A DNA stretch of 64,000 nucleotides from Antribacter soli (lineage in GTDB: Bacteria; Actinomycetota; Actinomycetes; Actinomycetales; Cellulomonadaceae): NCBI RefSeq assembly GCF_021568775.1, contig NZ_JAKGSG010000025.1, forward strand, positions 62,001-126,000, given 5' to 3'. Below, piece after piece: positions 1 to 64,000 of this stretch. The position numbers were made by a program, and so were the translations under genes. The notes beneath the pieces were generated by a model. The model was given only the letters and a program-made list of their open reading frames with translations, had not been told where the DNA came from and made no database searches. How positions within the stretch are numbered: position 1 is the stretch's first letter; each line of letters opens with the position of its first letter.

Positions 1-88
1 CGGCCGGACGCCGGGCGAGCGAGCCGGGACCGTGCCTACGGTGGCATTGCCGGGGCCCGTCCGTCGGCCCCGGCGGAAGGAGGCGGTC

Positions 89-298
89 ATGGCCGATCGA
101 CACGACGGTGATCTGCCGCACCGCGACGAGACGCTGCCGGAGCCGGAGGACCGCCCGCTCGTCGACGATCCCGCGCTCGACGAGAAGCTCCGGCACCTGC
201 GGAAGGAAGGGCTGCGCCCGGAGGACGCGACCGTACCCGGCGAGTATCCGGTGGACGACCCGGACCGCACGGGCGAAGACCGGTTCGACGCGGGGTGA
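89..298 (+). CDS. Small acidic hypothetical protein
   Basis: Encodes about 69 residues, very hydrophilic and rich in Asp, Glu, Arg and Pro, with no Cys, signal peptide or membrane segment. I do not recognise the family. The ATG at 89 is chosen over an earlier in-frame codon at 32 because a strong GGAAGGAGG site lies 6-14 nt upstream of it, and the extra 19 residues look like untranslated leader. It ends just before a hairpin that separates it from the convergent DxDxDG-repeat gene. Function unknown. Confidence 0.6.
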   Translation: MADRHDGDLPHRDETLPEPEDRPLVDDPALDEKLRHLRKEGLRPEDATVPGEYPVDDPDRTGEDRFDAG

Positions 299-316
299 GC
301 TTCCTCGTCAGCGAAA

Positions 317-353
317 CATCGCGACGCCCGCGACCAGCGCGAGCGTCGCGATG
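317..353. terminator. Hairpin between convergent genes
   Basis: An 11-bp perfect stem (317-327 with 343-353) and a 15-nt loop lie between the stop codons of two convergent genes. There is no T-tract on either side. Position suggests a bidirectional terminator. Confidence 0.55.
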
Positions 354-358
354 ACGTG

Positions 359-700
359 TCAGGCGCGGTCGGCGGCCGAGCCGATGCCCGGGCCGCCCGT
401 CCCGGTGGCACGGGCCACGGGGAACGACTCGACCGAGTCGGGCTCGCCGTCACCGTCGAGGTCCACGGAGATGGTCTGCACGCCACCGGCGGTCTCGACG
501 ACGACGTCGGGCACCCCGTCACCGTCCGTGTCGTAGAACTCCGCGTCGGCGACGCCGTCGCCGTCGTAGTCCTCGAGCCGCGCGTCCACCACGCCGTCCC
601 CGTCCGCGTCGACGAGCTCGACGTCGGCCCGGCCGTCACCGTCCAGGTCGAACCTGCCGGGTGCCGGGGCGCCTGCGGTGTCGGTCACGTGCTCGGTCAT
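359..700 (-). CDS. DxDxDG calcium-loop repeat protein
   Basis: A 113-residue protein carrying five copies of the EF-hand/dockerin-like loop DxDGDGxxD, starting near residues 18, 31, 44, 57 and 80; the first four are spaced exactly 13 residues apart. Such loops bind calcium in EF-hands, dockerins and thrombospondin type 3 repeats. No signal peptide or membrane segment is visible, so on sequence alone it is cytoplasmic, unlike most bacterial proteins built this way. The start has a GGAGGAGCAAC site just upstream. There is no dockerin-type helix between loops, so a cohesin-binding role is unlikely. Calcium binding is inferred from the motif only. Confidence 0.7.
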   Translation of the reverse strand: MTEHVTDTAGAPAPGRFDLDGDGRADVELVDADGDGVVDARLEDYDGDGVADAEFYDTDGDGVPDVVVETAGGVQTISVDLDGDGEPDSVESFPVARATGTGGPGIGSAADRA

Positions 701-788
701 CTGTTGCTCCTCCAGGTCGTTGCACCAACCCTACGCCGCGCGGCACGGTGATCCGGCAGGCAGCATGGGCATCGGCGAGGGGGGCGGG

Positions 789-1385
789 ATGAGGCGTCTG
801 GTGGTCACCCTTCTGATGTGCGTGAGCGTCGCGGCCGGTTGTAGCGCTGACGGCTCCGGCTCCCCGCCCGACGTGACGACGACCGGACCGGCCAGCACGT
901 CGCCGGCAGACGGAGCCACCACCGGACTGGTCGGGTCCTGGCATCGCGCGCAGAGCTGCGCCGAGATGCTCGCTGCGTTCGAGGCGGCGGGGCTCGCCGG
1001 TTCGCACCGCGGCTGGCTGCAGGGGAACTTCTACGGCGGTGAAGCCGGACCGGCGGCCGGCGACCCGTGCGAGGGAGCTGCCGGACCGCTGGAGCACGAC
1101 CACTTCTTCACCGACGGCGGCGAGTTCGGCTCGCACGACGAGATCGGCGAGGAGGTCGACGGCGGCGACTTCGAGGTCGTCGACGACGACACCGTGAGCT
1201 TCCCCTCCCACGCGACGGAGTTCGGCTACGACGGCGAGCTGGTCGTGGACTACTCGATCGCCGACGATGTCGTCATGTTCGACGTCACGCTTCCCGAAGG
1301 GTGCGCCGACGAGTGCGCGGACGCGTACGCCTGGGCTCTCTCCGCGTTCGCGTCGGGTCCGTGGGACCGCGGCGACGTTCCGTAG
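789..1385 (+). CDS. Putative secreted lipoprotein
   Basis: About 198 residues. The N-terminus has two Arg, a hydrophobic stretch and an AAGC lipobox-like site (weak, Ala rather than Leu at -3), then a Ser/Thr/Pro/Gly linker. The mature part is acidic with several Cys (near SCAEM, DPCEG, GCADEC) that could form disulfides outside the cell. No family recognised. The ATG at 789 follows a GAGGGGGGCGGG purine run; a second ATG at 765 is in frame but would put polar residues ahead of the signal peptide. Its 3' end overlaps the stop of the decayed EamA remnant on the other strand. Confidence 0.65.
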   Translation: MRRLVVTLLMCVSVAAGCSADGSGSPPDVTTTGPASTSPADGATTGLVGSWHRAQSCAEMLAAFEAAGLAGSHRGWLQGNFYGGEAGPAAGDPCEGAAGPLEHDHFFTDGGEFGSHDEIGEEVDGGDFEVVDDDTVSFPSHATEFGYDGELVVDYSIADDVVMFDVTLPEGCADECADAYAWALSAFASGPWDRGDVP

Positions 1386-1695
1386 CACCCAGACCTCCCC
1401 CGGTGGCTGTCGCCGCGACCGCCACGCCGAGCCCGGCAAGTCCGAGCGGCGTGAGCCCCTCGCCGAGGACGACCCAGCCCAGGGCGGCGGCGACCAGGGG
1501 TGATACCGGCGCGAGGTACGCCAGGGTCGCAGGTCCCAGCCGACAGGCACCGTACGTCCACGCGAGGTACGCCGCCCCGGTCCCGATCAGCCCGAGCCAC
1601 GCGTAACCGACCGCGCCGCGGACCGAGATCGCGGGCGGCGCACCCTCCGCGACGAGCGCGACCGGCAGGAGGAGCAGGCCGGGTAGGTCGACCCC
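1285..1695 (-). pseudogene. EamA/DMT transporter remnant (3' part only)
   Basis: On the minus strand this stretch reads as the C-terminal EamA repeat of a drug/metabolite transporter: hydrophobic helices with GTGAAYLAWTYG, LAPVSPLVAAALGW and the closing VVLGEGLTPLGLAG motif, which is diagnostic for the family. The N-terminal half is missing: upstream in the same frame the sequence stops resembling the family and meets a TAG next to the acetyltransferase stop. Downstream the frame runs on as Arg-rich nonsense into the lipoprotein gene until a TGA at 1285. It is therefore a 5'-truncated relic with no start codon. The recognisable transporter part spans about 1384-1695. Confidence 0.7.
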
Positions 1696-1749
1696 CGGGC
1701 GACGGGGGCTGCGGCCGCGGCGAGGACCGGACGGAGCGGGAGGCCATCC

Positions 1750-2295
1750 CTACTCGGCGGGCGGGTGCGGCGGGACGGTCGCGGGGGCGAGCTCCCGCTG
1801 CAGGATCGCGACGTCGTGCCAGCGGCCGAGCTTGTAGCCGATCCGCCGGTGCACGCCGACCTCCTCGAACCCGAACCGCCCGTGCAGGGCGAGGCTCGCG
1901 TCGTTCGGGAGCGCGATCCGCGCGACGGCGACGTGATAGCCGAGCCCCGTCAGGTCCTCCAGCAGCGCCCCGTAGAGCGCGCGCCCGGCGCCGGTGCGTC
2001 GCCGGCCCTCCTCCAGGTAGACGCTGACCTCGCACGCCCACCGGTAGGCCGGGCGCGTCGCGAAGGGCCCGGCGTACGCGTACCCGACCACGCGGCCGTC
2101 GACCTCGGCGACCAGCCAGGCGTGCGCCGCGGCGATGCGCTGGGCCATCTCGTCGGCGGCGGGCACGTCGACCTCGAAGGTGATCGGCGTGTCCCGTACG
2201 TACGGGTCATAGATCGCCGCGCAGACGGCGGCGTCGTCCGGTCCGGCAGGCCGGATGGTGAGCGGGGGGACGGGGCGTGGGTCGTCGTGAGCCAT
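1750..2295 (-). CDS. GNAT acetyltransferase, phosphinothricin/methionine sulfoximine type
   Basis: A 181-residue GNAT enzyme of the Pat/Bar/MddA group, which transfers acetyl from acetyl-CoA to the amino group of phosphinothricin, methionine sulfone/sulfoximine or related amino acids. Seen: the opening IRPAGPDDAAVCAAIY, the substrate strand PITFEVDVP, the GYAYAGPF strand, and the acetyl-CoA loop RRRTGAGRALY followed by ALHGRFGFEEVG. Length and motif order match the family. It is divergent from an XRE-cupin regulator, with only 39 nt between start codons, so that regulator probably controls it. The exact substrate cannot be read from sequence. Confidence 0.85.
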   Translation of the reverse strand: MAHDDPRPVPPLTIRPAGPDDAAVCAAIYDPYVRDTPITFEVDVPAADEMAQRIAAAHAWLVAEVDGRVVGYAYAGPFATRPAYRWACEVSVYLEEGRRRTGAGRALYGALLEDLTGLGYHVAVARIALPNDASLALHGRFGFEEVGVHRRIGYKLGRWHDVAILQRELAPATVPPHPPAE

Positions 2296-2297
2296 GC

Positions 2298-2329
2298 CAC
2301 TATCGTAGACACGACTTTCGACTATAGTG
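2298..2329. promoter_or_regulatory. Inverted repeat operator between divergent genes
   Basis: CACTAT at 2298-2303 and ATAGTG at 2324-2329 form perfect 6-bp arms around a 20-bp centre, and the right arm lies within the self-complementary ACTATAGT. The repeat fills the 39-nt gap between the acetyltransferase start (2295) and the XRE-cupin start (2335). It is a likely binding site of the XRE-cupin regulator covering both promoters. Inferred from position and symmetry. Confidence 0.55.
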
Positions 2330-2334
2330 ACACC

Positions 2335-2904
2335 GTGACCACGACCGACGCTCTCACCGACTCGCTCGCCAGGACCCTGCGCACCGCCCGAGAGGCGCAG
2401 GGGCTCTCCGTGAGCGCCCTTGCCGACGCCTCCGGCGTCTCCCGCGCGATGATCGGCAAGGTGGAGCGCGGCGAGGCGCAGCCGACCGCGGTGCTGCTCG
2501 GCCGTCTCTCCGCAGCGCTCGGCCTGACCCTCTCCGAGCTGCTCGCGCGTGCGGAGGGGGGCACCGGGCGCCTCGCCCGGGCCGCCGACCAGCCGGTCTG
2601 GCAGGACCCCGAGACGGGCTACACGCGGCGGAACGTCTCCCCCATGACGACGGGCGCGATCCAGCTCGTCGACGTGACCCTCCCGGCGGGCGCCCGCGTG
2701 GCGTACCCGGCCGAGGCATACACGTTCGCCCACAGGCAGGTCTGGGTCCTCGAGGGCACGCTCGTGTTCGACGAGGGCGACGTGCGGCACCTGCTCGCCG
2801 CCGGCGACTGCCTGGAGCTCGGCGCGCCCGCCCCGTGCACCTTCCGCAACGAGTCCGGCGAGCCCGCGCGGTACGTCGTCGCGGTCGCGCGGCGCCACGG
2901 CTGA
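2335..2904 (+). CDS. XRE-family regulator with C-terminal cupin
   Basis: A 189-residue regulator. Residues about 12-66 are a Cro/C1-type helix-turn-helix (LRTAREAQGLSVSALA, then GVSRAMIGKVERGEAQPT); residues about 100-185 are a cupin barrel (small-molecule sensor) with the AYTFAHRQVWVLEG strand and GDCLELGAPAPCTFRN. Proteins of this build typically repress the adjacent gene and respond to an amino acid or amine. The GTG at 2335 is the only start compatible with the divergent acetyltransferase. Its stop lies in a 17-bp tandem duplication (2891-2924). Confidence 0.85.
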   Translation: MTTTDALTDSLARTLRTAREAQGLSVSALADASGVSRAMIGKVERGEAQPTAVLLGRLSAALGLTLSELLARAEGGTGRLARAADQPVWQDPETGYTRRNVSPMTTGAIQLVDVTLPAGARVAYPAEAYTFAHRQVWVLEGTLVFDEGDVRHLLAAGDCLELGAPAPCTFRNESGEPARYVVAVARRHG

Positions 2905-2950
2905 CCCGGCGCCACGGCTGACCCGGCGCCGCGGGCGACCGGCACGCAGG

Positions 2951-3442
2951 TCAGCCGCCGAAGCCGCCCCACACGGCGCGGGAGCCCGAGTCGCCCGTGA
3001 GCACGAGGAGCCACGACGTGCCGACCGCGACGACGACGCTCGCGACCGCGAGCACCCACCAGACAGCCCTGCGGCGCCTGGCGGGGCGGCCCGGCGACCG
3101 GTAGCGCGGCTCGCCCCAGCGGAACCACACCCACTGCGCGACGGCGACGACGAACAGGCCGATCACCCACGGCAGGAGCTGCTCGCCGTAGGCCTGGTGG
3201 GTCGCGACGGCGGGGATCGGGCCCACGGCCTCGGCGAGCTCGCGTCCCGCCCGCACCGTGACCGGCACGAGCACGAGGACCGCGAGCGCCCCGAGCGGGG
3301 TGACGACGCCGAGGCGGCGGCGCGCGGCCGGCCAGACCTGGGCGAGAAGGAGGGCGAGCACCACGAGCGGCGTGAGCACGACGACGGCGTGCACGAGGAG
3401 CGGGTGGAGCGGGAGCCCGGCGAGCTGCAGCGTATCGTCCAT
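2951..3442 (-). CDS. DUF2231-type integral membrane protein
   Basis: About 163 residues with four predicted membrane helices: LPLHPLLVHAVVVLTPLVVLA, the LGVVTPLGALAVLV segment, LLPWVIGLFVVAVAQWVWF and AVWWVLAVASVVVAVG. The LHPLLVHAVVVL start and the second-helix pattern match DUF2231 proteins, whose biochemical role is unknown. The ATG at 3442 is chosen because the family begins a few residues before the LHP motif; a GTG at 3538 would add a polar tail and cover the neighbouring promoter. It is divergent from the ECF sigma gene and may belong to its regulon, as the same group of genes (sigma, anti-sigma, secreted-repeat lipoprotein) sits next door. Confidence 0.75.
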   Translation of the reverse strand: MDDTLQLAGLPLHPLLVHAVVVLTPLVVLALLLAQVWPAARRRLGVVTPLGALAVLVLVPVTVRAGRELAEAVGPIPAVATHQAYGEQLLPWVIGLFVVAVAQWVWFRWGEPRYRSPGRPARRRRAVWWVLAVASVVVAVGTSWLLVLTGDSGSRAVWGGFGG

Positions 3443-3510
3443 GTGAAGGACACGATGCCGGGCCGCTTGTGGTTCGGTGTGCCACGCGGTTCGTCCCGAG
3501 CCCGCAGATT

Positions 3511-3535
3511 GAACCGTCGGGGCCGCGGTCTCGTT
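3511..3535 (+). promoter_or_regulatory. Candidate ECF-sigma promoter (autoregulation)
   Basis: GAACC at 3511-3515 and CGTT at 3532-3535 are separated by 16 nt, the spacing and core sequences (AAC ... CGT) typical of ECF sigma promoters. The start codon of the sigma gene lies 28 nt downstream. This suggests the sigma factor transcribes its own operon. No transcription data; pattern only. Confidence 0.5.
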
Positions 3536-3563
3536 CACCGGACGAGGCTGTGAAGGAGGCGCG

Positions 3564-4067
3564 ATGCCGATCGACGACCACGCGGCGCTCCGCGAGCTGC
3601 ACGACCGGCACGCGGCTGCGGTGTGGCGCTACGTGGTGCACCTGACGGGCAGCCCGGCGAACGCCGACGACGTCGTGCAGGAGACGCTGCTGCGCGCCTG
3701 GCGGAGCCCGCGCATCATCGGGCAGGACCCGGCCACGGCACGGTCGTGGATGTTCACCGTCGCCCGGAACCTGGTGATCGACGACGCGCGCAGTGCCCGC
3801 CGTCGGCACGAGCTCGTCGACGAGCCGCCCGAGCTGGCCGTCGACGACCGCACCGACCAGCTCTTCGACACGCTGCTCGTGGAGGAGGCCCTCGCGGGCC
3901 TCAGCGCGGACCACCGTGCGGTGATCGCGCGTGCCTACTTCGGCGGCCGCAACACCGCCGAGCTCGCGTCCGAGCTCGGCATCCCCGAGGGGACCGTGAA
4001 GTCGCGCCTGCACTACGGGCTGCGCGCGCTCCGGCTCGCCCTCCAGGAACGAGGGGTCGTGCGATGA
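3564..4067 (+). CDS. ECF sigma factor (SigL/SigK-like)
   Basis: A 167-residue extracytoplasmic-function sigma-70. Region 2 lies at about residues 10-80 with the -10-recognition helix DDVVQETLLRAWR and SWMFTVARNLVIDDAR; region 4 at about 105-160 with the helix-turn-helix RNTAELASELGIPEGTVKSRL. The start follows an AAGGAGG site. The stop overlaps the ATG of the anti-sigma gene by 4 nt, so the two are co-translated. The downstream gene encodes a membrane anti-sigma factor with a zinc motif, so this sigma is presumably held inactive until an envelope or redox signal. Confidence 0.9.
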   Translation: MPIDDHAALRELHDRHAAAVWRYVVHLTGSPANADDVVQETLLRAWRSPRIIGQDPATARSWMFTVARNLVIDDARSARRRHELVDEPPELAVDDRTDQLFDTLLVEEALAGLSADHRAVIARAYFGGRNTAELASELGIPEGTVKSRLHYGLRALRLALQERGVVR

Positions 4068-4813
4068 ACCGTGATCATCCGGCGTTCGCCGACTGGGACG
4101 CCGCCTACGTGCTGGGGGCGCTCACACCCGCGGACCGGCGCACGTTCGAGGAGCACCTGCTCTCGTGCGAGCTGTGCCGCGTGGCGGTGGCGGAGCTCGC
4201 CCCGCTGCCGGGCCTGCTGGCGCGCGCGGCGGCGCCGGAGCCCGACGCACAGGACCCCGGCCGGCCCGGGCCTGCCGCGCAAGCGGTCTCGCCGCGGGCC
4301 GACCTGGCGGACCTGGTCGCGCGCCGCGCCGTGCGCGAGCGCCGCGCCGAGCGCGAGCGCCGCACCTCGCGCGTCCGTCGCGGCCTCGCGGCCGTTGCGG
4401 TGACCGCGGCCATGGTGCTGGCCGTGGTCCTCGTCGTCCCGCGTGGCGGCGAGGCCCCCGGTCCGACGACGGCGCCCGACGCCACGGTGACCCTCGTCCA
4501 GGCGGCGGACGTGTCGCTGACCGCGAGCGTCCGCCTGACGTCCGTCGCGTGGGGCACGCGCATCGCGATGGAGTGCGACTACCCGGCCGGGAACCCGCAG
4601 GGCCCCGGACCGTACCCGGGGAGCGGTGACTCGTACGCGCTGGTCGTCACGGACTCGGCGGGGACGTCGAGCCAGGTCTCCACGTGGACCGCGGTCCCCG
4701 GGCGGACGGTGCACCTCGACGCCGCGACGGCGGTGCCCTTGGCGGAGATCGCATCGGTGGAGGTCCGGTCGGCCCAGACCGGCCGGCTGCTGCTGTCCGC
4801 CGACCTCGGGTGA
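4064..4813 (+). CDS. Membrane anti-sigma factor, RskA/RslA type
   Basis: A 249-residue anti-sigma factor. The N-terminal domain carries the zinc-binding ZAS motif HxxxCxxC (His31, Cys35, Cys38), which clamps the ECF sigma. An Arg-rich juxtamembrane stretch and one membrane helix (about residues 107-127, AAVAVTAAMVLAVVLVV) follow, then an extracytoplasmic beta-rich RskA-type domain (LVVTDSAGT, GRTVHLDA). The reduced zinc motif often makes such proteins redox-sensitive. Its ATG overlaps the sigma stop (ATGA). Confidence 0.88.
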   Translation: MNRDHPAFADWDAAYVLGALTPADRRTFEEHLLSCELCRVAVAELAPLPGLLARAAAPEPDAQDPGRPGPAAQAVSPRADLADLVARRAVRERRAERERRTSRVRRGLAAVAVTAAMVLAVVLVVPRGGEAPGPTTAPDATVTLVQAADVSLTASVRLTSVAWGTRIAMECDYPAGNPQGPGPYPGSGDSYALVVTDSAGTSSQVSTWTAVPGRTVHLDAATAVPLAEIASVEVRSAQTGRLLLSADLG

Positions 4814-4850
4814 GCCGGGGGTGAACCTGCCGCCGCCGGGTGTCGTGTAC

Positions 4851-4908
4851 CGGGTGACAGACCCGGGTGACAGACCGGGTGACAGGCCGGGTCACAGACC
4901 CGGTGACA
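4851..4908 (+). repeat. Tandem 12-13 bp GTGAC repeats upstream of lipoprotein
   Basis: Five consecutive copies of a 12-13 bp unit (CGGGTGACAGAC and variants; one copy has GTCAC instead of GTGAC) fill most of the gap between the anti-sigma gene and the lipoprotein gene, ending about 24 nt before the lipoprotein start. Adjacent units can also pair with each other. It could be a multi-site operator, an attenuator or neutral slippage. Confidence 0.75.
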
Positions 4909-4931
4909 TTGTCCGACCAACCGGAGGACCC

Positions 4932-5462
4932 ATGAAGTCGCGCATCAGGACCACGATCGCCGCCGTCTCGCTCGCAGCCCTGCTCGGGCTGACCGGCTGC
5001 GGGTCCGGCACGGAGGACAGCCCCGCGGGTGACGACGGCGGGTACGGCGCCCCGGCGGAGTCGCCCGCCGCGACGGACGAAGCAGAGGACATGGCGGCGG
5101 AGGACGCCGTCACGACGCTGTCCACGGCCGACACCGACCTCGGCACGATCGTGGTGGACGGCGACGGGTTCACCCTGTACCAGTTCGACAGCGACACCCA
5201 GGGCGGCGACTCGTCGTCGTGCACGGGCCAGTGCCTCACCGCGTGGCCTCCGGCGCACGGCGGGGACGAGGCGCCGACGCTGGACGGCGTGACCGGCGAG
5301 GTGGGCACCATCACCGGCACCGACGGCCTGCCGCAGCTCACCCTCAACGGGTGGCCGCTGTACTACTTCGCGGGCGACGCTGCCGCCGGCGACACGACCG
5401 GGCAGGGCGTCAACGGCATCTGGTGGGTGCTGACCCCGGAGGGCGAGCGCATCACCGGCTGA
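4932..5462 (+). CDS. Secreted-repeat lipoprotein (PF03640/COG4315 type)
   Basis: A 176-residue lipoprotein: signal peptide with lipobox LTGC (Cys around residue 20), an acidic Gly/Ala/Glu linker, then two copies of the lipoprotein_15 repeat. Copy one spans VVDGDGFTLYQFDSD to CTGQCLTAWPP, copy two LPQLTLNGWPLYYFAGD to GVNGIWWVLTPEG. The conserved LYxF, CxGxCxxxWPP and GIWWxxxPxG signatures are all present. Exported repeats of this type are often encoded beside ECF sigma/anti-sigma pairs and may be redox- or metal-related, but no reaction is established. The start has a GGAGG site 5 nt upstream. Confidence 0.85.
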   Translation: MKSRIRTTIAAVSLAALLGLTGCGSGTEDSPAGDDGGYGAPAESPAATDEAEDMAAEDAVTTLSTADTDLGTIVVDGDGFTLYQFDSDTQGGDSSSCTGQCLTAWPPAHGGDEAPTLDGVTGEVGTITGTDGLPQLTLNGWPLYYFAGDAAAGDTTGQGVNGIWWVLTPEGERITG

Positions 5463-5475
5463 CCCTCGGCCCGCG

Positions 5476-5512
5476 CGGGCCGGCCCGCCCAGGCCTCGGG
5501 CGGGCCGGCCCG
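5476..5512. terminator. 15-bp perfect hairpin between convergent genes
   Basis: A 15-bp perfect GC stem (5476-5490 with 5498-5512) with a 7-nt loop lies between the lipoprotein stop and the P450 stop. No T-tract. It is a likely bidirectional terminator. Confidence 0.75.
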
Positions 5513-5513
5513 A

Positions 5514-6743
5514 CTACGCCGTGAACTGCACCGGCAGGCTCGCCGGGTACGACGACCAGATCGACCCGACGGGGTCGAGCTCCGACGGGTCCACGGCGAG
5601 CGTCATGCCGCCGAGCCGGCGCAGCACCACGTCGACGGCGATCTGCGCGATGAGGCGGGCCGGCCGGCGCACGGGGCACGCGTGCGCCCCCGCGCCCCAC
5701 GTCATGTGGGACCGGTTGCCGACCTCGAGCCAGAGGTCGTCGGCACGCAGGTCGTCGTCCTGGTTGGCTCCGTGGATGGCGGTCACGACGGCGTCGCCGC
5801 GTGCGATCTTCCGCTCGCCGATGACGCAGTCGGCCGTCGCGAACCGCGGCATGTTGTTCGACGCCGGCGGGTGCCGCCACAGGACCTCGTCGAGCGCCTC
5901 GGCCGCCGAGAGGAAGCCGCCGCGGTGGCCGTCGTAGCGGGCGTCGGAGAGCACCATCCGCAGCGTCTGCGCGATCCAGGCGACCTCGTACTCGTTGCCG
6001 ATCAGGAGCATGGTCGAGATCGTGGCCTGCGCCTCGGCGTCGGTCGGTTCCGTGGGGTGGTGCACGAGGCGGGAGGCGACGTCGTCGGCCGGCGCGACCC
6101 GGCGCGCCGTGACGTGGTCGAGCACCACCTTCGCCTGCGCGGCGAACGCCTCGGCGACGTCGCGCCCCGTCCCGGCATGGATCGTGCGGGAGTGCCGCAG
6201 GACGGCCCAGGACTGGTCGGGGCTGAGCCCGAACATGCTCGCCATCGCGAGCAGCGGCACCGCCATGGCGTAGTCGAGAACGAGGTCGGCGTGGCCGTCC
6301 GCCCGCACGCGGTCGAGGATCCCCTCGCACCGTGCGCGCACCTCGCGGGCGAGCCGGTGCTCGTCGAGCCCCTCCAGGGCGTCGTCCACCTGGGTGCGCA
6401 GCTCGCGGTGCCGGGGACCGTCGACGTAGTAGAGGCTGTCGCGCGGCGCGAGCCGTGTCGCCAGGCCCGACGCGGGATCGAGCCGGTCGAGCTGGGACCA
6501 CGCGCGCGAGTCCCGCGAGAACAGCTTCCCGGCGCGCAGCACCTCCGCGACCTCGCTGTGGCCGAGCACGAGCCACGCGGGAACGTCCGGCGCCATCAGG
6601 ACGGGCGCGACGGTGCCCCAGCGGGCGCGCAGCTCCCGGTGCAGGCCGGTGGGGTCGAGGCTCCGGGTCGTGTCCGTGAGAAGGAGGAGCGGCTCGGCGG
6701 CGGCGAGGTCCTCGAGCCGCTCCGAGAACGTTGTCGTGAGCAA
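5514..6743 (-). CDS. Cytochrome P450, CYP157-like, non-canonical K-helix
   Basis: A 409-residue P450. Seen: B'-helix region DSLYYVDGPRHRELR, K-helix region ALDEVLWRHPP, the PERF-region equivalent NNMPRFATAD, and the heme loop TWGAGAHACPVR with ligand Cys356. The invariant ExxR is not met: Glu286 is followed by Val-Leu-Trp289, and Arg comes one residue late. The I-helix (MLLIGNEYEVAW) lacks the usual acid-Thr pair. Both traits, and CP after the heme ligand, recall Streptomyces CYP157 proteins, known for lacking ExxR. The start is TTG at 6743 with GGAGAGACGACA upstream. No ferredoxin or reductase gene adjoins it. Substrate unknown; it may be catalytically unusual. Confidence 0.82.
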   Translation of the reverse strand: MLTTTFSERLEDLAAAEPLLLLTDTTRSLDPTGLHRELRARWGTVAPVLMAPDVPAWLVLGHSEVAEVLRAGKLFSRDSRAWSQLDRLDPASGLATRLAPRDSLYYVDGPRHRELRTQVDDALEGLDEHRLAREVRARCEGILDRVRADGHADLVLDYAMAVPLLAMASMFGLSPDQSWAVLRHSRTIHAGTGRDVAEAFAAQAKVVLDHVTARRVAPADDVASRLVHHPTEPTDAEAQATISTMLLIGNEYEVAWIAQTLRMVLSDARYDGHRGGFLSAAEALDEVLWRHPPASNNMPRFATADCVIGERKIARGDAVVTAIHGANQDDDLRADDLWLEVGNRSHMTWGAGAHACPVRRPARLIAQIAVDVVLRRLGGMTLAVDPSELDPVGSIWSSYPASLPVQFTA

Positions 6744-6902
6744 TGTCGTCTCTCCGTCAGGGCCGTGGGGTCGCCGGCGTCAGGGCGTGCGAGATGTGGG
6801 CGGAATCTACACCATTGAGATGTATGTCCCCTGGCCAGACCGGTCGCGGACCACCCCATCGTCACGACTGGCCGACTACGTCGGCGAGGTACCGTGCGAG
6901 AC

Positions 6903-7365
6903 ATGACGGACGAGGCCGCGCCCGACGGCGGACTCGTCGACGTCCTGCCCGCGAACCAGGTCTCGTGGCAGGACCTGCAGGCCGTGCTGGGCGTGCGCGG
7001 CGAGGCCAGCCGCTGCCAGTGCCAGTGGTTCCGCACCACGGCCGCCGAGTGGCGCGGGCTCACGCCGCGGGAGCGCGCACTGCGCCTGCACGAGCAGACG
7101 GCGTGCGACGACCCGGACGCGCCCACGACCAGCGGGCTCGTCGCCTACGTCGACGGCGAGCCGGCCGGCTGGTGCGCTGTCGAGCCCCGGACCGCCTACC
7201 CCCGCCTGCGGACCAGCGGAGGGCTACCCGCTGACGCTCCGGCCCGGCGAGGTCGCGTCGTGGGGCGAGCTGTACGTGGGCAGCCCGAGCGTCTTCGCCG
7301 GTGCGGGGTTCACCGAGGTGAGCCGCCCGACGGACCGGCGGGTCGTGATGCGGCGGGAGCTGTAG
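6903..7365 (+). pseudogene. Broken GNAT acetyltransferase (internal deletion and frameshift)
   Basis: The first third reads as the N-terminus of an actinobacterial GNAT protein (VSWQDLQAVLG, then CQCQWF and VAYVDGEPAGWCAVEPRTAY). At about 7213 the frame breaks, and from 7219 to the TAG at 7363-7365 a different frame gives a typical C-terminus of the same family (EGYPLTLRPGEVASWGELYVG, FAGAGFTEVSRPT, VVMRREL). The central acetyl-CoA-binding region (RxxGxG/A) is absent. The simplest reading is an internal deletion that also shifted the frame, leaving a non-functional gene. Confidence 0.8.
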
Positions 7366-7390
7366 GAAGCGTCTGCGACGGCGCGCCCGG

Positions 7391-7446
7391 CGACCAGGAC
7401 ATGGGTTGCGGAATCGGGGGCCTTTCCGCAACCCATGTCCTGGTCG
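7391..7446. terminator. 23-bp perfect inverted repeat
   Basis: Arms 7391-7413 and 7424-7446 are perfectly complementary over 23 bp with a 10-nt loop. It lies between the end of the broken GNAT gene and the stop of the large glycosidase, so it is probably a strong bidirectional terminator. The arm contains CCAGGACATGGGTTGCGG; it is not GC-only and the stem is unusually long. Confidence 0.7.
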
Positions 7447-7451
7447 GCCGG

Positions 7452-7516
7452 GATCAGTCGGCCGGGATCAGTGGGCCGGGATCAGTGGGTCCGGCGGATC
7501 AGTGGGTCCGGCGGAT
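7452..7516. repeat. Direct repeats of GATCAGT units
   Basis: GATCAGT or GATCAGC recurs five times with alternating spacers CGGCCGG, GGGCCGG, GGGTCCGGCG and GGGTCCGGCG, ending at the glycosidase stop codon (the last GATCAGC overlaps it). The repeats adjoin the 23-bp hairpin. Likely replication slippage; no function evident. Confidence 0.75.
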
Positions 7517-10500
7517 CAGCAGGCGACGCCCGCGTAGGAGTGCTCGGTCGTCGCACCCCCGGCGGTCACCTCGACGGTGCCGGCGGCGAGCGATGCGGAC
7601 CGGGCGGGGAAGACCTGCTCCCAGCGCCGGCCGGCAGCCACGTCCTCGCCCGTCCGCGTGCCGAGCGGGCTTGCGACGGTGACGTCGACCGGACCGTCCG
7701 ACACGTTCGTCACCCCGACGGTGAGGAACACGCGCGGCCCGAGGCACCCGGCGGTCGCCTCGACCTGCACCGGGAGCGGGATGCTCAGCGGCGAGACGGT
7801 GATCCGGTCGACGACCGGCGCCTCGTCGGCGCGCAGGAGGATGCCGGGCCACGTGTCGGAGGCGTAGGTGACCCCGTCGAAGTTCGGCAGCTCCTGCGAT
7901 CGCAGCGACACGGTGTTCTCCCCCGCATCGAGCTCGAGCACGACGGTCCGCTCCCAGAAGTTGTTCGCGTGGAACGTCGGCGGGAACATCTCGCGCTGCG
8001 GCTCGCCGCCGTTCACGGAGATGTCCGCGTGCCGCCCGAGCGGGTTGGGGTTGTAGTGGGTGCCCGGGACCTGCTCGGGGTTGGAGAACCGGAACGTCAC
8101 CGCGTGCGGGCCGGCGGTGCCCGCCTGGACCGTGAACGTGAGGGCGCTGTCGTTGCCCGGCTCGCCGCCGATGCCGCTGACGGCCTTGCCGCCCTCGGCG
8201 AGCGAGTACGGGGTGACCGTCGCGCTCCCCGCGAGCGCCGCGTCCTCGGCCTGGTGCTCGGTCGTGTCCAGCACGCCGGCGCCCGGGGACACCGTGAGCC
8301 GGTCGAGCAGCACGCCGCCCGCGCCGCCCTCGACAGTGACCTTGTTGACGCCACCGGAGAGGTGGACGGCGACGGCGGGTGCCTCGGCGAGGTCGAGCAC
8401 GTCGCGGCCGTTCACCGTGACGGTCGCGGCGCCGCGCACGGCCCCCCGGCGGACGGTGTCCAGCGACAGCGTGGCCTCGGCGTCCTCGGCCGCGTAGACC
8501 CAGAAGGTCGCCTCGTCGCCCGCGGCGAGCTCGACCGCGCCCGAGCCGCTGATCTCGGCGGCCTCGGCGCCGTCGGGCACCCTGTAGAGCGGGCTTCCGC
8601 CGTCGAGCGCGGCCAGCTCGGCCTCGTACACCGTGTCGGCCGCGGCGGGGTCTGCCAGCGACAGGGTGATGCGGTCGACGATCGTGTCGCCGCGCGTCGC
8701 GCCCGTGCCGTCGAGGCTGCGCGCCGCGAGCGAGAGGGTGTGGGTGCCGGCGCTCAGCTCCACGGTCGTGTCGGCGTGGTCCCAGACCACCCACTTGTAC
8801 CCGAGCGGGAGGAACAGCTCCTGCTCCTGGCCGCCGTCGACCCGGACGAACACGTTCGTGGGGCCCTGCTCGGCGACGAGGCCGAAGGTGTTGAGGCTGC
8901 TCGCGAACACGCCCAGGTCGTACGTCCCGTCCGCGGGCACGGTCACCTGGAAGTCGAGCACGCCGTTCGAACCCGTGCGCAGGCCGCCCACGTCGTAGCC
9001 GCCCGACGTGTAGAACTTGCTCACGTCCCTCGGCGAGCCCTCGGGCCCGTTGCGGCTGTACCCGGAGCCCGTGTACGTCGCGTCCTCGGCCTCGTAGCCG
9101 GCCTCCCACGTGGTGGGCGTCACCGACGTCGAGGTGCCCTCGCCGGCGGGGGTGACCACCAGCTCGTATGCCGACGACTCGTCGAGCAGCGGCAGGTCCG
9201 TGCCGTCGAGGTCGACGGTCACGGTGCCGTCCGTCACCGGCAGCGTGAGCTCGGCGACGTGCCGCGGCTGTGCCGAGTCACCGAGCTGGCCGGTCCACGG
9301 GATCTCCCGGACCCACACGCGCACGTCGTCGCCGAAGACGTCCTGGGGCACGTTCACCAGGTCGACCGGCGCCGCGCCGTCGGCCCCGCCGAGGAGCACC
9401 CGCGAGACGGCGCGCTCCTCGTCGAGGGTGGCCACGCCCTGGAGCGTGTAGTTCTGCCCGGGGTAGGGCGGGGTGACCCCGACGGTGTGCCCGGTCATGG
9501 ACCCGTACGCGTTGTAGAGCCACCACTGGCCGTTGCCACGGTTCGACTGGACCGCCGAGTCGGACAGGTTCCCGTTGATGTTCCAGAACGCGATCATCGC
9601 GTCGACCTTGGAGTCCTCGATCGCGGACATCCACTGGATCATCTGGCCGGGGACCGACGTGTGGTAGTTGAACGCGTACTCGTTGACGTTGATCGGCAGG
9701 TGCGTGCCCTCGAGCTCGGTCCCGGCGAAGACCTCGTCCTCCCACTGGCGGAACCGCGCCACCGAGTCCCGGACCTGCTGGGGGTGGCTGAGCTCGTGCC
9801 AGGTGATCACGTCGGGCACCGTGCCGGCCACCACCGCGTGCTCCAGGAAGCCCTTGACCTGGCCGAACAGCACGCTCGTGCCCGGACCGCCGACGCGGAG
9901 CCCCGGGTCGGCGGCCTTGATCCGCCGGTAGGCCTCGTCCCAGGCCGCGAAGTAGTCGGCCGGGTCGTCGAGCCAGCTCGTGCGGTCGAGGCTCCACCCG
10001 CCCGTGCCGAACATGTTGCCCTCGGGCTCGTTGAACGGCTCGATCACGAGGTGGTCGCGGTGCGCCGGGTCGATCTGGGCGGCCATCGCGAGCTGCTCGT
10101 CGAGCACGCAGAAGTAGTCGGCGAGCTTCTCCTCCGGGGTGTCGCCCGGCCACTGGTAGGGGAAGCCGCGGTACCAGTCCGTCACCCGCAGATAGACGTC
10201 GCCGCCGGTGGTGTCCGCGAGCGGGCCGAGGACCTCGAACGCGTCCGACCCGGGGTGCTGGGCACCGTCCTGCGCCTTCGTGGCGACGGTGCGGACGTTC
10301 ATGCCCTCGATGAGGTTGTCGGTGGGCATCCCGTCGGCGTAGAGCCCGTAGAGCAGGCCGGAGGCACCGCCGAGGAACTCACCGGTGTCGTTGCCCAGGT
10401 CGACGCGCAGCTCGCCGCGCGTCACGGTGACCGTGGCCGTCACGGGTGCCCCGGCAGCCTGGCCGACGACGGTGAACGCGCCGGAGCTCCCGTACTGCGC

Positions 10501-11415
10501 GGGGTCCACGGCCTGCCACGTCACCGCGACGTCGCGGTCGTAGCCGTCGGAGAACGAGGCGCGGACGGCGGACGGCAGCTCGGGCGCGACGCCGACCGTC
10601 GTGCGGACCTCGAAGGCGTCGTCGGCCAGGCCGGTCAGTGTCGGGACCGCGTCCCCTGCCAGCTCGGCGACCTGCGTCGCCGTGAGGGCCGCGCGGTAGA
10701 TCCGGAAGTCGTCGACCGCGCCGTCGAAGAGCGGGTCGGGGTAGAAGGACCTGCCGATGTACCCGGCCGATGTCGCCGACGCGGCCAGCAGCGCGCCGGC
10801 CGAGACGGTCGTGGGCGCCGAGCCGACGGCGACGCCGTCGAGGTAGGTCGTGACGCGGTCCGCCGCCGTGTCGAGGGTGACCGTGAGCGTGACCCAGTCG
10901 CCCCCGGCGAGCGGCCCGTACCCGGTGACCTTCGCCTCGCCACCGGCGAACGTGGTCGTCACGGCCGTGCGCAGCCGGCCGTCGCTGTTCGACGGCGTGG
11001 AGAACAGGTAGCGCTCGGTGCTCGTGCCGAGGGCGTAGGCCCACTGCCACGGCCCGCCGGCGCCGTCCCAGCGCAGGCGGGTCGACACCGTCAGGTCCGT
11101 GGCGCCCGCGAGCGCGCCGCGCGGGATCGTCACGTAGCCGCCGCCGGCGCCGCCGAGCAGGTCGAGCGCCTGGCTCCCGCCGGCGTCGGCCGTCGACGTG
11201 CTGCCGGCGACCGTCCCGTCCAGCCCGTTGCCGGAGCTGTCGGGCACCGTGGTGCCGGCGATGTCGTCCATCGTGTAGTGCAGGTCCGGTTCCGGCGTCG
11301 CGGCAGCCGCGGGGAGCGCGAGCGCTCCCCCGAGCGTGCCGGCGAACAGCGCCGTGGCCGCGGACAGCGCGACCGCCGTCCGTCGCGGCGTGCGCCGCGC
11401 GGGTGTCCTCATCAT
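7516..11415 (-). CDS. Large secreted clan GH-A glycosidase with LamG, Ig-like and CBM-like domains
   Basis: A 1299-residue exoenzyme. Order: signal peptide (about 1-39), LamG/concanavalin-like domain (45-255, LHYTMDD to DDFRIYRAAL), Ig-like domain (260-333), catalytic TIM barrel (340-650), then its beta domain, several carbohydrate-binding-like beta-sandwiches (YEAEDA, YEAELA, HQAEDA starts) and a C-terminal module. The barrel shows the clan GH-A acid/base motif FNEPEGN (Glu463) and the nucleophile strand INVNEY (Glu579), plus PDVITWHEL before the nucleophile. The smaller paralogue at 17859 shares these. I cannot place it in a numbered GH family; GH39-like is a guess. Context (GH127, sugar importer, LacI) points to an arabinoside or arabinan substrate cut outside the cell. 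Last gene of the operon. Confidence 0.8.
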   Translation of the reverse strand: MMRTPARRTPRRTAVALSAATALFAGTLGGALALPAAAATPEPDLHYTMDDIAGTTVPDSSGNGLDGTVAGSTSTADAGGSQALDLLGGAGGGYVTIPRGALAGATDLTVSTRLRWDGAGGPWQWAYALGTSTERYLFSTPSNSDGRLRTAVTTTFAGGEAKVTGYGPLAGGDWVTLTVTLDTAADRVTTYLDGVAVGSAPTTVSAGALLAASATSAGYIGRSFYPDPLFDGAVDDFRIYRAALTATQVAELAGDAVPTLTGLADDAFEVRTTVGVAPELPSAVRASFSDGYDRDVAVTWQAVDPAQYGSSGAFTVVGQAAGAPVTATVTVTRGELRVDLGNDTGEFLGGASGLLYGLYADGMPTDNLIEGMNVRTVATKAQDGAQHPGSDAFEVLGPLADTTGGDVYLRVTDWYRGFPYQWPGDTPEEKLADYFCVLDEQLAMAAQIDPAHRDHLVIEPFNEPEGNMFGTGGWSLDRTSWLDDPADYFAAWDEAYRRIKAADPGLRVGGPGTSVLFGQVKGFLEHAVVAGTVPDVITWHELSHPQQVRDSVARFRQWEDEVFAGTELEGTHLPINVNEYAFNYHTSVPGQMIQWMSAIEDSKVDAMIAFWNINGNLSDSAVQSNRGNGQWWLYNAYGSMTGHTVGVTPPYPGQNYTLQGVATLDEERAVSRVLLGGADGAAPVDLVNVPQDVFGDDVRVWVREIPWTGQLGDSAQPRHVAELTLPVTDGTVTVDLDGTDLPLLDESSAYELVVTPAGEGTSTSVTPTTWEAGYEAEDATYTGSGYSRNGPEGSPRDVSKFYTSGGYDVGGLRTGSNGVLDFQVTVPADGTYDLGVFASSLNTFGLVAEQGPTNVFVRVDGGQEQELFLPLGYKWVVWDHADTTVELSAGTHTLSLAARSLDGTGATRGDTIVDRITLSLADPAAADTVYEAELAALDGGSPLYRVPDGAEAAEISGSGAVELAAGDEATFWVYAAEDAEATLSLDTVRRGAVRGAATVTVNGRDVLDLAEAPAVAVHLSGGVNKVTVEGGAGGVLLDRLTVSPGAGVLDTTEHQAEDAALAGSATVTPYSLAEGGKAVSGIGGEPGNDSALTFTVQAGTAGPHAVTFRFSNPEQVPGTHYNPNPLGRHADISVNGGEPQREMFPPTFHANNFWERTVVLELDAGENTVSLRSQELPNFDGVTYASDTWPGILLRADEAPVVDRITVSPLSIPLPVQVEATAGCLGPRVFLTVGVTNVSDGPVDVTVASPLGTRTGEDVAAGRRWEQVFPARSASLAAGTVEVTAGGATTEHSYAGVAC

Positions 11416-11487
11416 CGAGTCCCTTCATCGGTGTACTACGGGTGGGTGCTGCGGTGGGTGCTGCGATCAGGATCGGAGCAGGGTGCG

Positions 11488-13509
11488 CTACGCGGTCGGG
11501 ACGAAGACGCGCATGGTCGAGGCCCCGCGCTCGGCCCACCGGTGGTACGGCACGAACCTCGCCTCGAGCTCGGCCCGGGCTGCCGGCGGTGCGGGGTCCG
11601 GCCCGAACGGCGGCCGCCCTGGGCGGTGGTCCGGCGGGCCGACGACGAACGCCCGCGCCACCGCGCCGTCGTCCGCCGGGCGTGGCGGCGTGGCCGGGTC
11701 GATCCTGACGTCCTCCATCGCGAAGCCGTCCGGCAGGTCGCCGGACTCCAGGCACAGCACGAGCGGCCCCCGCTCGACCGCCACGGAGCCGCGCACCGCG
11801 TCCACGCGCGGGTCCGGCCAGGTGAACCGCGGCGCCGTCGGGAGCACGAGCGTCACGACGTCGCCCGGCACCAGGACGCGCCGCACCTCGGCCCAGCCCG
11901 GAGCGACGGGCGCCGGCGGGCTGCCGGGCACCGCGCCCGGCGCTGCGCCGGCGACCGTGGCGACGGCGACCGTGGCGACGGCGACCGTGGCGCCGTCGGC
12001 CCAGTGCGGGACGCGCAGTCGCAGCGTGACCGGCCGGTCGGGGGCAGCGGTGACCTCCACCCGGACCGTCCCGTCCAGCGGGTACTGCGTGCGCACCCGG
12101 AGCCCCACCTCGCCGCCCGCGTCCAGCGTGAGGGACAGGTCGGCGGCGGCGTACTGCAGCAGGGTCACGGTGTCGCCGTCGACGGACGCGGCGTAGGTGT
12201 GCCAGGACGCGAGGGTGCGCGCGACGTTCGTCGGGCAGCACGAGACGTCGAACCACGGCGCGCGGACGCCGCCCTCGGCGCGGGGGTTGACGGCGTCGGG
12301 CAGGACGTCCGCCCCCGCGACGCGCTGCTGCAGCGGGTTGGCGTAGAAGAACGCCCGCCCGTCCGTGCGCGGCGACGTCGCGACCACGTTGTGCAAGGTC
12401 CGCTCCATGAGGTCGGCGTAGCGGACCTCGCCCGTCGCGAGGAACAGCCGCCACGAGACCATGACCGACGCGACGCCCGCGCAGGTCTCGCAGTAGGCGC
12501 GGTCCGGCGGGAGCTCCCAGTCGTCGCCGAAGCCCTCGTCCTGGTGCCGCGAGCCCATGCCACCGGTGAGGTACGTGCGCCGCTCGACGGACCGCGTCCA
12601 CTGCCGCTCGACGGCGGCCAGCAGGTCGTCGTCGAGCGTGTCGACGGCCACGTCGGCCGCGCCGGCCGCGAGATAGAGCGCGCGCACCGCGTGCCCGCGC
12701 CACGCGTCCGCCTCGCGCACCGGCACGTCGTCCTGGAAGTAGGCCGGGCCGAGCAGCGCGATCGGCCTGAGCGTCCCGCGCCCGCGCCGCTCCACGAACA
12801 GGCGCGCCTGCTCCGTGTACCGCGGCTCGCCGAGCGCCCGGCCCAGCTCCGCCAGGCCCAGCTCGATCTCCGGGTGGCCGCACAGCTCCTCGCGCGCGCC
12901 CTCGCCGAACTCGCGGCAGACGTGGTCCGCCGCGCGGCGGGCCACCGCCACGAGGCGGTCCTCCCCCACGGTCCGCAGGCGCGCGACCGCCGCCTGCAGC
13001 AGGTGCCCGGTGCAGTACAGCTCGTGCCCGCTGGACAGGTCGGTGTACCGGCCGGGCTGCCCGGCGTGGCCGAAGCACGTGTTGAGGTACCCGTCCGGAT
13101 CCTGCGCCGCCGCGACGCGCTCGGTCAGCGCCTCGAGGAGCTCGTTCGCACCGGGGTCCCCCGTCCGGCCGTGCTCCCACGCCAGCGCCTCGAGCAGCTT
13201 GTAGACCTCCGAGTCGGAGAACTGCCAGCCCGGCCGCTCCCCGCCCGTGGTGCCCGCCGCGACCCGGTCGAAGTTGGCGACCCAGCCGAGCCGTTCCATC
13301 CAGTCGAGGCAGTGCCGGAGCGTCGCCCGGCCGTTCGTCTCCTGGAGCCGGCCCCAGAACCCGCCGTCGAGCCGGACCTCGCCGATGCCCGCCCCCCGGT
13401 GCGTCCCGGGCGGGACGACGGGCCGGGCGGCAGCCGGCCCGGCAACGGGCACCGCGGCGGAGCCCGCCGACGAGCCCGAACCCGGGCGGGCGATGGTGTG
13501 GTCGGTCAC
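11488..13509 (-). CDS. Beta-L-arabinofuranosidase, GH127
   Basis: A 673-residue cytoplasmic glycosidase of the DUF1680/HypBA1 family, which releases L-arabinofuranose from beta-1,2-linked arabinobiose and related ends with a zinc-bound cysteine nucleophile. Seen: the GFWG start, the (alpha/alpha)6 barrel motif QDPDGYLNT, GEL-type HELYCTGHL, and the zinc site: Glu325 in HQDEGFGDDWE, AYCETCAG (Glu341, Cys343) and SCCPTN (Cys424, Cys425). Starts with GTG behind GAAGGACTGA, 3 nt after the permease stop. A 15-bp tandem repeat at 11951-11992 inserts a Val/Ala/Thr tract in the beta-sandwich domain. No signal peptide, so it acts on imported oligosaccharides. Confidence 0.9.
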   Translation of the reverse strand: MTDHTIARPGSGSSAGSAAVPVAGPAAARPVVPPGTHRGAGIGEVRLDGGFWGRLQETNGRATLRHCLDWMERLGWVANFDRVAAGTTGGERPGWQFSDSEVYKLLEALAWEHGRTGDPGANELLEALTERVAAAQDPDGYLNTCFGHAGQPGRYTDLSSGHELYCTGHLLQAAVARLRTVGEDRLVAVARRAADHVCREFGEGAREELCGHPEIELGLAELGRALGEPRYTEQARLFVERRGRGTLRPIALLGPAYFQDDVPVREADAWRGHAVRALYLAAGAADVAVDTLDDDLLAAVERQWTRSVERRTYLTGGMGSRHQDEGFGDDWELPPDRAYCETCAGVASVMVSWRLFLATGEVRYADLMERTLHNVVATSPRTDGRAFFYANPLQQRVAGADVLPDAVNPRAEGGVRAPWFDVSCCPTNVARTLASWHTYAASVDGDTVTLLQYAAADLSLTLDAGGEVGLRVRTQYPLDGTVRVEVTAAPDRPVTLRLRVPHWADGATVAVATVAVATVAGAAPGAVPGSPPAPVAPGWAEVRRVLVPGDVVTLVLPTAPRFTWPDPRVDAVRGSVAVERGPLVLCLESGDLPDGFAMEDVRIDPATPPRPADDGAVARAFVVGPPDHRPGRPPFGPDPAPPAARAELEARFVPYHRWAERGASTMRVFVPTA
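11951..11992 (-). repeat. In-frame 15-bp tandem repeat inside GH127
   Basis: The unit GCGACCGTGGCGACG is repeated 2.8 times. It is in frame and encodes a five-residue Ala-Thr-Val-Ala-Val pattern, so copy-number change would alter protein length without breaking the frame. Confidence 0.85.
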
Positions 13510-13512
13510 GTG

Positions 13513-14343
13513 TCAGTCCTTCACGGCGCCGGCGGTCACGCCCGCGGCCACGTAGCGCTGGGCGACGACCAGGAGGATCGCCGCGGGGACGGAGGCCACG
13601 ACGGCGGTCGCCATGATCGAGTTCCACTGCGTCGTGTTGTTGCCGATGTACTTGTAGATCCCGAGCGTGATGGGGATCAGGTCGCCGTTGCGGTTGAGCG
13701 TCGACGCGAAGATGAAGTCGGACCAGGCCCAGAGGAACGCGAAGAGCGCCACGGTGAGCGTGGAGTTGCGGCTCACCGGCAGCACGATCGAGCGGAACGT
13801 GCGCCACGCCCCCGCGCCGTCGATCCGGGCGGCCTGGAGGAGCTCGCGCGGGATGCCCGACATGAACGCCGTGTAGAGCAGGACCCCGAACGGCACGGCG
13901 ATCGTCGAGTCGGCGACGATCAGGCCGCCCACGGTGTTGAGCAGGCCGAGCCGCACGTAGATCGCGTAGAAGCCCATGGCCATGACGACGGCGGGGATCA
14001 TCTGCGCCACGAGCAGCACGAAGTTGAGCGCCCGTCCGCCGCGCAGGTTCAGCAGCGCCAGCGCGTACCCCGCGGGGGCGGCGACGACGATCGTGAGCGC
14101 CACGCACCCCAGGCCGACGAGCAGGCTCGTGCCCAGGGACGGCAGCTGCTGTTCGAGCACCGCGGCGTAGCCCTCGAGCGTGGGGTTCCAGGGGAACCAG
14201 TGAGGCGGGTCGGCCCGCAGGTCGCTCGTCCGCGTCAGCGAGACGTTGGCCATCCAGTAGGCGGGGAAGAGCATCAGTGCCGTGAAGAACACGCCGAGGG
14301 CGGTCTTCCACCAGGTCTTTCGCAGTGGCCTACGGCCTGTCAT
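13513..14343 (-). CDS. Sugar ABC transporter permease, CUT1 (MalG/AraQ type)
   Basis: A 276-residue inner membrane permease with about six helices and the EAA loop ELLQAARIDGAGAWRTFRSIVLP that contacts the ATPase. It ends with the family-typical YVAAGVTAGAVKD. It overlaps the partner permease by 4 nt and is followed within 3 nt by GH127, so import and hydrolysis are co-expressed. No ATPase gene lies in the locus; as in many actinomycetes a shared MsiK/UgpC-type ATPase encoded elsewhere is probably used (inference). Confidence 0.92.
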   Translation of the reverse strand: MTGRRPLRKTWWKTALGVFFTALMLFPAYWMANVSLTRTSDLRADPPHWFPWNPTLEGYAAVLEQQLPSLGTSLLVGLGCVALTIVVAAPAGYALALLNLRGGRALNFVLLVAQMIPAVVMAMGFYAIYVRLGLLNTVGGLIVADSTIAVPFGVLLYTAFMSGIPRELLQAARIDGAGAWRTFRSIVLPVSRNSTLTVALFAFLWAWSDFIFASTLNRNGDLIPITLGIYKYIGNNTTQWNSIMATAVVASVPAAILLVVAQRYVAAGVTAGAVKD

Positions 14344-15283
14344 GACCCCTCCTGACGGTGCTGGAGCTGCAGGTGCAGGAACCCGAAGACCAGCGCGATG
14401 AGGATCAGCACGTTGCCCACGGCCGCCGCGGGCGAGAAATCAGGCTGTCCCGTGCCGAACGCCTCGCGGTAGGACCAGATGGCGAGCGTGGTGGTGGAGT
14501 TGCCCGGTCCGCCGGTCGTCATCACCCAGATGACGTCGACGACCTTGAGCGTGTAGATGAGCCCCAGCAGGAGCGTGATGGCCGAGACCGGGCGCAGGAG
14601 CGGGAACGTGATGCTCCAGAACTGCTTCCACGCGCCGGCGCCGTCGAGCGACGCCGCCTCGGCCAGCTCCCCCGGGATGTTCTGCAGCCCGGAGTACAGG
14701 ATCACGAGGTTGAACGGGATGCCGAGCCAGATGTTGGCGACGATCACCGACAGCAGCGCGGTGTCGGGCGACGTCAGCCAGTTGATCTGCGGCACGCCGA
14801 ACGCGCCCAGCACCGAGTTCACGATCCCGTTCTCGCTGCTGAGCATCCAGGCCCAGGTCGAGGCGGACACGATGAGCGGCAGCAGCCACGGGACCAGGAA
14901 CATCGCGCGCAGCACGCCCGAGAGGCGGAATCCCGAGCGGAAGAAGACCGCCAGCGCGAGCCCCGCGGCGTACTGGAACAGGATCGACACGAGCGTGAAC
15001 ACGGCGGTGTTCAGGAGCGCCGTGGGGAACGTCGTCGACCCGAAGACCTCGGCGTACTTGTCGAACCCCACGAACTCGGCGTTGCCCTGGACGAACGCGC
15101 GGATCGTGTAGTCGTGCACGCTGAGGTCGATGTTGCGCCACAGCGGGTAGGCGTAGAACAGGACGAGATAGACGAGCAGGGGGGCGGCGAAGCCGACGGC
15201 CGTCCACCCACCCGCGCTCGGTCCACGGCGCGCGCGCCGCGCACCCGCACGCCCGGACCGGTGAGGGCCGGAGTGCTGGTCAT
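14340..15283 (-). CDS. Sugar ABC transporter permease, CUT1 (MalF/AraP type), apparent frameshift near start
   Basis: The body is a normal CUT1 permease: first helix GFAAPLLVYLVLFYAYPLW, EAA loop ELAEAASLDGAGAWKQFWSITFP, and a C-terminus overlapping the next gene by 4 nt. The natural start is the ATG at 15283, overlapping the binding-protein stop (TGATG), and it reads about 18 plausible residues (MTSTPALTGPG). That frame differs from the permease frame. The break lies at a (GC)5 run, 15228-15237; removing one GC unit joins the frames as RVRGARRGPSAGGW. No other ATG, GTG or TTG lies in the permease frame between 15283 and the first helix. Either a sequencing error, a null mutation, or slippage at the dinucleotide run. 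Confidence 0.85.
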
Positions 15284-16545
15284 CAGCTCGTCGCCGTCTC
15301 CGCCTCGGTCTGCGCGGCCTTGAGCGCCTCCTCGGGGCTGCCCGCACCGGAGAGCGCGTTCTGGACGGCGGTCCAGAGCTGCTCGGAGATGATCGGGTAG
15401 TCCGTGCCGAGGTCGTCCGACGTGCGGCCCTTCGCGTCCTGCACCGCGCTGACCCACGGCTCGAGCTCGGGGTTCTGCTCCAGCAGAGCCGCCTGGCCCT
15501 CGGCGGTCGGCGGGATGTAGTACGCGAACGTGGTCGCCGTCTCGACGAAGCCCTCGGGAGTCGTCATGCACTCGACGATCTGGCGCGTCACCTCGTAGCG
15601 CTCGGCGTCCTCCTGCACGGGCGCGACGATGAACTCACCGCCGGTCGGCGCGGGCGCGCCGCCGCCGTCGCGGGCCGGGATCTGGATGATGCCGGTCTCG
15701 AAGCCGGCCTCGGCCGCGCTGTTGACCTGCCAGGTGCCGTTCTCCACGAAGGCGTACTCGCCCGTCAGGAACTCCTCCCAAGTGGTGTTCTGGGAGTTGG
15801 TGATGACGGTGTTCGGCGCGTAGCCGGCGTCGAGCCAGCCCTTCCAGAGCTCGACGGCCGCGACCGCCTCGGGCGAGTCCAGCTCGCGCAGGTCGGCGCC
15901 CGCGCCCCAGAACCACGGGAGGAACTGGAACGAGCCTTCCTCGGTCCCGATGCCGGCGAACGTGATGCCCTTGCTGCCGGCCGCGGTGACCTTCTCCAGC
16001 GCGGCGGTGAGCGAGGCCCAGTCGGTGACGGCGGCCGGGTCGACGCCGGCCGCGTCGAGGACCTCCTTGTTGTAGTAGATGGCGAGCGTGTTGGCCCCGA
16101 TCGGGACGCCGTACGCATCGCCCCCGGCGACGCCCGCGGCCAGCAGGTTCTCGTCGATCGCCGACGTGTCGAGCCCGAGCTCGTCCACCGTGCTGAGCAT
16201 GCCGGTGTCGGCGAGGGTCGACACCGCCGGGTTGTCGATGAGGATGACGTCGGGCGACGTCCCCTCCTGCGCGGAAAGCAGCGCCTGGTTCGTCAGCGCC
16301 GTCGTGTCGTACGCGGTGCGCTCGATCGTCACCCCGGCGTCGGTACCGCACTGCTGGACGCGTGCCGCCCAGTCGGACGACTCGTCGTGCTGGGGGTACG
16401 GGTCCCACCAGGTGTAGGTGTCGCTGCTGCCTTCCGACGCCTCGTCCGGCGCGGCGGCCGAGCAGGCCCCCAGAAGACCCGCCGTGGCGGTCGCGAGGGC
16501 GACGGTGGTCGCGAGGGCGGCAGGCCCACGCCTCGTGTGCTGCAT
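15283..16545 (-). CDS. Sugar ABC transporter substrate-binding lipoprotein (CUT1)
   Basis: A 420-residue extracellular binding protein. The signal peptide ends in lipobox LLGAC, followed by a Ser/Glu/Asp linker and a MalE-like two-lobed fold: SPDVILIDNPAVSTLA, GVPIGANTLAIYYNKEVL, WEEFLTGEYAFVENGTW. It captures the oligosaccharide for the two permeases. The ATG at 16545 has an AAGGAGGAAC site. The stop overlaps the permease start. Given the GH127 and GH-A partners, arabino-oligosaccharides are the likely ligand (inference). Confidence 0.9.
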   Translation of the reverse strand: MQHTRRGPAALATTVALATATAGLLGACSAAAPDEASEGSSDTYTWWDPYPQHDESSDWAARVQQCGTDAGVTIERTAYDTTALTNQALLSAQEGTSPDVILIDNPAVSTLADTGMLSTVDELGLDTSAIDENLLAAGVAGGDAYGVPIGANTLAIYYNKEVLDAAGVDPAAVTDWASLTAALEKVTAAGSKGITFAGIGTEEGSFQFLPWFWGAGADLRELDSPEAVAAVELWKGWLDAGYAPNTVITNSQNTTWEEFLTGEYAFVENGTWQVNSAAEAGFETGIIQIPARDGGGAPAPTGGEFIVAPVQEDAERYEVTRQIVECMTTPEGFVETATTFAYYIPPTAEGQAALLEQNPELEPWVSAVQDAKGRTSDDLGTDYPIISEQLWTAVQNALSGAGSPEEALKAAQTEAETATS

Positions 16546-16640
16546 GATGTTCCTCCTTGAACGACAGGACTGACCCAGCCCAGGACAGGGCTTGCGGCAG
16601 GACTCGACGACGGACCGGCCGACGGCGTCGGCGGCCAGGC

Positions 16641-17660
16641 TTACCGACGCGGCGCCCCCGTGCTGCGACGGTCGACGAGCTCGGGCGAGACGAACCGCAC
16701 GACGTGCGGCTCGTCCGGGCCGACCTCGCCCTCGATCCGGCGCACGAGCTGGCGGACCGCCATGCGGCCCAGCCGGTCGGGTGCGCTCTCGATCGACGAA
16801 TAGGGAAGGGAGAAGGTGCGCGCGAACTCGTCGGAGTACCGGCCGATCACGGACAGGTCGCCGGGCACGGACAGGCCGCGCGCGTGCAGGACCGTGGGCA
16901 GCGCCGCGGCGGCCGCCTCGTTGTTGATGAGCAGGCCGGTCACGCCCGGGTGGGCGTCCAGCAGGTCGTGCAGCTCGCGGCCGACGTCGGGCTGGTGCGC
17001 CGACGCGAAGATGGCGTGGAGCGTGATGCCCCGGACGCGCGCCGCCTCGGCGGCCGCGTTCTGGAGGCGCCACACGTAGGCACCGCCCCGCTCGATCACG
17101 TGCTCGGGCTGGGAGACGAGCGCGAGCTCGCGGTGCCCCAGCCGGTGCAGGTCGTCGACCATGAGCCGGCCGGCCTCCTCGAAGTCGAGGTCGAACACGT
17201 CGACACCGGTGCAGTCGGCGGGCAGGCCCACGAGCGCTCCTGGCTGCGACGCGGCGCGCAGGATCGGGAGGCGGTCGTCGTGCTCGGCGACGTTGAGCAG
17301 CACGACCCCGTCGACCATCCGGGAGTCGGTGACGCGCCGCAAGCCGCGCGTGCCGTCGACCTCCGTCACGAGCAGGATGTCATAGCCGAGCTCGCGGGCG
17401 GTGTTCGCGACGCCCTGGATGTACTGGAGCATGGCCGGCGCGAACTCGTCCTCGAGGAACTGGGCGAGCAGGCCGATCACCATGGTCTGCGAGGTCGCCA
17501 GGGCACGGGCGCCTGCGTTCGGCGTGTAGCCGAGATCGCGGACGGCCTCCTCGACGCGGCGCCGCACGTCGGCGGAGATGGAGCGCTTGCCCGACAGCGC
17601 GTACGACGCCGTGCTGCGCGACACGCCTGCCGCGCGGGCGACGTCCCCGATCGTGGCCAC
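16641..17660 (-). CDS. LacI-family transcriptional regulator of the arabinoside locus
   Basis: A 339-residue LacI/GalR regulator. Helix-turn-helix and hinge at residues 1-60 (IGDVARAAGVSRSTASYALSGKR; hinge PNAGARALATSQT), then a periplasmic-binding-like sensor core (DGVVLLNVAEHDDRLP, GVTGLLINNEAAAAA). Starts with GTG behind GAGGAGGCAG. It reads away from the secreted GH-A gene, and two identical palindromic operators lie between them, typical of a repressor controlling itself and its regulon. The effector is probably an arabinose-containing sugar released by the adjoining enzymes (inference). Confidence 0.92.
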   Translation of the reverse strand: MATIGDVARAAGVSRSTASYALSGKRSISADVRRRVEEAVRDLGYTPNAGARALATSQTMVIGLLAQFLEDEFAPAMLQYIQGVANTARELGYDILLVTEVDGTRGLRRVTDSRMVDGVVLLNVAEHDDRLPILRAASQPGALVGLPADCTGVDVFDLDFEEAGRLMVDDLHRLGHRELALVSQPEHVIERGGAYVWRLQNAAAEAARVRGITLHAIFASAHQPDVGRELHDLLDAHPGVTGLLINNEAAAAALPTVLHARGLSVPGDLSVIGRYSDEFARTFSLPYSSIESAPDRLGRMAVRQLVRRIEGEVGPDEPHVVRFVSPELVDRRSTGAPRR

Positions 17661-17717
17661 TCTGCCTCCTCATGCGGGTCTCCCCGCAGCTCTCGCCGTG
17701 CTGACTCGCGTCCGTTG

Positions 17718-17729
17718 CGAACCGGTTCG
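17718..17729. promoter_or_regulatory. LacI-type operator, proximal to regulator gene
   Basis: A perfect 12-bp palindrome CGAACCGGTTCG, with the flanking TTG making TTGCGAACCGGTTCGA. It is 58 nt upstream of the LacI start. The central CG and AACCGGTT core are typical of LacI/GalR operators. An identical copy lies about 108 bp away. Confidence 0.85.
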
Positions 17730-17825
17730 ACTCTAGCCACACAGTCTTACGCATCGCAAGTACGGATTTTTCGCACTCTTGCGCCGGACAGTGTTCGAAA
17801 CTAGCGTCCTGGTGATCCGGAATGT

Positions 17826-17837
17826 CGAACCGGTTCG
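17826..17837. promoter_or_regulatory. LacI-type operator, proximal to secreted glycosidase
   Basis: The same perfect palindrome CGAACCGGTTCG as at 17718, here followed by CAA, so the two extended sites are arranged as an inverted pair. It lies 21 nt before the glycosidase start, where a bound repressor would block transcription. Two sites 108 bp apart would allow looping by a tetramer or paired dimers. Confidence 0.85.
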
Positions 17838-17858
17838 CAATCTCAAGGAGGAGATTCC

Positions 17859-19562
17859 ATGAAACGAGTCCTGTCCCGCCTCAGCGTCCTCACCCTCGTC
17901 CTGGGGGCCACGCTGGCCTCCCCCGTCGGTCCGGCCCAGGCCGCCGGCAACACCCTCACCGTCGATGTCGGCACCGTGGTGCGACCCGTGACCCACGTCG
18001 GGTCCGGCGGCCTCTACGGCGTCGGCTCGGACACCAAGCCCACCACCGACCAGCTCCTACCCCTGAGCCCGAACGGGTTCACCCAGCCGGCGCCGGGCAC
18101 CACCCACCTGGGCAACGGGGCCACGGAGCCCTGCTGCGACGCGCTCGACGTCGCGAACAACATCACGCGCGCCGGCGCGCAGCAGTTCATCCGCATGCCG
18201 GACATCTACCCGACGTTCCCCTACGAGTGGCAGGGCTGGGCGGACTGGGAGCAGAAGGTCCGGACCATGGTCCAGGCCCGCCTCGCGGCCACGACGACGA
18301 CGAACATCCGCGGCTGGGAGCTGTGGAACGAACCCGACTGGACGTGGGACACCGCGGACGCGGGCTCGTTCAACTCCGGCTGGACGCGCACCTTCAACGT
18401 GATCCGGTCGCTCGACTCGGTGACGCCCATCGTCGGGCCAAGCGACGCGGTCTACAACCACGACCGGATGCTGTCGTTCATGACGAACGCGCGGAACACG
18501 GGCACGCTGCCCGACGTCATCGTCTGGCACGAGCTCGACGACATGAACTGGAACGCCTTCGACGATCACGTGGCCGACTACCGGGCCATCGAGACCTCGC
18601 TCGGCATCAGCCCGCGCCCGATCGCGATCAACGAGTACAACTCGTTCAACCAGATGGATATCCCGAGCGTGGCCGTGCACTGGATCTCGGTGCTTGAGCG
18701 GCACGGCGCCCGGGAGGCGCACCGCGCGTACTGGTTCGAGGCAGGCACGTTCGATGGCCTGTTCACGCTCAGCGGCCAGCCGACGGCCTCGTACTGGGCC
18801 TACCGCTGGTACGGCGCCATGGCCGGCAACGTCGTGCGGACCACGCCGCAGAGCTGGCTCGACGGCGTCGCGGCGTACGACTCGAGCCGCAAGATCGTGA
18901 ACGTCGTCCTCGGCGGCGACAGCGGCAACAACAGCGTGCGCGTCAACGGCCTGGGGTCGTTCGGCTCGTCCGTCCAGGTGACCGTGAGCGCCGTCCCGGG
19001 CAGCGGGCGGAACACCCAGGTGTCGGCCCCGACCGTGCTGTCGAGCTCCACCATTACCGTCTCGAACGGCACCGTCACCGTCCCGGTGAACGGGATGACG
19101 GCCGAGGGCGCCTACCAGGTCCTCGTCACGCCCGCCGCCGGCCCGACCACGAGCTGGCAGCAGGTCTACGAGGCCGAGAACGCGAACGTCGTGAACGCGC
19201 AGACGCGCGCCGCGTCGGGCGCCTCGAACGGCTCGTACGTCGGTGGCATCGACGGCTCGGCCGACATGCGCTCGCACAGCTTCGTGGACTTCACGGTGAA
19301 CGTGCCGACGGCTCGCACCTACACGATGACGATCCGGTACGCGAACGGCACCGGCGCGACGTCGACCCACGGCCTGGCCTACAACGGCGGCGGCTGGTCC
19401 ACCGTGTCCTACCCGCCGACGGCGGGCTGGGCCCAGTTCTCGACGACGACCGTGACCGTCTCGCTGCGCGCCGGGTACAACCAGATCCGGCTGGCGAAGG
19501 GCTCACCGTTCTTCCCGGGCGGGACCGGCTACGCAGAGCTGGACAGCATCACGCTGTCGTAG
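17859..19562 (+). CDS. Secreted clan GH-A glycosidase with C-terminal CBM35/CBM6-like domain
   Basis: A 567-residue exoenzyme: signal peptide (about 1-29, cleavage near AQAAG), TIM barrel (35-330), C-terminal beta domain (335-427), and a CBM6/35-like domain (about 435-567, VYEAENANVV to YAELDSITLS). Catalytic residues are inferred as Glu158 in LWNEPDWTW and Glu259 in IAINEYN. PDVIVWHEL and the barrel layout are shared with the 7516-11415 enzyme, so the two are paralogues with different accessory modules. GH family not assignable by eye. It starts behind AAGGAGGAG directly downstream of a LacI operator, so it is the divergent arm of the arabinoside regulon. Confidence 0.82.
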   Translation: MKRVLSRLSVLTLVLGATLASPVGPAQAAGNTLTVDVGTVVRPVTHVGSGGLYGVGSDTKPTTDQLLPLSPNGFTQPAPGTTHLGNGATEPCCDALDVANNITRAGAQQFIRMPDIYPTFPYEWQGWADWEQKVRTMVQARLAATTTTNIRGWELWNEPDWTWDTADAGSFNSGWTRTFNVIRSLDSVTPIVGPSDAVYNHDRMLSFMTNARNTGTLPDVIVWHELDDMNWNAFDDHVADYRAIETSLGISPRPIAINEYNSFNQMDIPSVAVHWISVLERHGAREAHRAYWFEAGTFDGLFTLSGQPTASYWAYRWYGAMAGNVVRTTPQSWLDGVAAYDSSRKIVNVVLGGDSGNNSVRVNGLGSFGSSVQVTVSAVPGSGRNTQVSAPTVLSSSTITVSNGTVTVPVNGMTAEGAYQVLVTPAAGPTTSWQQVYEAENANVVNAQTRAASGASNGSYVGGIDGSADMRSHSFVDFTVNVPTARTYTMTIRYANGTGATSTHGLAYNGGGWSTVSYPPTAGWAQFSTTTVTVSLRAGYNQIRLAKGSPFFPGGTGYAELDSITLS

Positions 19563-19580
19563 GCCCCACTGCGGATCGGA

Positions 19581-19652
19581 GACTGCGGCCCTGACCCGGC
19601 GACGCACCAAGTATCTGGTGCACCAGGTACACACCGAGTCAGGCCCGCAGTC
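19581..19652. terminator. Nested inverted repeat between convergent genes
   Basis: Outer arms 19581-19595 and 19638-19652 pair over 14 of 15 bases; an inner hairpin GCACCA...TGGTGC lies in the loop. It sits between the glycosidase stop and the crotonase stop. Probable bidirectional terminator. Confidence 0.55.
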
Positions 19653-19668
19653 CGCACGTGGTACCAGC

Positions 19669-20499
19669 TCAGGCCTGCCGGCCGCCCATCCCGAGGTACT
19701 CGCCGAGCTTGTACTCGAGATCGAGCCCGAGCTGGGCGGCGAGGGCCTCGAATCCGGCGGCGCGGGACAGGAATCCGGGCAGCGTGAGCGAGTGGGTGAA
19801 CTCGCCGTAAGCGGTGACGAGGTCTGCGTCCGGCGGCAGCGACGCGCGGTTGACCATGGCCTTGGCCGACGCGAGGGAGGCCCTGTCGAACGAGGCGAGG
19901 CGAGCTGCCATCGTGTCGACGAAGCCGTCGAGCTCGGTGTCGGGCAGAGCCCGTGTCACCCAGCCCCAGCGCTCGGCGGTGTCGGCGTCGTAGTCGTCGC
20001 TGCTCAGGATCACCTCGAGCGCGCGATCCCGGCCGATGAACCGGGGCAGTCGCTCGGTGCCACCACCACCCGGCAGCAGGCCGCCGCCGACCTCCGGCTG
20101 CCCGAAGATCGCCTTCTCACGGCTCGCGTAGCGCAGGTCGAGCGCGAGGGTCAGCTCGTCGCCGCCACCGCGGGTCCGGCCTCGGATCGACGCGATCGTG
20201 ATGTACGCAGCCTTGGACAGCCGCAGCACGATGTCCGTCCAGATCGGCACCCCATCCTCGCCCTCCGGCGTCGGGAACTCGGCTGCGGCCGCGAGGTCGA
20301 AGTGGTTGAAGAAGAAGTCGGGCGTGCTGCTGTCGAAGACGACTACCTGGATGTCCGGGTCGGCTTCGAGCTCACGAGTGATCTCGTCGAGCCGACGGAC
20401 GGTATCGCCGACTATCAAGTTCACGGGCGGGTTCTCGAACGTGATCCTTGCGATCTGTGGTGTGGTGCGTACGAACGTGATGGTGCTCTGCTCGGGCAT
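19669..20499 (-). CDS. Enoyl-CoA hydratase/isomerase (crotonase) family protein
   Basis: A 276-residue crotonase-fold protein. Seen: ITFENPPVNLI opening, oxyanion-hole segments around Asp61-Phe67 and TRGGGDELTLALD (residues 109-121), and the catalytic region FGQPEVGGGLLPGGGGTERLPR (Glu136). The family hydrates or isomerises acyl-CoA esters, but the usual GGG-x-E-L/A pattern here is GGGDELTLA, and no acyl-CoA ligase or thiolase adjoins it, so the substrate is unknown. The ATG at 20499 has GGAGC upstream; a GTG 18 nt earlier is in frame but weaker. Codon usage is slightly less GC-biased than neighbours. Confidence 0.85.
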   Translation of the reverse strand: MPEQSTITFVRTTPQIARITFENPPVNLIVGDTVRRLDEITRELEADPDIQVVVFDSSTPDFFFNHFDLAAAAEFPTPEGEDGVPIWTDIVLRLSKAAYITIASIRGRTRGGGDELTLALDLRYASREKAIFGQPEVGGGLLPGGGGTERLPRFIGRDRALEVILSSDDYDADTAERWGWVTRALPDTELDGFVDTMAARLASFDRASLASAKAMVNRASLPPDADLVTAYGEFTHSLTLPGFLSRAAGFEALAAQLGLDLEYKLGEYLGMGGRQA

Positions 20500-20867
20500 G
20501 GGGTCCGCTCCGTTCACTGCGATGACGGTTCAGGGTGATGACTGCTCTGGATGGTCCGGCGCAGGGTTCGTGCCCCGACACGGCCCGCCCGGCGAGTTCA
20601 GAGTACGCTCATTTCTGAGCGGAGTCACCTTTCCATACCGCAGGGTCAAATTTCACCTCGCTACAGTCCGCACGGCCCGCGCCCCAGCGCGCGTCTGTGC
20701 GAGCCGGAACAGTCCGAGGGGGACCTGGGCTTCGCATTCACTTCACCGCGGCCGATCTGGTGCGCACGAGAGTGGTCACGCGGCTGGATCCCATGTGGGA
20801 GCTCGTTCTGAGCATCCATCAGGTGGCGATCCCCGCGTCGGCCGGGCTGCGGACCCCGCCCCCGTCG
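20500..20867. other. 368-bp intergenic region
   Basis: No convincing gene. It has a lower GC part (about 20600-20660) that probably holds the crotonase promoter, including a perfect palindrome CGCTCA-TTTC-TGAGCG at 20606-20621 that could be an operator. The remainder, up to the aldehyde dehydrogenase stop, shows nothing I can name. Confidence 0.5.
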
Positions 20868-22322
20868 TCAGAAGGGGTACGGCGCGATCCGCGACTGCAC
20901 CGTGACCCACTGGGTCTCGGTGAAGGCCTCGATGTTGGCCTCGTGGCCGCCGAAGCGGGCGCCCGAGCCGGAGAACCCCGTGCCGCCGAACGGGGCCTGG
21001 GCCTCGTCGTCGACCGTCTGGTCGTTGATGTGGAGGATCCCGCAGGGGATGCGGTCGGCGAGCTCGAGCGCCCGGAACGCGTCGCCCGCGAGGACCGCGA
21101 CCGACAGCCCGTAGCCGCTCGCGTTGACGAGGTCGATCGCCTCGTCGACGTCCTCGAAGCGCACCACCGGAGCCACCGGGCCGAAGATCTCCTCGGCGAA
21201 CGCCGGGTGCTCGGGCCGGACCTCGGCGAGCACCGTCGGCTGGTAGAAGAGGTCGGTGTACGTGCCGCCCGCGACCAGCCGAGCCCCGGCGTCGACCGAG
21301 GCGGTGACCAGGCCGTGCACGCGGTCGCGCTGGCCAGCGTCGATGATCGGGCCGAGCGGCGTGCCGGTGGACGGGTCGCCCGCCGGCAGGGCCTTCGCCT
21401 TCTCGGCGAGGAGCGCCACGTACTCGTCGTGGACGTCGGCGTGCACGAGGTGCCGGCCGGTCGTCATGCAGATCTGGCCCTGGTGCAGGAAGGAGCCCCA
21501 GGCGCCGGCCGACGCCGCGGCCGCGACATCGACGTCCGGCAGCACGATCATCGCGTTGTTGCCGCCCAGCTCCAGGTGGACCCGCTTGAGCAGCCGCCCG
21601 CCCCGCTCGCCGATCGCGCGCCCGGCCTCCGTGGAGCCGGTGAACGAGATGATCGGCACCTCCGGGTGGTCCACGAGCGCGGCGCCGACGTCGGCGCCGC
21701 CGGGGACCACGGCGAAGACCCCCGCCGGGAGACCCGCCTCCTCGAGCGCGGCCGCCAGGAACAGGCCGCCGGACACGGTGGTGCGGGGATCCGGCTTGAG
21801 CACCACCGCGTTGCCCAGCGCGAGCGCCGGGAAGACCGACCGGGACGCCAGGATCGCGGGGAAGTTGAACGGCGCGATCACGCCGACCACGCCCGCCGGC
21901 CGCCGTCGGGCCATGCTCAGGCGGGGGTGCGCCGTCTGGAGAAGCTGGCCGTAGGGCATTATCGCCGTGGCCGCGGCCAGGTGGAGCTCGGCGACCACGA
22001 GGCCGACCTCGAAGGCCGCCTTGCCCTGGCCGGAGCCCGCCTCGTCGACCAGCCAGCGCACGAGCGTGTCGGCGTGCGCCTCGACCGTGGTGGCCGCGCG
22101 GCGCATCACGGCGGCGCGAGCGTCGGCGGGCAGCGCGGCCCACTCCCGCTGCGCGGCCGCGGCGCGGTCCACGGCGTCGGCCAGCTCGGCCGCGTTGCCG
22201 GTCGCGACCGTCGTGAGGGTGGCGCCCGTGGCGGGTGACACCACCGCGACCGTGGCCTCGAGCTCGGTCCAGCCGCCCACGTAGGCGCGGCCCTCCCAGT
22301 CCTGCTGTGCGAAGAACGTCAT
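20868..22322 (-). CDS. Benzaldehyde/vanillin-type aldehyde dehydrogenase
   Basis: A 484-residue NAD(P)-dependent aldehyde dehydrogenase oxidising an aldehyde to its acid. Seen: cofactor strand APFNFPAILASRS, KPDPRTTVSGG, FTGSTEAGR (227-235), the general base Glu251 in HLELGGNNAMIV, and the nucleophile Cys285 in HQGQICMTTGR. The AMIV and GQICM patterns and the Phe-rich C-terminus place it with benzaldehyde, salicylaldehyde and vanillin dehydrogenases. The adjacent divergent AraC regulator, of the type that controls aromatic or amine catabolism, supports this. Substrate specificity is inference. Confidence 0.87.
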   Translation of the reverse strand: MTFFAQQDWEGRAYVGGWTELEATVAVVSPATGATLTTVATGNAAELADAVDRAAAAQREWAALPADARAAVMRRAATTVEAHADTLVRWLVDEAGSGQGKAAFEVGLVVAELHLAAATAIMPYGQLLQTAHPRLSMARRRPAGVVGVIAPFNFPAILASRSVFPALALGNAVVLKPDPRTTVSGGLFLAAALEEAGLPAGVFAVVPGGADVGAALVDHPEVPIISFTGSTEAGRAIGERGGRLLKRVHLELGGNNAMIVLPDVDVAAAASAGAWGSFLHQGQICMTTGRHLVHADVHDEYVALLAEKAKALPAGDPSTGTPLGPIIDAGQRDRVHGLVTASVDAGARLVAGGTYTDLFYQPTVLAEVRPEHPAFAEEIFGPVAPVVRFEDVDEAIDLVNASGYGLSVAVLAGDAFRALELADRIPCGILHINDQTVDDEAQAPFGGTGFSGSGARFGGHEANIEAFTETQWVTVQSRIAPYPF

Positions 22323-22468
22323 CGTCTCTCTCCTGCTCGTCCACCTCGACGCTTCCCGACCCTAAGGACAGGGCGCGCCGCCGACCCGGCGTTTTGTGCA
22401 CGTCTCCGCCGTTGACCGTTCGAGCGGAGCGTGCGTACGATCTCGCAACACGTGTGCGGGAGGCGAAC

Positions 22469-23455
22469 GTGGTAGTTCTCGAGGCGGAGAGCGCCGACAC
22501 CTGGGAGGCGGTCGTCAGCGGCTGCTTCGTGCCGCTCAACTGCGCAGGCTTCGAGCCGGACTTCACCGGGCGCATGGAGCACACCGCCCTCGACGAGCGG
22601 CTCTCCGTCTCGCTCGTCACGACCTGCGGCACGAGCGCCGAGCGCAGCCCGCGCCTCGCCGCGCGCGCCGCCACTGACGACCTGCACCTGTCGCTGCAGC
22701 GCTCCTCGACGGGCCGGGTGGTCCAGGACGGCCGCGTCACGCCCGTCCGTCCCGGCTCCGTCACGGTGTACGCCACGGACCGCCCGTACTACCTCGACTA
22801 CTCCCCGCCCGGCCAGCAGCAGCTCATCGTGCAGGTCTCCGGGTCGTCCCTCGGCCTGCCCGCCCGGATGATCGAGGCCGCCACCGCGCGGCTCGCGGTG
22901 CCCTCCGGGCAGCGCTCCTCCGCCGCCGGCAGCCTCTTCTCGTACGTGGCCGCGCTGGCGGGCGCCGGCGGGGACCCGGCCGGTGCGGCGGGTGGCGAAC
23001 GGGGGGACGGCCCGCGGCCGGGCGAGGCGGCCGACGTCGCCCGCGACCTGGCGCAGGTCATGATCCGGGCGTCGTTCGGCGGCGGCCCCGTCGTCCCGCG
23101 GACTGCGGGCGGGCTGCGGCACACCGTCCAGGAGTTCCTGCGTGCCCACGCGACGACGCCCGGCCTCGACGTCGAGGAGGTGGCGCGCTGCCACTTCGTC
23201 TCGCGCCGCAAGCTGTACCAGGTGTTCGGCGAGGCGGGCCTGGCGCCCGCGGAGTTCCTGCGCCGCGAGCGCCTCCGGGCCGCGGCCCGCCTGCTGCGCG
23301 CCGGCGGCCCCGGCGCGCGGCCGGTCGAGCAGGTCGCGTACGCGTGCGGCTTCGACGACCCGACGACGTTCACCCGGGCCTTCCGCCGCGTGTACGGCTG
23401 CACCCCCCGGGAGTGGCGGGCCCGCCCCGCTCCGACGCCGCCGGCGACCTTGTAG
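22469..23455 (+). CDS. AraC-family regulator
   Basis: A 328-residue regulator with an N-terminal AraC_binding_2-like sensor domain (TWEAVVSGCFVPLNC; SVTVYATDRPYYLDY) and a C-terminal double helix-turn-helix (LDVEEVARCHFVSRRKLYQVF and the closing GFDDPTTFTRAFRRVYGCTPREW). FeaR- and related activators of aromatic and amine degradation share this layout. The start is GTG at 22469 behind CGGGAGGCG; longer in-frame versions would run into the neighbouring gene's leader. It is divergent from the aldehyde dehydrogenase, its likely target. The stop lies inside a 20-bp perfect hairpin. Confidence 0.88.
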   Translation: MVVLEAESADTWEAVVSGCFVPLNCAGFEPDFTGRMEHTALDERLSVSLVTTCGTSAERSPRLAARAATDDLHLSLQRSSTGRVVQDGRVTPVRPGSVTVYATDRPYYLDYSPPGQQQLIVQVSGSSLGLPARMIEAATARLAVPSGQRSSAAGSLFSYVAALAGAGGDPAGAAGGERGDGPRPGEAADVARDLAQVMIRASFGGGPVVPRTAGGLRHTVQEFLRAHATTPGLDVEEVARCHFVSRRKLYQVFGEAGLAPAEFLRRERLRAAARLLRAGGPGARPVEQVAYACGFDDPTTFTRAFRRVYGCTPREWRARPAPTPPATL

Positions 23456-23500
23456 TTGTTCACCTCTTCGACCGCAAAGCGTGAACAACTACAAGGTCGC
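23444..23500 (+). terminator. 20-bp perfect hairpin spanning the AraC stop
   Basis: Arms 23444-23463 and 23481-23500 pair perfectly over 20 bp with a 17-nt loop. The left arm contains the TAG stop of the AraC gene. No T-tract. Probable terminator. Confidence 0.75.
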
Positions 23501-23831
23501 GGAGGCGGGTGGTCGCCTGGTCGCGGAGGCCAGACGTCGGCCCCCCACCTGGGGCGCCCACGGCAGCGCCCGTCCGGGCACCCACCCTGCGCGGCGCAGG
23601 ACGCCACCGATCTCGCCGGTCACATAGCCCGGTTCGCGCAGATGGCAACCGGCGCCGGCCGCTGCCGGGGGTCGTCCACCGGCGGCCGACGCCGGGGCAG
23701 TGCCCGGTCCCGGGGGCGAGCCGACGTCGGGCAGCGCGGGGTGTGGAAAGCGGTCGCCCGAAACGCGCGCTCCGTGCGGGAGGATGCACCGTGGAGGTGC
23801 CGGCCCGTGCGCCGGCGCGAGGGGAGACGGC
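23501..23831. other. 331-bp intergenic region
   Basis: Very GC-rich, with no reading frame showing family features on either strand. It should contain the promoter of the following membrane protein gene, but I cannot place -35 and -10 boxes. Confidence 0.4.
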
Positions 23832-24887
23832 GTGACGAACGAGCTGACGACCGGACCGGGCGGCCTCGCCGGCCGCGGTCACCTGCTGCGCCTGGGAGCA
23901 CCGCGCGACACGGCGGCGGTGCGGCACCTGGTGACGTTCCTGGTTGCGAGCGTCGTGACCGTGCTCGGCACACGGGCCTACCTGGCCGCGACGGGCTACC
24001 CGCAGATCGGCGGGGGCGGGCTGCACCTTGCCCACGTGCTGTGGGGCGGGCTCCTGATGGCTCTGGCGATGATGCTGCTGCTGTCGTACGTGGGCCCGGT
24101 GCCGCGGTCGCTGGGAGCGGTGCTCGGCGGCGTCGGCTTCGGGCTGTTCATCGACGAGGTCGGCAAGTTCGTCACCTCGGACAACGACTACTTCTACGCC
24201 CCCACGGCCGCGATCATCTACCTCGTCACGGTGCTGCTCGTCCTGGTCGTGGAGGGGCTGCACGGCCGCCGGGCGCACCACCCGGCCGAGTACCTCGCGG
24301 TGGCGGCCGACCGGCTCGCCGCGGGGCTGGCCGGCGGGTTCACGCCGGCCGCCCGCGAGGAGGCACGGGCACTCGCCGCGAAGGGCGCCGGCGAGCCCGG
24401 CGCCGCCCTGGTCGCCGGCCTGGTCGACGCGGTGCCCGACGACGACGCGGACGTCCCCGACCTGGTGCGCGCCGCCGTCGACCGCGTCGTCAGGTGGCTG
24501 GACGCGCTCGTGGACCGGGCGTGGGCCGCGTGGCTCGTGATCTGCGCCCTCCTGGTCGTGTGTGCGGCGGAGGCGATGGTGGGCGTGCGCGTCGTGCGCG
24601 GGCTCGTGCCCGGGGTGCCGGAGTGGACCGGGGCCGCGATCCTCGCCGCCGTCGGGGCGTCCGTCGTCCTGCTGGCCGTCGGCGCCGTCGTCGGCCGCCG
24701 TGATCACCTGCGCGGTGCCGTCTGGGTGCGCCGGGCGGTCCTCGTGAGCCTGCTGTTCACCCAGCTCCTCGTGTTCCGGGCGGTGCGGTGGACGGCGTCG
24801 TTCGGGCTGGTCCTGGACGTGCTGGTGTTCATGGGGCTGGAGGTCGCGCTCCGCGAGGAGCGGATGGAGCAGACGCGCAGCGCCTGA
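23832..24887 (+). CDS. Multi-pass membrane protein of unknown function
   Basis: About 351 residues with around eight membrane helices. Four come early (HLVTFLVASVVTVLGTRAYL; LAHVLWGGLLMALAMMLLLSY; LGAVLGGVGFGLFIDEVGKF; AAIIYLVTVLLVLVVEGL), then a cytoplasmic-looking helical middle of about 100 residues, then four more up to LDVLVFMGLEVAL. The conserved-looking FGLFIDEVGKF and SDNDYFY motifs lie at the third helix. No named family recognised. Start is GTG at 23832 behind GAGGGGAGAC. It is convergent with a sugar permease, 12 nt away, and apparently stands alone. Confidence 0.75.
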   Translation: MTNELTTGPGGLAGRGHLLRLGAPRDTAAVRHLVTFLVASVVTVLGTRAYLAATGYPQIGGGGLHLAHVLWGGLLMALAMMLLLSYVGPVPRSLGAVLGGVGFGLFIDEVGKFVTSDNDYFYAPTAAIIYLVTVLLVLVVEGLHGRRAHHPAEYLAVAADRLAAGLAGGFTPAAREEARALAAKGAGEPGAALVAGLVDAVPDDDADVPDLVRAAVDRVVRWLDALVDRAWAAWLVICALLVVCAAEAMVGVRVVRGLVPGVPEWTGAAILAAVGASVVLLAVGAVVGRRDHLRGAVWVRRAVLVSLLFTQLLVFRAVRWTASFGLVLDVLVFMGLEVALREERMEQTRSA

Positions 24888-24899
24888 ACGCCGGCGGCG

Positions 24900-25787
24900 C
24901 TACTTGAGGCTGCCGATGGTCACTCCGGAACGCCAGTAGCGCTGCATCGCGATCATCAGGGCGACCATGGGGATCGTCGAGATCAGCGAACCCGTCACGA
25001 CCAGGCTCGTGAGGTCCACGGTGCTGTCCGTGCCCCGCTGGAGCCAGGAGTACAGACCGAGCATGACAGGCCACTTCTCCGCGCCCTTGAGGAACACGAG
25101 CGGCCACATGAACGTGTTCCACGATGCCACGAAGTGGAGCAGGAAGATCGTGGCACCGGCAGTCCCCATCAGGCGGGCCGCGATGGACGCGAAGATGCGG
25201 TACTCCCCCGCGCCGTCGATCCGCGCTGCCTCGATCAGCTCGCTCGGGACGGCGCCCTCGGCATAGACCTTGGCAAGGTAGACGGAGAAGGACCCGAACA
25301 TGCCGGGCAGGATCATCGCCCAGATCGTGTCGTAGATGCCGATCCGCGAGAAAAGCACGAACGACGGCACGATCATGAGAGAACCCGGGATGAGGAACGA
25401 CCCGATGATCAGGCCCATCGTCAGCGCGCGCCCCCGGTACTGGTACTTGGCGATGCCGTACCCGGCGGCGAGCGAGACCGCGGTCAGGCCCAGGGAGCCG
25501 AGCGTGGAGTAGACCACGGTGTTCCACAGCCAGAGGCCGAAGATCCCGTCCTGGTAGGTGAACAGGGTGGCGAGGTTCTCGGACAGGCGGAAGTCCGCGA
25601 ACCACAGACCGTTCGTCGTGTACAGCTGACCGTTCGACTTGGTCGCGGCGACGACGAGCCACCACAGCGGCCCCACGGCGTAGGCGGCCAGCGCGACCAG
25701 GACGGCCAGCACGAACCAGCGCGACGCTCCCCGGGCCTCGGCCGCGGTCGGCTCGTCCGCGCTGCGCCTCACTGCCGCGCGGCTCAC
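24900..25787 (-). CDS. ABC sugar permease, CUT1 (MalG type), second transporter
   Basis: A 295-residue permease with six helices and the EAA loop ELIEAARIDGAGEYRIFASI. Its GTG start overlaps the partner permease stop. It is the last gene of the operon downstream of the alginate-lyase-like enzyme and ends close to a convergent gene, without a clear hairpin. Confidence 0.92.
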   Translation of the reverse strand: MSRAAVRRSADEPTAAEARGASRWFVLAVLVALAAYAVGPLWWLVVAATKSNGQLYTTNGLWFADFRLSENLATLFTYQDGIFGLWLWNTVVYSTLGSLGLTAVSLAAGYGIAKYQYRGRALTMGLIIGSFLIPGSLMIVPSFVLFSRIGIYDTIWAMILPGMFGSFSVYLAKVYAEGAVPSELIEAARIDGAGEYRIFASIAARLMGTAGATIFLLHFVASWNTFMWPLVFLKGAEKWPVMLGLYSWLQRGTDSTVDLTSLVVTGSLISTIPMVALMIAMQRYWRSGVTIGSLK

Positions 25788-26770
25788 GGCTCGCTCCGGT
25801 TCAGGAAGCGGTAGATCACCGCGGAGCCGGCTCCGACGACGAGCGCGAGCACGATCGACAGCGCCGTGGCGTAGTTGACGTTACCCACCTGGAACGCCTG
25901 GTTGAAGATCATCATGGCGGGAGTGAAGTCCTTCGTGATCGATTCCGGGGTGACCGCCCGGAAGAGCAGCGGCTCGTTGAAGATCTGCAGCGTGCCGATG
26001 ATGGAGAGCAGGCTCGTCAGCACGAGCGGACCGCGCACGAACGGCACCTTGATCGACCAGGCGATCCGGGCCTCCGACGCACCGTCGAGACGTGCGGCCT
26101 CGAAGATCTCGTGGGGTACGGCCTGCAGCGCGCCGTAGAGGATGAGCATGTTGAACCCGATGCTCCCCCAGACCGCCAGGTTGCCGATGGAGACCCAGGC
26201 GAGGCTGCTCGAGTAGAAGTTCACGTCCAGGCCGAAGAGCTCGAAGAACTCGTGCAGCGGACCGACGACGGGGCTGTACAGATAGATCCAGATCATCGTG
26301 GCGACGATGCCCGGCACCATGTACGGCAGCAGCAGCGCGATGCGGAACCTCGCGCCCACGCGGCGGCTGGCGGCGTCGAGCACGAGCGCCATCCCGAGGC
26401 TGACCACCTGCGTGAGGGGCACGACCACGACGGCGTAGAGGCCGACGCGCCCCATGCCCGCCCAGAACACGGTGTCGGCCCCGGCGCGGAGCAGGTTGTC
26501 GGCCCCGACGAACGTGACCGTCGAGCCGCCGAAGCCCAGGCCCGACGTCTTGGTGCTGTAGACGCTCTCACGGAGGGCCATGACGATCGGGACGAGGACG
26601 AACAGCGTGAACCCCGCGAGGAACGGGAGGCTGAACGAGGCGCCCTTGAGCGCCTGCAGGGTGCGCCATCGCGGACCCCGGCGCCGGACAGGAGGGGACG
26701 CTGCCGGAGGCCGCCCCGGGGTGGGTGGCGCGAGCCCCGGCTCGTCTACGGTGGTGGTCGATGCGGACAT
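25784..26770 (-). CDS. ABC sugar permease, CUT1 (MalF type), second transporter
   Basis: A 328-residue permease: Pro-rich cytoplasmic N-terminus, first helix SLPFLAGFTLFVLVPIVMAL, EAA loop EIFEAARLDGASEARIAWSIKVP. The ATG at 26770 has a CAGGAGGGG site. It partners the 24900-25787 permease (4-nt overlap) and the 26812-28143 binding protein (41-nt gap). No ATPase gene in the operon. Confidence 0.92.
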   Translation of the reverse strand: MSASTTTVDEPGLAPPTPGRPPAASPPVRRRGPRWRTLQALKGASFSLPFLAGFTLFVLVPIVMALRESVYSTKTSGLGFGGSTVTFVGADNLLRAGADTVFWAGMGRVGLYAVVVVPLTQVVSLGMALVLDAASRRVGARFRIALLLPYMVPGIVATMIWIYLYSPVVGPLHEFFELFGLDVNFYSSSLAWVSIGNLAVWGSIGFNMLILYGALQAVPHEIFEAARLDGASEARIAWSIKVPFVRGPLVLTSLLSIIGTLQIFNEPLLFRAVTPESITKDFTPAMMIFNQAFQVGNVNYATALSIVLALVVGAGSAVIYRFLNRSEP

Positions 26771-26811
26771 GAGCGTCCCCTCCTGTGTCGTGCGCGTGCC
26801 GGCGGTCGTCG

Positions 26812-28143
26812 TCAGCTGGTGTGCGCGATGCCTTTGCTCTCCAGGTCGCTCTCCACGAACTTCTGGACGGCGGCCAGCGCCTCCTCGACGGTGATCTCGC
26901 CGGCCACGGCCTTGCCCCACTGGTCCTGGAGCTCCGGGAACCACGCGTCGTAGTTCGGCCCGAGCTCGAACTTGCCGACGGTGGCCGCCTGCGCCTCGAC
27001 GATCACGTCGGCCGCCGCGGCGTCGTCGGTGAAGAAGCCCTCCGGCACCACGTCGGCGACGTACTCCGACGGGTCGGGGATCTGGGTCGGGAAGCCGACG
27101 GCGCCGGTCTCGGGGTTACGTCCCGCCTCGATGCCCTCCGCGGTGGTCCCCCAGTCGACGAACGTCATGACCGCGTCCGGGTTCTCGCATCCCTCCGGGA
27201 CGAACGACGGCGTGGTGCGGCCCGGCGTCACGGTCTCGTCCGCGTCGGCGAACTGCGGGATCGGTGCCGCCTTCCAGTCACCCGCCGACTGGACCAGGTT
27301 GGTCTGCAGGCCGGTGATCGACCACCACTGGGTCGTGGTGGACGCCATGTTGCCCGAGTCGAAGTACGAGTACAGCGCGGGCTTGTCCTGGTAGGTCTGG
27401 TTGGAGACCAGATCCTCGTCGATGAGCGTCTGGACCACCTCGGCGGCCTCGAGGGTCGCGTCGTCGGTGAAGTTCACCTTCCACTGGTCGCCGTCGATCG
27501 CGAACCACTCGGCGCCGGCCTGCTGGGCGAGGTTCATGAGCGTGCTCGGGTCCTCGCCGGCGAGGTTGGTCACGTCGACGCCGCCGGCCTTGAAGGTGCG
27601 GCCGGCCTCGAGGAACTCGTCCCAGGTGGTGGGGACGTCCACGCCGAACTTGTCGTACGTCGCCGTGTTGACGATCAGGAACTGGCCGTCGGCGCCGCTG
27701 GGGAGCCCGTAGTACCGCTCGTTGACCTGGGCGGCGGCGAGCGCACCCTTGCTGTAGAGGTCTGCCGACGGCTCGACGGCGTCGGTGATGTCCTGCGCCC
27801 AGCCGTTGACGACCATCGTCGTCAGCGGGGCGAAGCCCTGGACCAGGCACGGCACTGCCGAGCCCGCCTCCACGGCGTTGCGGAAGTTCGTCGCCGTGGC
27901 TGTGTTGCTGGCCTGGAGGACGTACTCGACGACGACGTCGTCCTGCGCTGCGTTGAACGCCTCGGCGTACTGCTGACCCGTCTCGGCGTTCCAGCCCCAG
28001 ACCTCGATGGTGACGGGCCCCTCGGGCTCGGCCTCGGCCGTCGCGCCGCCGGCACCGGCTCCGCCGTCGGAGCACCCGGCCAGGGCAGCCGTGGCCGTCG
28101 CCGCAGCGACGAGGCTGAGCCACCTGTTCCTCGTGATGTTCAT
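26812..28143 (-). CDS. ABC sugar-binding lipoprotein, second transporter
   Basis: A 443-residue extracellular solute-binding protein. Signal peptide with lipobox LAGC, Gly/Ala-rich linker, then VTIEVWGWNAETGQQYAEAFN and FKAGGVDVTNLAGEDPSTLM typical of CUT1 binding proteins. Trp and Tyr residues (TTTQWWSIT, YDAWFPEL) may stack on sugar rings. It is downstream of a large lyase-like exoenzyme, so uronic-acid-containing oligosaccharides are the likely ligand (inference). A hairpin (28244-28274) separates it from the lyase, so it may have its own promoter. Confidence 0.9.
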   Translation of the reverse strand: MNITRNRWLSLVAAATATAALAGCSDGGAGAGGATAEAEPEGPVTIEVWGWNAETGQQYAEAFNAAQDDVVVEYVLQASNTATATNFRNAVEAGSAVPCLVQGFAPLTTMVVNGWAQDITDAVEPSADLYSKGALAAAQVNERYYGLPSGADGQFLIVNTATYDKFGVDVPTTWDEFLEAGRTFKAGGVDVTNLAGEDPSTLMNLAQQAGAEWFAIDGDQWKVNFTDDATLEAAEVVQTLIDEDLVSNQTYQDKPALYSYFDSGNMASTTTQWWSITGLQTNLVQSAGDWKAAPIPQFADADETVTPGRTTPSFVPEGCENPDAVMTFVDWGTTAEGIEAGRNPETGAVGFPTQIPDPSEYVADVVPEGFFTDDAAAADVIVEAQAATVGKFELGPNYDAWFPELQDQWGKAVAGEITVEEALAAVQKFVESDLESKGIAHTS

Positions 28144-28199
28144 GCGTCTTCCCTCTCCCTCGGGTTCCCCGCCGTCTCGGCGGGCAAAGAGTTCTCCCC

Positions 28200-28219
28200 C
28201 AGTGACCGTTCAGGCACTG
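28200..28219. promoter_or_regulatory. Inverted repeat upstream of binding-protein gene
   Basis: CAGTG at 28200-28204 and CACTG at 28215-28219 form 5-bp arms around ACCGTTCAGG. It lies 57 nt upstream of the binding-protein start, after the hairpin that ends the lyase gene. Candidate operator or promoter element; short arms, so weak. Confidence 0.3.
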
Positions 28220-28243
28220 TGGTCGTGCTGGGGCGCCGCCGTC

Positions 28244-28274
28244 CGGTGCCGGGCGCGCAGGGCGCCCGGCACCG
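28244..28274 (-). terminator. Hairpin after lyase gene
   Basis: A 13-bp perfect stem (28244-28256 with 28262-28274) with a 5-nt loop begins 7 nt beyond the lyase stop. It is a probable full or partial terminator that would lower read-through into the transporter genes. Confidence 0.7.
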
Positions 28275-28281
28275 TTCCCCG

Positions 28282-31200
28282 TCAGCGCCGGGTCAGCAGC
28301 TGGATCTCCGCGATGTTCACGTTGCCCCCGTGCTCGTCCACCACCCGGACGCGGTCGTACTGGACCCGCTGCGGGAGCTCGAACAGGTACCAGTCGGGGT
28401 TCGTGATCCCGTTGAACGTCCAGAACGTCTCCCAGGTCGCACCGCCGTCGTTCGACCCCTGGACCTCCGTCCCGATCGCCCGGGACAGGTGCGTCGACCG
28501 CGGGTGCATGCGGATCAGGTCGACGGTGATCGGCGTGCCGTCGGTCGGGGTGACCGTCACCCACCCGTTCGACGCCGTCGTGTCCGTGAACGTCGTGATG
28601 TCGCCGTCGAACATCCGCCAGCCGTTGGCCTGCGTGGTCCCCGTGCCCGGCCAGAGCGGCGTCGAGGCGTTCACCCACTCCGGCACGACGGGGACCTTGA
28701 CCAGGCTGCTGTTCCAGAGCCGGAGCGAGGACCCGTCGGTGGTCGACAGCACGGTGGCGCCCTCGAGCCCCGCGGCGGTCCGGTAGTCCACCACGAAGCG
28801 CAGCGTGCGGCCGAACTCGACGTCGTCGGGCAGGACCACCTGTGCGCGCCACGTGCGCGGGTCGGTGCTCGTCACGGTGGCCGGGACGCCCTCGACCGTC
28901 GCCCGGACCTCCGCCAGGGGCTCGAGCGCGACGACGTCGAGGGTGACCGTGTCGCCGTCCACGGCGAGGCCCGGGTCGGCGTTGCTGCTCGAGATCGTCA
29001 CCGACTCGATCACCCGGGCCATCTCGTGGCGCTCGCCGTGGATGCGCACCTCGCTGAAGGACGAGATGCCGGGATACGCCGGGTCGGTGGGGACACCGGG
29101 GTGGTCCACCTGCACCTTGAGGAACCGGAACGTCTGGCCGCGCACCTCGGCGCGCACGGGGATCGTCTCCATGACGAACCCGGCCGCGGCGGTGTCAGTG
29201 GTCTCCCGCTCGGTCAGGAGCGTCCACGTGCGCCCGTCGTTCGACCCGTAGGCGTTGGCGCCCTGCGACCGGTTGGCGAAGTTGTACCGGGCCTGCAGGC
29301 CGATCGCGTCGGCGCGGAACCGGAACTGCTGGCCGAGGTCGAGCGTGAACGGGGCGCGGAGGTCGCCGGTCGTGGTGTTGAAGTCGCCGTCGACGAGGTT
29401 GTTGACGTTCACCGTCGCGGGCGAGGACGTGACGAGCCCGCGCAGGTCGACCGCCCCGTCCGCGAGGCGCGGCGTGAGCAGCTTCAGCCCGCGCACCGCC
29501 TCCTGCAGCCGCACCAGCCCGGCGAGGAACGTGGCGTCGTCGCCCGAGTCCAGGGCGTCGACGGCCTCCTGGCGGACCGCCTCGAACGCGGCCAGCGAGT
29601 CCGATACGTACGCCGCGTCCGCGTCGTAGCCCACGAGGGCCTCGTCGAGGGCGGCCGCCCGGTCGGGCGCGACGACGACCGTGACCCGCAGGACGGACAC
29701 CGACTGCCCGTCGTCCGCGGCGACGTCGAAGGTGCGCACCCCGGCCTGGGACGCGCGCGGCGTCCACGTGAGCTCACCGGTCGCCGGGTCGAGCCGGGCT
29801 CCGGCGGGCAGCCGCACGCCCGTGTACCGCAGGGCGTCGCCGCCCGCGTCCGTCGCTGCGAGCGAGCGCACGAGGGGGGCACCGGCGACAGCCAGCACGC
29901 GGCTGTCCCCGACGGCGTCGAAGCGCGGGACGGTGAGGCTCGTCTTCGCCGTGAGGTCCACGTAGTCGAGGTCGACCCGCACGTCCGCCTCGCCGAGCAC
30001 CGTGAAGTAGGCGAGGTTCTCGCCACCGAGGCTGCCCGGCAGCTTGGCGGCGTCGACGTCGAACGTGACGTATCGCCACTGGCCGCGCGTGTTGGGCACC
30101 AGGACGTTCAGGCGGCGTGCCGGGTCGCTCCCGATGGCGACGGTCGCCTCGCCGTCGGTGCGGACGAGCACGCCCACCGGGCTCTCCCCCGACCGGCTGA
30201 CGTACATGAGGGTGCGGACCGCCACCGTGTTGTTGCCGGCCTTCGACGCCTTCATCCGGACGAACGACCGGTCGCCCTCCGTCAGGACCGCCGAGCTGCC
30301 GGCGACGGCGGAGCTGCGCGTCTCGAGCTGGACGCGGGCGTCGGTCGCGACGGGACGCGTCTCGCCGGCGATCTCGGCCGGGAGCGACAACCAGTACTCG
30401 GGGCTGTAGTCGGGGTTCGACTCCCAGGAGTTGTACGGGAGCGTGCCCCAGAAGAGCTTGGGCCCGTCGGCCTTCGCGTGCAGCTCCGCAAGGTGCGGCG
30501 CCTCCGTCTCGACGTCGACGCCGAGGTCGTACCTGTACACGTGGTACAGCTCGTCGATCGGGTTGAACACGCGCCCGCGGTAGGCCTCCGACAGCGCCCC
30601 GGGACCACCCGTCGTGTCGATCCACGGGACGTCATGGCCCAGCATGTAGGCGACGAACGTGTCGGCGCCCGCGAGCAGGCGACGGTCGAGGAACTCGTAG
30701 GGCGACACCGCGTCGGGAGCGTCCGACACCGTCCCGGCCACCGGGTCGAGCGTGGTGCCCTGCACCGTGAGGAAGCGCGCGAGCGCACCGAGGATGTTGA
30801 CGCCGTCCCACGCATGGGCCTGGTCGCGGCCCATCTCCTGGTGCTGCACGAACGAGTACCCGTACGGGTTCAGCGGGTCATCGGCCTCGATGCGGCGGAA
30901 CAGGCTCGCCATCGCGCCGTTCTGCTCCGGCCGCGTCGTCGTCGCGTTGACGGTGTACCACTCGACGGCCTCCTCGTAGCGCTCGCGGTTGCCCGTGAAG
31001 ATGTACCCCGCGATGGCCCCGGTGAGCGGGTACCCGTGCTGGTTGAGGTAGCGCCAGTTGGTGTGGAGGAACGTCTCCGTCATCGGGACGATCAGGTTGT
31101 CCGTCAGCAGCTGGTCGTCCTGCTCGTGCCAGGCAAGGTCGTAGGCCGCGTGGTCCGCGTCGAAGCTGGTCGCCCTGAAGATCTCCGCCGCCGCGAGGAG

Positions 31201-31761
31201 CCGGTACAGCGGGACACCCGAGTGGATGTGGGCGTCCGGGTAGTACGCGTACTGCGCCGGATCCATGTGGCTCCAGATCCGGATGATCCGCAGGCCGTTC
31301 TCCCGGTACACCGGGTCGCCCGTCATCACGTACAGGATCGCCTGCGTGTAGGCGCCGAACGCGTCGCGGATGAGCAGGCTCTGCGTCCCCTGCGACGCGA
31401 ACACGGCCGTCTTGGGCCGGTCGAGCACCGTGCCCGCGTTCGCCGAGCGCAGCGTCCGGGACGCGAACGCCGTCTCGTTCATCGCCGCGTAGTAGCTCGC
31501 CCAGGGTTCGACGCCCGCCTGGACCTGGTCCCGGGCATTTCGCAGGCTGTCGGCGTCGACGCCGATGCCCGGGTGGACGAAGCCGTTGCTCACCGTCTCG
31601 GTGATGACGACGGGTTCGGGGACCGCGGCGGCGGCGGTCGCGGCCGGCACCGTCGCGATCACGGCGGCGGACGTCGCGAGGGCGAAGGTCGTCCCGACCG
31701 CGACCCACACGCTGACCGCACCCCGCACCCTCGAGCGCCTCGTCTTCGAGCGCTGTTCCAT
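28282..31761 (-). CDS. Secreted alginate-lyase-like enzyme with putative-Ig and discoidin domains
   Basis: A 1159-residue exoenzyme. Signal peptide at 1-46; alginate-lyase superfamily (alpha/alpha) domain at about 60-400, with HPGIGVDADSLRNARDQV, the WASYYAAM segment, YYPDAHIHSGVPLYRLLAAAE, FLHTNWRYLNQHGYPLTGAIA and the EMGRDQAHAWDGVNILGAL helix (His and Tyr/Asn residues likely catalytic). Then a beta-sandwich, a He_PIG-like Ig repeat (ATDAGGDALRYTGVRLPAG), an F5/8 C domain (VDGDFNTTTG to FSEVRIHG) and a C-terminal F5/8 C domain (MFDGDITTFTDTT to NIAEIQLLTRR). Probably cleaves a uronate polysaccharide; the substrate is not determinable. The ATG at 31761 follows AGGAGG. First gene of a transporter operon. 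Confidence 0.8.
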   Translation of the reverse strand: MEQRSKTRRSRVRGAVSVWVAVGTTFALATSAAVIATVPAATAAAAVPEPVVITETVSNGFVHPGIGVDADSLRNARDQVQAGVEPWASYYAAMNETAFASRTLRSANAGTVLDRPKTAVFASQGTQSLLIRDAFGAYTQAILYVMTGDPVYRENGLRIIRIWSHMDPAQYAYYPDAHIHSGVPLYRLLAAAEIFRATSFDADHAAYDLAWHEQDDQLLTDNLIVPMTETFLHTNWRYLNQHGYPLTGAIAGYIFTGNRERYEEAVEWYTVNATTTRPEQNGAMASLFRRIEADDPLNPYGYSFVQHQEMGRDQAHAWDGVNILGALARFLTVQGTTLDPVAGTVSDAPDAVSPYEFLDRRLLAGADTFVAYMLGHDVPWIDTTGGPGALSEAYRGRVFNPIDELYHVYRYDLGVDVETEAPHLAELHAKADGPKLFWGTLPYNSWESNPDYSPEYWLSLPAEIAGETRPVATDARVQLETRSSAVAGSSAVLTEGDRSFVRMKASKAGNNTVAVRTLMYVSRSGESPVGVLVRTDGEATVAIGSDPARRLNVLVPNTRGQWRYVTFDVDAAKLPGSLGGENLAYFTVLGEADVRVDLDYVDLTAKTSLTVPRFDAVGDSRVLAVAGAPLVRSLAATDAGGDALRYTGVRLPAGARLDPATGELTWTPRASQAGVRTFDVAADDGQSVSVLRVTVVVAPDRAAALDEALVGYDADAAYVSDSLAAFEAVRQEAVDALDSGDDATFLAGLVRLQEAVRGLKLLTPRLADGAVDLRGLVTSSPATVNVNNLVDGDFNTTTGDLRAPFTLDLGQQFRFRADAIGLQARYNFANRSQGANAYGSNDGRTWTLLTERETTDTAAAGFVMETIPVRAEVRGQTFRFLKVQVDHPGVPTDPAYPGISSFSEVRIHGERHEMARVIESVTISSSNADPGLAVDGDTVTLDVVALEPLAEVRATVEGVPATVTSTDPRTWRAQVVLPDDVEFGRTLRFVVDYRTAAGLEGATVLSTTDGSSLRLWNSSLVKVPVVPEWVNASTPLWPGTGTTQANGWRMFDGDITTFTDTTASNGWVTVTPTDGTPITVDLIRMHPRSTHLSRAIGTEVQGSNDGGATWETFWTFNGITNPDWYLFELPQRVQYDRVRVVDEHGGNVNIAEIQLLTRR

Positions 31762-31834
31762 GGAGTCCTCCTGAGTGACTCGCCGGCGCACCTCTGCGTC
31801 GGCGTGTCCCGGCGACGTCGCCGGTGACCGAGTC

Positions 31835-31854
31835 CCAGGAAAGCGTTATCCTGG
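31835..31854. promoter_or_regulatory. Palindromic operator upstream of lyase operon
   Basis: CCAGGA at 31835-31840 and TCCTGG at 31849-31854 are perfect arms around AAGCGTTA, giving a 20-bp near-palindrome about 74 nt upstream of the lyase start. The AAGCGTT centre resembles LacI-family sites. No regulator gene adjoins it. Candidate operator. Confidence 0.55.
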
Positions 31855-31920
31855 CTCCACGTCAAGGGGGGTCCGCAGAACGGTGCCCAGCGGGACGACG
31901 TCGCCGGTCGCGCGGCGGCG

Positions 31921-33021
31921 TCACATCGTCGTCGCCAGGGTCCGGGGCGGCGCGCCCTCCGCCGTCCCGGAGCCCCGTCCTGGGGAGGTCTGCGCGGACG
32001 GGCCGGCGAACACCACATGGCGCTGGACCGTGTACGCGGCCAGGAACAGCGTCGCGTCCGTGACCACCTTGGCCACCAGCAGCGGCACGCCCAGCGTCCC
32101 GTTCAGCGCGTCGAGCATCCCGTAGCTCGCGGCGAGGAGCAGGCCGGCGAGCGCCGCGTACTGCACGGCCGAGCTGCGGACCGTCGAGGTGCGCCCGGCG
32201 CGGAACACCACGCTGCGGTTGATCGCGAAGTTGACGCTGCCCGACACCAGGCGCGCGCCGACGACCCCGGCCAGGAGGGAGCCGGTCAGCGCCTGCAGCG
32301 CGACGAGCAGCACGGCGTCGAGCGTGAACGCGATGAGCCCGGACGCGGCGAACGCGAGCATCGGCCCGAGCACGCTCGCCGAGTCGTGCAACGGACGGAA
32401 GTGCGACGACGCGTTCCGGTCCAGGTAGACGGTGCTGATCGGCACCTGGCCGATGGGGCCGCCCCAGCGCGTGGCCTCCAGCAGCACCCGGAACTCGTAG
32501 TCGAACCGGTCGCCGCGCACGGCGAGCAGCCGCGGCAGCGTGCCCGCACGGAAGCCGCGCAGCCCGGTCTGGGTGTCCCCCACCCGCACCCCGGTCGCGA
32601 GGCGGAAGGTCAGGGCGCTCACGGCGTTGCCCACGCGGCTGCGCAGCGGCACGTCACCGGCGAAGCCGCGCACGCCCAGCACGACGTCGGCCGGTCCGTC
32701 GCGCAGCGCGTCGGCGACGGCACGCACGTCGTCGGGCAGGTGCTGCCCGTCGGCGTCGGCCGTGACCACGTCGGCGCCGGGACGACGCCGGACGACGTCG
32801 TCGAACGCCGTGCGCAGCGCCGCCCCCTTGCCGCGGTTGCGCTCGTGTCTGAGCACGCGCGCGCCGCGCTCCTCGACGGCGGCGAACACGGGGGCGAAGG
32901 CCGGGCCGGAGCCGTCGTCGACGACGAGCACCTCGTCCAGGCCTCGCTCGGCGAGCTGGTCGACGAGGGTGAAAAGCCGGGCGTCAGGACGGTAGGCGGG
33001 GATAACGACGATCATCGTCAT
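31921..33021 (-). CDS. GT2 glycosyltransferase fused to GtrA-like membrane domain
   Basis: A 366-residue fusion. Residues 1-220 are a GT-A fold family 2 enzyme: VVIPAYRPDARL, EVLVVDDGSG, NRGKGAALRTAF, the DxD-type DADGQH, and DTQTGLRGFR, as in dolichol/polyprenyl-phosphate sugar synthases. Residues about 225-345 form four helices of a GtrA/DPMS-flippase-like domain (FAASGLIAFTLDAVLLVALQ; VNFAINRSVVFR). It probably makes and/or translocates a polyprenyl-phosphate sugar for cell-surface glycans. The ATG overlaps the stop of the upstream phosphodiester glycosidase gene. Confidence 0.87.
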   Translation of the reverse strand: MTMIVVIPAYRPDARLFTLVDQLAERGLDEVLVVDDGSGPAFAPVFAAVEERGARVLRHERNRGKGAALRTAFDDVVRRRPGADVVTADADGQHLPDDVRAVADALRDGPADVVLGVRGFAGDVPLRSRVGNAVSALTFRLATGVRVGDTQTGLRGFRAGTLPRLLAVRGDRFDYEFRVLLEATRWGGPIGQVPISTVYLDRNASSHFRPLHDSASVLGPMLAFAASGLIAFTLDAVLLVALQALTGSLLAGVVGARLVSGSVNFAINRSVVFRAGRTSTVRSSAVQYAALAGLLLAASYGMLDALNGTLGVPLLVAKVVTDATLFLAAYTVQRHVVFAGPSAQTSPGRGSGTAEGAPPRTLATTM

Positions 33022-34010
33022 CACCCGGCCACGTACAGGATGTCCGAGGTGGCACGCTCGCCGCCGTTCGACGGCTGGTTCACGACCTCGCCGTTGAAGT
33101 ACAGCGTCGAGGAGCCGCCGCCGTCCAGGTTGTACGCCGTGGTCGCGCCGTTGTCGATCATGATCTGCGCGAGCTCGGTCATGGTCACGCCGCGGCTGTA
33201 GCCCTCGTCGCGGCCGTCGACCACGACGATGATCAGGTGGTTCTCGTCGACCACCCCGATCGCGGTGCGGGGCTGCTCGCCCTGGATCGAGTGGTTGCCG
33301 ACGTTCGTGTCGATCTCGACGTCCTCGATGCCGTCCACGATCTCGCCGCCGGTGACGACGGCCGGGCCGAAGGACAGGGTGTTCCACACCCCGTCGGCGA
33401 GGAGCTCCTCCGCCGTCGTCGTGGTCTCGTCGTAGACCTCGACGCGCCCGTCCGTGTAGAAGGCGAGGCCCTGGCGGGCGCCCTCGTCGCGGTAGACGAC
33501 GCCGTTGCGGATGACGATGCCGCTGTCGCGGAAGCCGTAGTAGTCGCCGTTGACGGCCAGGACCGCTCCGACGTCCTGCGCGATCTCGCTCGTCAGCGCG
33601 GTGATGTTCTCGCCGAACTGGTTCTGCGCGAACGCGGACCGCAGCTGGGTGGCGTCGTCGAGGACGACGTCGGCCACGTAGTACGTGACGGTGTCGTCGC
33701 CCGAGCCGGTGGTGACCTGCTCGATCGAGATCGACGTGTCGTCAGAGGTGTACGTGGTGTCGGTGACGGTGGCGTCCGAGGTGGCGTCCGACGTCGCGCC
33801 GGCCGATGCCGTCGTGCCCAGCGCCGCCTCGTACGCGGACACGTCGCTGATCACGACGTGCTCCACGAGGAAGCGGTCGGCCGCCCACGCGGCGCCGCCG
33901 GCGACCGGGAGCAGGAGGCCGACCGTGACGCCGAGGGCGATCCTGCGACGACGACGGCGGAGCGTGGGGTCCGGCCTGCCGGGGATCTGGTGCGCGGTGT
34001 CGTGTCTCAT
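33021..34010 (-). CDS. Phosphodiester glycosidase family protein (NAGPA/DUF2233)
   Basis: A 329-residue exported protein: Arg-rich cytoplasmic start, one membrane anchor or signal (ALGVTVGLLLPVAGGAAWAA), a Thr/Ser/Asp linker, then a NAGPA domain (about 120-329) with VLAVNGDYYGFRDSG, PRTAIGVVDENHLIIVVVDGR, and the hallmark AYNLDGGGSSTLYFNG. The family includes the enzyme that uncovers mannose-6-phosphate diesters; bacterial members are tied to exopolysaccharide or teichoic-type polymers. It overlaps the GT2-GtrA gene by TGATG, so the pair probably builds and trims a surface polymer carrying sugar phosphodiesters (inference). Confidence 0.85.
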   Translation of the reverse strand: MRHDTAHQIPGRPDPTLRRRRRRIALGVTVGLLLPVAGGAAWAADRFLVEHVVISDVSAYEAALGTTASAGATSDATSDATVTDTTYTSDDTSISIEQVTTGSGDDTVTYYVADVVLDDATQLRSAFAQNQFGENITALTSEIAQDVGAVLAVNGDYYGFRDSGIVIRNGVVYRDEGARQGLAFYTDGRVEVYDETTTTAEELLADGVWNTLSFGPAVVTGGEIVDGIEDVEIDTNVGNHSIQGEQPRTAIGVVDENHLIIVVVDGRDEGYSRGVTMTELAQIMIDNGATTAYNLDGGGSSTLYFNGEVVNQPSNGGERATSDILYVAG

Positions 34011-34084
34011 AGGACCTGATCGAAAGGCAGCGCCCTGTGGCGGCCGTCCGACAGCCCTGTGACCTGGCTATGAGCGGTCTGGAT

Positions 34085-34822
34085 CTAATCCATGGTGTGG
34101 CCGCCATTGACGGTTATCCGCTGCCCCGTGACGAAGCTTGCCGCGTCGGAGGCGAGATAGGACACCGCGGCGGCCACATCTGCGGGACTTCCGATGCGGC
34201 CCAGAGGGACCTCGGACCGATATCCGGCCAGATCGACGTCCGGGAGCGCGCCGTGTCGTTCGACGGGCACCCAACCCGGCGCCACGAGGTTCACGGTGAT
34301 CCCGTCGGCGCCCAGCTCCCTGGCCCACGAACGGGTCAGCCCCCACTGTGCGCCCTTTGCTGCCACATACGCAGACTGACCGGGCAGCGCGCGCTCGAAG
34401 ATGTCCGACCCGATCTGAATCACCCGCCCGTTTCCGGCCGCCCGCATGTCCGCCAGTACGGCGCGGAGCAGCAGGGTGGGGCTCTTGACGAAGAATTCCA
34501 GCTGGTCCAGATGATCACGCCATTCGAGCCGGCCGAGGGGAATCTCCGGTTGAGGGCCGGTCGCGTTGGCTACCAGCACCTCCACCGGGCCTAGTGCGGC
34601 ACGAACACGCTCGACCAGGTCTTCCACGGCGGACTCGTCGGTGACATCTGCGCCGAACGCCTCGGCGATTCCGCCGACCGCGCGGATGTCGGCGACAACC
34701 TGCTCGGCCCGCGACCGACCCGCGGCGTAGTTGACCGCAACGGCGAACCCGTCGGCGGCGAGCCGTCCGGCGATGGCGGCGCCGAGGCCGCGGGAGGCAC
34801 CGGACACGAGTGCGACGGTCAT
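34085..34822 (-). CDS. SDR-family oxidoreductase (FabG-like)
   Basis: A 245-residue short-chain dehydrogenase/reductase. Rossmann motif SGASRGLGAAIA (7-18), NATG in place of NNAG, catalytic Ser in QIGSDIFERALPGQS and YVAAK for the Tyr-Lys pair, and PGWVPVERHG after it. The ending VSYLASDAASFVTGQRITVNGG is typical of the classical FabG group. The usual Asn-Asn-Ala-Gly is altered. No pathway partner is adjacent, so the substrate is unknown. Base composition is slightly lower in GC than neighbours. Confidence 0.87.
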   Translation of the reverse strand: MTVALVSGASRGLGAAIAGRLAADGFAVAVNYAAGRSRAEQVVADIRAVGGIAEAFGADVTDESAVEDLVERVRAALGPVEVLVANATGPQPEIPLGRLEWRDHLDQLEFFVKSPTLLLRAVLADMRAAGNGRVIQIGSDIFERALPGQSAYVAAKGAQWGLTRSWARELGADGITVNLVAPGWVPVERHGALPDVDLAGYRSEVPLGRIGSPADVAAAVSYLASDAASFVTGQRITVNGGHTMD

Positions 34823-34860
34823 GGGTACACAGTGCTACACCAGCCGCGCTCGTGTCTGCG

Positions 34861-37179
34861 TCAGTCCTCCCGCAGGACCACCTCGACGAGCAGCAGGTCG
34901 CCGCTGTCCGCGCCGTCCACCGCCTCGACGCGGAACACCACCTCGCCCGGGGCACCCGCCTCGCGCACGGCCCCCGTGAGGTCGTACTCGTGCTCGGCGA
35001 ACCCCTCGCGGTCGGCCGGGGCCGTCGGCGCCGTCACCTCGAGGCCGTTGAGGAGGATCCTCCGCCGGCTCGCAGCGCGGTCGACGAAGCGCGCCCGCAC
35101 CGCTGCCGGGCCGTCCGGGCAGCGGAGCCGGTACTCGAACCATCCCGTCGTGCTGCGCCAGTGGATCCCGCCGCTGCCGCCGGCCCGGGTCCGCTCCCCC
35201 GTGAACCCGTGGTCCACCTCGGGCTGCTGCTCGCCGGCGGCCACCTTGTCGAACACCGTCGCGGCGGCGTCGGCGGCGGCGTCGAGGCTCCGGAGCGTGT
35301 CGAGCGCGCGGGACGGGTCGGCGTCGGCCGCGAAGTAGATGCTGTACCGCTCGTCGTGGATGCCGGCGAAGGGCTCGAGCAGGACGGCGCCGGGGACGAG
35401 CTCTCCGGACCGCTCCCGGAGCACCGCGAGCTCGAAGGTCAGCGTCGGCTCGTCGACGGGCGCCACCGCCGACTCCGGAGGCTCGGCAACGACGATGGGA
35501 CTCTGCCGCATCGGCACCATCCGGCCGTGGGCGACGTGCGCCATCCGGTCCGGCCCCGCGACGAGCCCCGCGAGCTTGCCTGCGCCGCCGCGTGACGCGA
35601 GCACGACAGGGCCGTAGCGGAACGCCACCCAGCCGGACCCGTCGGGCAGCGCCTCGGCGACGAGCCGGGGCTCGAGCCGGATCGCGACCGACGTCGTACC
35701 GCTCCACGTCCGGGTGAGCTCGACGTAGCCGTCGACGACGACCGGCTCGACCGGCTCGCCGTCGACGCGCAGGCCCACGAGCTCTGCCCAGGACGGCACG
35801 CGGAGGCGCACGGTGCGGGCCCGGGGCGCGGCGGACGTGACGCGGATGAGCGCCTCGTCGCGGTACGGCAGCGCCGTCGACACCTGGACCCGCAGGCCCT
35901 CCTCCGCCCACTCGAGGACCGAGGGCGCATAGAGCTCGACCCGGAGGTCGGGCCCGTCGTGCGTGTAGATCAGCTCGTTGTACCGGGTGTGGCCCTCCAG
36001 GCCGGACCCGACGCAGCACCACATCGACAGGTGCGGGCGGGAGTACACGCGGTAGTGCACCGGCCGCATCGGCGTGAAGTAGACGAAGCCGCCGCGCCGG
36101 GGATGGACGGACGAGACGAGGTGGTTGAACAGCGCCCGCTCGGCGAGATCGATGGCGGCGACGTCGTGCCGGCGGTCGAGCCGCAGTCGCGCCAGCTCGA
36201 CCATGTTGTGGGTGTTGCAGGTCTCGGGCCCCTCGCGATCCGTCATCACCTCGGTGAAGTCGGAGGACGGGTGGAAGTGCTCACGCACGCTGTTCCCGCC
36301 GATCGCCAGCGTGCGGCGCTCGACCACCGACGTCCAGAAGGCGTCGGCCGCGGTGGCGAACCGCGCCTCCGGGTCGCCGTCCGGCGCCAGGTCGGCCAGG
36401 CGCTGGTAGCCCAGCACCTTGGGGATCTGTGTGTTGGCATGGAGCCCGTCCAGCGGGTCTCCCCCGTCGGCCAGCGGGTCCAGCAGCCTGCGGTGGGACA
36501 GCCGCCGCCCCTCGGCGACGAGGTCCTCGCGGCCGGCGAGCGTGCCCAGCTCCACGAACGACTCGTTGAGCCCGCCGAACTCGGCGGTGAGGATCCGCTC
36601 GACGTGCTCGTCGGTGAGGGCCTTCGTGACCGACAGCCACCAGTCGGCCCAGCGCGTCGCCATGGTCAGCGCGCGCTCGGAGCGCCCGTGGGTCGCCGCG
36701 TCGATGAGGCCGGCGAGCGTCTTGTGCAGGTTGTAGACCGGCACCCACCGGCCGTTGAGGGAGAACAGGTCGGCGTCGATGCGCCCGGCGGCGAGCTCCT
36801 CGCCCAGGGCAGGCCCGTCGGGCACGCCGCCGACGTAACCCGTGCCGACGGCGTCCTGGCAGCGCTCCAGCACGTCGAGCAGGTGCTCCATGCGGTCGTG
36901 CAGCACGTCCAGGCCGGTCACGGCCCAGAGCTTCGCGTGCGCGGACAGGACGTGGCCCCCGATGTGGCCGTCGAGCCCGCCGCTCTCCCAGTCGCCGTAG
37001 GGCTCGGCCTCGCCGTCGAGCCCCGCCGCGGCGAGGAACGGCGCGAGGAGCCGGTCGAGATCGATGTCGAGCACCGCTTCCAGCGCCCGCTGCTGGGCGA
37101 CGGCGAACGGTCCGGGGCCGAGCCGGACGGTCCCCAGCGGGAACGTCCGGCCGCTGGTCGTGGCCGGTGTGGTGCTCAT
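34861..37179 (-). CDS. Beta-L-arabinofuranosidase, GH146-like
   Basis: A 772-residue protein of the DUF1680 superfamily, closer to GH146 than to the GH127 at 11488. Seen: the KTLAGLID barrel helix, GLNESFVEL, HANTQIPKVLGYQRL, zinc/cysteine site GPETCNTHNM (Glu319, Cys321) and MWCCVGSGLEGHTRYNELIY (Cys388, Cys389; nucleophile Cys by family precedent). The N and H after the second cysteine pair are GH146-like. No signal peptide. A C-terminal beta domain of about 200 residues follows. The ATG at 37179 with AAGGAG is preferred to a TTG at 37200. It stands alone but extends the arabinoside theme. Confidence 0.85.
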   Translation of the reverse strand: MSTTPATTSGRTFPLGTVRLGPGPFAVAQQRALEAVLDIDLDRLLAPFLAAAGLDGEAEPYGDWESGGLDGHIGGHVLSAHAKLWAVTGLDVLHDRMEHLLDVLERCQDAVGTGYVGGVPDGPALGEELAAGRIDADLFSLNGRWVPVYNLHKTLAGLIDAATHGRSERALTMATRWADWWLSVTKALTDEHVERILTAEFGGLNESFVELGTLAGREDLVAEGRRLSHRRLLDPLADGGDPLDGLHANTQIPKVLGYQRLADLAPDGDPEARFATAADAFWTSVVERRTLAIGGNSVREHFHPSSDFTEVMTDREGPETCNTHNMVELARLRLDRRHDVAAIDLAERALFNHLVSSVHPRRGGFVYFTPMRPVHYRVYSRPHLSMWCCVGSGLEGHTRYNELIYTHDGPDLRVELYAPSVLEWAEEGLRVQVSTALPYRDEALIRVTSAAPRARTVRLRVPSWAELVGLRVDGEPVEPVVVDGYVELTRTWSGTTSVAIRLEPRLVAEALPDGSGWVAFRYGPVVLASRGGAGKLAGLVAGPDRMAHVAHGRMVPMRQSPIVVAEPPESAVAPVDEPTLTFELAVLRERSGELVPGAVLLEPFAGIHDERYSIYFAADADPSRALDTLRSLDAAADAAATVFDKVAAGEQQPEVDHGFTGERTRAGGSGGIHWRSTTGWFEYRLRCPDGPAAVRARFVDRAASRRRILLNGLEVTAPTAPADREGFAEHEYDLTGAVREAGAPGEVVFRVEAVDGADSGDLLLVEVVLRED

Positions 37180-37258
37180 GGACGATGCGACTCCTTGCAA
37201 GGTCGCACGGCTCCGTCGCCGGGCCGTGCTGGGGACGGCGCGACTCTACGGGAAACGG

Positions 37259-37744
37259 TCACGCCCCGGTCGTCCGTGCCGAGGTCAGGGCCACCTCCAC
37301 CGCCTCGGCCGGCGTGGCGGCGGCAGGCGGCCCGTCGGGCAGCGGCCGCCCGTCGCCGTCCAGCACCTGCCAGCCGCCCAGGGTGACCACGGGGACACCG
37401 CGCCGCATCGCGAGGGCGAGCTCCGAGAGCGTGCCCCACGAGCCGCCGACGACGATCACGGCGTCCGCCGACGCGACCAGGATCGCGTTCCTCGCCTCCC
37501 CCATGTTCGTGACGACCGCCGCGCTCAGGGGGCTCGCGTCTTCGCGTGAGCCCCCGGGCAGGATGCCGATCACGAGCCCGCCCTCGGAGCGGGCACCGGC
37601 GGACACGGCCGCCATCACGCCCGCGCCTCCTCCGTTCAGCACGGTCACGCCCGCCCGGGCGAGCAGCCGTCCGACGGCGTACGCGTTCTCCTCGTCCTGC
37701 GCCGTGCCGTCGCGCGGCCCGCAGACGGCAACCTGGACGGTCAT
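37259..37744 (-). CDS. LOG-family/TIGR00725-type nucleotide-binding protein
   Basis: A 161-residue Rossmann-like protein of the SLOG/LOG superfamily. Seen: VAVCGPRDG, VTVLNGGGAGVMAAVSAGA, GILPGG, MGEARNAILVASADAVIVVGG and WGTLSELALAMRRGVPVVTLG, the last being a variant of the LOG PGGxGTxxE motif (GGSWGTLSE). Related proteins include cytokinin-activating phosphoribohydrolases and molybdenum-cofactor carriers; TIGR00725 members have no fixed role. Divergent from the copper ATPase, with the CsoR-type site between the starts. Confidence 0.82.
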   Translation of the reverse strand: MTVQVAVCGPRDGTAQDEENAYAVGRLLARAGVTVLNGGGAGVMAAVSAGARSEGGLVIGILPGGSREDASPLSAAVVTNMGEARNAILVASADAVIVVGGSWGTLSELALAMRRGVPVVTLGGWQVLDGDGRPLPDGPPAAATPAEAVEVALTSARTTGA

Positions 37745-37792
37745 GGCTTGGTCCTCTTCATACCCATAACCATGCACCTCCGGTCGCGCGGA

Positions 37793-37809
37793 ATACCCCT
37801 CGGGGGTAT
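37793..37809. promoter_or_regulatory. CsoR-type copper operator
   Basis: ATACCCCTCGGGGGTAT is the G-tract/C-tract pseudo-palindrome bound by CsoR repressors, which fall off DNA on binding Cu(I). It lies 61 nt upstream of the CopB start and 48 nt from the divergent LOG-type start. A partial copy (CATACCCATA) is nearby at about 37760. The csoR gene itself is not in the window. Confidence 0.8.
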
Positions 37810-37870
37810 ATGGTTGCGGCAGACGCACACACCGAACAGCACGGACGATTCCAGTCCAGGAGGTACGGCT

Positions 37871-40105
37871 ATGACGCACGACCACTCCCACGCGCACGAG
37901 GCACCCACGATGCCGCCGGAGGCGGGCGCCGACGAGACGGAGCACGCGCAGCACGCGGGCCACGGGGCTCACGCGGACCACGCAGGGCACACCGCTCACG
38001 CGGACCACGCGGAGCACGCCGGTCACACCCGGCAGATGGACCACGCAGGCCACACAGGCCACGCCGGTCACACCCAGCAGATGGACCACACGGAGCACGC
38101 CGGCCATGCGGGCGGCGGTCACGCCGGCCACGGCGCCGACCACGTCGGCCAGTTCCGTCGCCTGTTCTGGATCATGCTCGTCCTCGCCGTGCCCGTCGTC
38201 GCCGCCTCGCCCATGTTCGCGATGGTGCTCGGGTACGCGCTGCCCGCGATCCCCGGGCTCGGCTGGGTCTCGCCCGTGCTCGGCACGGTGATGTACGTGT
38301 GGGGCGGGCGCCCCTTCCTCACCGGCGCCGTGTCCGAGCTCCGGGCGCGGACGCCCGGGATGATGCTGCTCATCGGCCTCGCGATCTCGGTCGCGTTCGT
38401 CGCCTCCTGGGGCGCGAGCCTGGGCCTGCTGGACCACCAGCTCGACTTCTGGTGGGAGCTCGCGCTCCTGATCGTCATCATGCTGCTCGGGCACTGGATC
38501 GAGATGCGCTCCCTGGCGCAGACGACCTCAGCCCTGGACTCGCTCGCCGCCCTGCTGCCCGACGAGGCCGAGCGGGTCGAGGGTGGCGACGTCGTCACCG
38601 TGCCCCCGGCGGAGCTCCGCGCGGGCGACGTCGTCGTCGTGCGTCCGGGCGGACGCGTGCCCGCCGACGGCCGGATCACCGAGGGCTCGGCCAGCATGGA
38701 CGAGTCGATGATCACCGGGGAGTCGCGGACGGTGCGGCGCGAGCCCGGTGACCCCGTCGTGGCCGGGACCGTCGCGACCGACTCCGGGCTGCGCGTGGAG
38801 GTCACCGCCGTCGGCGAGGACACGACACTGGCAGGGATCCAGCGGCTCGTCGCCGAGGCCCAGAACTCGTCCTCCCGGGCGCAGCGGCTCGCCGACACCG
38901 CCGCAGGCTGGCTCTTCTGGTTCGCCCTCGGTGCGGCGGCCCTGACGGCCGTGGTGTGGAGCATCGTCGGGCTGCCGGACAGCGCGGTGGTCCGCACCAT
39001 GACGGTCCTCGTGATCGCCTGCCCCCACGCGCTGGGTCTGGCGATCCCGCTGGTCGTCTCGATCGCCACGGAGCGGGCCGCCCGCGGCGGCGTGCTGGTC
39101 AAGGACCGGCTCGCGCTCGAGACGATGCGCACCGTGGACACCGTGCTGTTCGACAAGACCGGCACCCTGACCAAGGGCGAGCCCGTCGTCGCCGACGTCG
39201 AGCCGGCCGAGGGGTATTCGGCGGACGACGTGCTCTCGCTGGCCGCCTCGGCCGAGCGCGACTCCGAGCACCCGCTCGCCCGCGCGATCGTCCAGGCCGC
39301 CGCGCGGCACTCCCTGACGACCGCCCCCGCACAGGACTTCCGGTCCTCGCCCGCCGTGGGCGTGCGCGCCGTCGTCGCCGGCCGGGTGGTCGAGGTCGGC
39401 GGGCCCAACCTGCTGCAGGAGCGTTCGGCGCTCGCGCTTCCCGTCACCGACCCGTGGCGCGAGGAGGGCGCGACCGTCCTGCACGTGCTGGTCGACGGGA
39501 AGGTGGCGGGTGCCCTGCGGCTCGCGGACGAGATCCGCGAGGAGTCCCGCGAGGCCGTAGCCGCCCTGCACCGCCGCGGTGTCCAGGTCGTGATGATCAC
39601 CGGGGACGCCGAGGCGGTCGCCGCGTCGGTCGCGTCCGAGCTGGGCATCGAGCGGTACTTCGCGGGGGTGCGCCCGGAGGACAAGTCGGCCTCCGTGCAG
39701 GAGCTCCAGCGGGAGGGTCGCAAGGTCGCCATGGTCGGCGACGGCGTCAACGACGCCCCCGCCCTCGCCCAGGCCGACGTCGGGATCGCGATCGGCGCGG
39801 GCACCGACGTGGCCATCGCCTCCGCGGGAGTCATCCTCGCGAGCGACGACCCCCGGTCGGTGCTCTCGGTGATCGAGCTGTCGCGGGCCGGCTACCGCAA
39901 GATGCAGCAGAACCTGTGGTGGGCGGCCGGGTACAACCTCATCGCCGTGCCGCTCGCCGCGGGCGTCCTCGCCCCGGTCGGGTTCGTGATGCCCATGTCG
40001 GTCGGCGCCTTGCTGATGTCGGCGTCGACCGTCGTCGTCGCGCTCAACGCCCAGCTCCTGCGGCGGCTGGACCTCCGGCCGGAGGTGAGCGCCCGGCGGG
40101 GCTGA
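37871..40105 (+). CDS. copB: Copper-translocating P1B-type ATPase, CopB type, His-rich N-terminus
   Basis: A 744-residue heavy-metal P-type ATPase exporting copper or silver. Residues 1-92 are a His-rich tail (repeated HAGH, HADH, QMDH units) that probably binds metal, replacing the usual CxxC domains. Eight helices follow, with actuator TGES, the CPH ion motif in VIACPHALG (CopB-type rather than CPC), phosphorylation motif DKTGTLTKGEP, SEHPLA, and hinge GDGVNDAPAL. The ATG at 37871 follows AGGAGG. The operator upstream indicates copper induction through CsoR. It ends at a 16-bp hairpin. Confidence 0.92.
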   Translation: MTHDHSHAHEAPTMPPEAGADETEHAQHAGHGAHADHAGHTAHADHAEHAGHTRQMDHAGHTGHAGHTQQMDHTEHAGHAGGGHAGHGADHVGQFRRLFWIMLVLAVPVVAASPMFAMVLGYALPAIPGLGWVSPVLGTVMYVWGGRPFLTGAVSELRARTPGMMLLIGLAISVAFVASWGASLGLLDHQLDFWWELALLIVIMLLGHWIEMRSLAQTTSALDSLAALLPDEAERVEGGDVVTVPPAELRAGDVVVVRPGGRVPADGRITEGSASMDESMITGESRTVRREPGDPVVAGTVATDSGLRVEVTAVGEDTTLAGIQRLVAEAQNSSSRAQRLADTAAGWLFWFALGAAALTAVVWSIVGLPDSAVVRTMTVLVIACPHALGLAIPLVVSIATERAARGGVLVKDRLALETMRTVDTVLFDKTGTLTKGEPVVADVEPAEGYSADDVLSLAASAERDSEHPLARAIVQAAARHSLTTAPAQDFRSSPAVGVRAVVAGRVVEVGGPNLLQERSALALPVTDPWREEGATVLHVLVDGKVAGALRLADEIREESREAVAALHRRGVQVVMITGDAEAVAASVASELGIERYFAGVRPEDKSASVQELQREGRKVAMVGDGVNDAPALAQADVGIAIGAGTDVAIASAGVILASDDPRSVLSVIELSRAGYRKMQQNLWWAAGYNLIAVPLAAGVLAPVGFVMPMSVGALLMSASTVVVALNAQLLRRLDLRPEVSARRG

Positions 40106-40124
40106 GCCGGTTTCTCCCCCCGGC

Positions 40125-40164
40125 CGAGGTAGTGGCTCCGTCGGACGGCGGAGCCACTACCTCG
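40125..40164 (+). terminator. 16-bp perfect hairpin after copB
   Basis: Arms 40125-40140 and 40149-40164 pair perfectly over 16 bp with an 8-nt loop, 20 nt after the copB stop. No T-tract. Probable terminator. Confidence 0.8.
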
Positions 40165-40330
40165 CCAGCGGGCTTTCGGTCACGACCCTCCGTGCCGGGT
40201 GAGTGCGAGATGGTGCGCGGCCCGGCGGTCGAGTTCTCCGTCCGGGTCGCTGCCGCCGAGGTCGTCATCGAGAGCGTGCGACAGCCCGTGGCGGGCACTG
40301 CGACGTCGTAGCGATCCATGAGTACGCGAA

Positions 40331-40361
40331 GGTGCCCGGGCCGACCTGCGGCCCGGGCACC
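40331..40361 (-). terminator. Hairpin after GH48 gene
   Basis: A 12-bp perfect GC stem (40331-40342 with 40350-40361) with a 7-nt loop, 20 nt past the GH48 stop. Probable terminator for the minus strand. Confidence 0.75.
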
Positions 40362-40381
40362 CTCGGCGACCTACCCGCGGA

Positions 40382-43093
40382 TCAGCCGCAGGTCACCCCC
40401 GGGTTCGCCGGCGGCGCCCCCGTGCCGACGTACCCGAACGACGTGCTCGCGCCCGCCGCGAGGTTGCCGTTCCACGCCAGGTTCGTCGCGGTGGCGGTGG
40501 TGCCGGACGTGGTGACGTTCGCGCTCCAGGCCTGGCTCAGCCCGCCCGGCGCGAGGTTCCACGACACGGTCCAGCCGGTGATCGCCGTCGCGCCGGCCGT
40601 CACCGTGATCTCGCCCTGGTAGCCGCCGCTCCACGAGTTCACGGTGCGGTAGGTCGCGGTGCACGACCCCACAGGCGTCGTCGGGCTCGTCGTGGCCGTC
40701 ACCGCGGCCGAGGCCGCCGACACGTTCCCGGCCGCGTCGCGGGCGCTCACCGTGTACTGGTACGCGGTGCTCGGTGTCAGCCCGGTGTTCGTGTACGACG
40801 TGCCGGTCACCGTCGCGACGAGCGTGCCGCCCCGCCGCACCTCGTACCCGGTCACCGCCACGTTGTCGGTCGACGCCGTCCAGGAGAGCGACACCGACGT
40901 CTGGGTCACGCCCGTTACCTGCAGCCCCGTCGGGACGGTCGGGGCCTGGGTGTCCGGCTCACCCGTGTCCGCCCCGAAGAGGCGGTCGTAGTCGGCGAGC
41001 GCCGTCGCGACCGCGGTCTGCGCCCAGAACCGGTGGTAGCGGAACTGGGGCGCCGCACCGCCGTCGAGGTGCGCCTGGACCTTCGACCACTCCGGGTCGT
41101 CCAGATAGAAGGACCGGATGTCGAGGAAGGTGGCTCCCGGCGCGACGATGTCGCCGTTCGGCATGTCGCCCGACCAGCCCGACGGCACGTACAGGCCGTT
41201 GCCGCCCGCCACGTACTCGTCGTCGAAGCGCGCGTAGTCGCCGCGCGTCTCGTTGGCAGCCACGCCGATCGCGTCGCTGTTCTGCGTCCAGATGGCGTCG
41301 AGAAGCTCGCGTGCCGTGTCCTTGGCCTCCACGTCTCCCGACGCCGCGGCGTAGTACATGAGCGTGCGGGCGAGGGCGCCGGCGACGCCGACGTCCTGGC
41401 CGTAGCTCCGGACGCTCACCGACAGCCCGGAGTTGCTGCCCGGGTTCGCCGGGTTCCAGGTGTCGGGCTGGCCCGACCACGTGAGCTCCGAGGGGATCTG
41501 CCACGAGGTGGCGGTGACGGTGATGTTGTCGACGACCCAGGGGACCCACTTGTCGAGCAGCGCCTTCGCCCGCGCGTCGCCCGTCTCGTGGTAGAGCTGG
41601 GCGACCCGCTCCATGCCCCAGCCCTGCATGCCCATCCACTGGTTCGACGGCGGGTCGTGGTAGACGGGCGCCACCTGATATCCCATGCCGTAGAAGGTGG
41701 CCGTGCCGGCGGGACGCGCCCCGTACGCGCCGTCCCAGCTGTTGGTGGCGCCGCCCGCGATGCCGCCCTGCGGCGACTGCAGCCAGGTGTAGAACTCGAT
41801 CTGGCGGTCGAGGCTCTCCTGCCAGTCGGCGGCCGCGGTGGGGGACGACGGCTCCAGCGCCGGGTCGTTGGCCAGCGCCCACGCCGCCATCGGGTTCTGG
41901 TAGCCGAAGTGCGCGTGGCTCGACCCGATGCGCCACGCCCACGGGCTCGACGTGCTGAGCGACCCGCCCCACGCGTAGTACCACGACATCAGGTAGTGGG
42001 CGCTGTCGCGCCCGGTCCCCGCGGGGCAGGAGGGCGAGGTACAGCCCATCGTCTTGAAGTACTTGTCGAACATCGCGTAGCGCAGGTAGTCGCCCATCTT
42101 GGACGCCTTGCCCACCGTCGCCGCGACCGCCTGAGGCTGACCCTGCTCGGTGGCGAACTTGTTCGCCCAGTAGGCGGCCTCGACGGCGCGCGCGTCGGCG
42201 TCGGGCGCGTTGGTGTACTTCCACTGCCGGGCGTAGGCCGCGTCGCCGGTGAACAGGTCGAGGTACCCGTTCGGGCCGCCGAAGCTGAAGTCTTCGATCG
42301 ACGGCTGCGGGACCGTCTCCCACACCGACTCCTGCGGACCGCGCTGGAACGTGTTGATGTACGACGTCCCCTCGTAGGTCGGGCCGAGCAGGCTCGACGA
42401 GCCGGGCGCCGCACCGAACCCGTAGACGTTGTCGACGTCGGCGAGCCAGTGCATGCCGTAGACCTCGGACGTGCCGTAGGTCGAGCGCAGCTCGGCGCCG
42501 AGCGGGTCGCGGCCCACGGCGACGCTGTTCGTGAGCTGGGACGGGTACTGGCTCGGGTGGTTGTACTCGGAGGCGTACGTCGCGGGGCTGTTGGGGTTGT
42601 ACGACCCGTTCGTCGGCTGGTTCGCCGTCTGCGGGATCATGTACTCCTCGAGCGTGTCCCACGCGTGGTTGAACGGTGCCCAGTCGCCGGTGACCTGGCC
42701 GTAGGAGGTCTCGAGCCACAGCCAGAACGAGTACGCCTCCGACGTGGTCTCGTGACCGTAGTCGGGCGCCTCGACCATGAGCGTCTCGACGGCGTGGTAC
42801 GGGATGCCCTGCGGCGAGAAGTAGCCGTTGGCCGGGTCGTGGATCTTGGCGTAGAGCTCGAGGAATCGGTCCGTGTACTCGCCGGCCGCCTGGACGGACA
42901 CGTCGGCCGCGGCTGCCTGCGCCGCTGCGGGCTGCGCCGTCGTCGGATCGGCCGTTGCCGGCTGGACGGCCATGAGGCCGCTCACCGCGAGCGCCGTCGT
43001 CGCGAGCACCGCCGCGGCCCCCGCGCGCCGGGACCGGTGTCGGGATCGGGTCGGCGGGTGATCCGCCGGCAGTGTGAGTGGTTGTCGTCGCAT
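40382..43093 (-). CDS. Secreted reducing-end cellobiohydrolase, GH48-FN3-CBM2
   Basis: A 903-residue exoglucanase. Signal peptide about 1-49 (RSRHRSRRAG start, AVSGLMAVQPATA), catalytic GH48 (alpha/alpha)6 domain at about 72-705 with YGHETTSEAYSFWLW (Glu119 as likely acid), WRIGSSHAHFGYQNP and GMGYQVAPVYHDPPSNQWMG; an FN3 domain (about 717-800, APTVPTGLQVTGVTQTSVSL); and a C-terminal cellulose-binding CBM2 (about 808-903) closed by two Cys. The layout matches Cellulomonas CbhB/Cel48A enzymes that cut cellulose processively from reducing ends. ATG at 43093 with GAGGAGGG. Single-gene unit between terminator and promoter. Confidence 0.95.
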   Translation of the reverse strand: MRRQPLTLPADHPPTRSRHRSRRAGAAAVLATTALAVSGLMAVQPATADPTTAQPAAAQAAAADVSVQAAGEYTDRFLELYAKIHDPANGYFSPQGIPYHAVETLMVEAPDYGHETTSEAYSFWLWLETSYGQVTGDWAPFNHAWDTLEEYMIPQTANQPTNGSYNPNSPATYASEYNHPSQYPSQLTNSVAVGRDPLGAELRSTYGTSEVYGMHWLADVDNVYGFGAAPGSSSLLGPTYEGTSYINTFQRGPQESVWETVPQPSIEDFSFGGPNGYLDLFTGDAAYARQWKYTNAPDADARAVEAAYWANKFATEQGQPQAVAATVGKASKMGDYLRYAMFDKYFKTMGCTSPSCPAGTGRDSAHYLMSWYYAWGGSLSTSSPWAWRIGSSHAHFGYQNPMAAWALANDPALEPSSPTAAADWQESLDRQIEFYTWLQSPQGGIAGGATNSWDGAYGARPAGTATFYGMGYQVAPVYHDPPSNQWMGMQGWGMERVAQLYHETGDARAKALLDKWVPWVVDNITVTATSWQIPSELTWSGQPDTWNPANPGSNSGLSVSVRSYGQDVGVAGALARTLMYYAAASGDVEAKDTARELLDAIWTQNSDAIGVAANETRGDYARFDDEYVAGGNGLYVPSGWSGDMPNGDIVAPGATFLDIRSFYLDDPEWSKVQAHLDGGAAPQFRYHRFWAQTAVATALADYDRLFGADTGEPDTQAPTVPTGLQVTGVTQTSVSLSWTASTDNVAVTGYEVRRGGTLVATVTGTSYTNTGLTPSTAYQYTVSARDAAGNVSAASAAVTATTSPTTPVGSCTATYRTVNSWSGGYQGEITVTAGATAITGWTVSWNLAPGGLSQAWSANVTTSGTTATATNLAWNGNLAAGASTSFGYVGTGAPPANPGVTCG

Positions 43094-43186
43094 CGTTGCG
43101 CCCTCCTCGGTCGGGACGCTCGACCCCAAGGCCTCCACCAGGTCGAGCCGGGCCCAACTGTCACCTCCCGCCCCGGGGAGGACAAC

Positions 43187-43201
43187 GAACCTAAACGGTT
43201 C
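43187..43201. promoter_or_regulatory. Inverted repeat upstream of GH48
   Basis: GAACC at 43187-43191 and GGTTC at 43197-43201 around TAAAC, 94 nt upstream of the GH48 start. Half-sites equal those of the LacI operators at 17718 and 17826, but the centre is five bases rather than direct CG. Candidate operator of a LacI-type regulator; weak. Confidence 0.4.
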
Positions 43202-43231
43202 AGTGACCGGCGCGGCGGCGGGAGCTCGGTG

Positions 43232-44056
43232 CTAGCGACGGGCGGCCAACCGCTGCCGGCGTGCCTCGTAGAGCACGATCGACGCGGCGTTCGAGGCGTT
43301 CAACGAGCTGGCCGACCCCGTCATCGGGATGCTCACCGTGAGGTCCGCTGCCTCACGCCACGCGTGCGACAGTCCCTCGGTCTCGTTCCCGATCAGCAGC
43401 AGGACCGGCCCGGTCAGGTCGGCGTCGGCCACCTGCGCGTCGCCGCTCTCGTCGGTCGCCACGACCGCGACCGGGCGGCCCTCCGCTCGCTGCGTGGCCA
43501 CCCAGTCCAGCACCTCCCGGTGCGACGGAGCGCGCACCACCGGGACGGAGAACAGGGACCCGGTGGAGGCACGGACGGACTTCGGGTCGTACGGATCCGC
43601 CGCGTGGCCGGTCACGATCAGACCGTCCGCACCGAAGGCGTCCGAGGATCGCATGATCGTCCCGATGTTCCCCGGCTGCGTCGGCCGGTCGAACACGACC
43701 CCGAGGAACGCTTCGTGCACCTCGATCCGCGACAGGTCGTCCTTCGGCATCTCCACGACGGCGAGGACCTCCGCCGATCCCTCGGCCTTCTCCGACAGCT
43801 CGGCGAGCAGGGCGGGTGCCATGGCGATCCGTTCCGCCTTCGTGGACCGCAGCAGGTCCTCCGCCCACGCCGACAGGGGCTTGTCCGCGTCGTAGAGCAG
43901 CGTCCGGATCTTCCAGCCGTGCTGGACCGCCATCGAGATCGGCCGTACCCCCTGCACGAGGAACTCTCCGGCGCGGCCGCGCTTGGTCCGGTTCGTGATC
44001 AGCGTCTGCAGCTGCTGGAACCGGGCGTTTCGCACGGTGATCTGCAGGGCAGCCAC
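43232..44056 (-). CDS. SpoU/TrmH-family RNA 2'-O-methyltransferase
   Basis: A 274-residue SPOUT methyltransferase using S-adenosylmethionine to methylate a ribose 2'-OH in rRNA or tRNA. N-terminal substrate-binding domain (EFLVQGVRPISMAVQHGW), then SPOUT motifs: RPTQPGNIGTIMRSSDAFGADGLIV (motif 1 region), LLIGNETEGLS (motif 2) and MTGSASSLNASNAASIVLYEARRQR (motif 3), which form the knot. Starts with GTG at 44056 behind TTGGAGG. The target nucleotide cannot be told. Just upstream lies the anomalous poly-G/poly-C tract. Confidence 0.88.
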   Translation of the reverse strand: MAALQITVRNARFQQLQTLITNRTKRGRAGEFLVQGVRPISMAVQHGWKIRTLLYDADKPLSAWAEDLLRSTKAERIAMAPALLAELSEKAEGSAEVLAVVEMPKDDLSRIEVHEAFLGVVFDRPTQPGNIGTIMRSSDAFGADGLIVTGHAADPYDPKSVRASTGSLFSVPVVRAPSHREVLDWVATQRAEGRPVAVVATDESGDAQVADADLTGPVLLLIGNETEGLSHAWREAADLTVSIPMTGSASSLNASNAASIVLYEARRQRLAARR

Positions 44057-44245
44057 AGAGCCTCCAAGGGTCGAGCCGCCGGGCGGCGGAATGTCGTCCA
44101 GAGTACCGAGGCACCGGTGTCGCGCCGACGTCGACTCCCGGTGCGCCCGATCAGGCCCCGCTGTGGGCGGAGAAGGTGCCGGGTTGGAGGCCCTCAGCCC
44201 GGCACCAGCTCCGCCCCCCGCGCGGGGGGGCCGCCCGGGCCGGGC

Positions 44246-44306
44246 GGGGGGGGGGGTGGGGGGGGGGGGGGGGGGGCCCCCCCCCCCCCCCCCCCCGCCC
44301 CCCCCC
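44246..44306. repeat. Poly-G/poly-C palindromic homopolymer tract
   Basis: Composition is G11, T, G19, then directly C20, G, C9, so the two halves are almost perfectly complementary with no loop. Nothing similar occurs elsewhere in the window. It lies between an rRNA methyltransferase start and a small hypothetical gene. It could be a genuine G-quadruplex or hairpin, but two homopolymers meeting head to head is also what joined low-quality poly-G reads produce. Confidence 0.9.
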
Positions 44307-44347
44307 GCAGCGAGGGGGCGCCGACCGGGCAGTGCGAGACTTCCCGC

Positions 44348-44770
44348 ATGGCGGACGACGACTGGGCGAGGCAGCGTGGCGAGGCGGTCCGCGTGCAGGC
44401 CGAGCGGCTGCGCGCGCGCCAGGACGCCGAGCACGCCCGGGCGGGCGCGCTGCTGCACAAGTTCGTCGGGGCAGCGTCGGCCGCGGGCCTGGCTCCCGAG
44501 GACCTCCGCGTCCGTGGGTACGGCGGCCGCGGGACGGCGCGCACGCCGCTGCGCGGCTGGTACCTGCGCGCCGACAGGACCGCTGGGGTGAGCACCGACG
44601 GCGACTTCTACGTCCTCACCGCACCGCTGAGCCTGTTCGACCGGGTGCGCGGCGTCCGACCCGTCCCGACGAACCCGCCGCTGATCCTCGGGGCGGGCGG
44701 CAAGGACGGCGAGTCGGTCGCGCTTGTCGAGGCGCTGGACCGCCTGCTGCCGGGCTGGCGGTCGCGGTAG
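44348..44770 (+). CDS. Hypothetical actinobacterial protein
   Basis: A 140-residue soluble protein. Residues 1-45 form a charged Arg/Gln/Glu helix (GEAVRVQAERLRARQDAEHA), followed by a compact alpha/beta part with RGWYLRADRTAGVSTDGDFYVL and PPLILGAGGKDGESVALVEAL. No family I can name; no Cys, signal or membrane segment. The gene begins 42 nt after the poly-G/poly-C tract, so its upstream region may be misassembled. Confidence 0.65.
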   Translation: MADDDWARQRGEAVRVQAERLRARQDAEHARAGALLHKFVGAASAAGLAPEDLRVRGYGGRGTARTPLRGWYLRADRTAGVSTDGDFYVLTAPLSLFDRVRGVRPVPTNPPLILGAGGKDGESVALVEALDRLLPGWRSR

Positions 44771-44832
44771 GGCACGACGGCGACGGCGGCCGGGCGTCGT
44801 CCAACCGCCCGGCCGCCGTCACCCTCGGTCCG

Positions 44833-46116
44833 TCACTCGTACCGCAGCGACGAGATCGGGTCCTGCCGGGCCGCCCGCAGGGCGGGCAGCGTGCCGGCGA
44901 GGAAGGCGATCGCCATGACACTGAGGACGACGACGGCCACCGAGACCGGATCGAACGCGATCAGCGTCAGTCCGGGCAGGTTCGCCAGGAGCGACCCGGA
45001 CACACTGCCTACGAGCTCCCCGACGCCGATCGCGGCGAGGACACCCAGGGCGCTGCCGGCCAGGCCGATGACGACGGCCTCGATGCTGAACAGGGAGAAG
45101 ACCCGGGCGCTCGACAGCCCCATCGCCTTCATCAGCCCGACCTCGCGCGTGCGCTCCTGGACCGCCATGAAGAGGGTGTTGACGATCCCGATGCCCGCCG
45201 CGATCAAGGCGATCACCGCGAACCCGTTGAGCACCAGCACGATGGCGTCGATCACCGAGGTGATCGTGCCGAGCTGGTCCTCGAGGGTGCTGCCGGTGTA
45301 CCCGGCCGCCTCCAGCCGGTCCTGCAGGGCCTGGGTCTCCTCCTCGCCGGCGTCGGCGTCGAACCACACGGACGCCTGGGCGTACTGGGTGGGCTTGGAC
45401 TCGGGTGCGCCCGCGGCCTGCAGGTCGTAGAGCGTCTCGGTGAGGGCGTCGTTCGGGATCGCGCCGCCCATGGTGATCAGGCCGGGCTCGGCGACGCCGA
45501 CGACGATCGCGTCGGTCGTCGTCCGAGTTCCGGTGGCATCGGTGACGGCCAGCGTCACGGTCTGCCCCACGGCGTCGTCGGCGGTGCCCAGACCCAGCGG
45601 CTCGAGGTAGCTCTCGGGCAGCACGAGCTGGGCCTCGTCGGCGTCGAGGTCGACCTGTTCGCCGGCCGCCAGCTCGACCTTCATCCCGGGCACGAACTGG
45701 GCCATGGACAGCTGGTACCTGGTCCCGTCGTCGTACTGGACGTAGTCGGTCATGACGCTCTTGGTCGGCAGGACGCTCAGCACGCCGTCGATGCCGGCGA
45801 TGGTGTCGATGTCGTCGTCGTTCAGCGCCGAGACGGTGGAGCCGGGCGGGCCGTCGGCGGCGATCTGGTTGGGGTCGTACTCGGCGGGGCCGCCGTCGGT
45901 GGGTGCGGTCTCGCTCGCCTTGGTGACCGTCATGACGTCGTCGACCCCGACGGAGGCCACCGTGTCGTCGATGTACTGGTTGATGCCGGTGCCCAGGCCG
46001 TTGGTCAGGGAGAGCGTGAAGGCGCCGATGAAGATGGCCAGCACGGTCAGGCTGGTACGCAGCCTGGACCGGAAGGCGTTGCGGAACGCGGTTCCGACGA
46101 TGTCGACGGCCTTCAT
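44833..46116 (-). CDS. MacB/FtsX-type ABC transporter permease
   Basis: A 427-residue permease: first helix RTSLTVLAIFIGAFTLSLTNG, a large extracytoplasmic MacB_PCD domain (about 45-290), and three C-terminal helices of an FtsX domain with the cytoplasmic QERTREVGLMKAMG loop. It ends LRAARQDPISSLRYE, typical of the family. Such transporters use ATP in the cytoplasm to move peptides or lipids across or out of the membrane. The ATG overlaps the ATPase stop by 4 nt. Confidence 0.92.
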   Translation of the reverse strand: MKAVDIVGTAFRNAFRSRLRTSLTVLAIFIGAFTLSLTNGLGTGINQYIDDTVASVGVDDVMTVTKASETAPTDGGPAEYDPNQIAADGPPGSTVSALNDDDIDTIAGIDGVLSVLPTKSVMTDYVQYDDGTRYQLSMAQFVPGMKVELAAGEQVDLDADEAQLVLPESYLEPLGLGTADDAVGQTVTLAVTDATGTRTTTDAIVVGVAEPGLITMGGAIPNDALTETLYDLQAAGAPESKPTQYAQASVWFDADAGEEETQALQDRLEAAGYTGSTLEDQLGTITSVIDAIVLVLNGFAVIALIAAGIGIVNTLFMAVQERTREVGLMKAMGLSSARVFSLFSIEAVVIGLAGSALGVLAAIGVGELVGSVSGSLLANLPGLTLIAFDPVSVAVVVLSVMAIAFLAGTLPALRAARQDPISSLRYE

Positions 46117-46808
46117 GCCGCCACCCCCTCGTGCGCGGCGATGAGGCCGTCGCGGATGTAGATGCTGCGGTCGCAGCGGGACGCGAGGTCCTCGTCGTGG
46201 GTGACGACGACCAGGTTGATGCCCTGCCGCCTGTTGAGGTCGAAGAGGATGTCCTCAACGACGGCGCCCGTGGCCGTGTCCAGGTTGCCCGTCGGCTCGT
46301 CGGCGAAGATCACGCGCGGCTGGTTGATCAGCGCCCTCGCGATGACGACGCGCTGCTTCTGCCCGCCGGACAGGTCGTTCGCCTTGTTGCCGGCCTTGTC
46401 GTCGAGCTCGAGCTGAGCGAGGGCCGCCATCCCGCGGGCGGTCCGCTCGCGTCGCGAGACCCCCGCGATCTTCAGCGGGAGCGTCACGTTGTCCAGGACG
46501 CTGGCCTGGGCATTGAGGAAGAACTGCTGGAAGACGAACCCGAAGGCACTGTTGCGGGTCTCGTTGAGCTGCTTGGCGGACAGCCGGGACGTGTCTGTCC
46601 CGTCCAGCGTGATTGCCCCTGAGGTGGGTCGGTCGAGCAGGGCGAGCAGGTGCATCAGGGTCGACTTGCCCGAGCCGCTCTTCCCGACGATCGCGATGGA
46701 CTCGCCCTCGGCGATGTCCAGGTCCAGCCCCTTGAGCGCCTCGAACGCGTTCGGCCCGGACCCGTAGGTCTTGTGCAGGTTGGTGACGGAGATCAGTGGG
46801 GATGCCAC
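46113..46808 (-). CDS. MacB/LolD-type ABC transporter ATPase
   Basis: A 231-residue ATPase: Walker A GKSGSGKST, Q-loop FGFVFQQFFL, signature LSGGQKQRV, Walker B VIFADEPTGNLD, H-loop VVVTHDEDLA. It starts with GTG at 46808 behind GAGAGGCAG and pairs with the permease at 44833. It is divergent from a histidine kinase/response regulator pair, a common arrangement for antimicrobial-peptide or bacteriocin exporters sensed by the two-component system. Confidence 0.93.
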   Translation of the reverse strand: MASPLISVTNLHKTYGSGPNAFEALKGLDLDIAEGESIAIVGKSGSGKSTLMHLLALLDRPTSGAITLDGTDTSRLSAKQLNETRNSAFGFVFQQFFLNAQASVLDNVTLPLKIAGVSRRERTARGMAALAQLELDDKAGNKANDLSGGQKQRVVIARALINQPRVIFADEPTGNLDTATGAVVEDILFDLNRRQGINLVVVTHDEDLASRCDRSIYIRDGLIAAHEGVAA

Positions 46809-46908
46809 GTCGGACTGCCTCTCGTGTGGCGGGTGATGCTGACGGGTCAACACTCCGCCAGGGCAGCTCCGCGCGAATCGCCCCTGCGGGGACACCTGCG
46901 TACCGCGG

Positions 46909-46932
46909 TCGTGGTACGGCCGGATACCACGA
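46909..46932. promoter_or_regulatory. Palindromic operator between ABC exporter and its two-component system
   Basis: TCGTGGTA at 46909-46916 and TACCACGA at 46925-46932 are perfect 8-bp arms around an 8-nt GC spacer. The site is 100 nt upstream of the ATPase start and 68 nt upstream of the kinase start, right for a response-regulator dimer controlling both directions. Confidence 0.65.
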
Positions 46933-47000
46933 GGGCCGGACGCACGAGGGGCGGCGCGTGCGCGATGCTTGGAGCGGCGCCGCTAGCGAACGGGGACGGG

Positions 47001-48164
47001 ATGACACGCAGCACAGACGTACGGCTCGGCCCCGCGCGCCGCGTCCCCGGGTGGGTCGGTCACGTCGTGGTGTCCGTCATGGTCCTCGGGGCGAGCGTGC
47101 TCCCGTCCGACGAGGCCGGGTCCGCCGAGTGGCGCGGCGACCTCGCCGCGCTGAACCTCGTCGCGGTCGCGCTGCTCGTCGCGCGGCGCCGGCTACCGGT
47201 CCCGGCGCTCGCGGCGATGACGGCCCTCGTCTGGCTCACCGTCCCGCTCCAGCTCTTCAACCCGGGCACGGTGCTGGCGACCGCGGTCGCCACCTACACC
47301 GCGAGCCGGCAGTCGGACCGCCGGCGGGCGTTGTGGCTCACCATCACCGTCGCGGTCCTCGTCGCCGGCGCGACGGCCGTCGCCATCCGCTACGGCACCG
47401 TGCAGTTCCTGCTCCTCATCCTGCTCGCCGGCGCGCTGGGCGACGTCGTCCGGGTGCAGGGCGAGCAGTTCCTCGCGATCACCGAGCGCGCCGAGCGCGC
47501 CGAGGCGACCCGGGAGGCCCTCGCGCTCCAGCGCGTCGCGGAGGACCGGCTCGCGATCGCCCGCGACCTGCACGACGCCGTCGCGCACCAGATCGCCGTC
47601 ATCAACCTGCACGCCGGCGTCGCAGGGTCCGCGCTGCGCGACCGGCCGGACGACGCGGAGCACTCGCTGGCCGTGATCCGCCGCGCCTCGAGGACCGTGC
47701 TCACCCAGATCGGCGACCTGCTGGCCACGCTGCGTGATCCCGGCTCGTCGGGCACCGGGCCGGTCGGGCTGGCCCAGCTCGACGACATCGTGCGGGAGTT
47801 CCGCGGTCACGGCCTCGACGTGACGGTGCGCCGGCTGGGTGACCCGCGCGAGCTGCCCCCGGCCGTCGACGTCGTCGCCCTGCGCGTGATCCAGGAAGCG
47901 CTCACGAACGCCCACAAGCACGGCACCGAGCACCGCGCGCACGTCGTCATCGAGTACGCGCAGGGCGGGCTGCGCCTCACCGTGACGAATCCTGTGCCCA
48001 CCCGGCCCGATGGGACGGCGGAGAGCGCCCGCTCAGGTCATGGCCTCGTCGGGGCGCGCGAGCGCGTCGAGTCCGTGCGCGGGACGCTCAGCCATGGCCG
48101 GACCGGGTTGAGCTCCTGGCAGCTCGACGTCGACCTGCCCACCGATCCGGGAGACAACGCATGA
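47001..48164 (+). CDS. Sensor histidine kinase, NarL-partner (HisKA_3) type
   Basis: A 387-residue membrane kinase. Four to six helices in residues 1-155 with no large extracellular domain, then a short coiled coil and the HisKA_3 dimerisation motif ARDLHDAVAHQIAVINLHAG (His191), and an HATPase domain with LRVIQEALTNAHKHG (N-box) and SARSGHGLVGARERV (G-box). Intramembrane sensors of this form often respond to cell-envelope or membrane stress. It is fused by 4 nt (ATGA) to the response regulator gene, and its divergent neighbour is the MacB-type exporter. Confidence 0.9.
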   Translation: MTRSTDVRLGPARRVPGWVGHVVVSVMVLGASVLPSDEAGSAEWRGDLAALNLVAVALLVARRRLPVPALAAMTALVWLTVPLQLFNPGTVLATAVATYTASRQSDRRRALWLTITVAVLVAGATAVAIRYGTVQFLLLILLAGALGDVVRVQGEQFLAITERAERAEATREALALQRVAEDRLAIARDLHDAVAHQIAVINLHAGVAGSALRDRPDDAEHSLAVIRRASRTVLTQIGDLLATLRDPGSSGTGPVGLAQLDDIVREFRGHGLDVTVRRLGDPRELPPAVDVVALRVIQEALTNAHKHGTEHRAHVVIEYAQGGLRLTVTNPVPTRPDGTAESARSGHGLVGARERVESVRGTLSHGRTGLSSWQLDVDLPTDPGDNA

Positions 48165-48829
48165 TCTCCGTCCTCGTCGCTGACGACCAGGCCCTCATCC
48201 GCTCGGCGATCACCGATCTCATCACGCACAGCGGCGACCTCACGGTTGCGGGCGAGGCGGCCGACGGGCACCAGGCTGTCTCGCTCGCCCGGGAGCACCG
48301 CCCCGACGTCGTCCTGATGGACATCCGCATGCCCGGCATGGACGGCATCGCCGCGACACGGGCGATCTGCTCGGACCCGGAGCTCGCCACCGTCCGGGTC
48401 CTGATCCTGACCACCTTCGAGGAGGACGAGTACATCGTCGCCGCGCTGCGCGCCGGTGCGAGCGGCTTCATCGGCAAGGGAGCCGAGCGCGACGAGATCG
48501 CCGCCGCCATCCGAGCGGTCGACCGGGGCGACGCCCTCCTGTCCCCCACCGCCACCCGCAGCCTCATCGACCGGTACGTGCACACGTCCCGCCCGCACAC
48601 GAGCGAGCCGCCCCCGGAGCTGCACGACCTGACCGAGCGTGAGTCCGAGGTCCTCGCGCTCGTCGGTACGGGACGGTCCAACAACGAGATCGCCGACCTG
48701 CTGGTCATCTCCCCGCACACCGCCAAGACCCACGTCAACCGCATCATGACGAAGCTGCACGCTCACGACCGCGCGCAGCTCGTCATCGCCGCGTACGAGA
48801 ACGGGCTCGTCCAGCCGCGCGAGCGCTAG
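48161..48829 (+). CDS. NarL/LuxR-family response regulator
   Basis: A 222-residue regulator: receiver domain with the acidic pair DD (8-9), phospho-acceptor Asp54 in VVLMDIRMPG, Thr in LILTTFEEDEYI and Lys in GFIGKGAE, then a LuxR helix-turn-helix (LTERESEVLALVGTGRSNNEIADLLVIS, TAKTHVNRIMTKL). It is cotranslated with the kinase. Its stop overlaps the stop of the convergent second response regulator (CTAG), leaving no intergenic terminator. Confidence 0.93.
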   Translation: MISVLVADDQALIRSAITDLITHSGDLTVAGEAADGHQAVSLAREHRPDVVLMDIRMPGMDGIAATRAICSDPELATVRVLILTTFEEDEYIVAALRAGASGFIGKGAERDEIAAAIRAVDRGDALLSPTATRSLIDRYVHTSRPHTSEPPPELHDLTERESEVLALVGTGRSNNEIADLLVISPHTAKTHVNRIMTKLHAHDRAQLVIAAYENGLVQPRER

Positions 48830-49437
48830 ATCCAGCCTTCCTCCCAGGCCCGGTGGGCGGCCGCGTGCCGGGTGGCGACGCCGAGCTTGGCCATCGCGGA
48901 CGAGAGGTAGTTGCGCACGGTCCCCGGCGCCAGGTGCACGGCGGCGGCGATGTCCGCCACCGGCCCGCCCGTCCGCGCCTCCCGCAGGACCTCCAGCTCG
49001 CGGTCCGTCAGCGGGCACTCGTTCTCCGTGAGCGCGGACGCGGCGATCTCCGGGTCCACGTACCGGCGACCGGCGGCGACGTCACGCACGATCTGCGCGA
49101 GCCGTGCCGCCGGCGTCGACTTGGGCACGAAGCCGCTCACCCCGGCGGCGAGGGCGCGGCGCAGGACGGCGGGGCGGGCGTGCCGCGTGACAATGATGAT
49201 GCGGGGCGTCGTCCCGTCGGTGCGGGCCAGGATCTGCCCGGCCGCGCTCAGCCCGTCGGTGGGCGGCATCTCCAGGTCCAGCACGGCGACGTCGGGCCGG
49301 TGCCGCTCGGCAAGCTGCACGGCGTGGGTGGTGGTGGCGGCCTGGGCCACGACCTGCAGGTCGTCCTCGAGGTCGAGGAGGGCGCAGAGCGCTCCGCGCA
49401 GCAGCTCCTCGTCGTCGGCCAGCAGCAGGCGGATCAT
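48826..49437 (-). CDS. LuxR-family response regulator (DesR-like)
   Basis: A 203-residue regulator: receiver with Asp9-Glu10 and Asp54 (AVLDLEMPP), IIIVTRHARPAVLRRAL, Lys in SGFVPKSTPAARL, and C-terminal LuxR HTH (LTDRELEVLREARTGGPVADIAAAVHLAPGTVRNYL). The AVLDLEMP and PGTVRNYLS patterns match DesR-type regulators of membrane lipid or envelope genes. Its ATG overlaps the kinase stop. Confidence 0.92.
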   Translation of the reverse strand: MIRLLLADDEELLRGALCALLDLEDDLQVVAQAATTTHAVQLAERHRPDVAVLDLEMPPTDGLSAAGQILARTDGTTPRIIIVTRHARPAVLRRALAAGVSGFVPKSTPAARLAQIVRDVAAGRRYVDPEIAASALTENECPLTDRELEVLREARTGGPVADIAAAVHLAPGTVRNYLSSAMAKLGVATRHAAAHRAWEEGWI

Positions 49438-50618
49438 CCGGCCACCGTCGCGGTGACCACGAACCGGTCGTCCTCGCTCGTCCAGGACAGGCGCCCGCCG
49501 ACGGCGTCGAGCCGCTCCGCGAGGGACGCGAGACCGGTGCCGTCGCCGGTCCCCGCCCGTCCGCCGCCCGGCCAGGTCCCACCTGCGCCGTCGTTGTCGA
49601 TCACGAGGCGGGCGCCGGCGTCGTCGGGCACGAGGACGATCGCGGCGCGGGTGGCCCGGCTGTGCCGCAGCACGTTGGTGGTCGCCTCACGCACCACCAG
49701 GCCGAGCAGGCTGCGCGGCCCGTGGGTGAGGGACGCCGCGAGGTCGGCGTCGACGTCGGCCCGGACGTTGACGCCCGCGGCGGCCAGGACCCTGGACGCG
49801 TTGGCGATCTCCGCGTCGAGCGTGGTGCGCCGGTAGCCCTGCACCAGCGCGCGGGTCTCGCGCAGGGCGTCCCCGGCGAGCTGCTGCACCTCGCGCATCT
49901 GCTCGGCCGCCCGCGTCGGGTCGGCCTCCGCGAGCCGCGCCGCGAGCTCGCTCTTCAGGGCGATCACCTGGAGGTGGTGCCCCTGGATGTCGTGCAGGTC
50001 AGCGGCGAACCGGAGGCGCTCGTCCGCCACGGCGAGCTCCCCGGCGAGCCGCCGGGCGTCGTCGAGCCGGGCCGCGACCTGCCAGGCGTGGAGCATGCCG
50101 ACCATGGCGGGGCCGAACGCCAGGACCATCAGGGCGGGCATCCACGTCGCGTGCCCCACGCGGGGCTCGCCCATCGCCACGGCCGTGACCAGGCCGATCG
50201 CCGGCAGCACGACCAGGGCGGCGCCGAGCGCCGACCACGCCCGGCGGGCGGGCAGGAACGTGACCAGCACCGAGATCGTGGCGGCGGGCGCGAGCGGCCA
50301 GATCCCGAAGCTGCCGAGCGCGAGCGGCACCGCGGCGGCGACGAGCGCCGCGCAGCAGGCGGTCGCGAGCCAGGCGGCCGACGGCACCTCGTCCCGGATC
50401 CGCCGCGCCAGCAGGACGGCGCATGCCACGATCGTCGTCGCCGTCGCCAGACCCGTGACGGCGCGGAGACCGGCATGGACGTCCGGGTCCAGCACCCAGT
50501 CGCCGACCGAGAAGCCCAGCACGCACGCCACCGTCCCCGCGAGGACTCCCCACGTGTTGCGGCGGAAGCTCACGAGGCCGCTGCCGCCGTCGTCCGCGAC
50601 GGCCCGGGCGGTGCTCAT
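49434..50618 (-). CDS. DesK-like sensor histidine kinase
   Basis: A 394-residue kinase with five to six helices (about residues 24-180) and the DesK-type phosphorylation motif RFAADLHDIQGHHLQVIALK (His209), then HATPase with VVREATTNVLRHS and GDGTGLASLAERL. DesK proteins sense membrane thickness or fluidity; others in the class sense different envelope cues. The start at 50618 is preferred to codons at 50684 and 50672 because those would place the palindrome at 50671-50684 inside the gene. Cotranslated with the DesR-like regulator. Confidence 0.87.
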   Translation of the reverse strand: MSTARAVADDGGSGLVSFRRNTWGVLAGTVACVLGFSVGDWVLDPDVHAGLRAVTGLATATTIVACAVLLARRIRDEVPSAAWLATACCAALVAAAVPLALGSFGIWPLAPAATISVLVTFLPARRAWSALGAALVVLPAIGLVTAVAMGEPRVGHATWMPALMVLAFGPAMVGMLHAWQVAARLDDARRLAGELAVADERLRFAADLHDIQGHHLQVIALKSELAARLAEADPTRAAEQMREVQQLAGDALRETRALVQGYRRTTLDAEIANASRVLAAAGVNVRADVDADLAASLTHGPRSLLGLVVREATTNVLRHSRATRAAIVLVPDDAGARLVIDNDGAGGTWPGGGRAGTGDGTGLASLAERLDAVGGRLSWTSEDDRFVVTATVAG

Positions 50619-50670
50619 GACGCCATCCTGCCAGCGCCGTCGTCGGGCCGGGGCGACCCGCGGGACCTTC

Positions 50671-50684
50671 ATGACATCTGTCAT
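50671..50684. promoter_or_regulatory. Palindromic site between kinase and divergent membrane protein
   Basis: ATGACA and TGTCAT flank TC, a 14-bp near-perfect palindrome, 53 nt upstream of the kinase start and about 120 nt from the divergent gene at 50803. A related half (GTGACAGG) follows at 50683-50690. Candidate binding site of the DesR-like regulator. Confidence 0.55.
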
Positions 50685-50802
50685 GCCAGGTCGTGACAGG
50701 TGCCCGCGCCCGGGTGCGGTCCGGCACTACTGGCCGCGGGCGCCGTCGGACAGCGTGGAGACCAGCGCGGCGAGGAGCGCCGCCCGAGGCGAGGAGACGA
50801 AG

Positions 50803-51405
50803 ATGACGGAGTCGATGGAGGGGACGACGGAGCGGGTCGAGCCGGCGGCGGCGTGCGGGGCGCACGTGCAGGGGGCGCACGGCTACGGGGCGCACGTGCA
50901 CGGGGCCGGGTCGGCGACGCGCGGCCGGAAGGTGGTGCGGTTCCTCGCGCACCTGGCCGAGATGGTCGTGGTGATGGTGCTCGGCATGATGCTGCTGGCA
51001 CCGGCGTGGGGCTGGGCGGGAACGGTCCTCGGGATCGAGGCCCTGCTGGACCGGCCGGACGTCTCCGCGGTGGTGATGGTGCTCGACATGGTGGCCGCCA
51101 TGACCGTGTGGATGCGGGTCCGGCGGCACGGCTGGGCCGCGATCTGGGAGATGAACGCCGCCATGGCTGCGCCGTTCGCGGTGCTGCTGGTGCTCTTCTG
51201 GGCGCGCGTCGCCACCGCCGGCGACGTGATGCTCTGGGGGCACGTGCTGATGGTGCCGGCCATGGCAGGGGCGATGCTCCTGCGGCGGGCGGAGTACACG
51301 GAGCACGTCCACGGCCTCGACCTGGTCTGGCTGGGGCCCCGGTGGCCCATGGTGCTCGGGCTGGTGCTGCTGTTGGCGGCGGCGGTGGTCGCGGTCGCTC
51401 GCTGA
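50803..51405 (+). CDS. Met- and His-rich membrane protein of unknown function
   Basis: A 200-residue protein. N-terminus (1-40) has the repeated pattern GAHVQGAH-GYGAHVHGAG; four to five helices follow with unusually many Met (EMVVVMVLGMMLL; MVLDMVAAMTVWM; MLWGHVLMVPAMAGAMLL), and a further HVHGLD near the C-terminus. Met and His clusters often coordinate Cu(I), so a metal role is possible, but no family is recognised. ATG at 50803 has GAGGAGACG. It is divergent from the DesK-like kinase, with a palindrome between them, and ends at a 17-bp hairpin. Confidence 0.75.
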   Translation: MTESMEGTTERVEPAAACGAHVQGAHGYGAHVHGAGSATRGRKVVRFLAHLAEMVVVMVLGMMLLAPAWGWAGTVLGIEALLDRPDVSAVVMVLDMVAAMTVWMRVRRHGWAAIWEMNAAMAAPFAVLLVLFWARVATAGDVMLWGHVLMVPAMAGAMLLRRAEYTEHVHGLDLVWLGPRWPMVLGLVLLLAAAVVAVAR

Positions 51406-51416
51406 TCCCCGACGGC

Positions 51417-51462
51417 CAGGCGATGGTGAGCGGGACCCTCCGGTGCCGCTCACCATCGCCTG
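51417..51462. terminator. 17-bp perfect hairpin
   Basis: Arms 51417-51433 and 51446-51462 pair perfectly over 17 bp with a 12-nt loop, 12 nt after the preceding stop and 17 nt before the next start. No T-tract. Probable terminator. Confidence 0.8.
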
Positions 51463-51478
51463 AGCATAGGGTGCCCCC

Positions 51479-51889
51479 ATGCTGCGAGGACTGACCACCA
51501 TCAACTTCTACGCCGACGACCTGACGGCGGCCCGCGACTGGTACACGGAGGTGCTCGGCATCGAGCCGTACTTCGCGCGCGAGATCGAGGGAGCCCTGGC
51601 CTACGTGGAGTTCCGGATCGGTGACTACCAGCACGAGCTCGGGTTCATCGACCGTCGGTTCGCCCCAGCCGCCCAGGGGCCCGGCGGAGCGATGACCTAC
51701 TGGGCCGTCGACGACGTCGCTGCCGCCTACGAGCGGCTTCTCGCCCTGGGCGCCACGGTTCACCAGGAGCCCCGGGAGCACGGGCCCGGATTCGTCACGG
51801 CGTCCGTCGTCGACCCCTTCGGCAACGTGCTCGGCGTGATGTTCAACCAGCACTACCTGGACGTGCTCGCGGCGCGCACGGAGGCGTGA
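51479..51889 (+). CDS. VOC/glyoxalase-fold protein
   Basis: A 136-residue vicinal-oxygen-chelate protein with two beta-alpha-beta-beta units: INFYADDLTAARDWYTEVLG and MTYWAVDDVAAAYERLLALG, ending VVDPFGNVLGVMFNQHY. The fold binds metal and small ligands in glyoxalases, dioxygenases and resistance proteins. Position of metal ligands (Asn/Tyr rather than clear His at the first strand) does not single out an enzyme. Its stop overlaps a possible GTG of the next gene. Confidence 0.8.
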   Translation: MLRGLTTINFYADDLTAARDWYTEVLGIEPYFAREIEGALAYVEFRIGDYQHELGFIDRRFAPAAQGPGGAMTYWAVDDVAAAYERLLALGATVHQEPREHGPGFVTASVVDPFGNVLGVMFNQHYLDVLAARTEA

Positions 51890-51924
51890 GGACGACCCGG
51901 GTGTCGGCCGTGGCACCGGCCAGG

Positions 51925-52740
51925 ATGACCCGCAGACTTGCCCTGGTTCTCGCGTCCGTGCTGCTCCTCGCGTCGTGCGCCGCACCGGGTCCCGCGGCGC
52001 CCGTGGCGCTGCCGCCCACCCACGGGACGTTCGACTACCAGCTCGGCGGCACGTACACGCCACCCGGCGGTCTCGATGTCGTCGTGCGCGACGCGACCGC
52101 CGAGCCCGCCGGGGGCGCCTACACCATCTGCTACGTCAACGGGTTCCAGACCCAGCCCGGCGACGACCGCTGGCTCGATCACGAGGACCTGCTGCTGCAC
52201 GACGGCGACGGCCAGGTTGCCGTGGACCCGGACTGGCCCGACGAGTACGTTCTCGACCCGTCGACGGCAGGGCAGCGCGAGCAGATCCTCGCCCTCGTCG
52301 GTCCGGCCGTGACGGGGTGCGCGGACGCGGGGTTCGACGCCGTCGAGCTCGACAACCTCGACACCTGGACGCGGTTCGACGACCCCGCGACCGGCGTCAT
52401 CGACCCGGCGGGCGCGCTGGCGCTCGCGGCCGCGTACGTCGAGCTGGCGCACGACGCCGGCCTGGCCGTCGGCCAGAAGAACGCGGCCGAGATCGCGGCG
52501 ACCGCCCGGGACGACCTCGGCTTCGACTTCGCGATCGCCGAGGAATGCCTCGCCTACGACGAGTGCGGCGCCTACACCGCCGCGTACGGCGAGCACGTCC
52601 TCGTGGTCGAGTACCCGGACACGCTCGGCACGCCGTTCGAGGAGGCGTGCGCCGCGCCCGGCACCCTTCCCCTCACGATCCTGCGCGACCGTGCCCTCGG
52701 GACGCCCGACGACCCCGGGTACGTCCACGAGCAGTGCTGA
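51925..52740 (+). CDS. GH114-type endo-alpha-1,4-polygalactosaminidase lipoprotein
   Basis: About 271 residues. Signal peptide with lipobox LASC, short Pro/Ala linker, then a (beta/alpha)8 Glyco_hydro_114 domain: FDYQLGGTY, TICYVNGFQTQPG, the EYVLDPSTAGQREQIL segment, AGFDAVELDNLDTW (acidic residues likely catalytic), KNAAEI and FAIAEECLAYDECGAY. The family hydrolyses galactosamine-containing polymers such as those in biofilm polysaccharides. The ATG at 51925 is preferred; a GTG at 51886 would precede the signal peptide with 13 polar residues and lacks a well-placed ribosome site. Confidence 0.85.
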   Translation: MTRRLALVLASVLLLASCAAPGPAAPVALPPTHGTFDYQLGGTYTPPGGLDVVVRDATAEPAGGAYTICYVNGFQTQPGDDRWLDHEDLLLHDGDGQVAVDPDWPDEYVLDPSTAGQREQILALVGPAVTGCADAGFDAVELDNLDTWTRFDDPATGVIDPAGALALAAAYVELAHDAGLAVGQKNAAEIAATARDDLGFDFAIAEECLAYDECGAYTAAYGEHVLVVEYPDTLGTPFEEACAAPGTLPLTILRDRALGTPDDPGYVHEQC

Positions 52741-52743
52741 GGG

Positions 52744-53886
52744 TCAGCGGAGGCTGCGGAAGAAGTCGCGGATGTCGTTCGCGAGCAGCTCGGGCTCCTC
52801 CATGGCGGGGAAGTGGCCGCCCTCGGTGAACTCGCTCCAGTGGCTGACGGCGTTCCACGGGTCCAGTGCGCGGCGCATGAGCGGGTGCGTGTCGAACACC
52901 ACCCATCCGGCCGGCACGCCCGAGGGCGCGACCCAGTCGAGCCCCGAGTGCTCCGACTCGTAGTAGAACTGCGCGCTCGACGCACCGCTGCGGGTGAACC
53001 AGTACAGGCTGACGTTGGTGAGCAGCTGGTCGCGGTCGACCGCCGCGTCCGGAGTCGCGTGCGCGCCGCTGGTCCAGGTCTGGAACTTCTCGGCGATCCA
53101 CGCGAGCTGCCCGACGGGCGAGTCGGTCAGCGCCGCGCCGATCGTGTCGGGGCGATGGTTCTGCATCTCGAAATAGCCCCGCTCGGCGGCGTCCCTGGTG
53201 CGGACCTCCTCGATCTGGGCGACCTCGTCCTCGGACAGCCCTTCGGGGTAGGGGAACTTGTCGCCGACCATCCCGAGCATCCTGCCGTCGCTCCCGACGT
53301 GGGTGCCGATGACGCGCTCCGGATAGAGCGCCGCGAGCCGGCCGGTGGTGCCCGCGCCGATGTCGGTGCCGTGTGCGGCGAACCGCTCGTACCCGAGTCG
53401 CGTCATGATCTCGGCATACGCCTCGGTCGTGCGGGCCACCTCCCAGCCCGTCCCCGACAGCGGGGTCGAGAACCCGAACCCGGGCAGCGACGGGATGACC
53501 ACGTGGAACTCGTCGGTCAGCAGCGGGATGAGGCGCTGGTACTCGACGAACGAGCCCGGCCAGCCGTGGCTGAGGATGAGCGGGGTGGCGTCCGGGTTCG
53601 CCGAGCGCACGTGCACGACGTGGAACGTCTGCCCGTCGACGACGGTGGTGAACTGCTCGTACTCGTTGAGCGCCGCCTCCTGTGCGCGCCAGTCGAACCC
53701 GTCGCGCCAGTACTCGGCGAGCTCCGTCAGGTACGCCTGCGGGATGCCGCGGCTGAAGTCCGTGCGGTCGTCCCGGCCCGGCACGGGGAGGGGCCGACGG
53801 GTGCGCGCGAGCCGGTCCCGCAGCTCGTCGACGTCGGCCTGCGGGATGTCGATGCGGAACGGGGTGAGTGCGCTGTTCTCTGTCAT
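52744..53886 (-). CDS. Epoxide hydrolase, microsomal-like (EHN domain)
   Basis: A 380-residue alpha/beta hydrolase. N-terminal EHN domain (TPFRIDIPQADVDELRDRLA; WRAQEAALNEYEQF), oxyanion motif SHGWPGSF (His107-Pro110), nucleophile Asp175 in AAHGTDIGAG, cap with the ring-opening Tyr, and catalytic His about residue 358 in EGGHFPAMEEPE. It converts epoxides to diols in the cytoplasm; many actinobacterial members detoxify or act in degradation pathways. The ATG at 53886 is preferred to upstream codons, which read Arg/Pro-rich leader. Its stop is 4 nt from the convergent GH114 gene. Confidence 0.9.
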   Translation of the reverse strand: MTENSALTPFRIDIPQADVDELRDRLARTRRPLPVPGRDDRTDFSRGIPQAYLTELAEYWRDGFDWRAQEAALNEYEQFTTVVDGQTFHVVHVRSANPDATPLILSHGWPGSFVEYQRLIPLLTDEFHVVIPSLPGFGFSTPLSGTGWEVARTTEAYAEIMTRLGYERFAAHGTDIGAGTTGRLAALYPERVIGTHVGSDGRMLGMVGDKFPYPEGLSEDEVAQIEEVRTRDAAERGYFEMQNHRPDTIGAALTDSPVGQLAWIAEKFQTWTSGAHATPDAAVDRDQLLTNVSLYWFTRSGASSAQFYYESEHSGLDWVAPSGVPAGWVVFDTHPLMRRALDPWNAVSHWSEFTEGGHFPAMEEPELLANDIRDFFRSLR

Positions 53887-53993
53887 GACACTCACGATGC
53901 CAGGTGAAGCGGACAGGTGCTGTCCGCTACTGCGCGAGGCTCGGTCGGTGACCCAGCGCGCCGGCGGCCGCCGGGGAGCAACTGGGGCGACGG

Positions 53994-54917
53994 TCACCCC
54001 TTCCGTCGCGCCTCTCGCCGGCGCTTCCTCGCCTCGGCCGCACGTTCCTCGGCGTCGTCCAGCTCGTCCTCGGCCGCCGAGAGCTCCGTGCGCGCCTTGT
54101 CCTCGGCCGCGTGCGCGTCGTCGAGCGACTCGCGGGCGGCATCGCGCTCGGCGACGAGCCGTTCGATCTCCGCCTCCAGGCGCGCCACCTCGTCCTCCCG
54201 CTGCCCGACGGCGTCGATCGCCTCGCGCAGCCGCTTGCGAGCGTCGTCGTGGCGAGACTCGAGCCGGTCCACCTCCGCGGACGCCTCCTCGACCTCACGC
54301 TCGGCGGCCGCCAGCCCGTCGCCGCCGTCGGCGTCGTCCCCCTTCGCCGCGCCGCCCTTCGCCCGCTCGCCGCCCGCCACCTCGGTGCGCAGCGCGACGA
54401 CGTCGGCCGGCTCACCACCCTCGTCGACGACGCCGAACCCGACGTACTGCAGCGCCTGCGACAGCCGCCCCGCCCGGACGGCCGCCGCGGCGTCCGCGTC
54501 CATGACCGCCGCGGTGAGCGTCTCGGCAAGCCGGTCGAGCACGCTCGCCGACACCGGTCGCCCGTCCACCTCGCCCGCCTCGCGCAGCGCGCCGACGAGC
54601 GCCTCCGTCCGCTCGCGCCGCAGCCGGTCCAGCGCCTTGATCCGGCCCCGGTCCCGGTCAGCCGTCGCGGCCCGCAGCTCGTCGCCGATCGACGCCAGCG
54701 CCTCGAGCTCCTTCGGCTGCTCCCGCGCGACGTGGTTGGCCACCCACGCGGCGACTGTCGGCTTCGTGAGCTTCTTGACGCGCTCGGCACCGACGCGGTC
54801 GCCGCTGCCCGCGACGCGCTTGACCACCGCGTCGCGCGCCGCGACGAAGTCGTCGAGGGGTCCCGTGTACAAGGCGTCGACCAGCGCGTCGACGTCGGCT
54901 CGCTCCTGCGCGCTCAC
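53994..54917 (-). CDS. Coiled-coil hypothetical protein
   Basis: A 307-residue soluble protein. Residues 1-130 are helical with the actinobacterial pattern DFVAARDAVVKRVAG, KKLTKPTVAAWVANHVAR, and residues about 200-300 form an Ala/Glu/Arg-rich coiled coil of heptads (EREVEEASAEVDRLESRHDD to DEERAAEARKRRREARRKG). An Asp/Gly linker separates the halves. No enzyme motif seen. The GTG at 54917 is preferred to an upstream ATG at 54986 because the extra sequence is unlike the family and overlaps the terminator leader; its GGAGG is close (1-nt spacing), so this is not secure. Confidence 0.6.
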   Translation of the reverse strand: MSAQERADVDALVDALYTGPLDDFVAARDAVVKRVAGSGDRVGAERVKKLTKPTVAAWVANHVAREQPKELEALASIGDELRAATADRDRGRIKALDRLRRERTEALVGALREAGEVDGRPVSASVLDRLAETLTAAVMDADAAAAVRAGRLSQALQYVGFGVVDEGGEPADVVALRTEVAGGERAKGGAAKGDDADGGDGLAAAEREVEEASAEVDRLESRHDDARKRLREAIDAVGQREDEVARLEAEIERLVAERDAARESLDDAHAAEDKARTELSAAEDELDDAEERAAEARKRRREARRKG

Positions 54918-55069
54918 GCCTCCAGGGTGGCACGACGCGGTGGGGACCGGCGCAAGGGAAGCGTTCGTTCCGGGTGAAAAAAGCATTCAACACAGCTCGC
55001 GAGCGCCGGACCGGGTAGTTCACCCCGCACCGGATGATGACGGCCCATTGCGCCGATGCCACCGTCGAG

Positions 55070-55130
55070 AGGAGAGCCAGGGGGGCTTCCCTCCGCAGAC
55101 AATGGCGTCTGCTGACCCCCTGGCTCTCCT
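55070..55130 (-). terminator. Terminator hairpin with inner hairpin after the cyclic-amide operon
   Basis: Outer arms 55070-55084 and 55116-55130 pair perfectly over 15 bp; the loop holds a second hairpin, GCAGAC...GTCTGC. It begins 77 nt past the binding-protein stop and probably ends the transporter operon. Confidence 0.75.
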
Positions 55131-55206
55131 TGACCGGGAACGTCACGCGAAGCTCCGCATCCGGCCGGTCGAACCCACCGGCCGGATGCGTCAGCCGGTC
55201 GCCGGC

Positions 55207-56340
55207 TCAGCTCCCGCCGGCCTCGAGCTTCACCTCGAGCGGCTCGTACTGCGCACCCATGACGTCCACGCCCGCCTCGACCAGCTCCGCGGTCGCCTGC
55301 TCCACGTACTCGGTGGTGTAGGCGGACTCCGGCGGCTCGGAGGTGATGACGGTCGCGCCGGTCTCGTTCTTGGTGCCCATCGCGATGGCGACGGTCTGCT
55401 CCCACTGGTCGGCGTTCATCAGGCCGATCCCGCTGGTGGAGGGCCAGATCAGCTTGTTGACCTCGTTGGCCTGCCAGAGCTGGTGCGAGGCACCGAGCGT
55501 CGAGCCCGCGGCGGTGACGATCGTGGCCGCCTCCTCGGGATGGTCGCGCACGTAGACCCAGCCTTTCAGGGATGCCTTGAGGAACGCCACCGTGGTCTCC
55601 TCGTACGCGGGGTCCTCGGCGAGCCGGGCGGAGTCCGCCCAGACGGCGTCCTGCAGCATGGCCGTGCCGTGGTCGTTCCAGTCGATGACGTTCAGGTCCT
55701 CCGGCTGGTACAGCTTACCCGTTTCGGGGTTCTCGGTCTCCAGCACCTGCGCGTACTCGTTGTACGTCATCGCCTGGGCGGCGTCGATGTCCCCGGCGAG
55801 GAAGCCGTTCATGTCGAACGCCTGCTGCACCAGCTCGATGTCGCTCGACGTGTCGACGCCCGCCTCCTGCATGCCGGCGAACAGCTCCCACTCGTTGCCG
55901 TAGCCCCACGAGCCGACCTTCTTGCCCGCCAGGTCCGCCGGCTCCACGATGCCCGAGTCCTTGAACGCGATCTGCATCGTCCCGGACCGCTCGAACACCT
56001 GCGCCACGTTCGTCACCTGGGTGCCCTGCTCGATGGACCCGAGCACCTTCGGCACCCAGGAGATCGCGTAGTCCGCGTCACCGGACGCGAGCACGTCGAT
56101 CGGGACGGTGTCCGTTCCCGCCTCCTGGATCGTGACGTCCAGGCCCTCGTCCTCGTAGTACCCCTGGTCGACGGCGGCGTAATACCCGGCGAACTGCGCC
56201 TGCGCCACCCACTGGAGCTGCAGGGTCACGGGTATCAGGTCGCTGTCGCTCTCCGGCGTGCCGGCCGACGCGCCTCCGCACCCGGTCAGCGCCAGGGCGA
56301 CGGCGCCGGTGACAGCGGTGAGCACATACTTGCGATGCAT
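55207..56340 (-). CDS. ABC transporter substrate-binding lipoprotein, NMT1/THI5-like
   Basis: A 377-residue extracellular binding protein. Signal peptide with lipobox ALTGC, then the NMT1/THI5-like domain: VTLQLQWVAQAQFAGYYAAVDQGYY, GLDVTIQEAGTD, VASGDADYAISW-like strand and KKVGSWGYGNEWELF. Members bind pyrimidine rings (thiamine precursor), nitrate, taurine, hydantoins and other small amides. The partner dihydropyrimidinase and ureidopropionase favour a pyrimidine, dihydropyrimidine or hydantoin ligand. It is the last gene of the operon, 50 nt after the permease. ATG at 56340 with GAGAGGAAAG. Confidence 0.88.
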   Translation of the reverse strand: MHRKYVLTAVTGAVALALTGCGGASAGTPESDSDLIPVTLQLQWVAQAQFAGYYAAVDQGYYEDEGLDVTIQEAGTDTVPIDVLASGDADYAISWVPKVLGSIEQGTQVTNVAQVFERSGTMQIAFKDSGIVEPADLAGKKVGSWGYGNEWELFAGMQEAGVDTSSDIELVQQAFDMNGFLAGDIDAAQAMTYNEYAQVLETENPETGKLYQPEDLNVIDWNDHGTAMLQDAVWADSARLAEDPAYEETTVAFLKASLKGWVYVRDHPEEAATIVTAAGSTLGASHQLWQANEVNKLIWPSTSGIGLMNADQWEQTVAIAMGTKNETGATVITSEPPESAYTTEYVEQATAELVEAGVDVMGAQYEPLEVKLEAGGS

Positions 56341-56390
56341 GTCTTTCCTCTCGTTCGGGGGCTTCTCTGGGGTGCCCGGCGCCGGACGTG

Positions 56391-57170
56391 TCACCTCCGC
56401 GCGGAAGGTGACCCTCCGGCGTCGGGCAGCCTTTCGAGAAGGGTGGTCACGGCGTAGAAGACGAGTCCCGTCACGACCGCGCCGACGACGTACGCCCAGG
56501 CGAGGGCGTACCGGCTGGAGGCGACGGCGGACGTGATCGCCTTGCCCAGGCCGTCGACAGGTCCGCCGAAGTACTCGGCGACGAGCGCCGAGATGACGGC
56601 GAGCGAGGACGCGACCCGCAACCCCGTGAAGAAGAACGGCAGCGCTCCGGGGAGGGTGACGTGCCGGGTGGCCTGCCAGGGCGTGGCGGCGTGGGCGCGC
56701 AGCAGGTCACGGTGGACGGGCGCGACCGTGCGCAGGCCGCGCAGCGTGTTCACGTACACGGGCACGAAGACGGCGATCGCGGCGACGACCACCCGCGCTG
56801 TCTGCGCATCCGTGCCGAACATCGTGTAGAAGACCGGGGCCAGGCACACGATCGGTACCACGGCCGTCGCCGTGACCAGGGGATTCGCCGCGTCAGCGGC
56901 GAGGCGCCACGCCGCCGACACCCCTGCGGCCACGAGCGCGGCGACGGTCCCGACCAGGAGCCCGAGCGCCGCGTTCCGGGCCGTGCCGAAGGCCGCGGTG
57001 GCGACGACCTGCAGGTTCGCGGCGAGCTCGGTCGCGATGTCCGCAGGCGCCGGCACCACGTAGGCCGCGATGCCCAGGCCGGTCACGGTGGCCTGCCACA
57101 GCACGACGGCCGCGACGCCGACGACGGCCGGCGCGCCGACCGCGAGCGCGCCCTCGCGCACCCGGCTCAC
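56391..57170 (-). CDS. ABC transporter permease (SsuC/ThiX type), first of two
   Basis: A 259-residue permease of the nitrate/sulfonate/thiamine-precursor class: helices from ALAVGAPAVVGVAAVVLWQ, and the EAA loop HAATPWQATRHVTLPGALPFFFTGLRVASSLAVISALVAEYF. GTG start at 57170 overlaps the ATPase stop by 4 nt. It forms a heterodimer with the 58006-58905 permease (inference), as two different permease genes flank one ATPase. Confidence 0.9.
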   Translation of the reverse strand: MSRVREGALAVGAPAVVGVAAVVLWQATVTGLGIAAYVVPAPADIATELAANLQVVATAAFGTARNAALGLLVGTVAALVAAGVSAAWRLAADAANPLVTATAVVPIVCLAPVFYTMFGTDAQTARVVVAAIAVFVPVYVNTLRGLRTVAPVHRDLLRAHAATPWQATRHVTLPGALPFFFTGLRVASSLAVISALVAEYFGGPVDGLGKAITSAVASSRYALAWAYVVGAVVTGLVFYAVTTLLERLPDAGGSPSARR

Positions 57171-58009
57171 CGGCCCGCCCGGTCCGGCGCGCCGGCGGCA
57201 CCCCGGTCCCGCGCCGGCAGGCCGGCCTCGCCGGCGTGCAGCGCCTCGCGCACTGTCGACACCCGTTCGAAGAACGCCGGGTCCTCGCGCAGCGCGATGC
57301 CGCGCGCGGCCCGCTCCGCCGGGGAGCCGAGCGCGATCTCCAGGTCCGCGACCACGCGACCGGGCCGGGGCGTCATCACGACCACCCGGTCGGACAGGTA
57401 CACCGCCTCCGGGATCGAGTGGGTCACGAACACCACGGCGGCACCGGTCTCCGCCCGGATCTTGAGCAGCTCGTCCTGCAGGCGTTCGCGCGTCATCTCG
57501 TCCAGGGCGCCGAACGGCTCGTCCATGAGCAGCAGCCGCGGCCAGCGGGCCAGGGCCCGCGCGATCGCGACGCGCTGCTGCATCCCGCCGGAGAGCTGGT
57601 CCGGGCGGTGGCCGGCGAAGTCGGTCAGCCCGACGAGCGCGAGCAGCTCGGCCGCCCGGGCCGCACGCTCGGCGCGCGACGCCCCGTGGAGCTGCAGCGG
57701 CAGCTCCACGTTGGCCTGCACCGACCGCCAGGGCAGCAGGCCGGCCTGCTGGAACGCGATGCCGTAGTCCTGGTCCGCGCGGGCCCGCGCGGGCGTCTTG
57801 CCGAACACGGTCAGGCTGCCCGACGTCGGCGTGTCCAGGTCCGCGACGAGCCGCAGCAGGGTCGACTTGCCGCACCCCGACGGCCCGATCAGCGACACGA
57901 GCTCGCCCGCCGCGACGGTGAGGTCGACGTCGGACAGGGCGACCGTGCCGCCTGCTCCCCCGGCCGGCCCGAACACCCGGCCGACGCCGGTGGCGACCAC
58001 CGCGCTCAC
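57167..58009 (-). CDS. ABC transporter ATPase (SsuB/ThiY-ThiZ type)
   Basis: A 280-residue ATPase: Walker A GPSGCGKST, Q-loop IAFQQAGLLPWRSV, signature LSGGMQQRVAIARAL, Walker B LLLMDEPFGALDEMTR, H-loop VFVTHSIPEAVYLSDRV and the C-terminal PGRVVADLEI. The LLPWRSV and ALDEMTR motifs match the NitT/TauT class. GTG start behind GGGGAGGAAG. Overlaps both neighbouring permease genes by 4 nt. Confidence 0.93.
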   Translation of the reverse strand: MSAVVATGVGRVFGPAGGAGGTVALSDVDLTVAAGELVSLIGPSGCGKSTLLRLVADLDTPTSGSLTVFGKTPARARADQDYGIAFQQAGLLPWRSVQANVELPLQLHGASRAERAARAAELLALVGLTDFAGHRPDQLSGGMQQRVAIARALARWPRLLLMDEPFGALDEMTRERLQDELLKIRAETGAAVVFVTHSIPEAVYLSDRVVVMTPRPGRVVADLEIALGSPAERAARGIALREDPAFFERVSTVREALHAGEAGLPARDRGAAGAPDRAGR

Positions 58010-58905
58010 CGTGCTTCCTCCCCGGTCTGGTACCGGCGCAGCCCGGCGCCCAGCAGGGCCACGACCCCCGTCGCCGCCAGGCCGACCAGCGCGGCGCCCG
58101 CGATGGGCGACCACTGCTTGGCCGGGTCGGCACTGGCCGACGCCCCGAACTCGACGATCATCCGGCCCAGCCCGCCGCGCAGTCCCGTGGACACCTCCGC
58201 CACGACCGTGCCCACCACGGCGTTCGCGGCGGCCAGCCGCAGGGCGGGCAGCAGGAACGGGACCGACGCCGGCACGCGCAGCCGCCAGAACGTCGCCCAC
58301 CAGCCGACGCCGTACGCCCGGAACAGCTCCAGGTGCACGTCCGTCGAGGCGTGGTCCGGGGAGGTGAACCCCCGCAGCGCCCCCACGGCGACCGGGAAGA
58401 ACGCCAGGTAGGACGCGATGACGGCGACCGACATCCAGTCCTGCCAGTCCAGCGCCCCGATCTCGAGCCGGGAGCCCCACCGCTTGACCAGGGGCGCGAT
58501 CGCGATGAGAGGCACGGTCTGGCTCAGCACCACCCAGGGCAGCAGACCCGCCCGAGCGGGCAGGAACCGGGCCATGAGCACGGCCACGAGCAGCCCGACG
58601 GTCACGCCGGTCAGCCACCCGACCGCGGCGACCCCCAGCGTCGAGCCCGCGCCCCGCAGGGTCGCCAGCCAGAGCGGTTCCGCGTCGGCGGCGGACGTCA
58701 GCGGCTCGGCCGCGCGCGCCACCATGTCCCACAGGTGCGGCATCGCCACGTCGGTGGTGCGCGGGAGGATCCGGGTGTCCCCGAGCACCCAGCCGTCGTC
58801 GGGCAGGAGGGCCTTGTACGCCTCCCAGGCTGCCGCCAGGGCGAGGACGCCCGCGAGCCCGGCCGGCACACCCCGTGGCAGGGCCCGCGACGTCGGGCGG
58901 CTCAC
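58006..58905 (-). CDS. ABC transporter permease, second of two
   Basis: A 299-residue permease of the same class, with an unusually long N-terminal part (about 100 residues, including WEAYKALLPDDGWVLG and a helix) before the TM core (GWLTGVTVGLLVAVLMARF; LPWVVLSQTVPLIAIAPLV) and the EAA loop FRAYGVGWWATFWRLRVPASVPFLLPALRL. GTG start overlaps the LLM oxidoreductase stop by 4 nt. Confidence 0.88.
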   Translation of the reverse strand: MSRPTSRALPRGVPAGLAGVLALAAAWEAYKALLPDDGWVLGDTRILPRTTDVAMPHLWDMVARAAEPLTSAADAEPLWLATLRGAGSTLGVAAVGWLTGVTVGLLVAVLMARFLPARAGLLPWVVLSQTVPLIAIAPLVKRWGSRLEIGALDWQDWMSVAVIASYLAFFPVAVGALRGFTSPDHASTDVHLELFRAYGVGWWATFWRLRVPASVPFLLPALRLAAANAVVGTVVAEVSTGLRGGLGRMIVEFGASASADPAKQWSPIAGAALVGLAATGVVALLGAGLRRYQTGEEAR

Positions 58906-59909
58906 CCGGCGGCCCCGCGCAAGGCGGGCATGACCTGCTCGCCGTAGGCGCGCAGGGTCTCCTCCTTCGCGTCGTGCTGCAGGTAGACGGCGAACTGGTC
59001 GCAGCCCAGCGCCTCGAGCTCCTTGAGCCGGGCGACGTGCTCGTCCGGGGTGCCGACGAGGCAGAACCGCTCCACGACGTCGTCGGGCACGAAGCTCGTG
59101 TGCGTGTTGCCCGCGCGCCCGTGCTCCGCGTAGTCGTAGCCCTCGCGGCCCTTGATGTAGTCCGTCAGCGACTTCGGGACGGCGGAGCCTTCGCCGTACC
59201 GGGCCACGATGTCGGCGATGTGGTTGCCGACCATGCCGCCGAACCAGCGCACCTGGTCGCGCATGTGCTCGCGGTCCTCGCCCACGTAGGCGGGGGCGGC
59301 CACGCAGAACTTCAGGGCCTCGGGGTCGCGGCCTGCCGCGGCCGCCGCCTTTCGTACGGCGGCGATCATCCACGCGGCGATGTCCGGGTCGGCGAGCTGG
59401 AGGATGTACCCGTCGCCCACCTCGCCGGTCAGGGCGAGTGCCTTGGGGCCGTATGCGGCGACCCACACGTCCAGCCGGGAGCTGTGCGCCCAGGGGAACC
59501 GCACGGTGTGGCCGTTCACCAGCGCCTCGCGGGAGCTCGCCAGCTCCCGGATGACGCCGATCGCCTCACGGAGCGTCTCGAGGTTCGCGGGCTTCCCGCT
59601 CAGCGTCCGGACGGCGGAGTCACCGCGCCCGATGCCGCAGATGGTGCGGTTGCCGTAGGTCTCGTTGAGCGTGGCGAACATCGAGGCGATGACCGTCCAG
59701 TCCCGCGTGGCCGGGTTGGTCACCATGGGTCCGACCATCACTCGCTGCGTCGCCGCGAGGATCGCCGGATAGATCACGAACGGCTCCTGCCACAGCAGGT
59801 GCGAGTCGAAGGTCCAGACGTAGTCGAACCCCGCCTCCTCCGCGGCCACCGCCAGCCGCACGACGTCCGACGCCGGCGGGTCGTTCTGCAGCACGATCCC
59901 GAAGTCCAT
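58902..59909 (-). CDS. LLM-class (F420/FMN-type) oxidoreductase, TIGR03842-like
   Basis: A 335-residue bacterial-luciferase-like TIM barrel: MDFGIVLQNDPPASDVVRL, YVWTFDSHLLWQEPF, GNRTICGIGRGDSAVRTL, VWVAAYGPKALALTGEVGDGYI. The AYGPKAL and GRGDSA motifs bind the flavin or deazaflavin phosphate in F420-dependent relatives. LLM enzymes reduce or oxygenate organic substrates; RutA, a pyrimidine oxygenase, is another LLM protein. Here it is embedded between dihydropyrimidinase and the transporter, so it presumably acts on the ring or a derivative. F420 use versus FMN cannot be decided from sequence alone. Confidence 0.85.
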   Translation of the reverse strand: MDFGIVLQNDPPASDVVRLAVAAEEAGFDYVWTFDSHLLWQEPFVIYPAILAATQRVMVGPMVTNPATRDWTVIASMFATLNETYGNRTICGIGRGDSAVRTLSGKPANLETLREAIGVIRELASSREALVNGHTVRFPWAHSSRLDVWVAAYGPKALALTGEVGDGYILQLADPDIAAWMIAAVRKAAAAAGRDPEALKFCVAAPAYVGEDREHMRDQVRWFGGMVGNHIADIVARYGEGSAVPKSLTDYIKGREGYDYAEHGRAGNTHTSFVPDDVVERFCLVGTPDEHVARLKELEALGCDQFAVYLQHDAKEETLRAYGEQVMPALRGAAG

Positions 59910-59933
59910 CGCTCCACTCCTTCGTCCGGCGGG

Positions 59934-61358
59934 TCAGACCAGGTACTGGCTGAGCCCGCGCTTCACGAACCGGCCGTAGCCGGCCCTGCCGTGGAAGACG
60001 CCGTCGTCCACGACAACCTGCCCGCGGGAGAGGACGACGTCGACGTGCCCGTCGATCTCGAAACCCTCCCAGGCGGAGTGGTCCATGTTCATGTGGTGGG
60101 TCGCCGCGCCGATCGAGGTGTGGCCGGCGGGGTCGTAGACCACGACGTCGGCGTCGGCCCCGGGCTGGATGACGCCCTTGCTGCCGTACATGCCGAACAT
60201 GCGCGCCGGTGTCACCGAGGTGAGCTCCACCCAGCGCTCCAGGCTCAGCCGACCGGTCACCACGCCCTGGTACAGCAGGTCCATGCGGTGCTCCACCGTG
60301 CCGATCCCGTTCGGGATCGCCCGGAAGTCTCCGCGGCCCAGCTCCTTCTGGTCCTTCATGCAGAACGGGCAGTGGTCGGTGGAGACCACCTGCAGGTCGT
60401 TGGTGCGCAGCGCCTGCCACATGGCGTCCTGGTGCCCCTCCGCACGCGCTCGCAGCGGCGTGGAGCACACCCACTTGGCGCCCTCGAAGGCGCCGTACTC
60501 CTCGCTGGACGCGCCGAGCTGCTCCTCCAGGGAGAGGTAGAGGTACTGGGGGCAGGTCTCGCCGAACACGTTCTTGCCCGCGTCGCGCGCCGTGGCGATC
60601 TGCGCCACGGCCTGCTTCGCGGACACGTGGACCACGTAGAGGGGCGCTCCGGTGAGGTCCGCGAGCATGATCGCCCGGTGCGTCGCCTCCTCCTCGAGCT
60701 GCCAGGCGCGCGCGACCCCGTGGAAGTACGGGTCGGTCTTGCCCTGGGCGACGAGCTGTTCGGCGAGCACGTCGATGGCCGGGCCGTTCTCGGCATGCAT
60801 CATCGTGAGCAGGCCCTCGTCACGGGCGACCTGCATCGCCTTGAGGATCTGGGCGTCGTCCGCGTAGAACACCCCGGGGTAGGCCATGAACAGCTTGTAG
60901 CTCGTGATGCCCTCGTCCACGAGACTGCGCATGGCGGCCAGCGAGTCGGCGTCGACGCCGCCGATGATCTGGTGGAACGCGTAGTCGATCGCGCAGTTCC
61001 CGTCCGCGCGCTTGTGCCACGCCTCCAGGCCGTCCTGCACGCGTTCGCCGTACCGCTGGACCGCGAAGTCGACGATCGTCGTGGTGCCGCCGTGGGCCGC
61101 CGCGATCGTGCCGGTCTCGAACGTGTCGCTCGCCGCCGTGCCGCCGAACGGCAGCTCCATGTGCGTGTGCGCGTCCACGCCGCCCGGCACCACGTACTTG
61201 CCGCTCGCATCGATGGTCCTGTCCGCGACCAGCCCGACGGACCCGGCCACGCCGGGAGCGAGCAGGGCGACGATCTTCTCGCCGTCGATCACGACGTCGG
61301 CCTCGGCGGTCCCGGTGGCGTTGACGACGGTGCCGCCGGAGATGATGAGGTCAGGCAT
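59934..61358 (-). CDS. hydA: Dihydropyrimidinase/D-hydantoinase
   Basis: A 474-residue cyclic amidohydrolase opening dihydrouracil, dihydrothymine or 5-substituted hydantoins. All metal ligands visible: HxH (His64, His66 in DAHTHMELPF), carboxylated Lys155 in SYKLFMAY, His188 in MMHAENG, His244 in YVVHVSA, Asp328 in STDHCPF. ATG at 61358 behind GGAGA. Followed 24 nt later by the LLM oxidoreductase and preceded by the amidohydrolase, so ring opening is coupled to carbamoyl removal. Confidence 0.93.
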   Translation of the reverse strand: MPDLIISGGTVVNATGTAEADVVIDGEKIVALLAPGVAGSVGLVADRTIDASGKYVVPGGVDAHTHMELPFGGTAASDTFETGTIAAAHGGTTTIVDFAVQRYGERVQDGLEAWHKRADGNCAIDYAFHQIIGGVDADSLAAMRSLVDEGITSYKLFMAYPGVFYADDAQILKAMQVARDEGLLTMMHAENGPAIDVLAEQLVAQGKTDPYFHGVARAWQLEEEATHRAIMLADLTGAPLYVVHVSAKQAVAQIATARDAGKNVFGETCPQYLYLSLEEQLGASSEEYGAFEGAKWVCSTPLRARAEGHQDAMWQALRTNDLQVVSTDHCPFCMKDQKELGRGDFRAIPNGIGTVEHRMDLLYQGVVTGRLSLERWVELTSVTPARMFGMYGSKGVIQPGADADVVVYDPAGHTSIGAATHHMNMDHSAWEGFEIDGHVDVVLSRGQVVVDDGVFHGRAGYGRFVKRGLSQYLV

Positions 61359-61383
61359 GAGACTCTCCTAGGGTTGCGCCGGA

Positions 61384-62232
61384 TCAGGGCGCGGTGAGCG
61401 CGTCGTAGGCGTCGGGGCGGCGGTCGCGGAAGAACTGCCACCGCTCGCGCACCTCGCGGACCAGGCCCAGGTCGAGGTCGCGGACCACCAGCTCGTCCTG
61501 CGTGGACGAGGCGATCTCACCCACGTAGTTCCCGTCCGGGCCGACGGCGTACGACGACCCGTAGAACGGGACCGCCTCGGTGCCGTACTCGTTGTCCTCG
61601 GTGCCCACGCGGTTGCTCGCCACGATGAACACGCCGTTCGCGACCGCCGCCGCCGGCTGCTCCAGCTCCCACAGCCGGTTCGAGATGCCCGGCGCCGTGG
61701 CGTTCGGGTTGAAGATGATCTCGGCGCCGTTCAGCGCGAGCGCGCGCCAGCCCTCGGGGAAGTGCCGGTCGTAGCAGATGTAGACGCCGATCTTCCCGAC
61801 AGCCGTGTCGAACACGGGAAAGCCGAGGTTGCCAGGGCGGAAGTAGAACTTCTCCCAGAACTTCGGGAGGTTCGGCAGGTGGTGCTTGCGGTAGGTGCCG
61901 AGCATCGTGCCGTCGGCGTCGATCACCACTGCCGAGTTGTACAGGACGCCCGGCTGGTCCTCCTCGTAGACCGGCAGCACCATCACGAGCCCGAGCTCCG
62001 CCGCGAGCGCCGCGAACCGCTCCGTCGTGGGGCCCGGGATCGGCTCGGCGTACCGGTAGTAGGCCGGATCCTGGGTGATTCCGAAATACGGCCCGTAGAA
62101 GAGCTCCTGGAACGCGATGACCTGCGCGCCCCGGCTCGCGGCCTCGCGGGCCCAGCCTTCGTGCAGGGCAAGCATGGACTCCTTGTCCCCGGTCCATCTG
62201 GCTTGCGTGAAAGCAACTCGCACCGTAGTCAT
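61384..62232 (-). CDS. Nitrilase-superfamily amidohydrolase, beta-ureidopropionase-like
   Basis: A 282-residue carbon-nitrogen hydrolase. Catalytic triad visible: Glu43 in FQELFYGPYF, Lys116 in YRKHHLPN, Cys153 in VYICYDRHFPEGWR. FWEKFYFRPGN and NRLWELEQPAAAVANG match the N-carbamoylputrescine/beta-ureidopropionase branch, which removes the carbamoyl group as CO2 and ammonia after ring opening. It begins the seven-gene operon, with ATG at 62232 behind GAAGGGCTTGG. Substrate could be N-carbamoyl-beta-alanine, N-carbamoyl-beta-aminoisobutyrate or carbamoyl amino acids. Confidence 0.88.
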   Translation of the reverse strand: MTTVRVAFTQARWTGDKESMLALHEGWAREAASRGAQVIAFQELFYGPYFGITQDPAYYRYAEPIPGPTTERFAALAAELGLVMVLPVYEEDQPGVLYNSAVVIDADGTMLGTYRKHHLPNLPKFWEKFYFRPGNLGFPVFDTAVGKIGVYICYDRHFPEGWRALALNGAEIIFNPNATAPGISNRLWELEQPAAAVANGVFIVASNRVGTEDNEYGTEAVPFYGSSYAVGPDGNYVGEIASSTQDELVVRDLDLGLVREVRERWQFFRDRRPDAYDALTAP

Positions 62233-62374
62233 TCCAAGCCCTTCGCCTCGGCAGGACCCCAGCCAAGTGGGCGTCGGTTTCGCCTGGCACACCCTGCTCG
62301 TTACTACAGTGTGACAAGTGTTCCGGGAGGCCGCCCGGCTGGCACAGGAGTTCAGACGGGGTCGGGAGAGCGCC

Positions 62375-63127
62375 TCAGGCCGTGGCCGTGGTCGGCTCCT
62401 GGACGGCCTCGACGACTGCTGCAAGGTCCGCGCCGGCCCGGAGCAGCGCGACGGTCCGCGCGCCGATCTGGTCGAGACGCCGGTCCAGGATGCGGCGGGT
62501 CTCCTCGACGCCTTCGAGCCGGTGGAGGGTTGCGGTGATCTCGCGGACGGCGGGGATGCCGTAGCCGCTGCCGCGGAGGGCGGCGACGATGCGCGCCTCG
62601 CCGATCGTCGCGGGTCCGTACCGACGGGCCCGCAGCGACGTCACCCGCTCCGGGTTCACGAGCCCCTCCTGCTCCCAGTACCGCAGGGTCGACGGGCGCA
62701 CGCCGAGCGCGGCCGCGAGCTCGGTGATCGTCATCGCGTCACCGGCGCGCCCGCCGTCGGACGCGGTCGCTTCGGCCTCGATGGCCCGCAACGCCTCCTG
62801 AGCCCGCAGCGCCTGCGCCCGTTCGCGGCCGAGACCTGCGTGCACCTCGCTGATCGCGGCGGCGGCTTGCGCGATCGTCCCCGATCGCAGCTCGGCGAGC
62901 ACGCGGCGCGCGACGACGGGCCCCGTCGCCTGCGCGAGCCCCCGGTAACCACGAAGGGCCTGCACATGGATCGCCGCGAAGCGCCGGTAGCCCTTGGCCG
63001 AGCGGGTGGCCGGCGGGATGACCCGCAGGCGTTCCAGGTCCCGGACCTGTTGCACCGAGTACCCCGACTCCCGTGCCACATCGATCGACCGCAGCGGCCC
63101 TCGGCGGCTGCTCGCCTGACCGTCCAT
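62375..63127 (-). CDS. MerR-family regulator with two MerR HTH domains
   Basis: A 250-residue regulator with an unusual tandem. Residues about 13-85 form one winged-helix MerR-like unit (SIDVARESGYSVQQVRDLERL, SAKGYRRF), and residues about 130-210 a second one (MTITELAAALGVRPSTLRYWEQEGL, ARRYGPATIGEARIVAAL), the second with the better MerR consensus. C-terminal part is helical. MerR proteins bend promoter DNA as dimers; two DNA-binding units in one chain suggest either a pseudo-dimer or a longer operator. Start ATG at 63127. It precedes the cyclic-amide operon and is divergent from a DUF6194 gene; the target is unproven. Confidence 0.85.
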   Translation of the reverse strand: MDGQASSRRGPLRSIDVARESGYSVQQVRDLERLRVIPPATRSAKGYRRFAAIHVQALRGYRGLAQATGPVVARRVLAELRSGTIAQAAAAISEVHAGLGRERAQALRAQEALRAIEAEATASDGGRAGDAMTITELAAALGVRPSTLRYWEQEGLVNPERVTSLRARRYGPATIGEARIVAALRGSGYGIPAVREITATLHRLEGVEETRRILDRRLDQIGARTVALLRAGADLAAVVEAVQEPTTATA

Positions 63128-63169
63128 CGCCTCAACCCCACAGACGCACTTGAAGGTGATGCTTGAACC

Positions 63170-63676
63170 ATGAGTATGGAGCAGATCATCGCGACCGTCC
63201 GCGGCTTCGACGGCGCGCTCGTGTTCGTCCCGGGGCCGGGCGGCGACTCCCCCGAGATCGCGTGGGGGGATGCGTTCTTCTACTACGCCCCCGACGGGCG
63301 GATGCCGCAGCACGTCCAGCCCTACGCGACGATCGTCACCAAGGACTACCCGGACGACACGGCCTCCGACCTCGACCCTCCGGGCCGCTGGCGCGTGAAC
63401 GTCCACGTCGACCGTGCCACCTTCCGCGAGCTGACCGGCGAAGAACCCCGCGGCCCGCACCGCCCTCGGAACTTCGCGGCCGCCGACGTCTTGCTGCCGC
63501 ACCCGGTGTACGGCGCGCTCGGCTGGGTTGCCGTCGTCAACCCCGGCGAGGAGTCCGAGGGCCTGGTGGTGGCGCTGCTCCGCGCCGCGCACGACGCCGC
63601 CCGCGCGCGGTTCGAGCGGCGAGGCGGGGCATACTTCACGTCACCTGACCAGCCCGGCGACGGGACCAGCCCATGA
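63170..63676 (+). CDS. DUF6194-type protein
   Basis: A 168-residue soluble protein. [46 protein letters not shown] and [19 protein letters not shown] match the DUF6194 pattern, and it ends with [16 protein letters not shown]. The function of this family is unknown. It starts 43 nt from the divergent MerR gene start (intervening CTTGAAGGTGATGCTTGAACC may include the operator), so it may be the regulator's main target. Confidence 0.8.
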
Positions 63677-63692
63677 CCGATGGAGGCCGCCC

Positions 63693-64000
63693 GTGAGACG
63701 GCACGCGCACGCAGCACCGGCCGAGACCGCCTCGCGGCTGCCTGCCGGCTTCCGGCTCGGCGTCTCGACGTCGGCCTACCAGATCGAGGGAGCCGCCCGC
63801 GAGGACGGCCGGGGCACGAGCATCTGGGACACGTTCGTCCGGCGCCCCGGCACGGTGCGCGACAGCGGCACGGGCGAGGTTGCCATCGACCACTACCACC
63901 GCCTCGAGGAGGACCTCGACCACGTCGCCGAGCTCGGCGTGAGCGACTACCGCTTCTCGATCGCCTGGCCGCGCGTCGTCCCGGCCGGTCGCGGGACGGC
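63693..64000 (+). CDS. GH1 beta-glucosidase, 5' part (runs off window)
   Basis: The first 102 codons of a family 1 glycosidase: [54 protein letters not shown] and [15 protein letters not shown], all hallmark N-terminal motifs including the QIEG substrate-binding Gln. It hydrolyses beta-1,4 glucosides such as cellobiose, so it would complete cellulose breakdown started by the GH48 enzyme. GTG start at 63693 with TGGAGG. No signal peptide, so cytoplasmic. The catalytic Glu residues lie beyond the window. Confidence 0.92.

What the first reader, a model, noticed from the sequence alone, without database searches (positions are those of the whole stretch)
28200..31854. Lyase-led uronate operon with its own palindromic operator
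A perfect CCAGGA-N8-TCCTGG repeat precedes a 1159-residue lyase-like enzyme with two discoidin domains, followed by a hairpin and a CUT1 importer. Gene order enzyme then importer, without a nearby regulator or ATPase, suggests a transporter using a global ATPase and a distant regulator. The lyase fold's substrate is undefined.
Basis: partly seen in the sequence, partly recalled or inferred. Interest (0 to 1): 0.5.

Follow-up and report, generated by a model that had tools for sequence, protein, structure and literature searches.

The report
Lyase–importer operon in plant-arabinogalactan regulon
A high-GC actinobacterium carries a secreted, probably sugar-acid-cutting enzyme and a sugar importer behind a repressor-binding site; the likely repressor lies elsewhere in its genome beside enzymes for plant arabinogalactan, so this looks like one branch of a split plant-gum digestion system whose exact target is untested.

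Summary
In detail: a 1159-aa enzyme with two discoidin domains, an operator 73 nt upstream, a perfect 13-bp hairpin, then a CUT1-type binding protein and two permeases, with no MalK-type ATPase in the window. The half-sites alone are not special genome-wide (3 exact places, control 4). The operator core GGATAACGnTnTCC is: a matrix built only from other species' sites gives the window site 24.1 bits, next best in 64 kb 7.9. It is a LacI-type operator, also directly upstream of the orthologous lyase in 5 of 11 named genomes. The probable regulator is a LacI protein on another contig (80% identical to the one beside orthologous importers), with one site before an exo-beta-1,3-galactanase/GH36/GH43 operon; 6 of 11 lyase loci carry that galactanase. 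The catalytic domain models as the alginate-lyase toroid (pLDDT 83; Z 24.8 to PL17). No PL family or substrate is assigned. Best reading: a secreted beta-eliminating lyase in a LacI regulon for type II arabinogalactan, perhaps acting on 4-O-substituted glucuronate caps, beside a beta-galactoside-type importer. Against it: no GH88/105 hydrolase was found in the genome, and the closest relatives (Kribbella) lack operator and hydrolases in the DNA held.

The parts
31835..31854 (.). LacI-type operator CCAGGATAACGCTTTCCTGG (minus strand), 73 nt upstream of the lyase ATG
   Evidence: 24.1 bits with a matrix built only from eight sites of other species; next best in window 7.9
28282..31761 (-). lyase-like enzyme, 1159 aa from ATG 31761 (1169 aa from GTG 31791); signal-peptide-like N-terminus by eye
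   Evidence: 11 named relatives at 39-56% identity
30322..31614 (-). catalytic (alpha/alpha) toroid domain of the alginate-lyase type
   Evidence: model pLDDT 83.0, pTM 0.88; PL17 Alg17c 4ok2_B Z 24.8, rmsd 2.8, 292 aligned; PL38 8bdq_D Z 22.6
29671..29880 (-). Ig-like domain (He_PIG)
   Evidence: E 3.5e-9
29194..29409 (-). first discoidin (F5/8 type C) domain
   Evidence: PF00754 E 6.6e-10
28342..28614 (-). second discoidin-type domain
   Evidence: PF22633 E 4.7e-7; PDB 2yb7 E 1.8e-5
28244..28274 (-). intercistronic hairpin, 13-bp perfect stem, 5-nt loop, no T tract
26812..28143 (-). solute-binding lipoprotein of the CUT1-type importer, distant relative of GL-BP and Bal6GBP
   Evidence: 72-73% identical to proteins in three lyase clusters, L048, L051, L055
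25784..26944 (-). importer permease 1 (true start probably inside the ORF, which overlaps the binding-protein gene)
   Evidence: PF00528; UgpA/MalF-like
24900..25787 (-). importer permease 2
   Evidence: PF00528; UgpE/MalG-like

Best explanation
The operon is one transcription unit of a LacI-family regulon for plant type II arabinogalactan (arabinogalactan protein or gum). Without ligand, the LacI repressor encoded at G000:C1 10643-11668 sits on GGATAACGnTnTCC-like sites before (i) the lyase-importer operon in the window, (ii) a second importer on C1 and (iii) the exo-beta-1,3-galactanase/GH36/GH43 genes divergent from its own gene. When an imported oligosaccharide binds the repressor, all three open. 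The lyase is secreted, holds on to the glycan with its discoidin domains, and its toroid cuts by beta-elimination at a 4-O-substituted glucuronate (in arabinogalactan most simply the alpha-L-Rha-(1,4)-GlcA cap), exposing galactan chains for the hydrolases. The importer takes up galacto-oligosaccharides using a shared MsiK-like ATPase; the hairpin between lyase and binding protein probably sets their relative expression. Shown: genes, operator, its conservation, candidate repressor, galactanase behind the same operator type, predicted fold. Inferred: repression and inducer, beta-elimination, the Rha-GlcA target, importer ligand, ATPase sharing, hairpin role.
For: Operator directly upstream of the lyase in 5 of 11 named relatives (L050, L051, L052, L054, L055) and elsewhere in the cluster in L048. 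Matrix without the window site: window 24.1 bits, next best in window 7.9. In 313 kb 18 places reach 18 bits; 8 are the building sites, 3 lie in loci fetched because of core-like sites, 7 are neither; 200 column-permuted matrices give a mean of 0.28 (largest 7; 34 of 200 had any). GGATAACGNTNTCC occurs exactly twice in 5.06 Mb (0.155 expected by composition): before the window's lyase and before the C1 importer. LacI on C1 is 80% identical to the one in the Promicromonospora umidemergens cluster, next best in the genome 52%, same recognition-helix letters. Of 11 lyase loci, 5 hold a LacI 76-81% identical to the C1 one (L048, L050, L051, L054, L055), 6 the galactanase at 75-79% (those and L049), 6 the GH36 at 72-92% (the same, plus 49% in L047), 5 the GH43-C2 at 70-81% (L049, L050, L051, L054, L055), 3 the window's binding protein at 73%. 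Galactanase: 5flw E 4.8e-89; GH36; GH43-C2. Binding protein nearest 7vfq, GL-BP 2z8d, 6q5g, Bal6GBP 6h0h (ligands of 2z8d and 6h0h from PMC8106489, passages). Fold. Known Rha-GlcA lyases of gum arabic: PL27 (beta-sandwich + (alpha/alpha)6 barrel) and PL42 (PMC8377490, passages).
Against: No GH88/105 (PF07470) match in the genome. The window enzyme's closest relatives in Kribbella (L045, L046; 55-56%) have no operator of 15 bits or more and no galactanase, GH36 or GH43-C2 relative in the 21 kb held; Actinospica L047 has a GH36 relative (49%) but no galactanase and no operator before the lyase. L053, L049 and L048 also lack an operator directly before the lyase, and L052 (7.7 kb) and L053 show none of the three hydrolases in the DNA held. 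The window protein itself does not match PF05426 at E 0.1. A catalytic tyrosine could not be assigned: the one at a spacing from Asn250 like that in PL35 (residue 310) is not conserved; invariant tyrosines exist (254, 272, 416, 419; 419 also in 4 paralogs) but no residue map to a solved active site could be made. Binding-protein similarity to galactoside binders is too low to fix a ligand. No expression or activity data.
Confidence: 0.45

Rival explanations
1. Same regulon, but the lyase cuts another uronate polymer that occurs with arabinogalactan in plant cell walls (pectin/RG-I, glucuronan, glucuronoxylan) and is merely co-induced.
For: The toroid fold is shared by lyases named for alginate, GAG, heparin and ulvan, so fold does not fix substrate; L053 has a GH28-family gene next to the lyase; the C1 GH43 with C2 domain is nearest to xylosidases/arabinosidases.
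Against: The galactanase behind the same operator type and the galactoside-type binding protein point to galactan.
Confidence: 0.3
2. The lyase serves an alginate/GAG-like uronate diet unrelated to arabinogalactan and the importer carries unsaturated uronate oligosaccharides.
For: Best fold matches are PL17 and PL38 alginate lyases; 8 of 12 family members hit Pfam Alginate_lyase weakly.
Against: Solved importer relatives bind galactosides; the shared operator links it to galactanase genes; no GH88/105 match in the genome.
Confidence: 0.12
3. The toroid protein is not an active lyase but a carbohydrate-binding or isomerising relative (dermatan sulfate epimerase shares the fold).
For: Human dermatan sulfate epimerase 6hzn matches with Z 19.2; a catalytic Tyr could not be assigned.
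Against: Asn250 (nearly invariant), His252 and E319/R322/D323/Q324/A325/H326 (invariant) are kept in the 12 aligned proteins; discoidin domains on a secreted protein fit an enzyme.
Confidence: 0.08
4. The palindrome is a chance inverted repeat without function.
For: Exact half-sites occur 3 times genome-wide, control 4.
Against: Cross-species matrix score 24.1 and exact core only twice in 5 Mb.
Confidence: 0.03

Closest known systems
PL17 oligoalginate lyases (Alg17c 4nei/4ok2)
   Same: (alpha/alpha) toroid, Z 24.8, rmsd 2.8 over 292 residues
   Different: 12-13% identity; different downstream domains (Ig, two discoidins); genomic setting is arabinogalactan, not alginate
PL38 alginate lyase BoPL38 (8bdq)
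   Same: toroid Z 22.6; weak profile hit, E 0.32, over 55 positions
   Different: no significant sequence similarity; solved chain of about 380-404 residues without discoidin domains
PL27 L-Rha-alpha-1,4-GlcA lyases (BT0263, BACCELL_00875)
   Same: proposed reaction and substrate; (alpha/alpha)6 barrel (PMC8377490, passages)
   Different: no row named as such in the sequence search or among the 50 structure rows shown, which excludes nothing; PL27 has an N-terminal beta-sandwich
Bifidobacterial galactoside importers (GL-BP 2z8d, Bal6GBP 6h0h)
   Same: among the five nearest solved relatives of the binding protein, E 1e-19 to 1e-20
   Different: distant; ligand not transferable
Promicromonospora, Myceligenerans and Jiangella lyase clusters (L048, L050, L051, L054, L055)
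   Same: orthologous lyase with LacI, galactanase and GH36 (GH43-C2 in four of these five) and operators in one stretch; the window's importer in L048, L051, L055 and, cut by the contig stretch, L050
   Different: in the window genome the set is split over two contigs and the lyase stands directly before the importer; the second PF05426-like lyase of L048/L051/L055 was not seen beside it

Membership tests
Alginate-lyase-type (alpha/alpha) toroid superfamily | toroid fold of the catalytic domain | tested here: met
   model pLDDT 83.0/pTM 0.88; the 50 rows shown have Z 17.3-24.8 and are lyases of this fold or dermatan sulfate epimerase, among them chains named PL17, PL38, PL40 and PL5
Alginate-lyase-type (alpha/alpha) toroid superfamily | conserved Asn neutraliser with His/Tyr base and acid (PMC12088678, passages) | tested here: inconclusive
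   Asn250 nearly invariant and His252 invariant in 12 proteins; E319..R322-D-Q-A-H326 invariant and kept in 4 paralogs, which lack the His252 equivalent; Tyr not assignable
PF05426 Alginate_lyase | HMM match over the gathering score | tested here: inconclusive
   window protein no match at E 0.1; 8 of 12 family members match, best E 1.1e-5, bit scores not shown; neighbour paralog L055:13460-14752 is over the cut-off, E 1.1e-10, and 27% identical to the window enzyme
PL17 / PL38 | sequence membership | tested here: inconclusive
   no significant sequence match to a solved chain; no CAZy models were available
PL27 | sequence or fold match to PL27 chains | tested here: inconclusive
   none named among the hits or the 50 rows shown, which does not exclude it
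CUT1 ABC importer | binding protein plus two MalF/MalG-type permeases | tested here: met
CUT1 ABC importer | shared MsiK-type ATPase encoded elsewhere | tested here: inconclusive
   OB_MalK: one above cut-off on C72 and one weak on C9, none in window; pairing not testable
LacI-family operator | even palindrome with central CG, conserved before orthologs, with a linked LacI gene | tested here: met
   LacI linked in 5 of 11 loci
LacI-family operator | binding by the proposed LacI protein | not testable with these tools
   needs EMSA or footprint
Type II arabinogalactan regulon | exo-beta-1,3-galactanase behind the same operator type | tested here: met
   L074:11779-12732 with a 25.3-bit site at L074:11736
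Type II arabinogalactan regulon | GH88/105 enzyme to remove unsaturated glucuronate left by a lyase | tested here: not met
   0 matches to PF07470 in G000; other families that could do this were not tested
Rha-GlcA lyase activity | release of rhamnose with an unsaturated uronate | not testable with these tools
   needs enzyme assay

The most novel reading that the evidence does not exclude
The enzyme founds a new polysaccharide-lyase family of the alginate-lyase toroid clan that acts on glucuronate caps of plant arabinogalactan in Actinomycetota, independent of PL27 and PL42, inside a LacI regulon not described in the papers listed by my searches.
Probability: 0.27. Interest if true: 0.58.

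Novelty: new variant of a known kind. Interest (0 to 1): 0.43.

Why it matters
It turns a vague 'lyase of unknown substrate' into a testable case: a specific candidate repressor, a specific operator sequence and a specific substrate class. If the enzyme uncaps arabinogalactan, it would be a further, probably separate route to remove rhamnosyl-glucuronate caps from gum arabic-type glycans, in Actinomycetota outside the bifidobacteria; the arabinogalactan papers that my searches listed are mostly about Bacteroidota, Bifidobacterium and a Fusarium.

Tried and rejected
Half-site palindrome as evidence by itself: rejected, the genome-wide control equals it. The LacI of the window (16641-17660) as regulator: set aside in favour of the C1 LacI, because it is about 27-30% identical to the cognate-type LacI proteins and lies beside another importer. 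Intrinsic-terminator reading of the hairpin: no T tract, 0 sites found. First structure model with 12 rows failed (pLDDT 51.7); the second, with four distant paralogs added and the beta domain left out, worked. PL27 did not appear by name in the 50 structure rows shown, which excludes nothing. Viral collection: no relatives. The 2-hydroxyacid dehydrogenase that recurs in lyase loci: best in own genome 50% at C45, not shown to be in the regulon. Core sites with one mismatch: 10 matches with up to one mismatch at 8 places, 7.6 expected by composition, 1 for the reversed control; beyond the window and C1, only C42 (beside a LacI of another subfamily) and C74 (GAF-domain gene, ALDH further on) were looked at, while C45:31887, C57:185706 and C69 were not. 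Weak sites of 9-12 bits (L050:2823, L051:4852, L055:4716) resemble the C1 site between LacI and galactanase but lie in the range where permuted matrices also give matches (0-12 per 149 kb, 20 permutations). The AraC-type regulator 22235-23455 was not tested as a regulator of the operon. In one search the query for permease 1 was partly out of frame (2 stops) and its rows are not used. Literature; judged by titles and starts of abstracts, no paper listed describes this enzyme or regulon; the library is open-access only.
Full report
What is there. Reading the minus strand from 31854 downward: a palindromic operator (31835-31854), a 1159-aa enzyme (ATG 31761, stop 28282), a perfect 13-bp hairpin (28244-28274), a solute-binding lipoprotein (26812-28143) and two permeases (25784-26944; 24900-25787). 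The 138-nt gap with the hairpin has 0 terminator-like sites and folds better than most shuffles (z -3.0; 2 of 200 fold as well).

The operator. The half-sites alone are not unusual: 3 exact places in the 5.06 Mb genome, 4 for the reversed control; the full 20-mer is unique up to 3 mismatches. The comparison across species makes the case. Upstream of the orthologous lyase, GGGATAACGnTATCCC-like sites stand in Promicromonospora soli, P. iranensis and P. umidemergens (two side by side in each), Isoptericola halalbus and Jiangella aurantiaca, that is in 5 of the 11 named loci. A matrix from those eight sites alone scores the window site 24.1 bits; the next best position in 64 kb has 7.9. In 313 kb it finds 20 places of 15 bits or more and 18 of 18 bits or more, 8 of them the building sites; 200 column-permuted matrices give on average 1.36 places at 15 bits (largest 39) and 0.28 at 18 (largest 7; 34 of 200 had at least one). 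L045, L046, L047, L049 and L053 have no place of 15 bits or more; L048 has two, before the binding-protein gene and before the second lyase-like gene, not before the lyase.

The regulator. The genome has 34 LacI-type matches. The one at C1:10643-11668 is 80% identical to the LacI that stands next to the orthologous importer in P. umidemergens; the next is 52%. The letters of the recognition helix (SVPTVSRVL) are the same in both. Around it (L074 = C1:1-20000) lie a second importer with an operator at 6378 and, divergent from the LacI gene with an operator at 11736, an exo-beta-1,3-galactanase (PDB 5flw, E 4.8e-89), a GH36 protein and a GH43 with C2 domain. The exact core GGATAACGNTNTCC is found at only two places in the genome, C1:6381 and the window (0.155 expected by composition).

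Conservation of the set. Searching the DNA of the 11 lyase loci with the C1 proteins (loci of 7.7-21 kb, so absence means absence in the stretch held): LacI at 76-81% in L048, L050, L051, L054 and L055; the galactanase at 75-79% in those five and L049; the GH36 at 72-92% in the same six, and at 49% in L047; the GH43-C2 at 70-81% in L049, L050, L051, L054 and L055. The window's binding protein (73%) is in L048, L051 and L055, its second permease (83-86%) in these and L050. So in Promicromonospora, Myceligenerans pegani and Jiangella the parts form one cluster, and the window's operon looks like a part that now lies away from its regulator. L045 and L046 (Kribbella), the enzyme's closest relatives, have none of the hydrolases; L052 and L053 have none in the DNA held.

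The enzyme. Pfam and NCBIfam give no lyase family for it. Of 12 family members, 8 match PF05426 Alginate_lyase at E up to 0.1, best 1.1e-5; the window member does not. Four paralogs in L047, L048, L051 and L055 (24-27% identical) carry the same E-x-x-R-D-Q-A-H motif; the one scanned, in L055, matches PF05426 at 1.1e-10. A first model failed (pLDDT 51.7). With these paralogs added, the toroid models well and aligns with PL17, PL38 and PL40 chains, A1-III, GAGases II and VII, 6jp4 and 3a0o at Z 20-25, rmsd 2.8-3.9 over 292-325 residues, 8-16% identity (GAGases = PL35, 6jp4 = PL39, 3a0o = PL15 by PMC12088678, passages; A1-III = PL5 is recalled). Foldseek E-values are modest (best 2.9e-5, TM 0.4-0.5). 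Fold superfamily: well supported by a prediction. PL family: not assigned. Known toroid lyases use Asn plus Tyr/His (PMC12088678 and PMC12336832, passages); here Asn250, His252 and the R-D-Q-A-H motif are kept, and Tyr419 is invariant in all 16 aligned proteins, but I could not show which tyrosine, if any, is catalytic.

Substrate. The link to type II arabinogalactan rests on the shared operator type and neighbourhood with an exo-beta-1,3-galactanase and on a binding protein whose nearest solved relatives include GL-BP and the beta-1,6-galactobiose binder Bal6GBP (ligand facts from PMC8106489, passages); the ligands of 7vfq and 6q5g were not looked up. Two GH127-type genes lie in the window; beta-L-arabinofuranosides occur in AGPs and bifidobacterial GH127/GH146 enzymes remove them (PMC10850190, title and abstract start in listing). 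A lyase needs a uronate with a leaving group at O4 (established chemistry); in gum arabic that is the Rha-alpha-1,4-GlcA cap, the target of PL27 and PL42 (PMC8377490, passages). That the window enzyme does this is inference. Against it, no GH88/105 match was found in the genome, and in Kribbella the enzyme sits beside a DUF3502-type binding protein, permeases and a 2-hydroxyacid dehydrogenase instead, in Actinospica beside a carboxylesterase, a PF05426-like paralog and a GH36 relative. L053 has a GH28-family gene beside it.

ATPase.

Occurrence. Lyase orthologs are rare: 5 of 396 genomes drawn from the order match at E 1e-30, the window's genome included.

Verdict: observation confirmed and put on firmer ground; interpretation partly right. 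An ordinary architecture (LacI, CUT1 importer, secreted enzyme) with an unassigned lyase in an unexpected arabinogalactan setting.

Noticed in passing
window 11488-17660: A second LacI/binding protein/two permeases/GH127 gene set, and another GH127 gene at 34861-37200 with DUF4986 and DUF6805.
   Followed up: partly
window 7516-11415: 1299-aa protein with LamG and Big_4 domains and only a sub-threshold GH39 match; possibly an unassigned glycosidase.
   Followed up: no
window 40382-43138: GH48 cellulase with fn3 and CBM2.
   Followed up: no
window 20868-23455: Aldehyde dehydrogenase (-) beside an AraC-type regulator (+).
   Followed up: no
window 17859-19562: 567-aa protein with no catalytic Pfam family and a C-terminal CBM35/CBM6-like domain just below the cut-off.
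   Followed up: no
L055:13460-14755, L051:13439-14803, L048:2-1447, L047:14546-16309: A second, shorter toroid lyase-like protein in four lyase loci; the L055 one matches PF05426; a partial relative also in L053.
   Followed up: partly
L045, L046, L052, L054 (L052:6359-7387 with an operator at 7366): A D-2-hydroxyacid dehydrogenase recurs in lyase loci, hinting at handling of a uronate-derived acid.
   Followed up: partly
L050:3811-5985 and L074:12729-14903: The GH36 of Promicromonospora soli is 92% identical to the one on C1 of the window's genome, while the other five are 72-75%, which suggests transfer of this gene.
   Followed up: no

Follow-up and report, generated by a model that had tools for sequence, protein, structure and literature searches.

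Locus and composition of the tract

The window analyzed here is a 64,000-nt stretch of the Antribacter soli genome (C57:62001–126000; 5.06-Mb draft assembly in 74 contigs). It contains an intergenic tract from which both neighboring genes diverge. The left neighbor (43232–44056, minus strand) codes for an rRNA methyltransferase of the SpoU family (Pfam PF00588, PF22655), and the right neighbor (44348–44770, plus strand) is a small conserved gene for a product of 140 aa without Pfam family, whose DNA is 83% identical in Antribacter gilvus and which has 74 related loci in actinobacteria. Exactly as described letter for letter in the initial annotation, which had also placed it between two genes, the core of the tract (44246–44306) reads G11-T-G19-C20-G-C9: eleven G (44246–44256), a single T, nineteen G (44258–44276) directly abutting twenty C (44277–44296), a single G, and nine C (44298–44306). 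The G/C-only block is wider than this core and extends over 44211–44308 (contig positions 106211–106308); its foreign part is best delimited as the 90 nt from 44217 to 44306. As assembled, the sequence holds long complementary arms at the tract.

With 44201–44320 set aside, runs of G or C in the window are at most 6 nt long; under a first-order model of the same sequence, about 2e-6 G-runs of at least 19 nt and about 2e-6 C-runs of at least 20 nt are expected. The tract is thus far beyond chance. A search of the locus against Rfam and scans for sigma-70 promoters and intrinsic terminators gave no match.

A repeated palindrome beneath the tract

On its left side the tract is preceded by some 60 bases that represent one copy of a repeated palindrome of about 65 bp, with a stem of about 19–25 bp. 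Alignment with the copies on C18, C62, C23, C4, C10, C46, and C31 resolves, on the plus strand, an intact left arm (44159–44183, CGCTGTGGGCGGAGAAGGTGCCGGG), a loop (44184–44197), and 19 nt from the start of the right arm (44198–44216, CCCGGCACCAGCTCCGCCC), which is then interrupted by the 90-nt insert (44217–44306, unstranded) that includes the core and that we regard as spurious. Intact copies read CGCTGTGGGCGGAG-A/T-AGGTGCCGGG-loop-CCCGGCACCT-T/G-CTCCGCCC-A/G-CAGCG with small variations, their right arms thus ending in CTCCGCCC(A/G)CAGCG. The right arm of the window copy reaches CTCCGCCC at 44216, continues with 90 nt of G and C with one T, and then resumes with GCAGCG (44307–44312, plus strand), the expected end of the arm. 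Deletion of 44217–44306 rebuilds the 3' arm as CTCCGCCC|GCAGCG, as found in intact copies elsewhere; the sequence across the junction then reads CTCCGCCC|GCAGCGAGGGGG, and the copy on C4 is alike (CTCCGCCCGCAGCG). Because the two edges of the block rejoin as a repeat arm, the site seems to lack little or no unique sequence, with about 90 nt too many. The suspicion voiced in the initial annotation that unique sequence may have been lost here is therefore not borne out: hardly any seems to be gone, and about 90 nt of spurious G/C have instead been put into the 3' arm of the palindrome. Judged from the repeat copies, which provide the block-free version of the window site only indirectly, the genuine sequence is probably an ordinary palindrome of the form CGCTGTGGGCGGAGAAGGTGCCGGG-loop-CCCGGCACC(N)2CTCCGCCC(R)CAGCG, with none to a few bases altered.

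About ten copies of this family (CGCTGTGGGCGGAGAAGGTGCCGGG...CCCGGCACCTTCTCCGCCCACAGCG), varying in loop and arm, are present in the assembly: besides the window copy (44159–44312) they lie at C18:7901–7969, C62:15310–15377, C4:16336–16402, C23:26099–26159 and 48073–48136, C10:9322–9385, C46:9663–9728 and 41178–41238, and C31:34438–34504. Most copies are intact, so that hairpin strength alone does not decide where the sequence fails. The family was not found in A. gilvus, there are almost no copies in other relatives, and it may be a REP-like or mobile palindrome specific to this species. In being short, palindromic, and repeated it resembles REP-like or terminator-like intergenic palindromes; neither REP nor RAYT nor any known Rfam family could be connected with it. 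The palindrome is, however, the substrate of the artifact proposed below and not the finding itself.

G/C blocks and their block-free counterparts in the assembly

The tract is one of many. The whole genome contains 15 G10C10 sites, 10 C10G10 sites, and 1,695 overlapping placements of G14. In a sample of 758 kb, made up of the complete C57 plus the initial 20 kb of each of C1–C20, the number of G/C runs falls steeply from 264,612 of 1 nt to 1,137 of 5 nt, 133 of 6 nt, and 14 of 7 nt, but is followed by a tail that extends to 51 nt and is concentrated in blocks; A/T runs in the same sample never exceed 8 nt. These blocks, in which the long runs are grouped, are G/C-rich, measure about 30–180 nt, mix G and C, and occur at contig ends, in gene interiors, and at intergenic sites. 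Among C1–C20, a G/C run of at least 9 nt lies within 160 nt of 8 of the 20 starts and 7 of the 20 ends, i.e., 15 of 40 contig termini carry a block, and blocks are enriched there. At the end of C10 the block is followed by a 75-nt exact copy of sequence located 590 nt upstream; this contig end is a false join.

If the blocks derive from reads fading to G, they should start with G on the left and end with C on the right. In a sample chosen by position and not via the G10C10 pattern, left edges were G in 15 cases and C in 2, and right edges C in 13 and G in 5, so that 28 of 35 edges have the expected polarity (binomial p = 5e-4). The window tract obeys this rule, with G on its left and C on its right. 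Some blocks, such as an internal one on C3 and one at the end of C61, have the opposite polarity, and in several the alternation of G and C is more complex than a single G-run meeting a single C-run.

At three loci a block-free version exists in the same assembly (C4/C5, C12/C11, C27/C19), and a fourth (C10) is provided by A. gilvus; all four are strong inverted repeats with stems of 13–24 bp. The end of C4 turns into G-runs (...GTGCCGAAGGGAGTCGGGGGG...), whereas the start of C5, which overlaps it by 45 nt, continues as AGTCGGCCCGTCCCTTTCGCCC...GGGCGAAAGGGACGGGCCGACT, a long perfect hairpin with an inverted-repeat score of 23. C12 begins with C-runs ahead of ACCGCAGCCC, and the overlapping end of C11 reads GGTGCTGGGCCTCG-AGGGAC-CGAGGCCCAGCACC-GCAGCCC, with a 14-bp stem. 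In place of a 109-nt block on C27, C19 has a 32-nt hairpin with a 13-bp stem, the flanks of the two contigs being >99% identical over 1.4–1.5 kb on each side. The 107-nt block at C10:7975–8081 is replaced in A. gilvus by 36 nt (GGGCAGGATGGTGCGACGATCCGTCGCACCATCCTG) that form a palindrome with a 24-bp stem inside the start of an M16 peptidase gene. Inverted-repeat scores of the block-free versions range from 13, for the C27/C19 hairpin as the weakest, to 24, compared to a 99th percentile of 12 for random pieces of C57. Likewise, C8 and C18 are 99.9% identical over 8 kb save for a palindrome of the same family as that at the window site, which is corrupted in the first 40 nt of C8 and intact (score 23) on C18. 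Two stretches are thus present twice in near-identical form (99.3–99.9%), C8:1–7988 with C18:1–7988 and C27:64700–67700 with C19:13071–15971, and these probably represent redundant contigs. For the window locus A. gilvus offers no empty site, as the SpoU gene lies elsewhere in that genome, and for the block on C9 it offers none either, since the right flank alone matches well. A scan of the genome collection with the small gene yielded no hit from the window's own species and hence no second assembly for comparison.

Origin of the tract

The blocks follow one pattern throughout the genome, coincide with inverted repeats, coexist with block-free versions, and are enriched at contig ends. From this pattern, the contigs that exist with and without a block, the blocks at contig ends, and the comparison with A. 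gilvus we conclude, with a probability of about 0.96, that the window tract is a sequencing or assembly artifact at a hairpin and not a real feature, with about 90 false G/C bases almost certainly added. We propose that the strong repeated palindrome separating the small gene from the SpoU methyltransferase gene would make short reads lose signal as they enter it from either side, that a two-color instrument would call the absent signal as G, which for reads from the right shows as C, and that an assembler or gap-filler would then fuse the G-run on the left with the C-run on the right. The idea, already raised in the initial annotation, that an assembler had joined read ends of poly-G gains support from the polarity of the blocks, the contig ends, the block-free versions, and A. 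gilvus, while the two-color chemistry, with dark signal called as G and the platform that this implies, is what we infer.

In two-color Illumina sequencing (MiniSeq, NextSeq, NovaSeq) G is unlabeled, and poly-G is over-called. The A. soli blocks resemble this error in their long G-runs from absent signal with C-runs on the opposite strand, but differ in that the runs entered finished contigs and were seemingly targeted to inverted repeats, on a platform that is itself presumed. One study (PMC8002175) notes that G is unlabeled and that polyG stretches have been reported; a polyG effect was not clearly visible in its own error plots. Another (PMC4872057) cites a bias of Illumina data at inverted repeats, in both coverage and errors. 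The failure in this GC-rich genome is likewise localized at strong inverted repeats, although the usual symptom is errors or a dip in coverage rather than tens of inserted G/C bases. A literature search found no description of exactly this artifact. Two known types of element were also considered as candidates and rejected: G-quadruplexes or giant hairpins, as the tract does not recur at orthologous positions (none in the congener, sporadic in the family), and phase-variable homopolymer tracts, as it is not a single homopolymer at a set promoter or ORF position.

The arrangement of the neighboring genes bears on two other explanations. In A. gilvus, the only other genome of the genus in the collection, the two flanks of the window tract lie on different contigs (C47 and C45), as might be expected if the tract were the seam of a chimera of two distant loci, and the end of C10 demonstrates that false joins do exist in this assembly. 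Against this, about 1 kb separates the small gene from the same GH48 gene in A. gilvus, much as in the window, the GH48-SpoU junction in the window is free of any block, and both sides of the block jointly rebuild one copy of the repeat arm. A local rearrangement between the species accounts better for the difference in gene order than a false join, and we consider a chimera very unlikely. Within 40382–44770 of the window the SpoU gene adjoins the GH48 gene; in A. gilvus an ORF resembling alpha/beta-hydrolases lies between GH48 and the small gene, and SpoU is on another contig. The window shows no hydrolase-like ORF at this position, as might be expected if unique sequence of some length, for instance a whole gene, had dropped out at the block. 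As the block edges rejoin as a continuous repeat arm without a gap, and the other sites with a block-free counterpart miss the hairpin alone (tens of nt), such a loss seems slightly less probable still than a chimera.

A real tract between the divergent genes, in the form of a G/C hairpin or a G-quadruplex-forming element and perhaps as a length-variable promoter repeat, would agree with the long complementary arms in the given sequence and its position between two divergent gene starts. Like blocks are found at contig ends, inside genes, and where another contig has none, however, and the tract is placed within one arm of an otherwise intact repeat. Furthermore, a search for G10C10 in A. gilvus found none. 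The extreme hairpin or G-quadruplex entertained in the initial annotation thus finds no support, and we regard a real tract as very improbable. Hardly conceivable is the notion that an untemplated process adds G and C to hairpins, so that the organism truly carries dozens of G/C-only inserts of 30–180 nt targeted to palindromes; if the culture also contained copies left unfilled, contigs both with and without a block would be accounted for. Instead, the artifact remains the preferred explanation for the window site.

Caution is warranted in annotating this assembly, because it contains many false G/C blocks, some of them in conserved genes. Genes are broken or have lost their start at blocks on three contigs and will be wrongly annotated: according to their translations, these are a saccharopine dehydrogenase-like gene (block at C9:19802–19984), the M16 peptidase gene on C10, and a gene that is probably glnE (block at C2:18014–18091), the blocks lying within the genes or at their starts. 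False blocks can further give rise to spurious Gly/Pro-rich ORFs, hide start codons, and possibly be mistaken for G-quadruplexes. In the family, at least one G10C10 site is present in 25 of 222 genomes, about one in nine; these are scattered over 12 of 25 genera, and in several of them the site is at a contig end, a distribution that fits sequencing projects rather than descent. Within the A. soli genome, the blocks also serve to flag strong palindromes.
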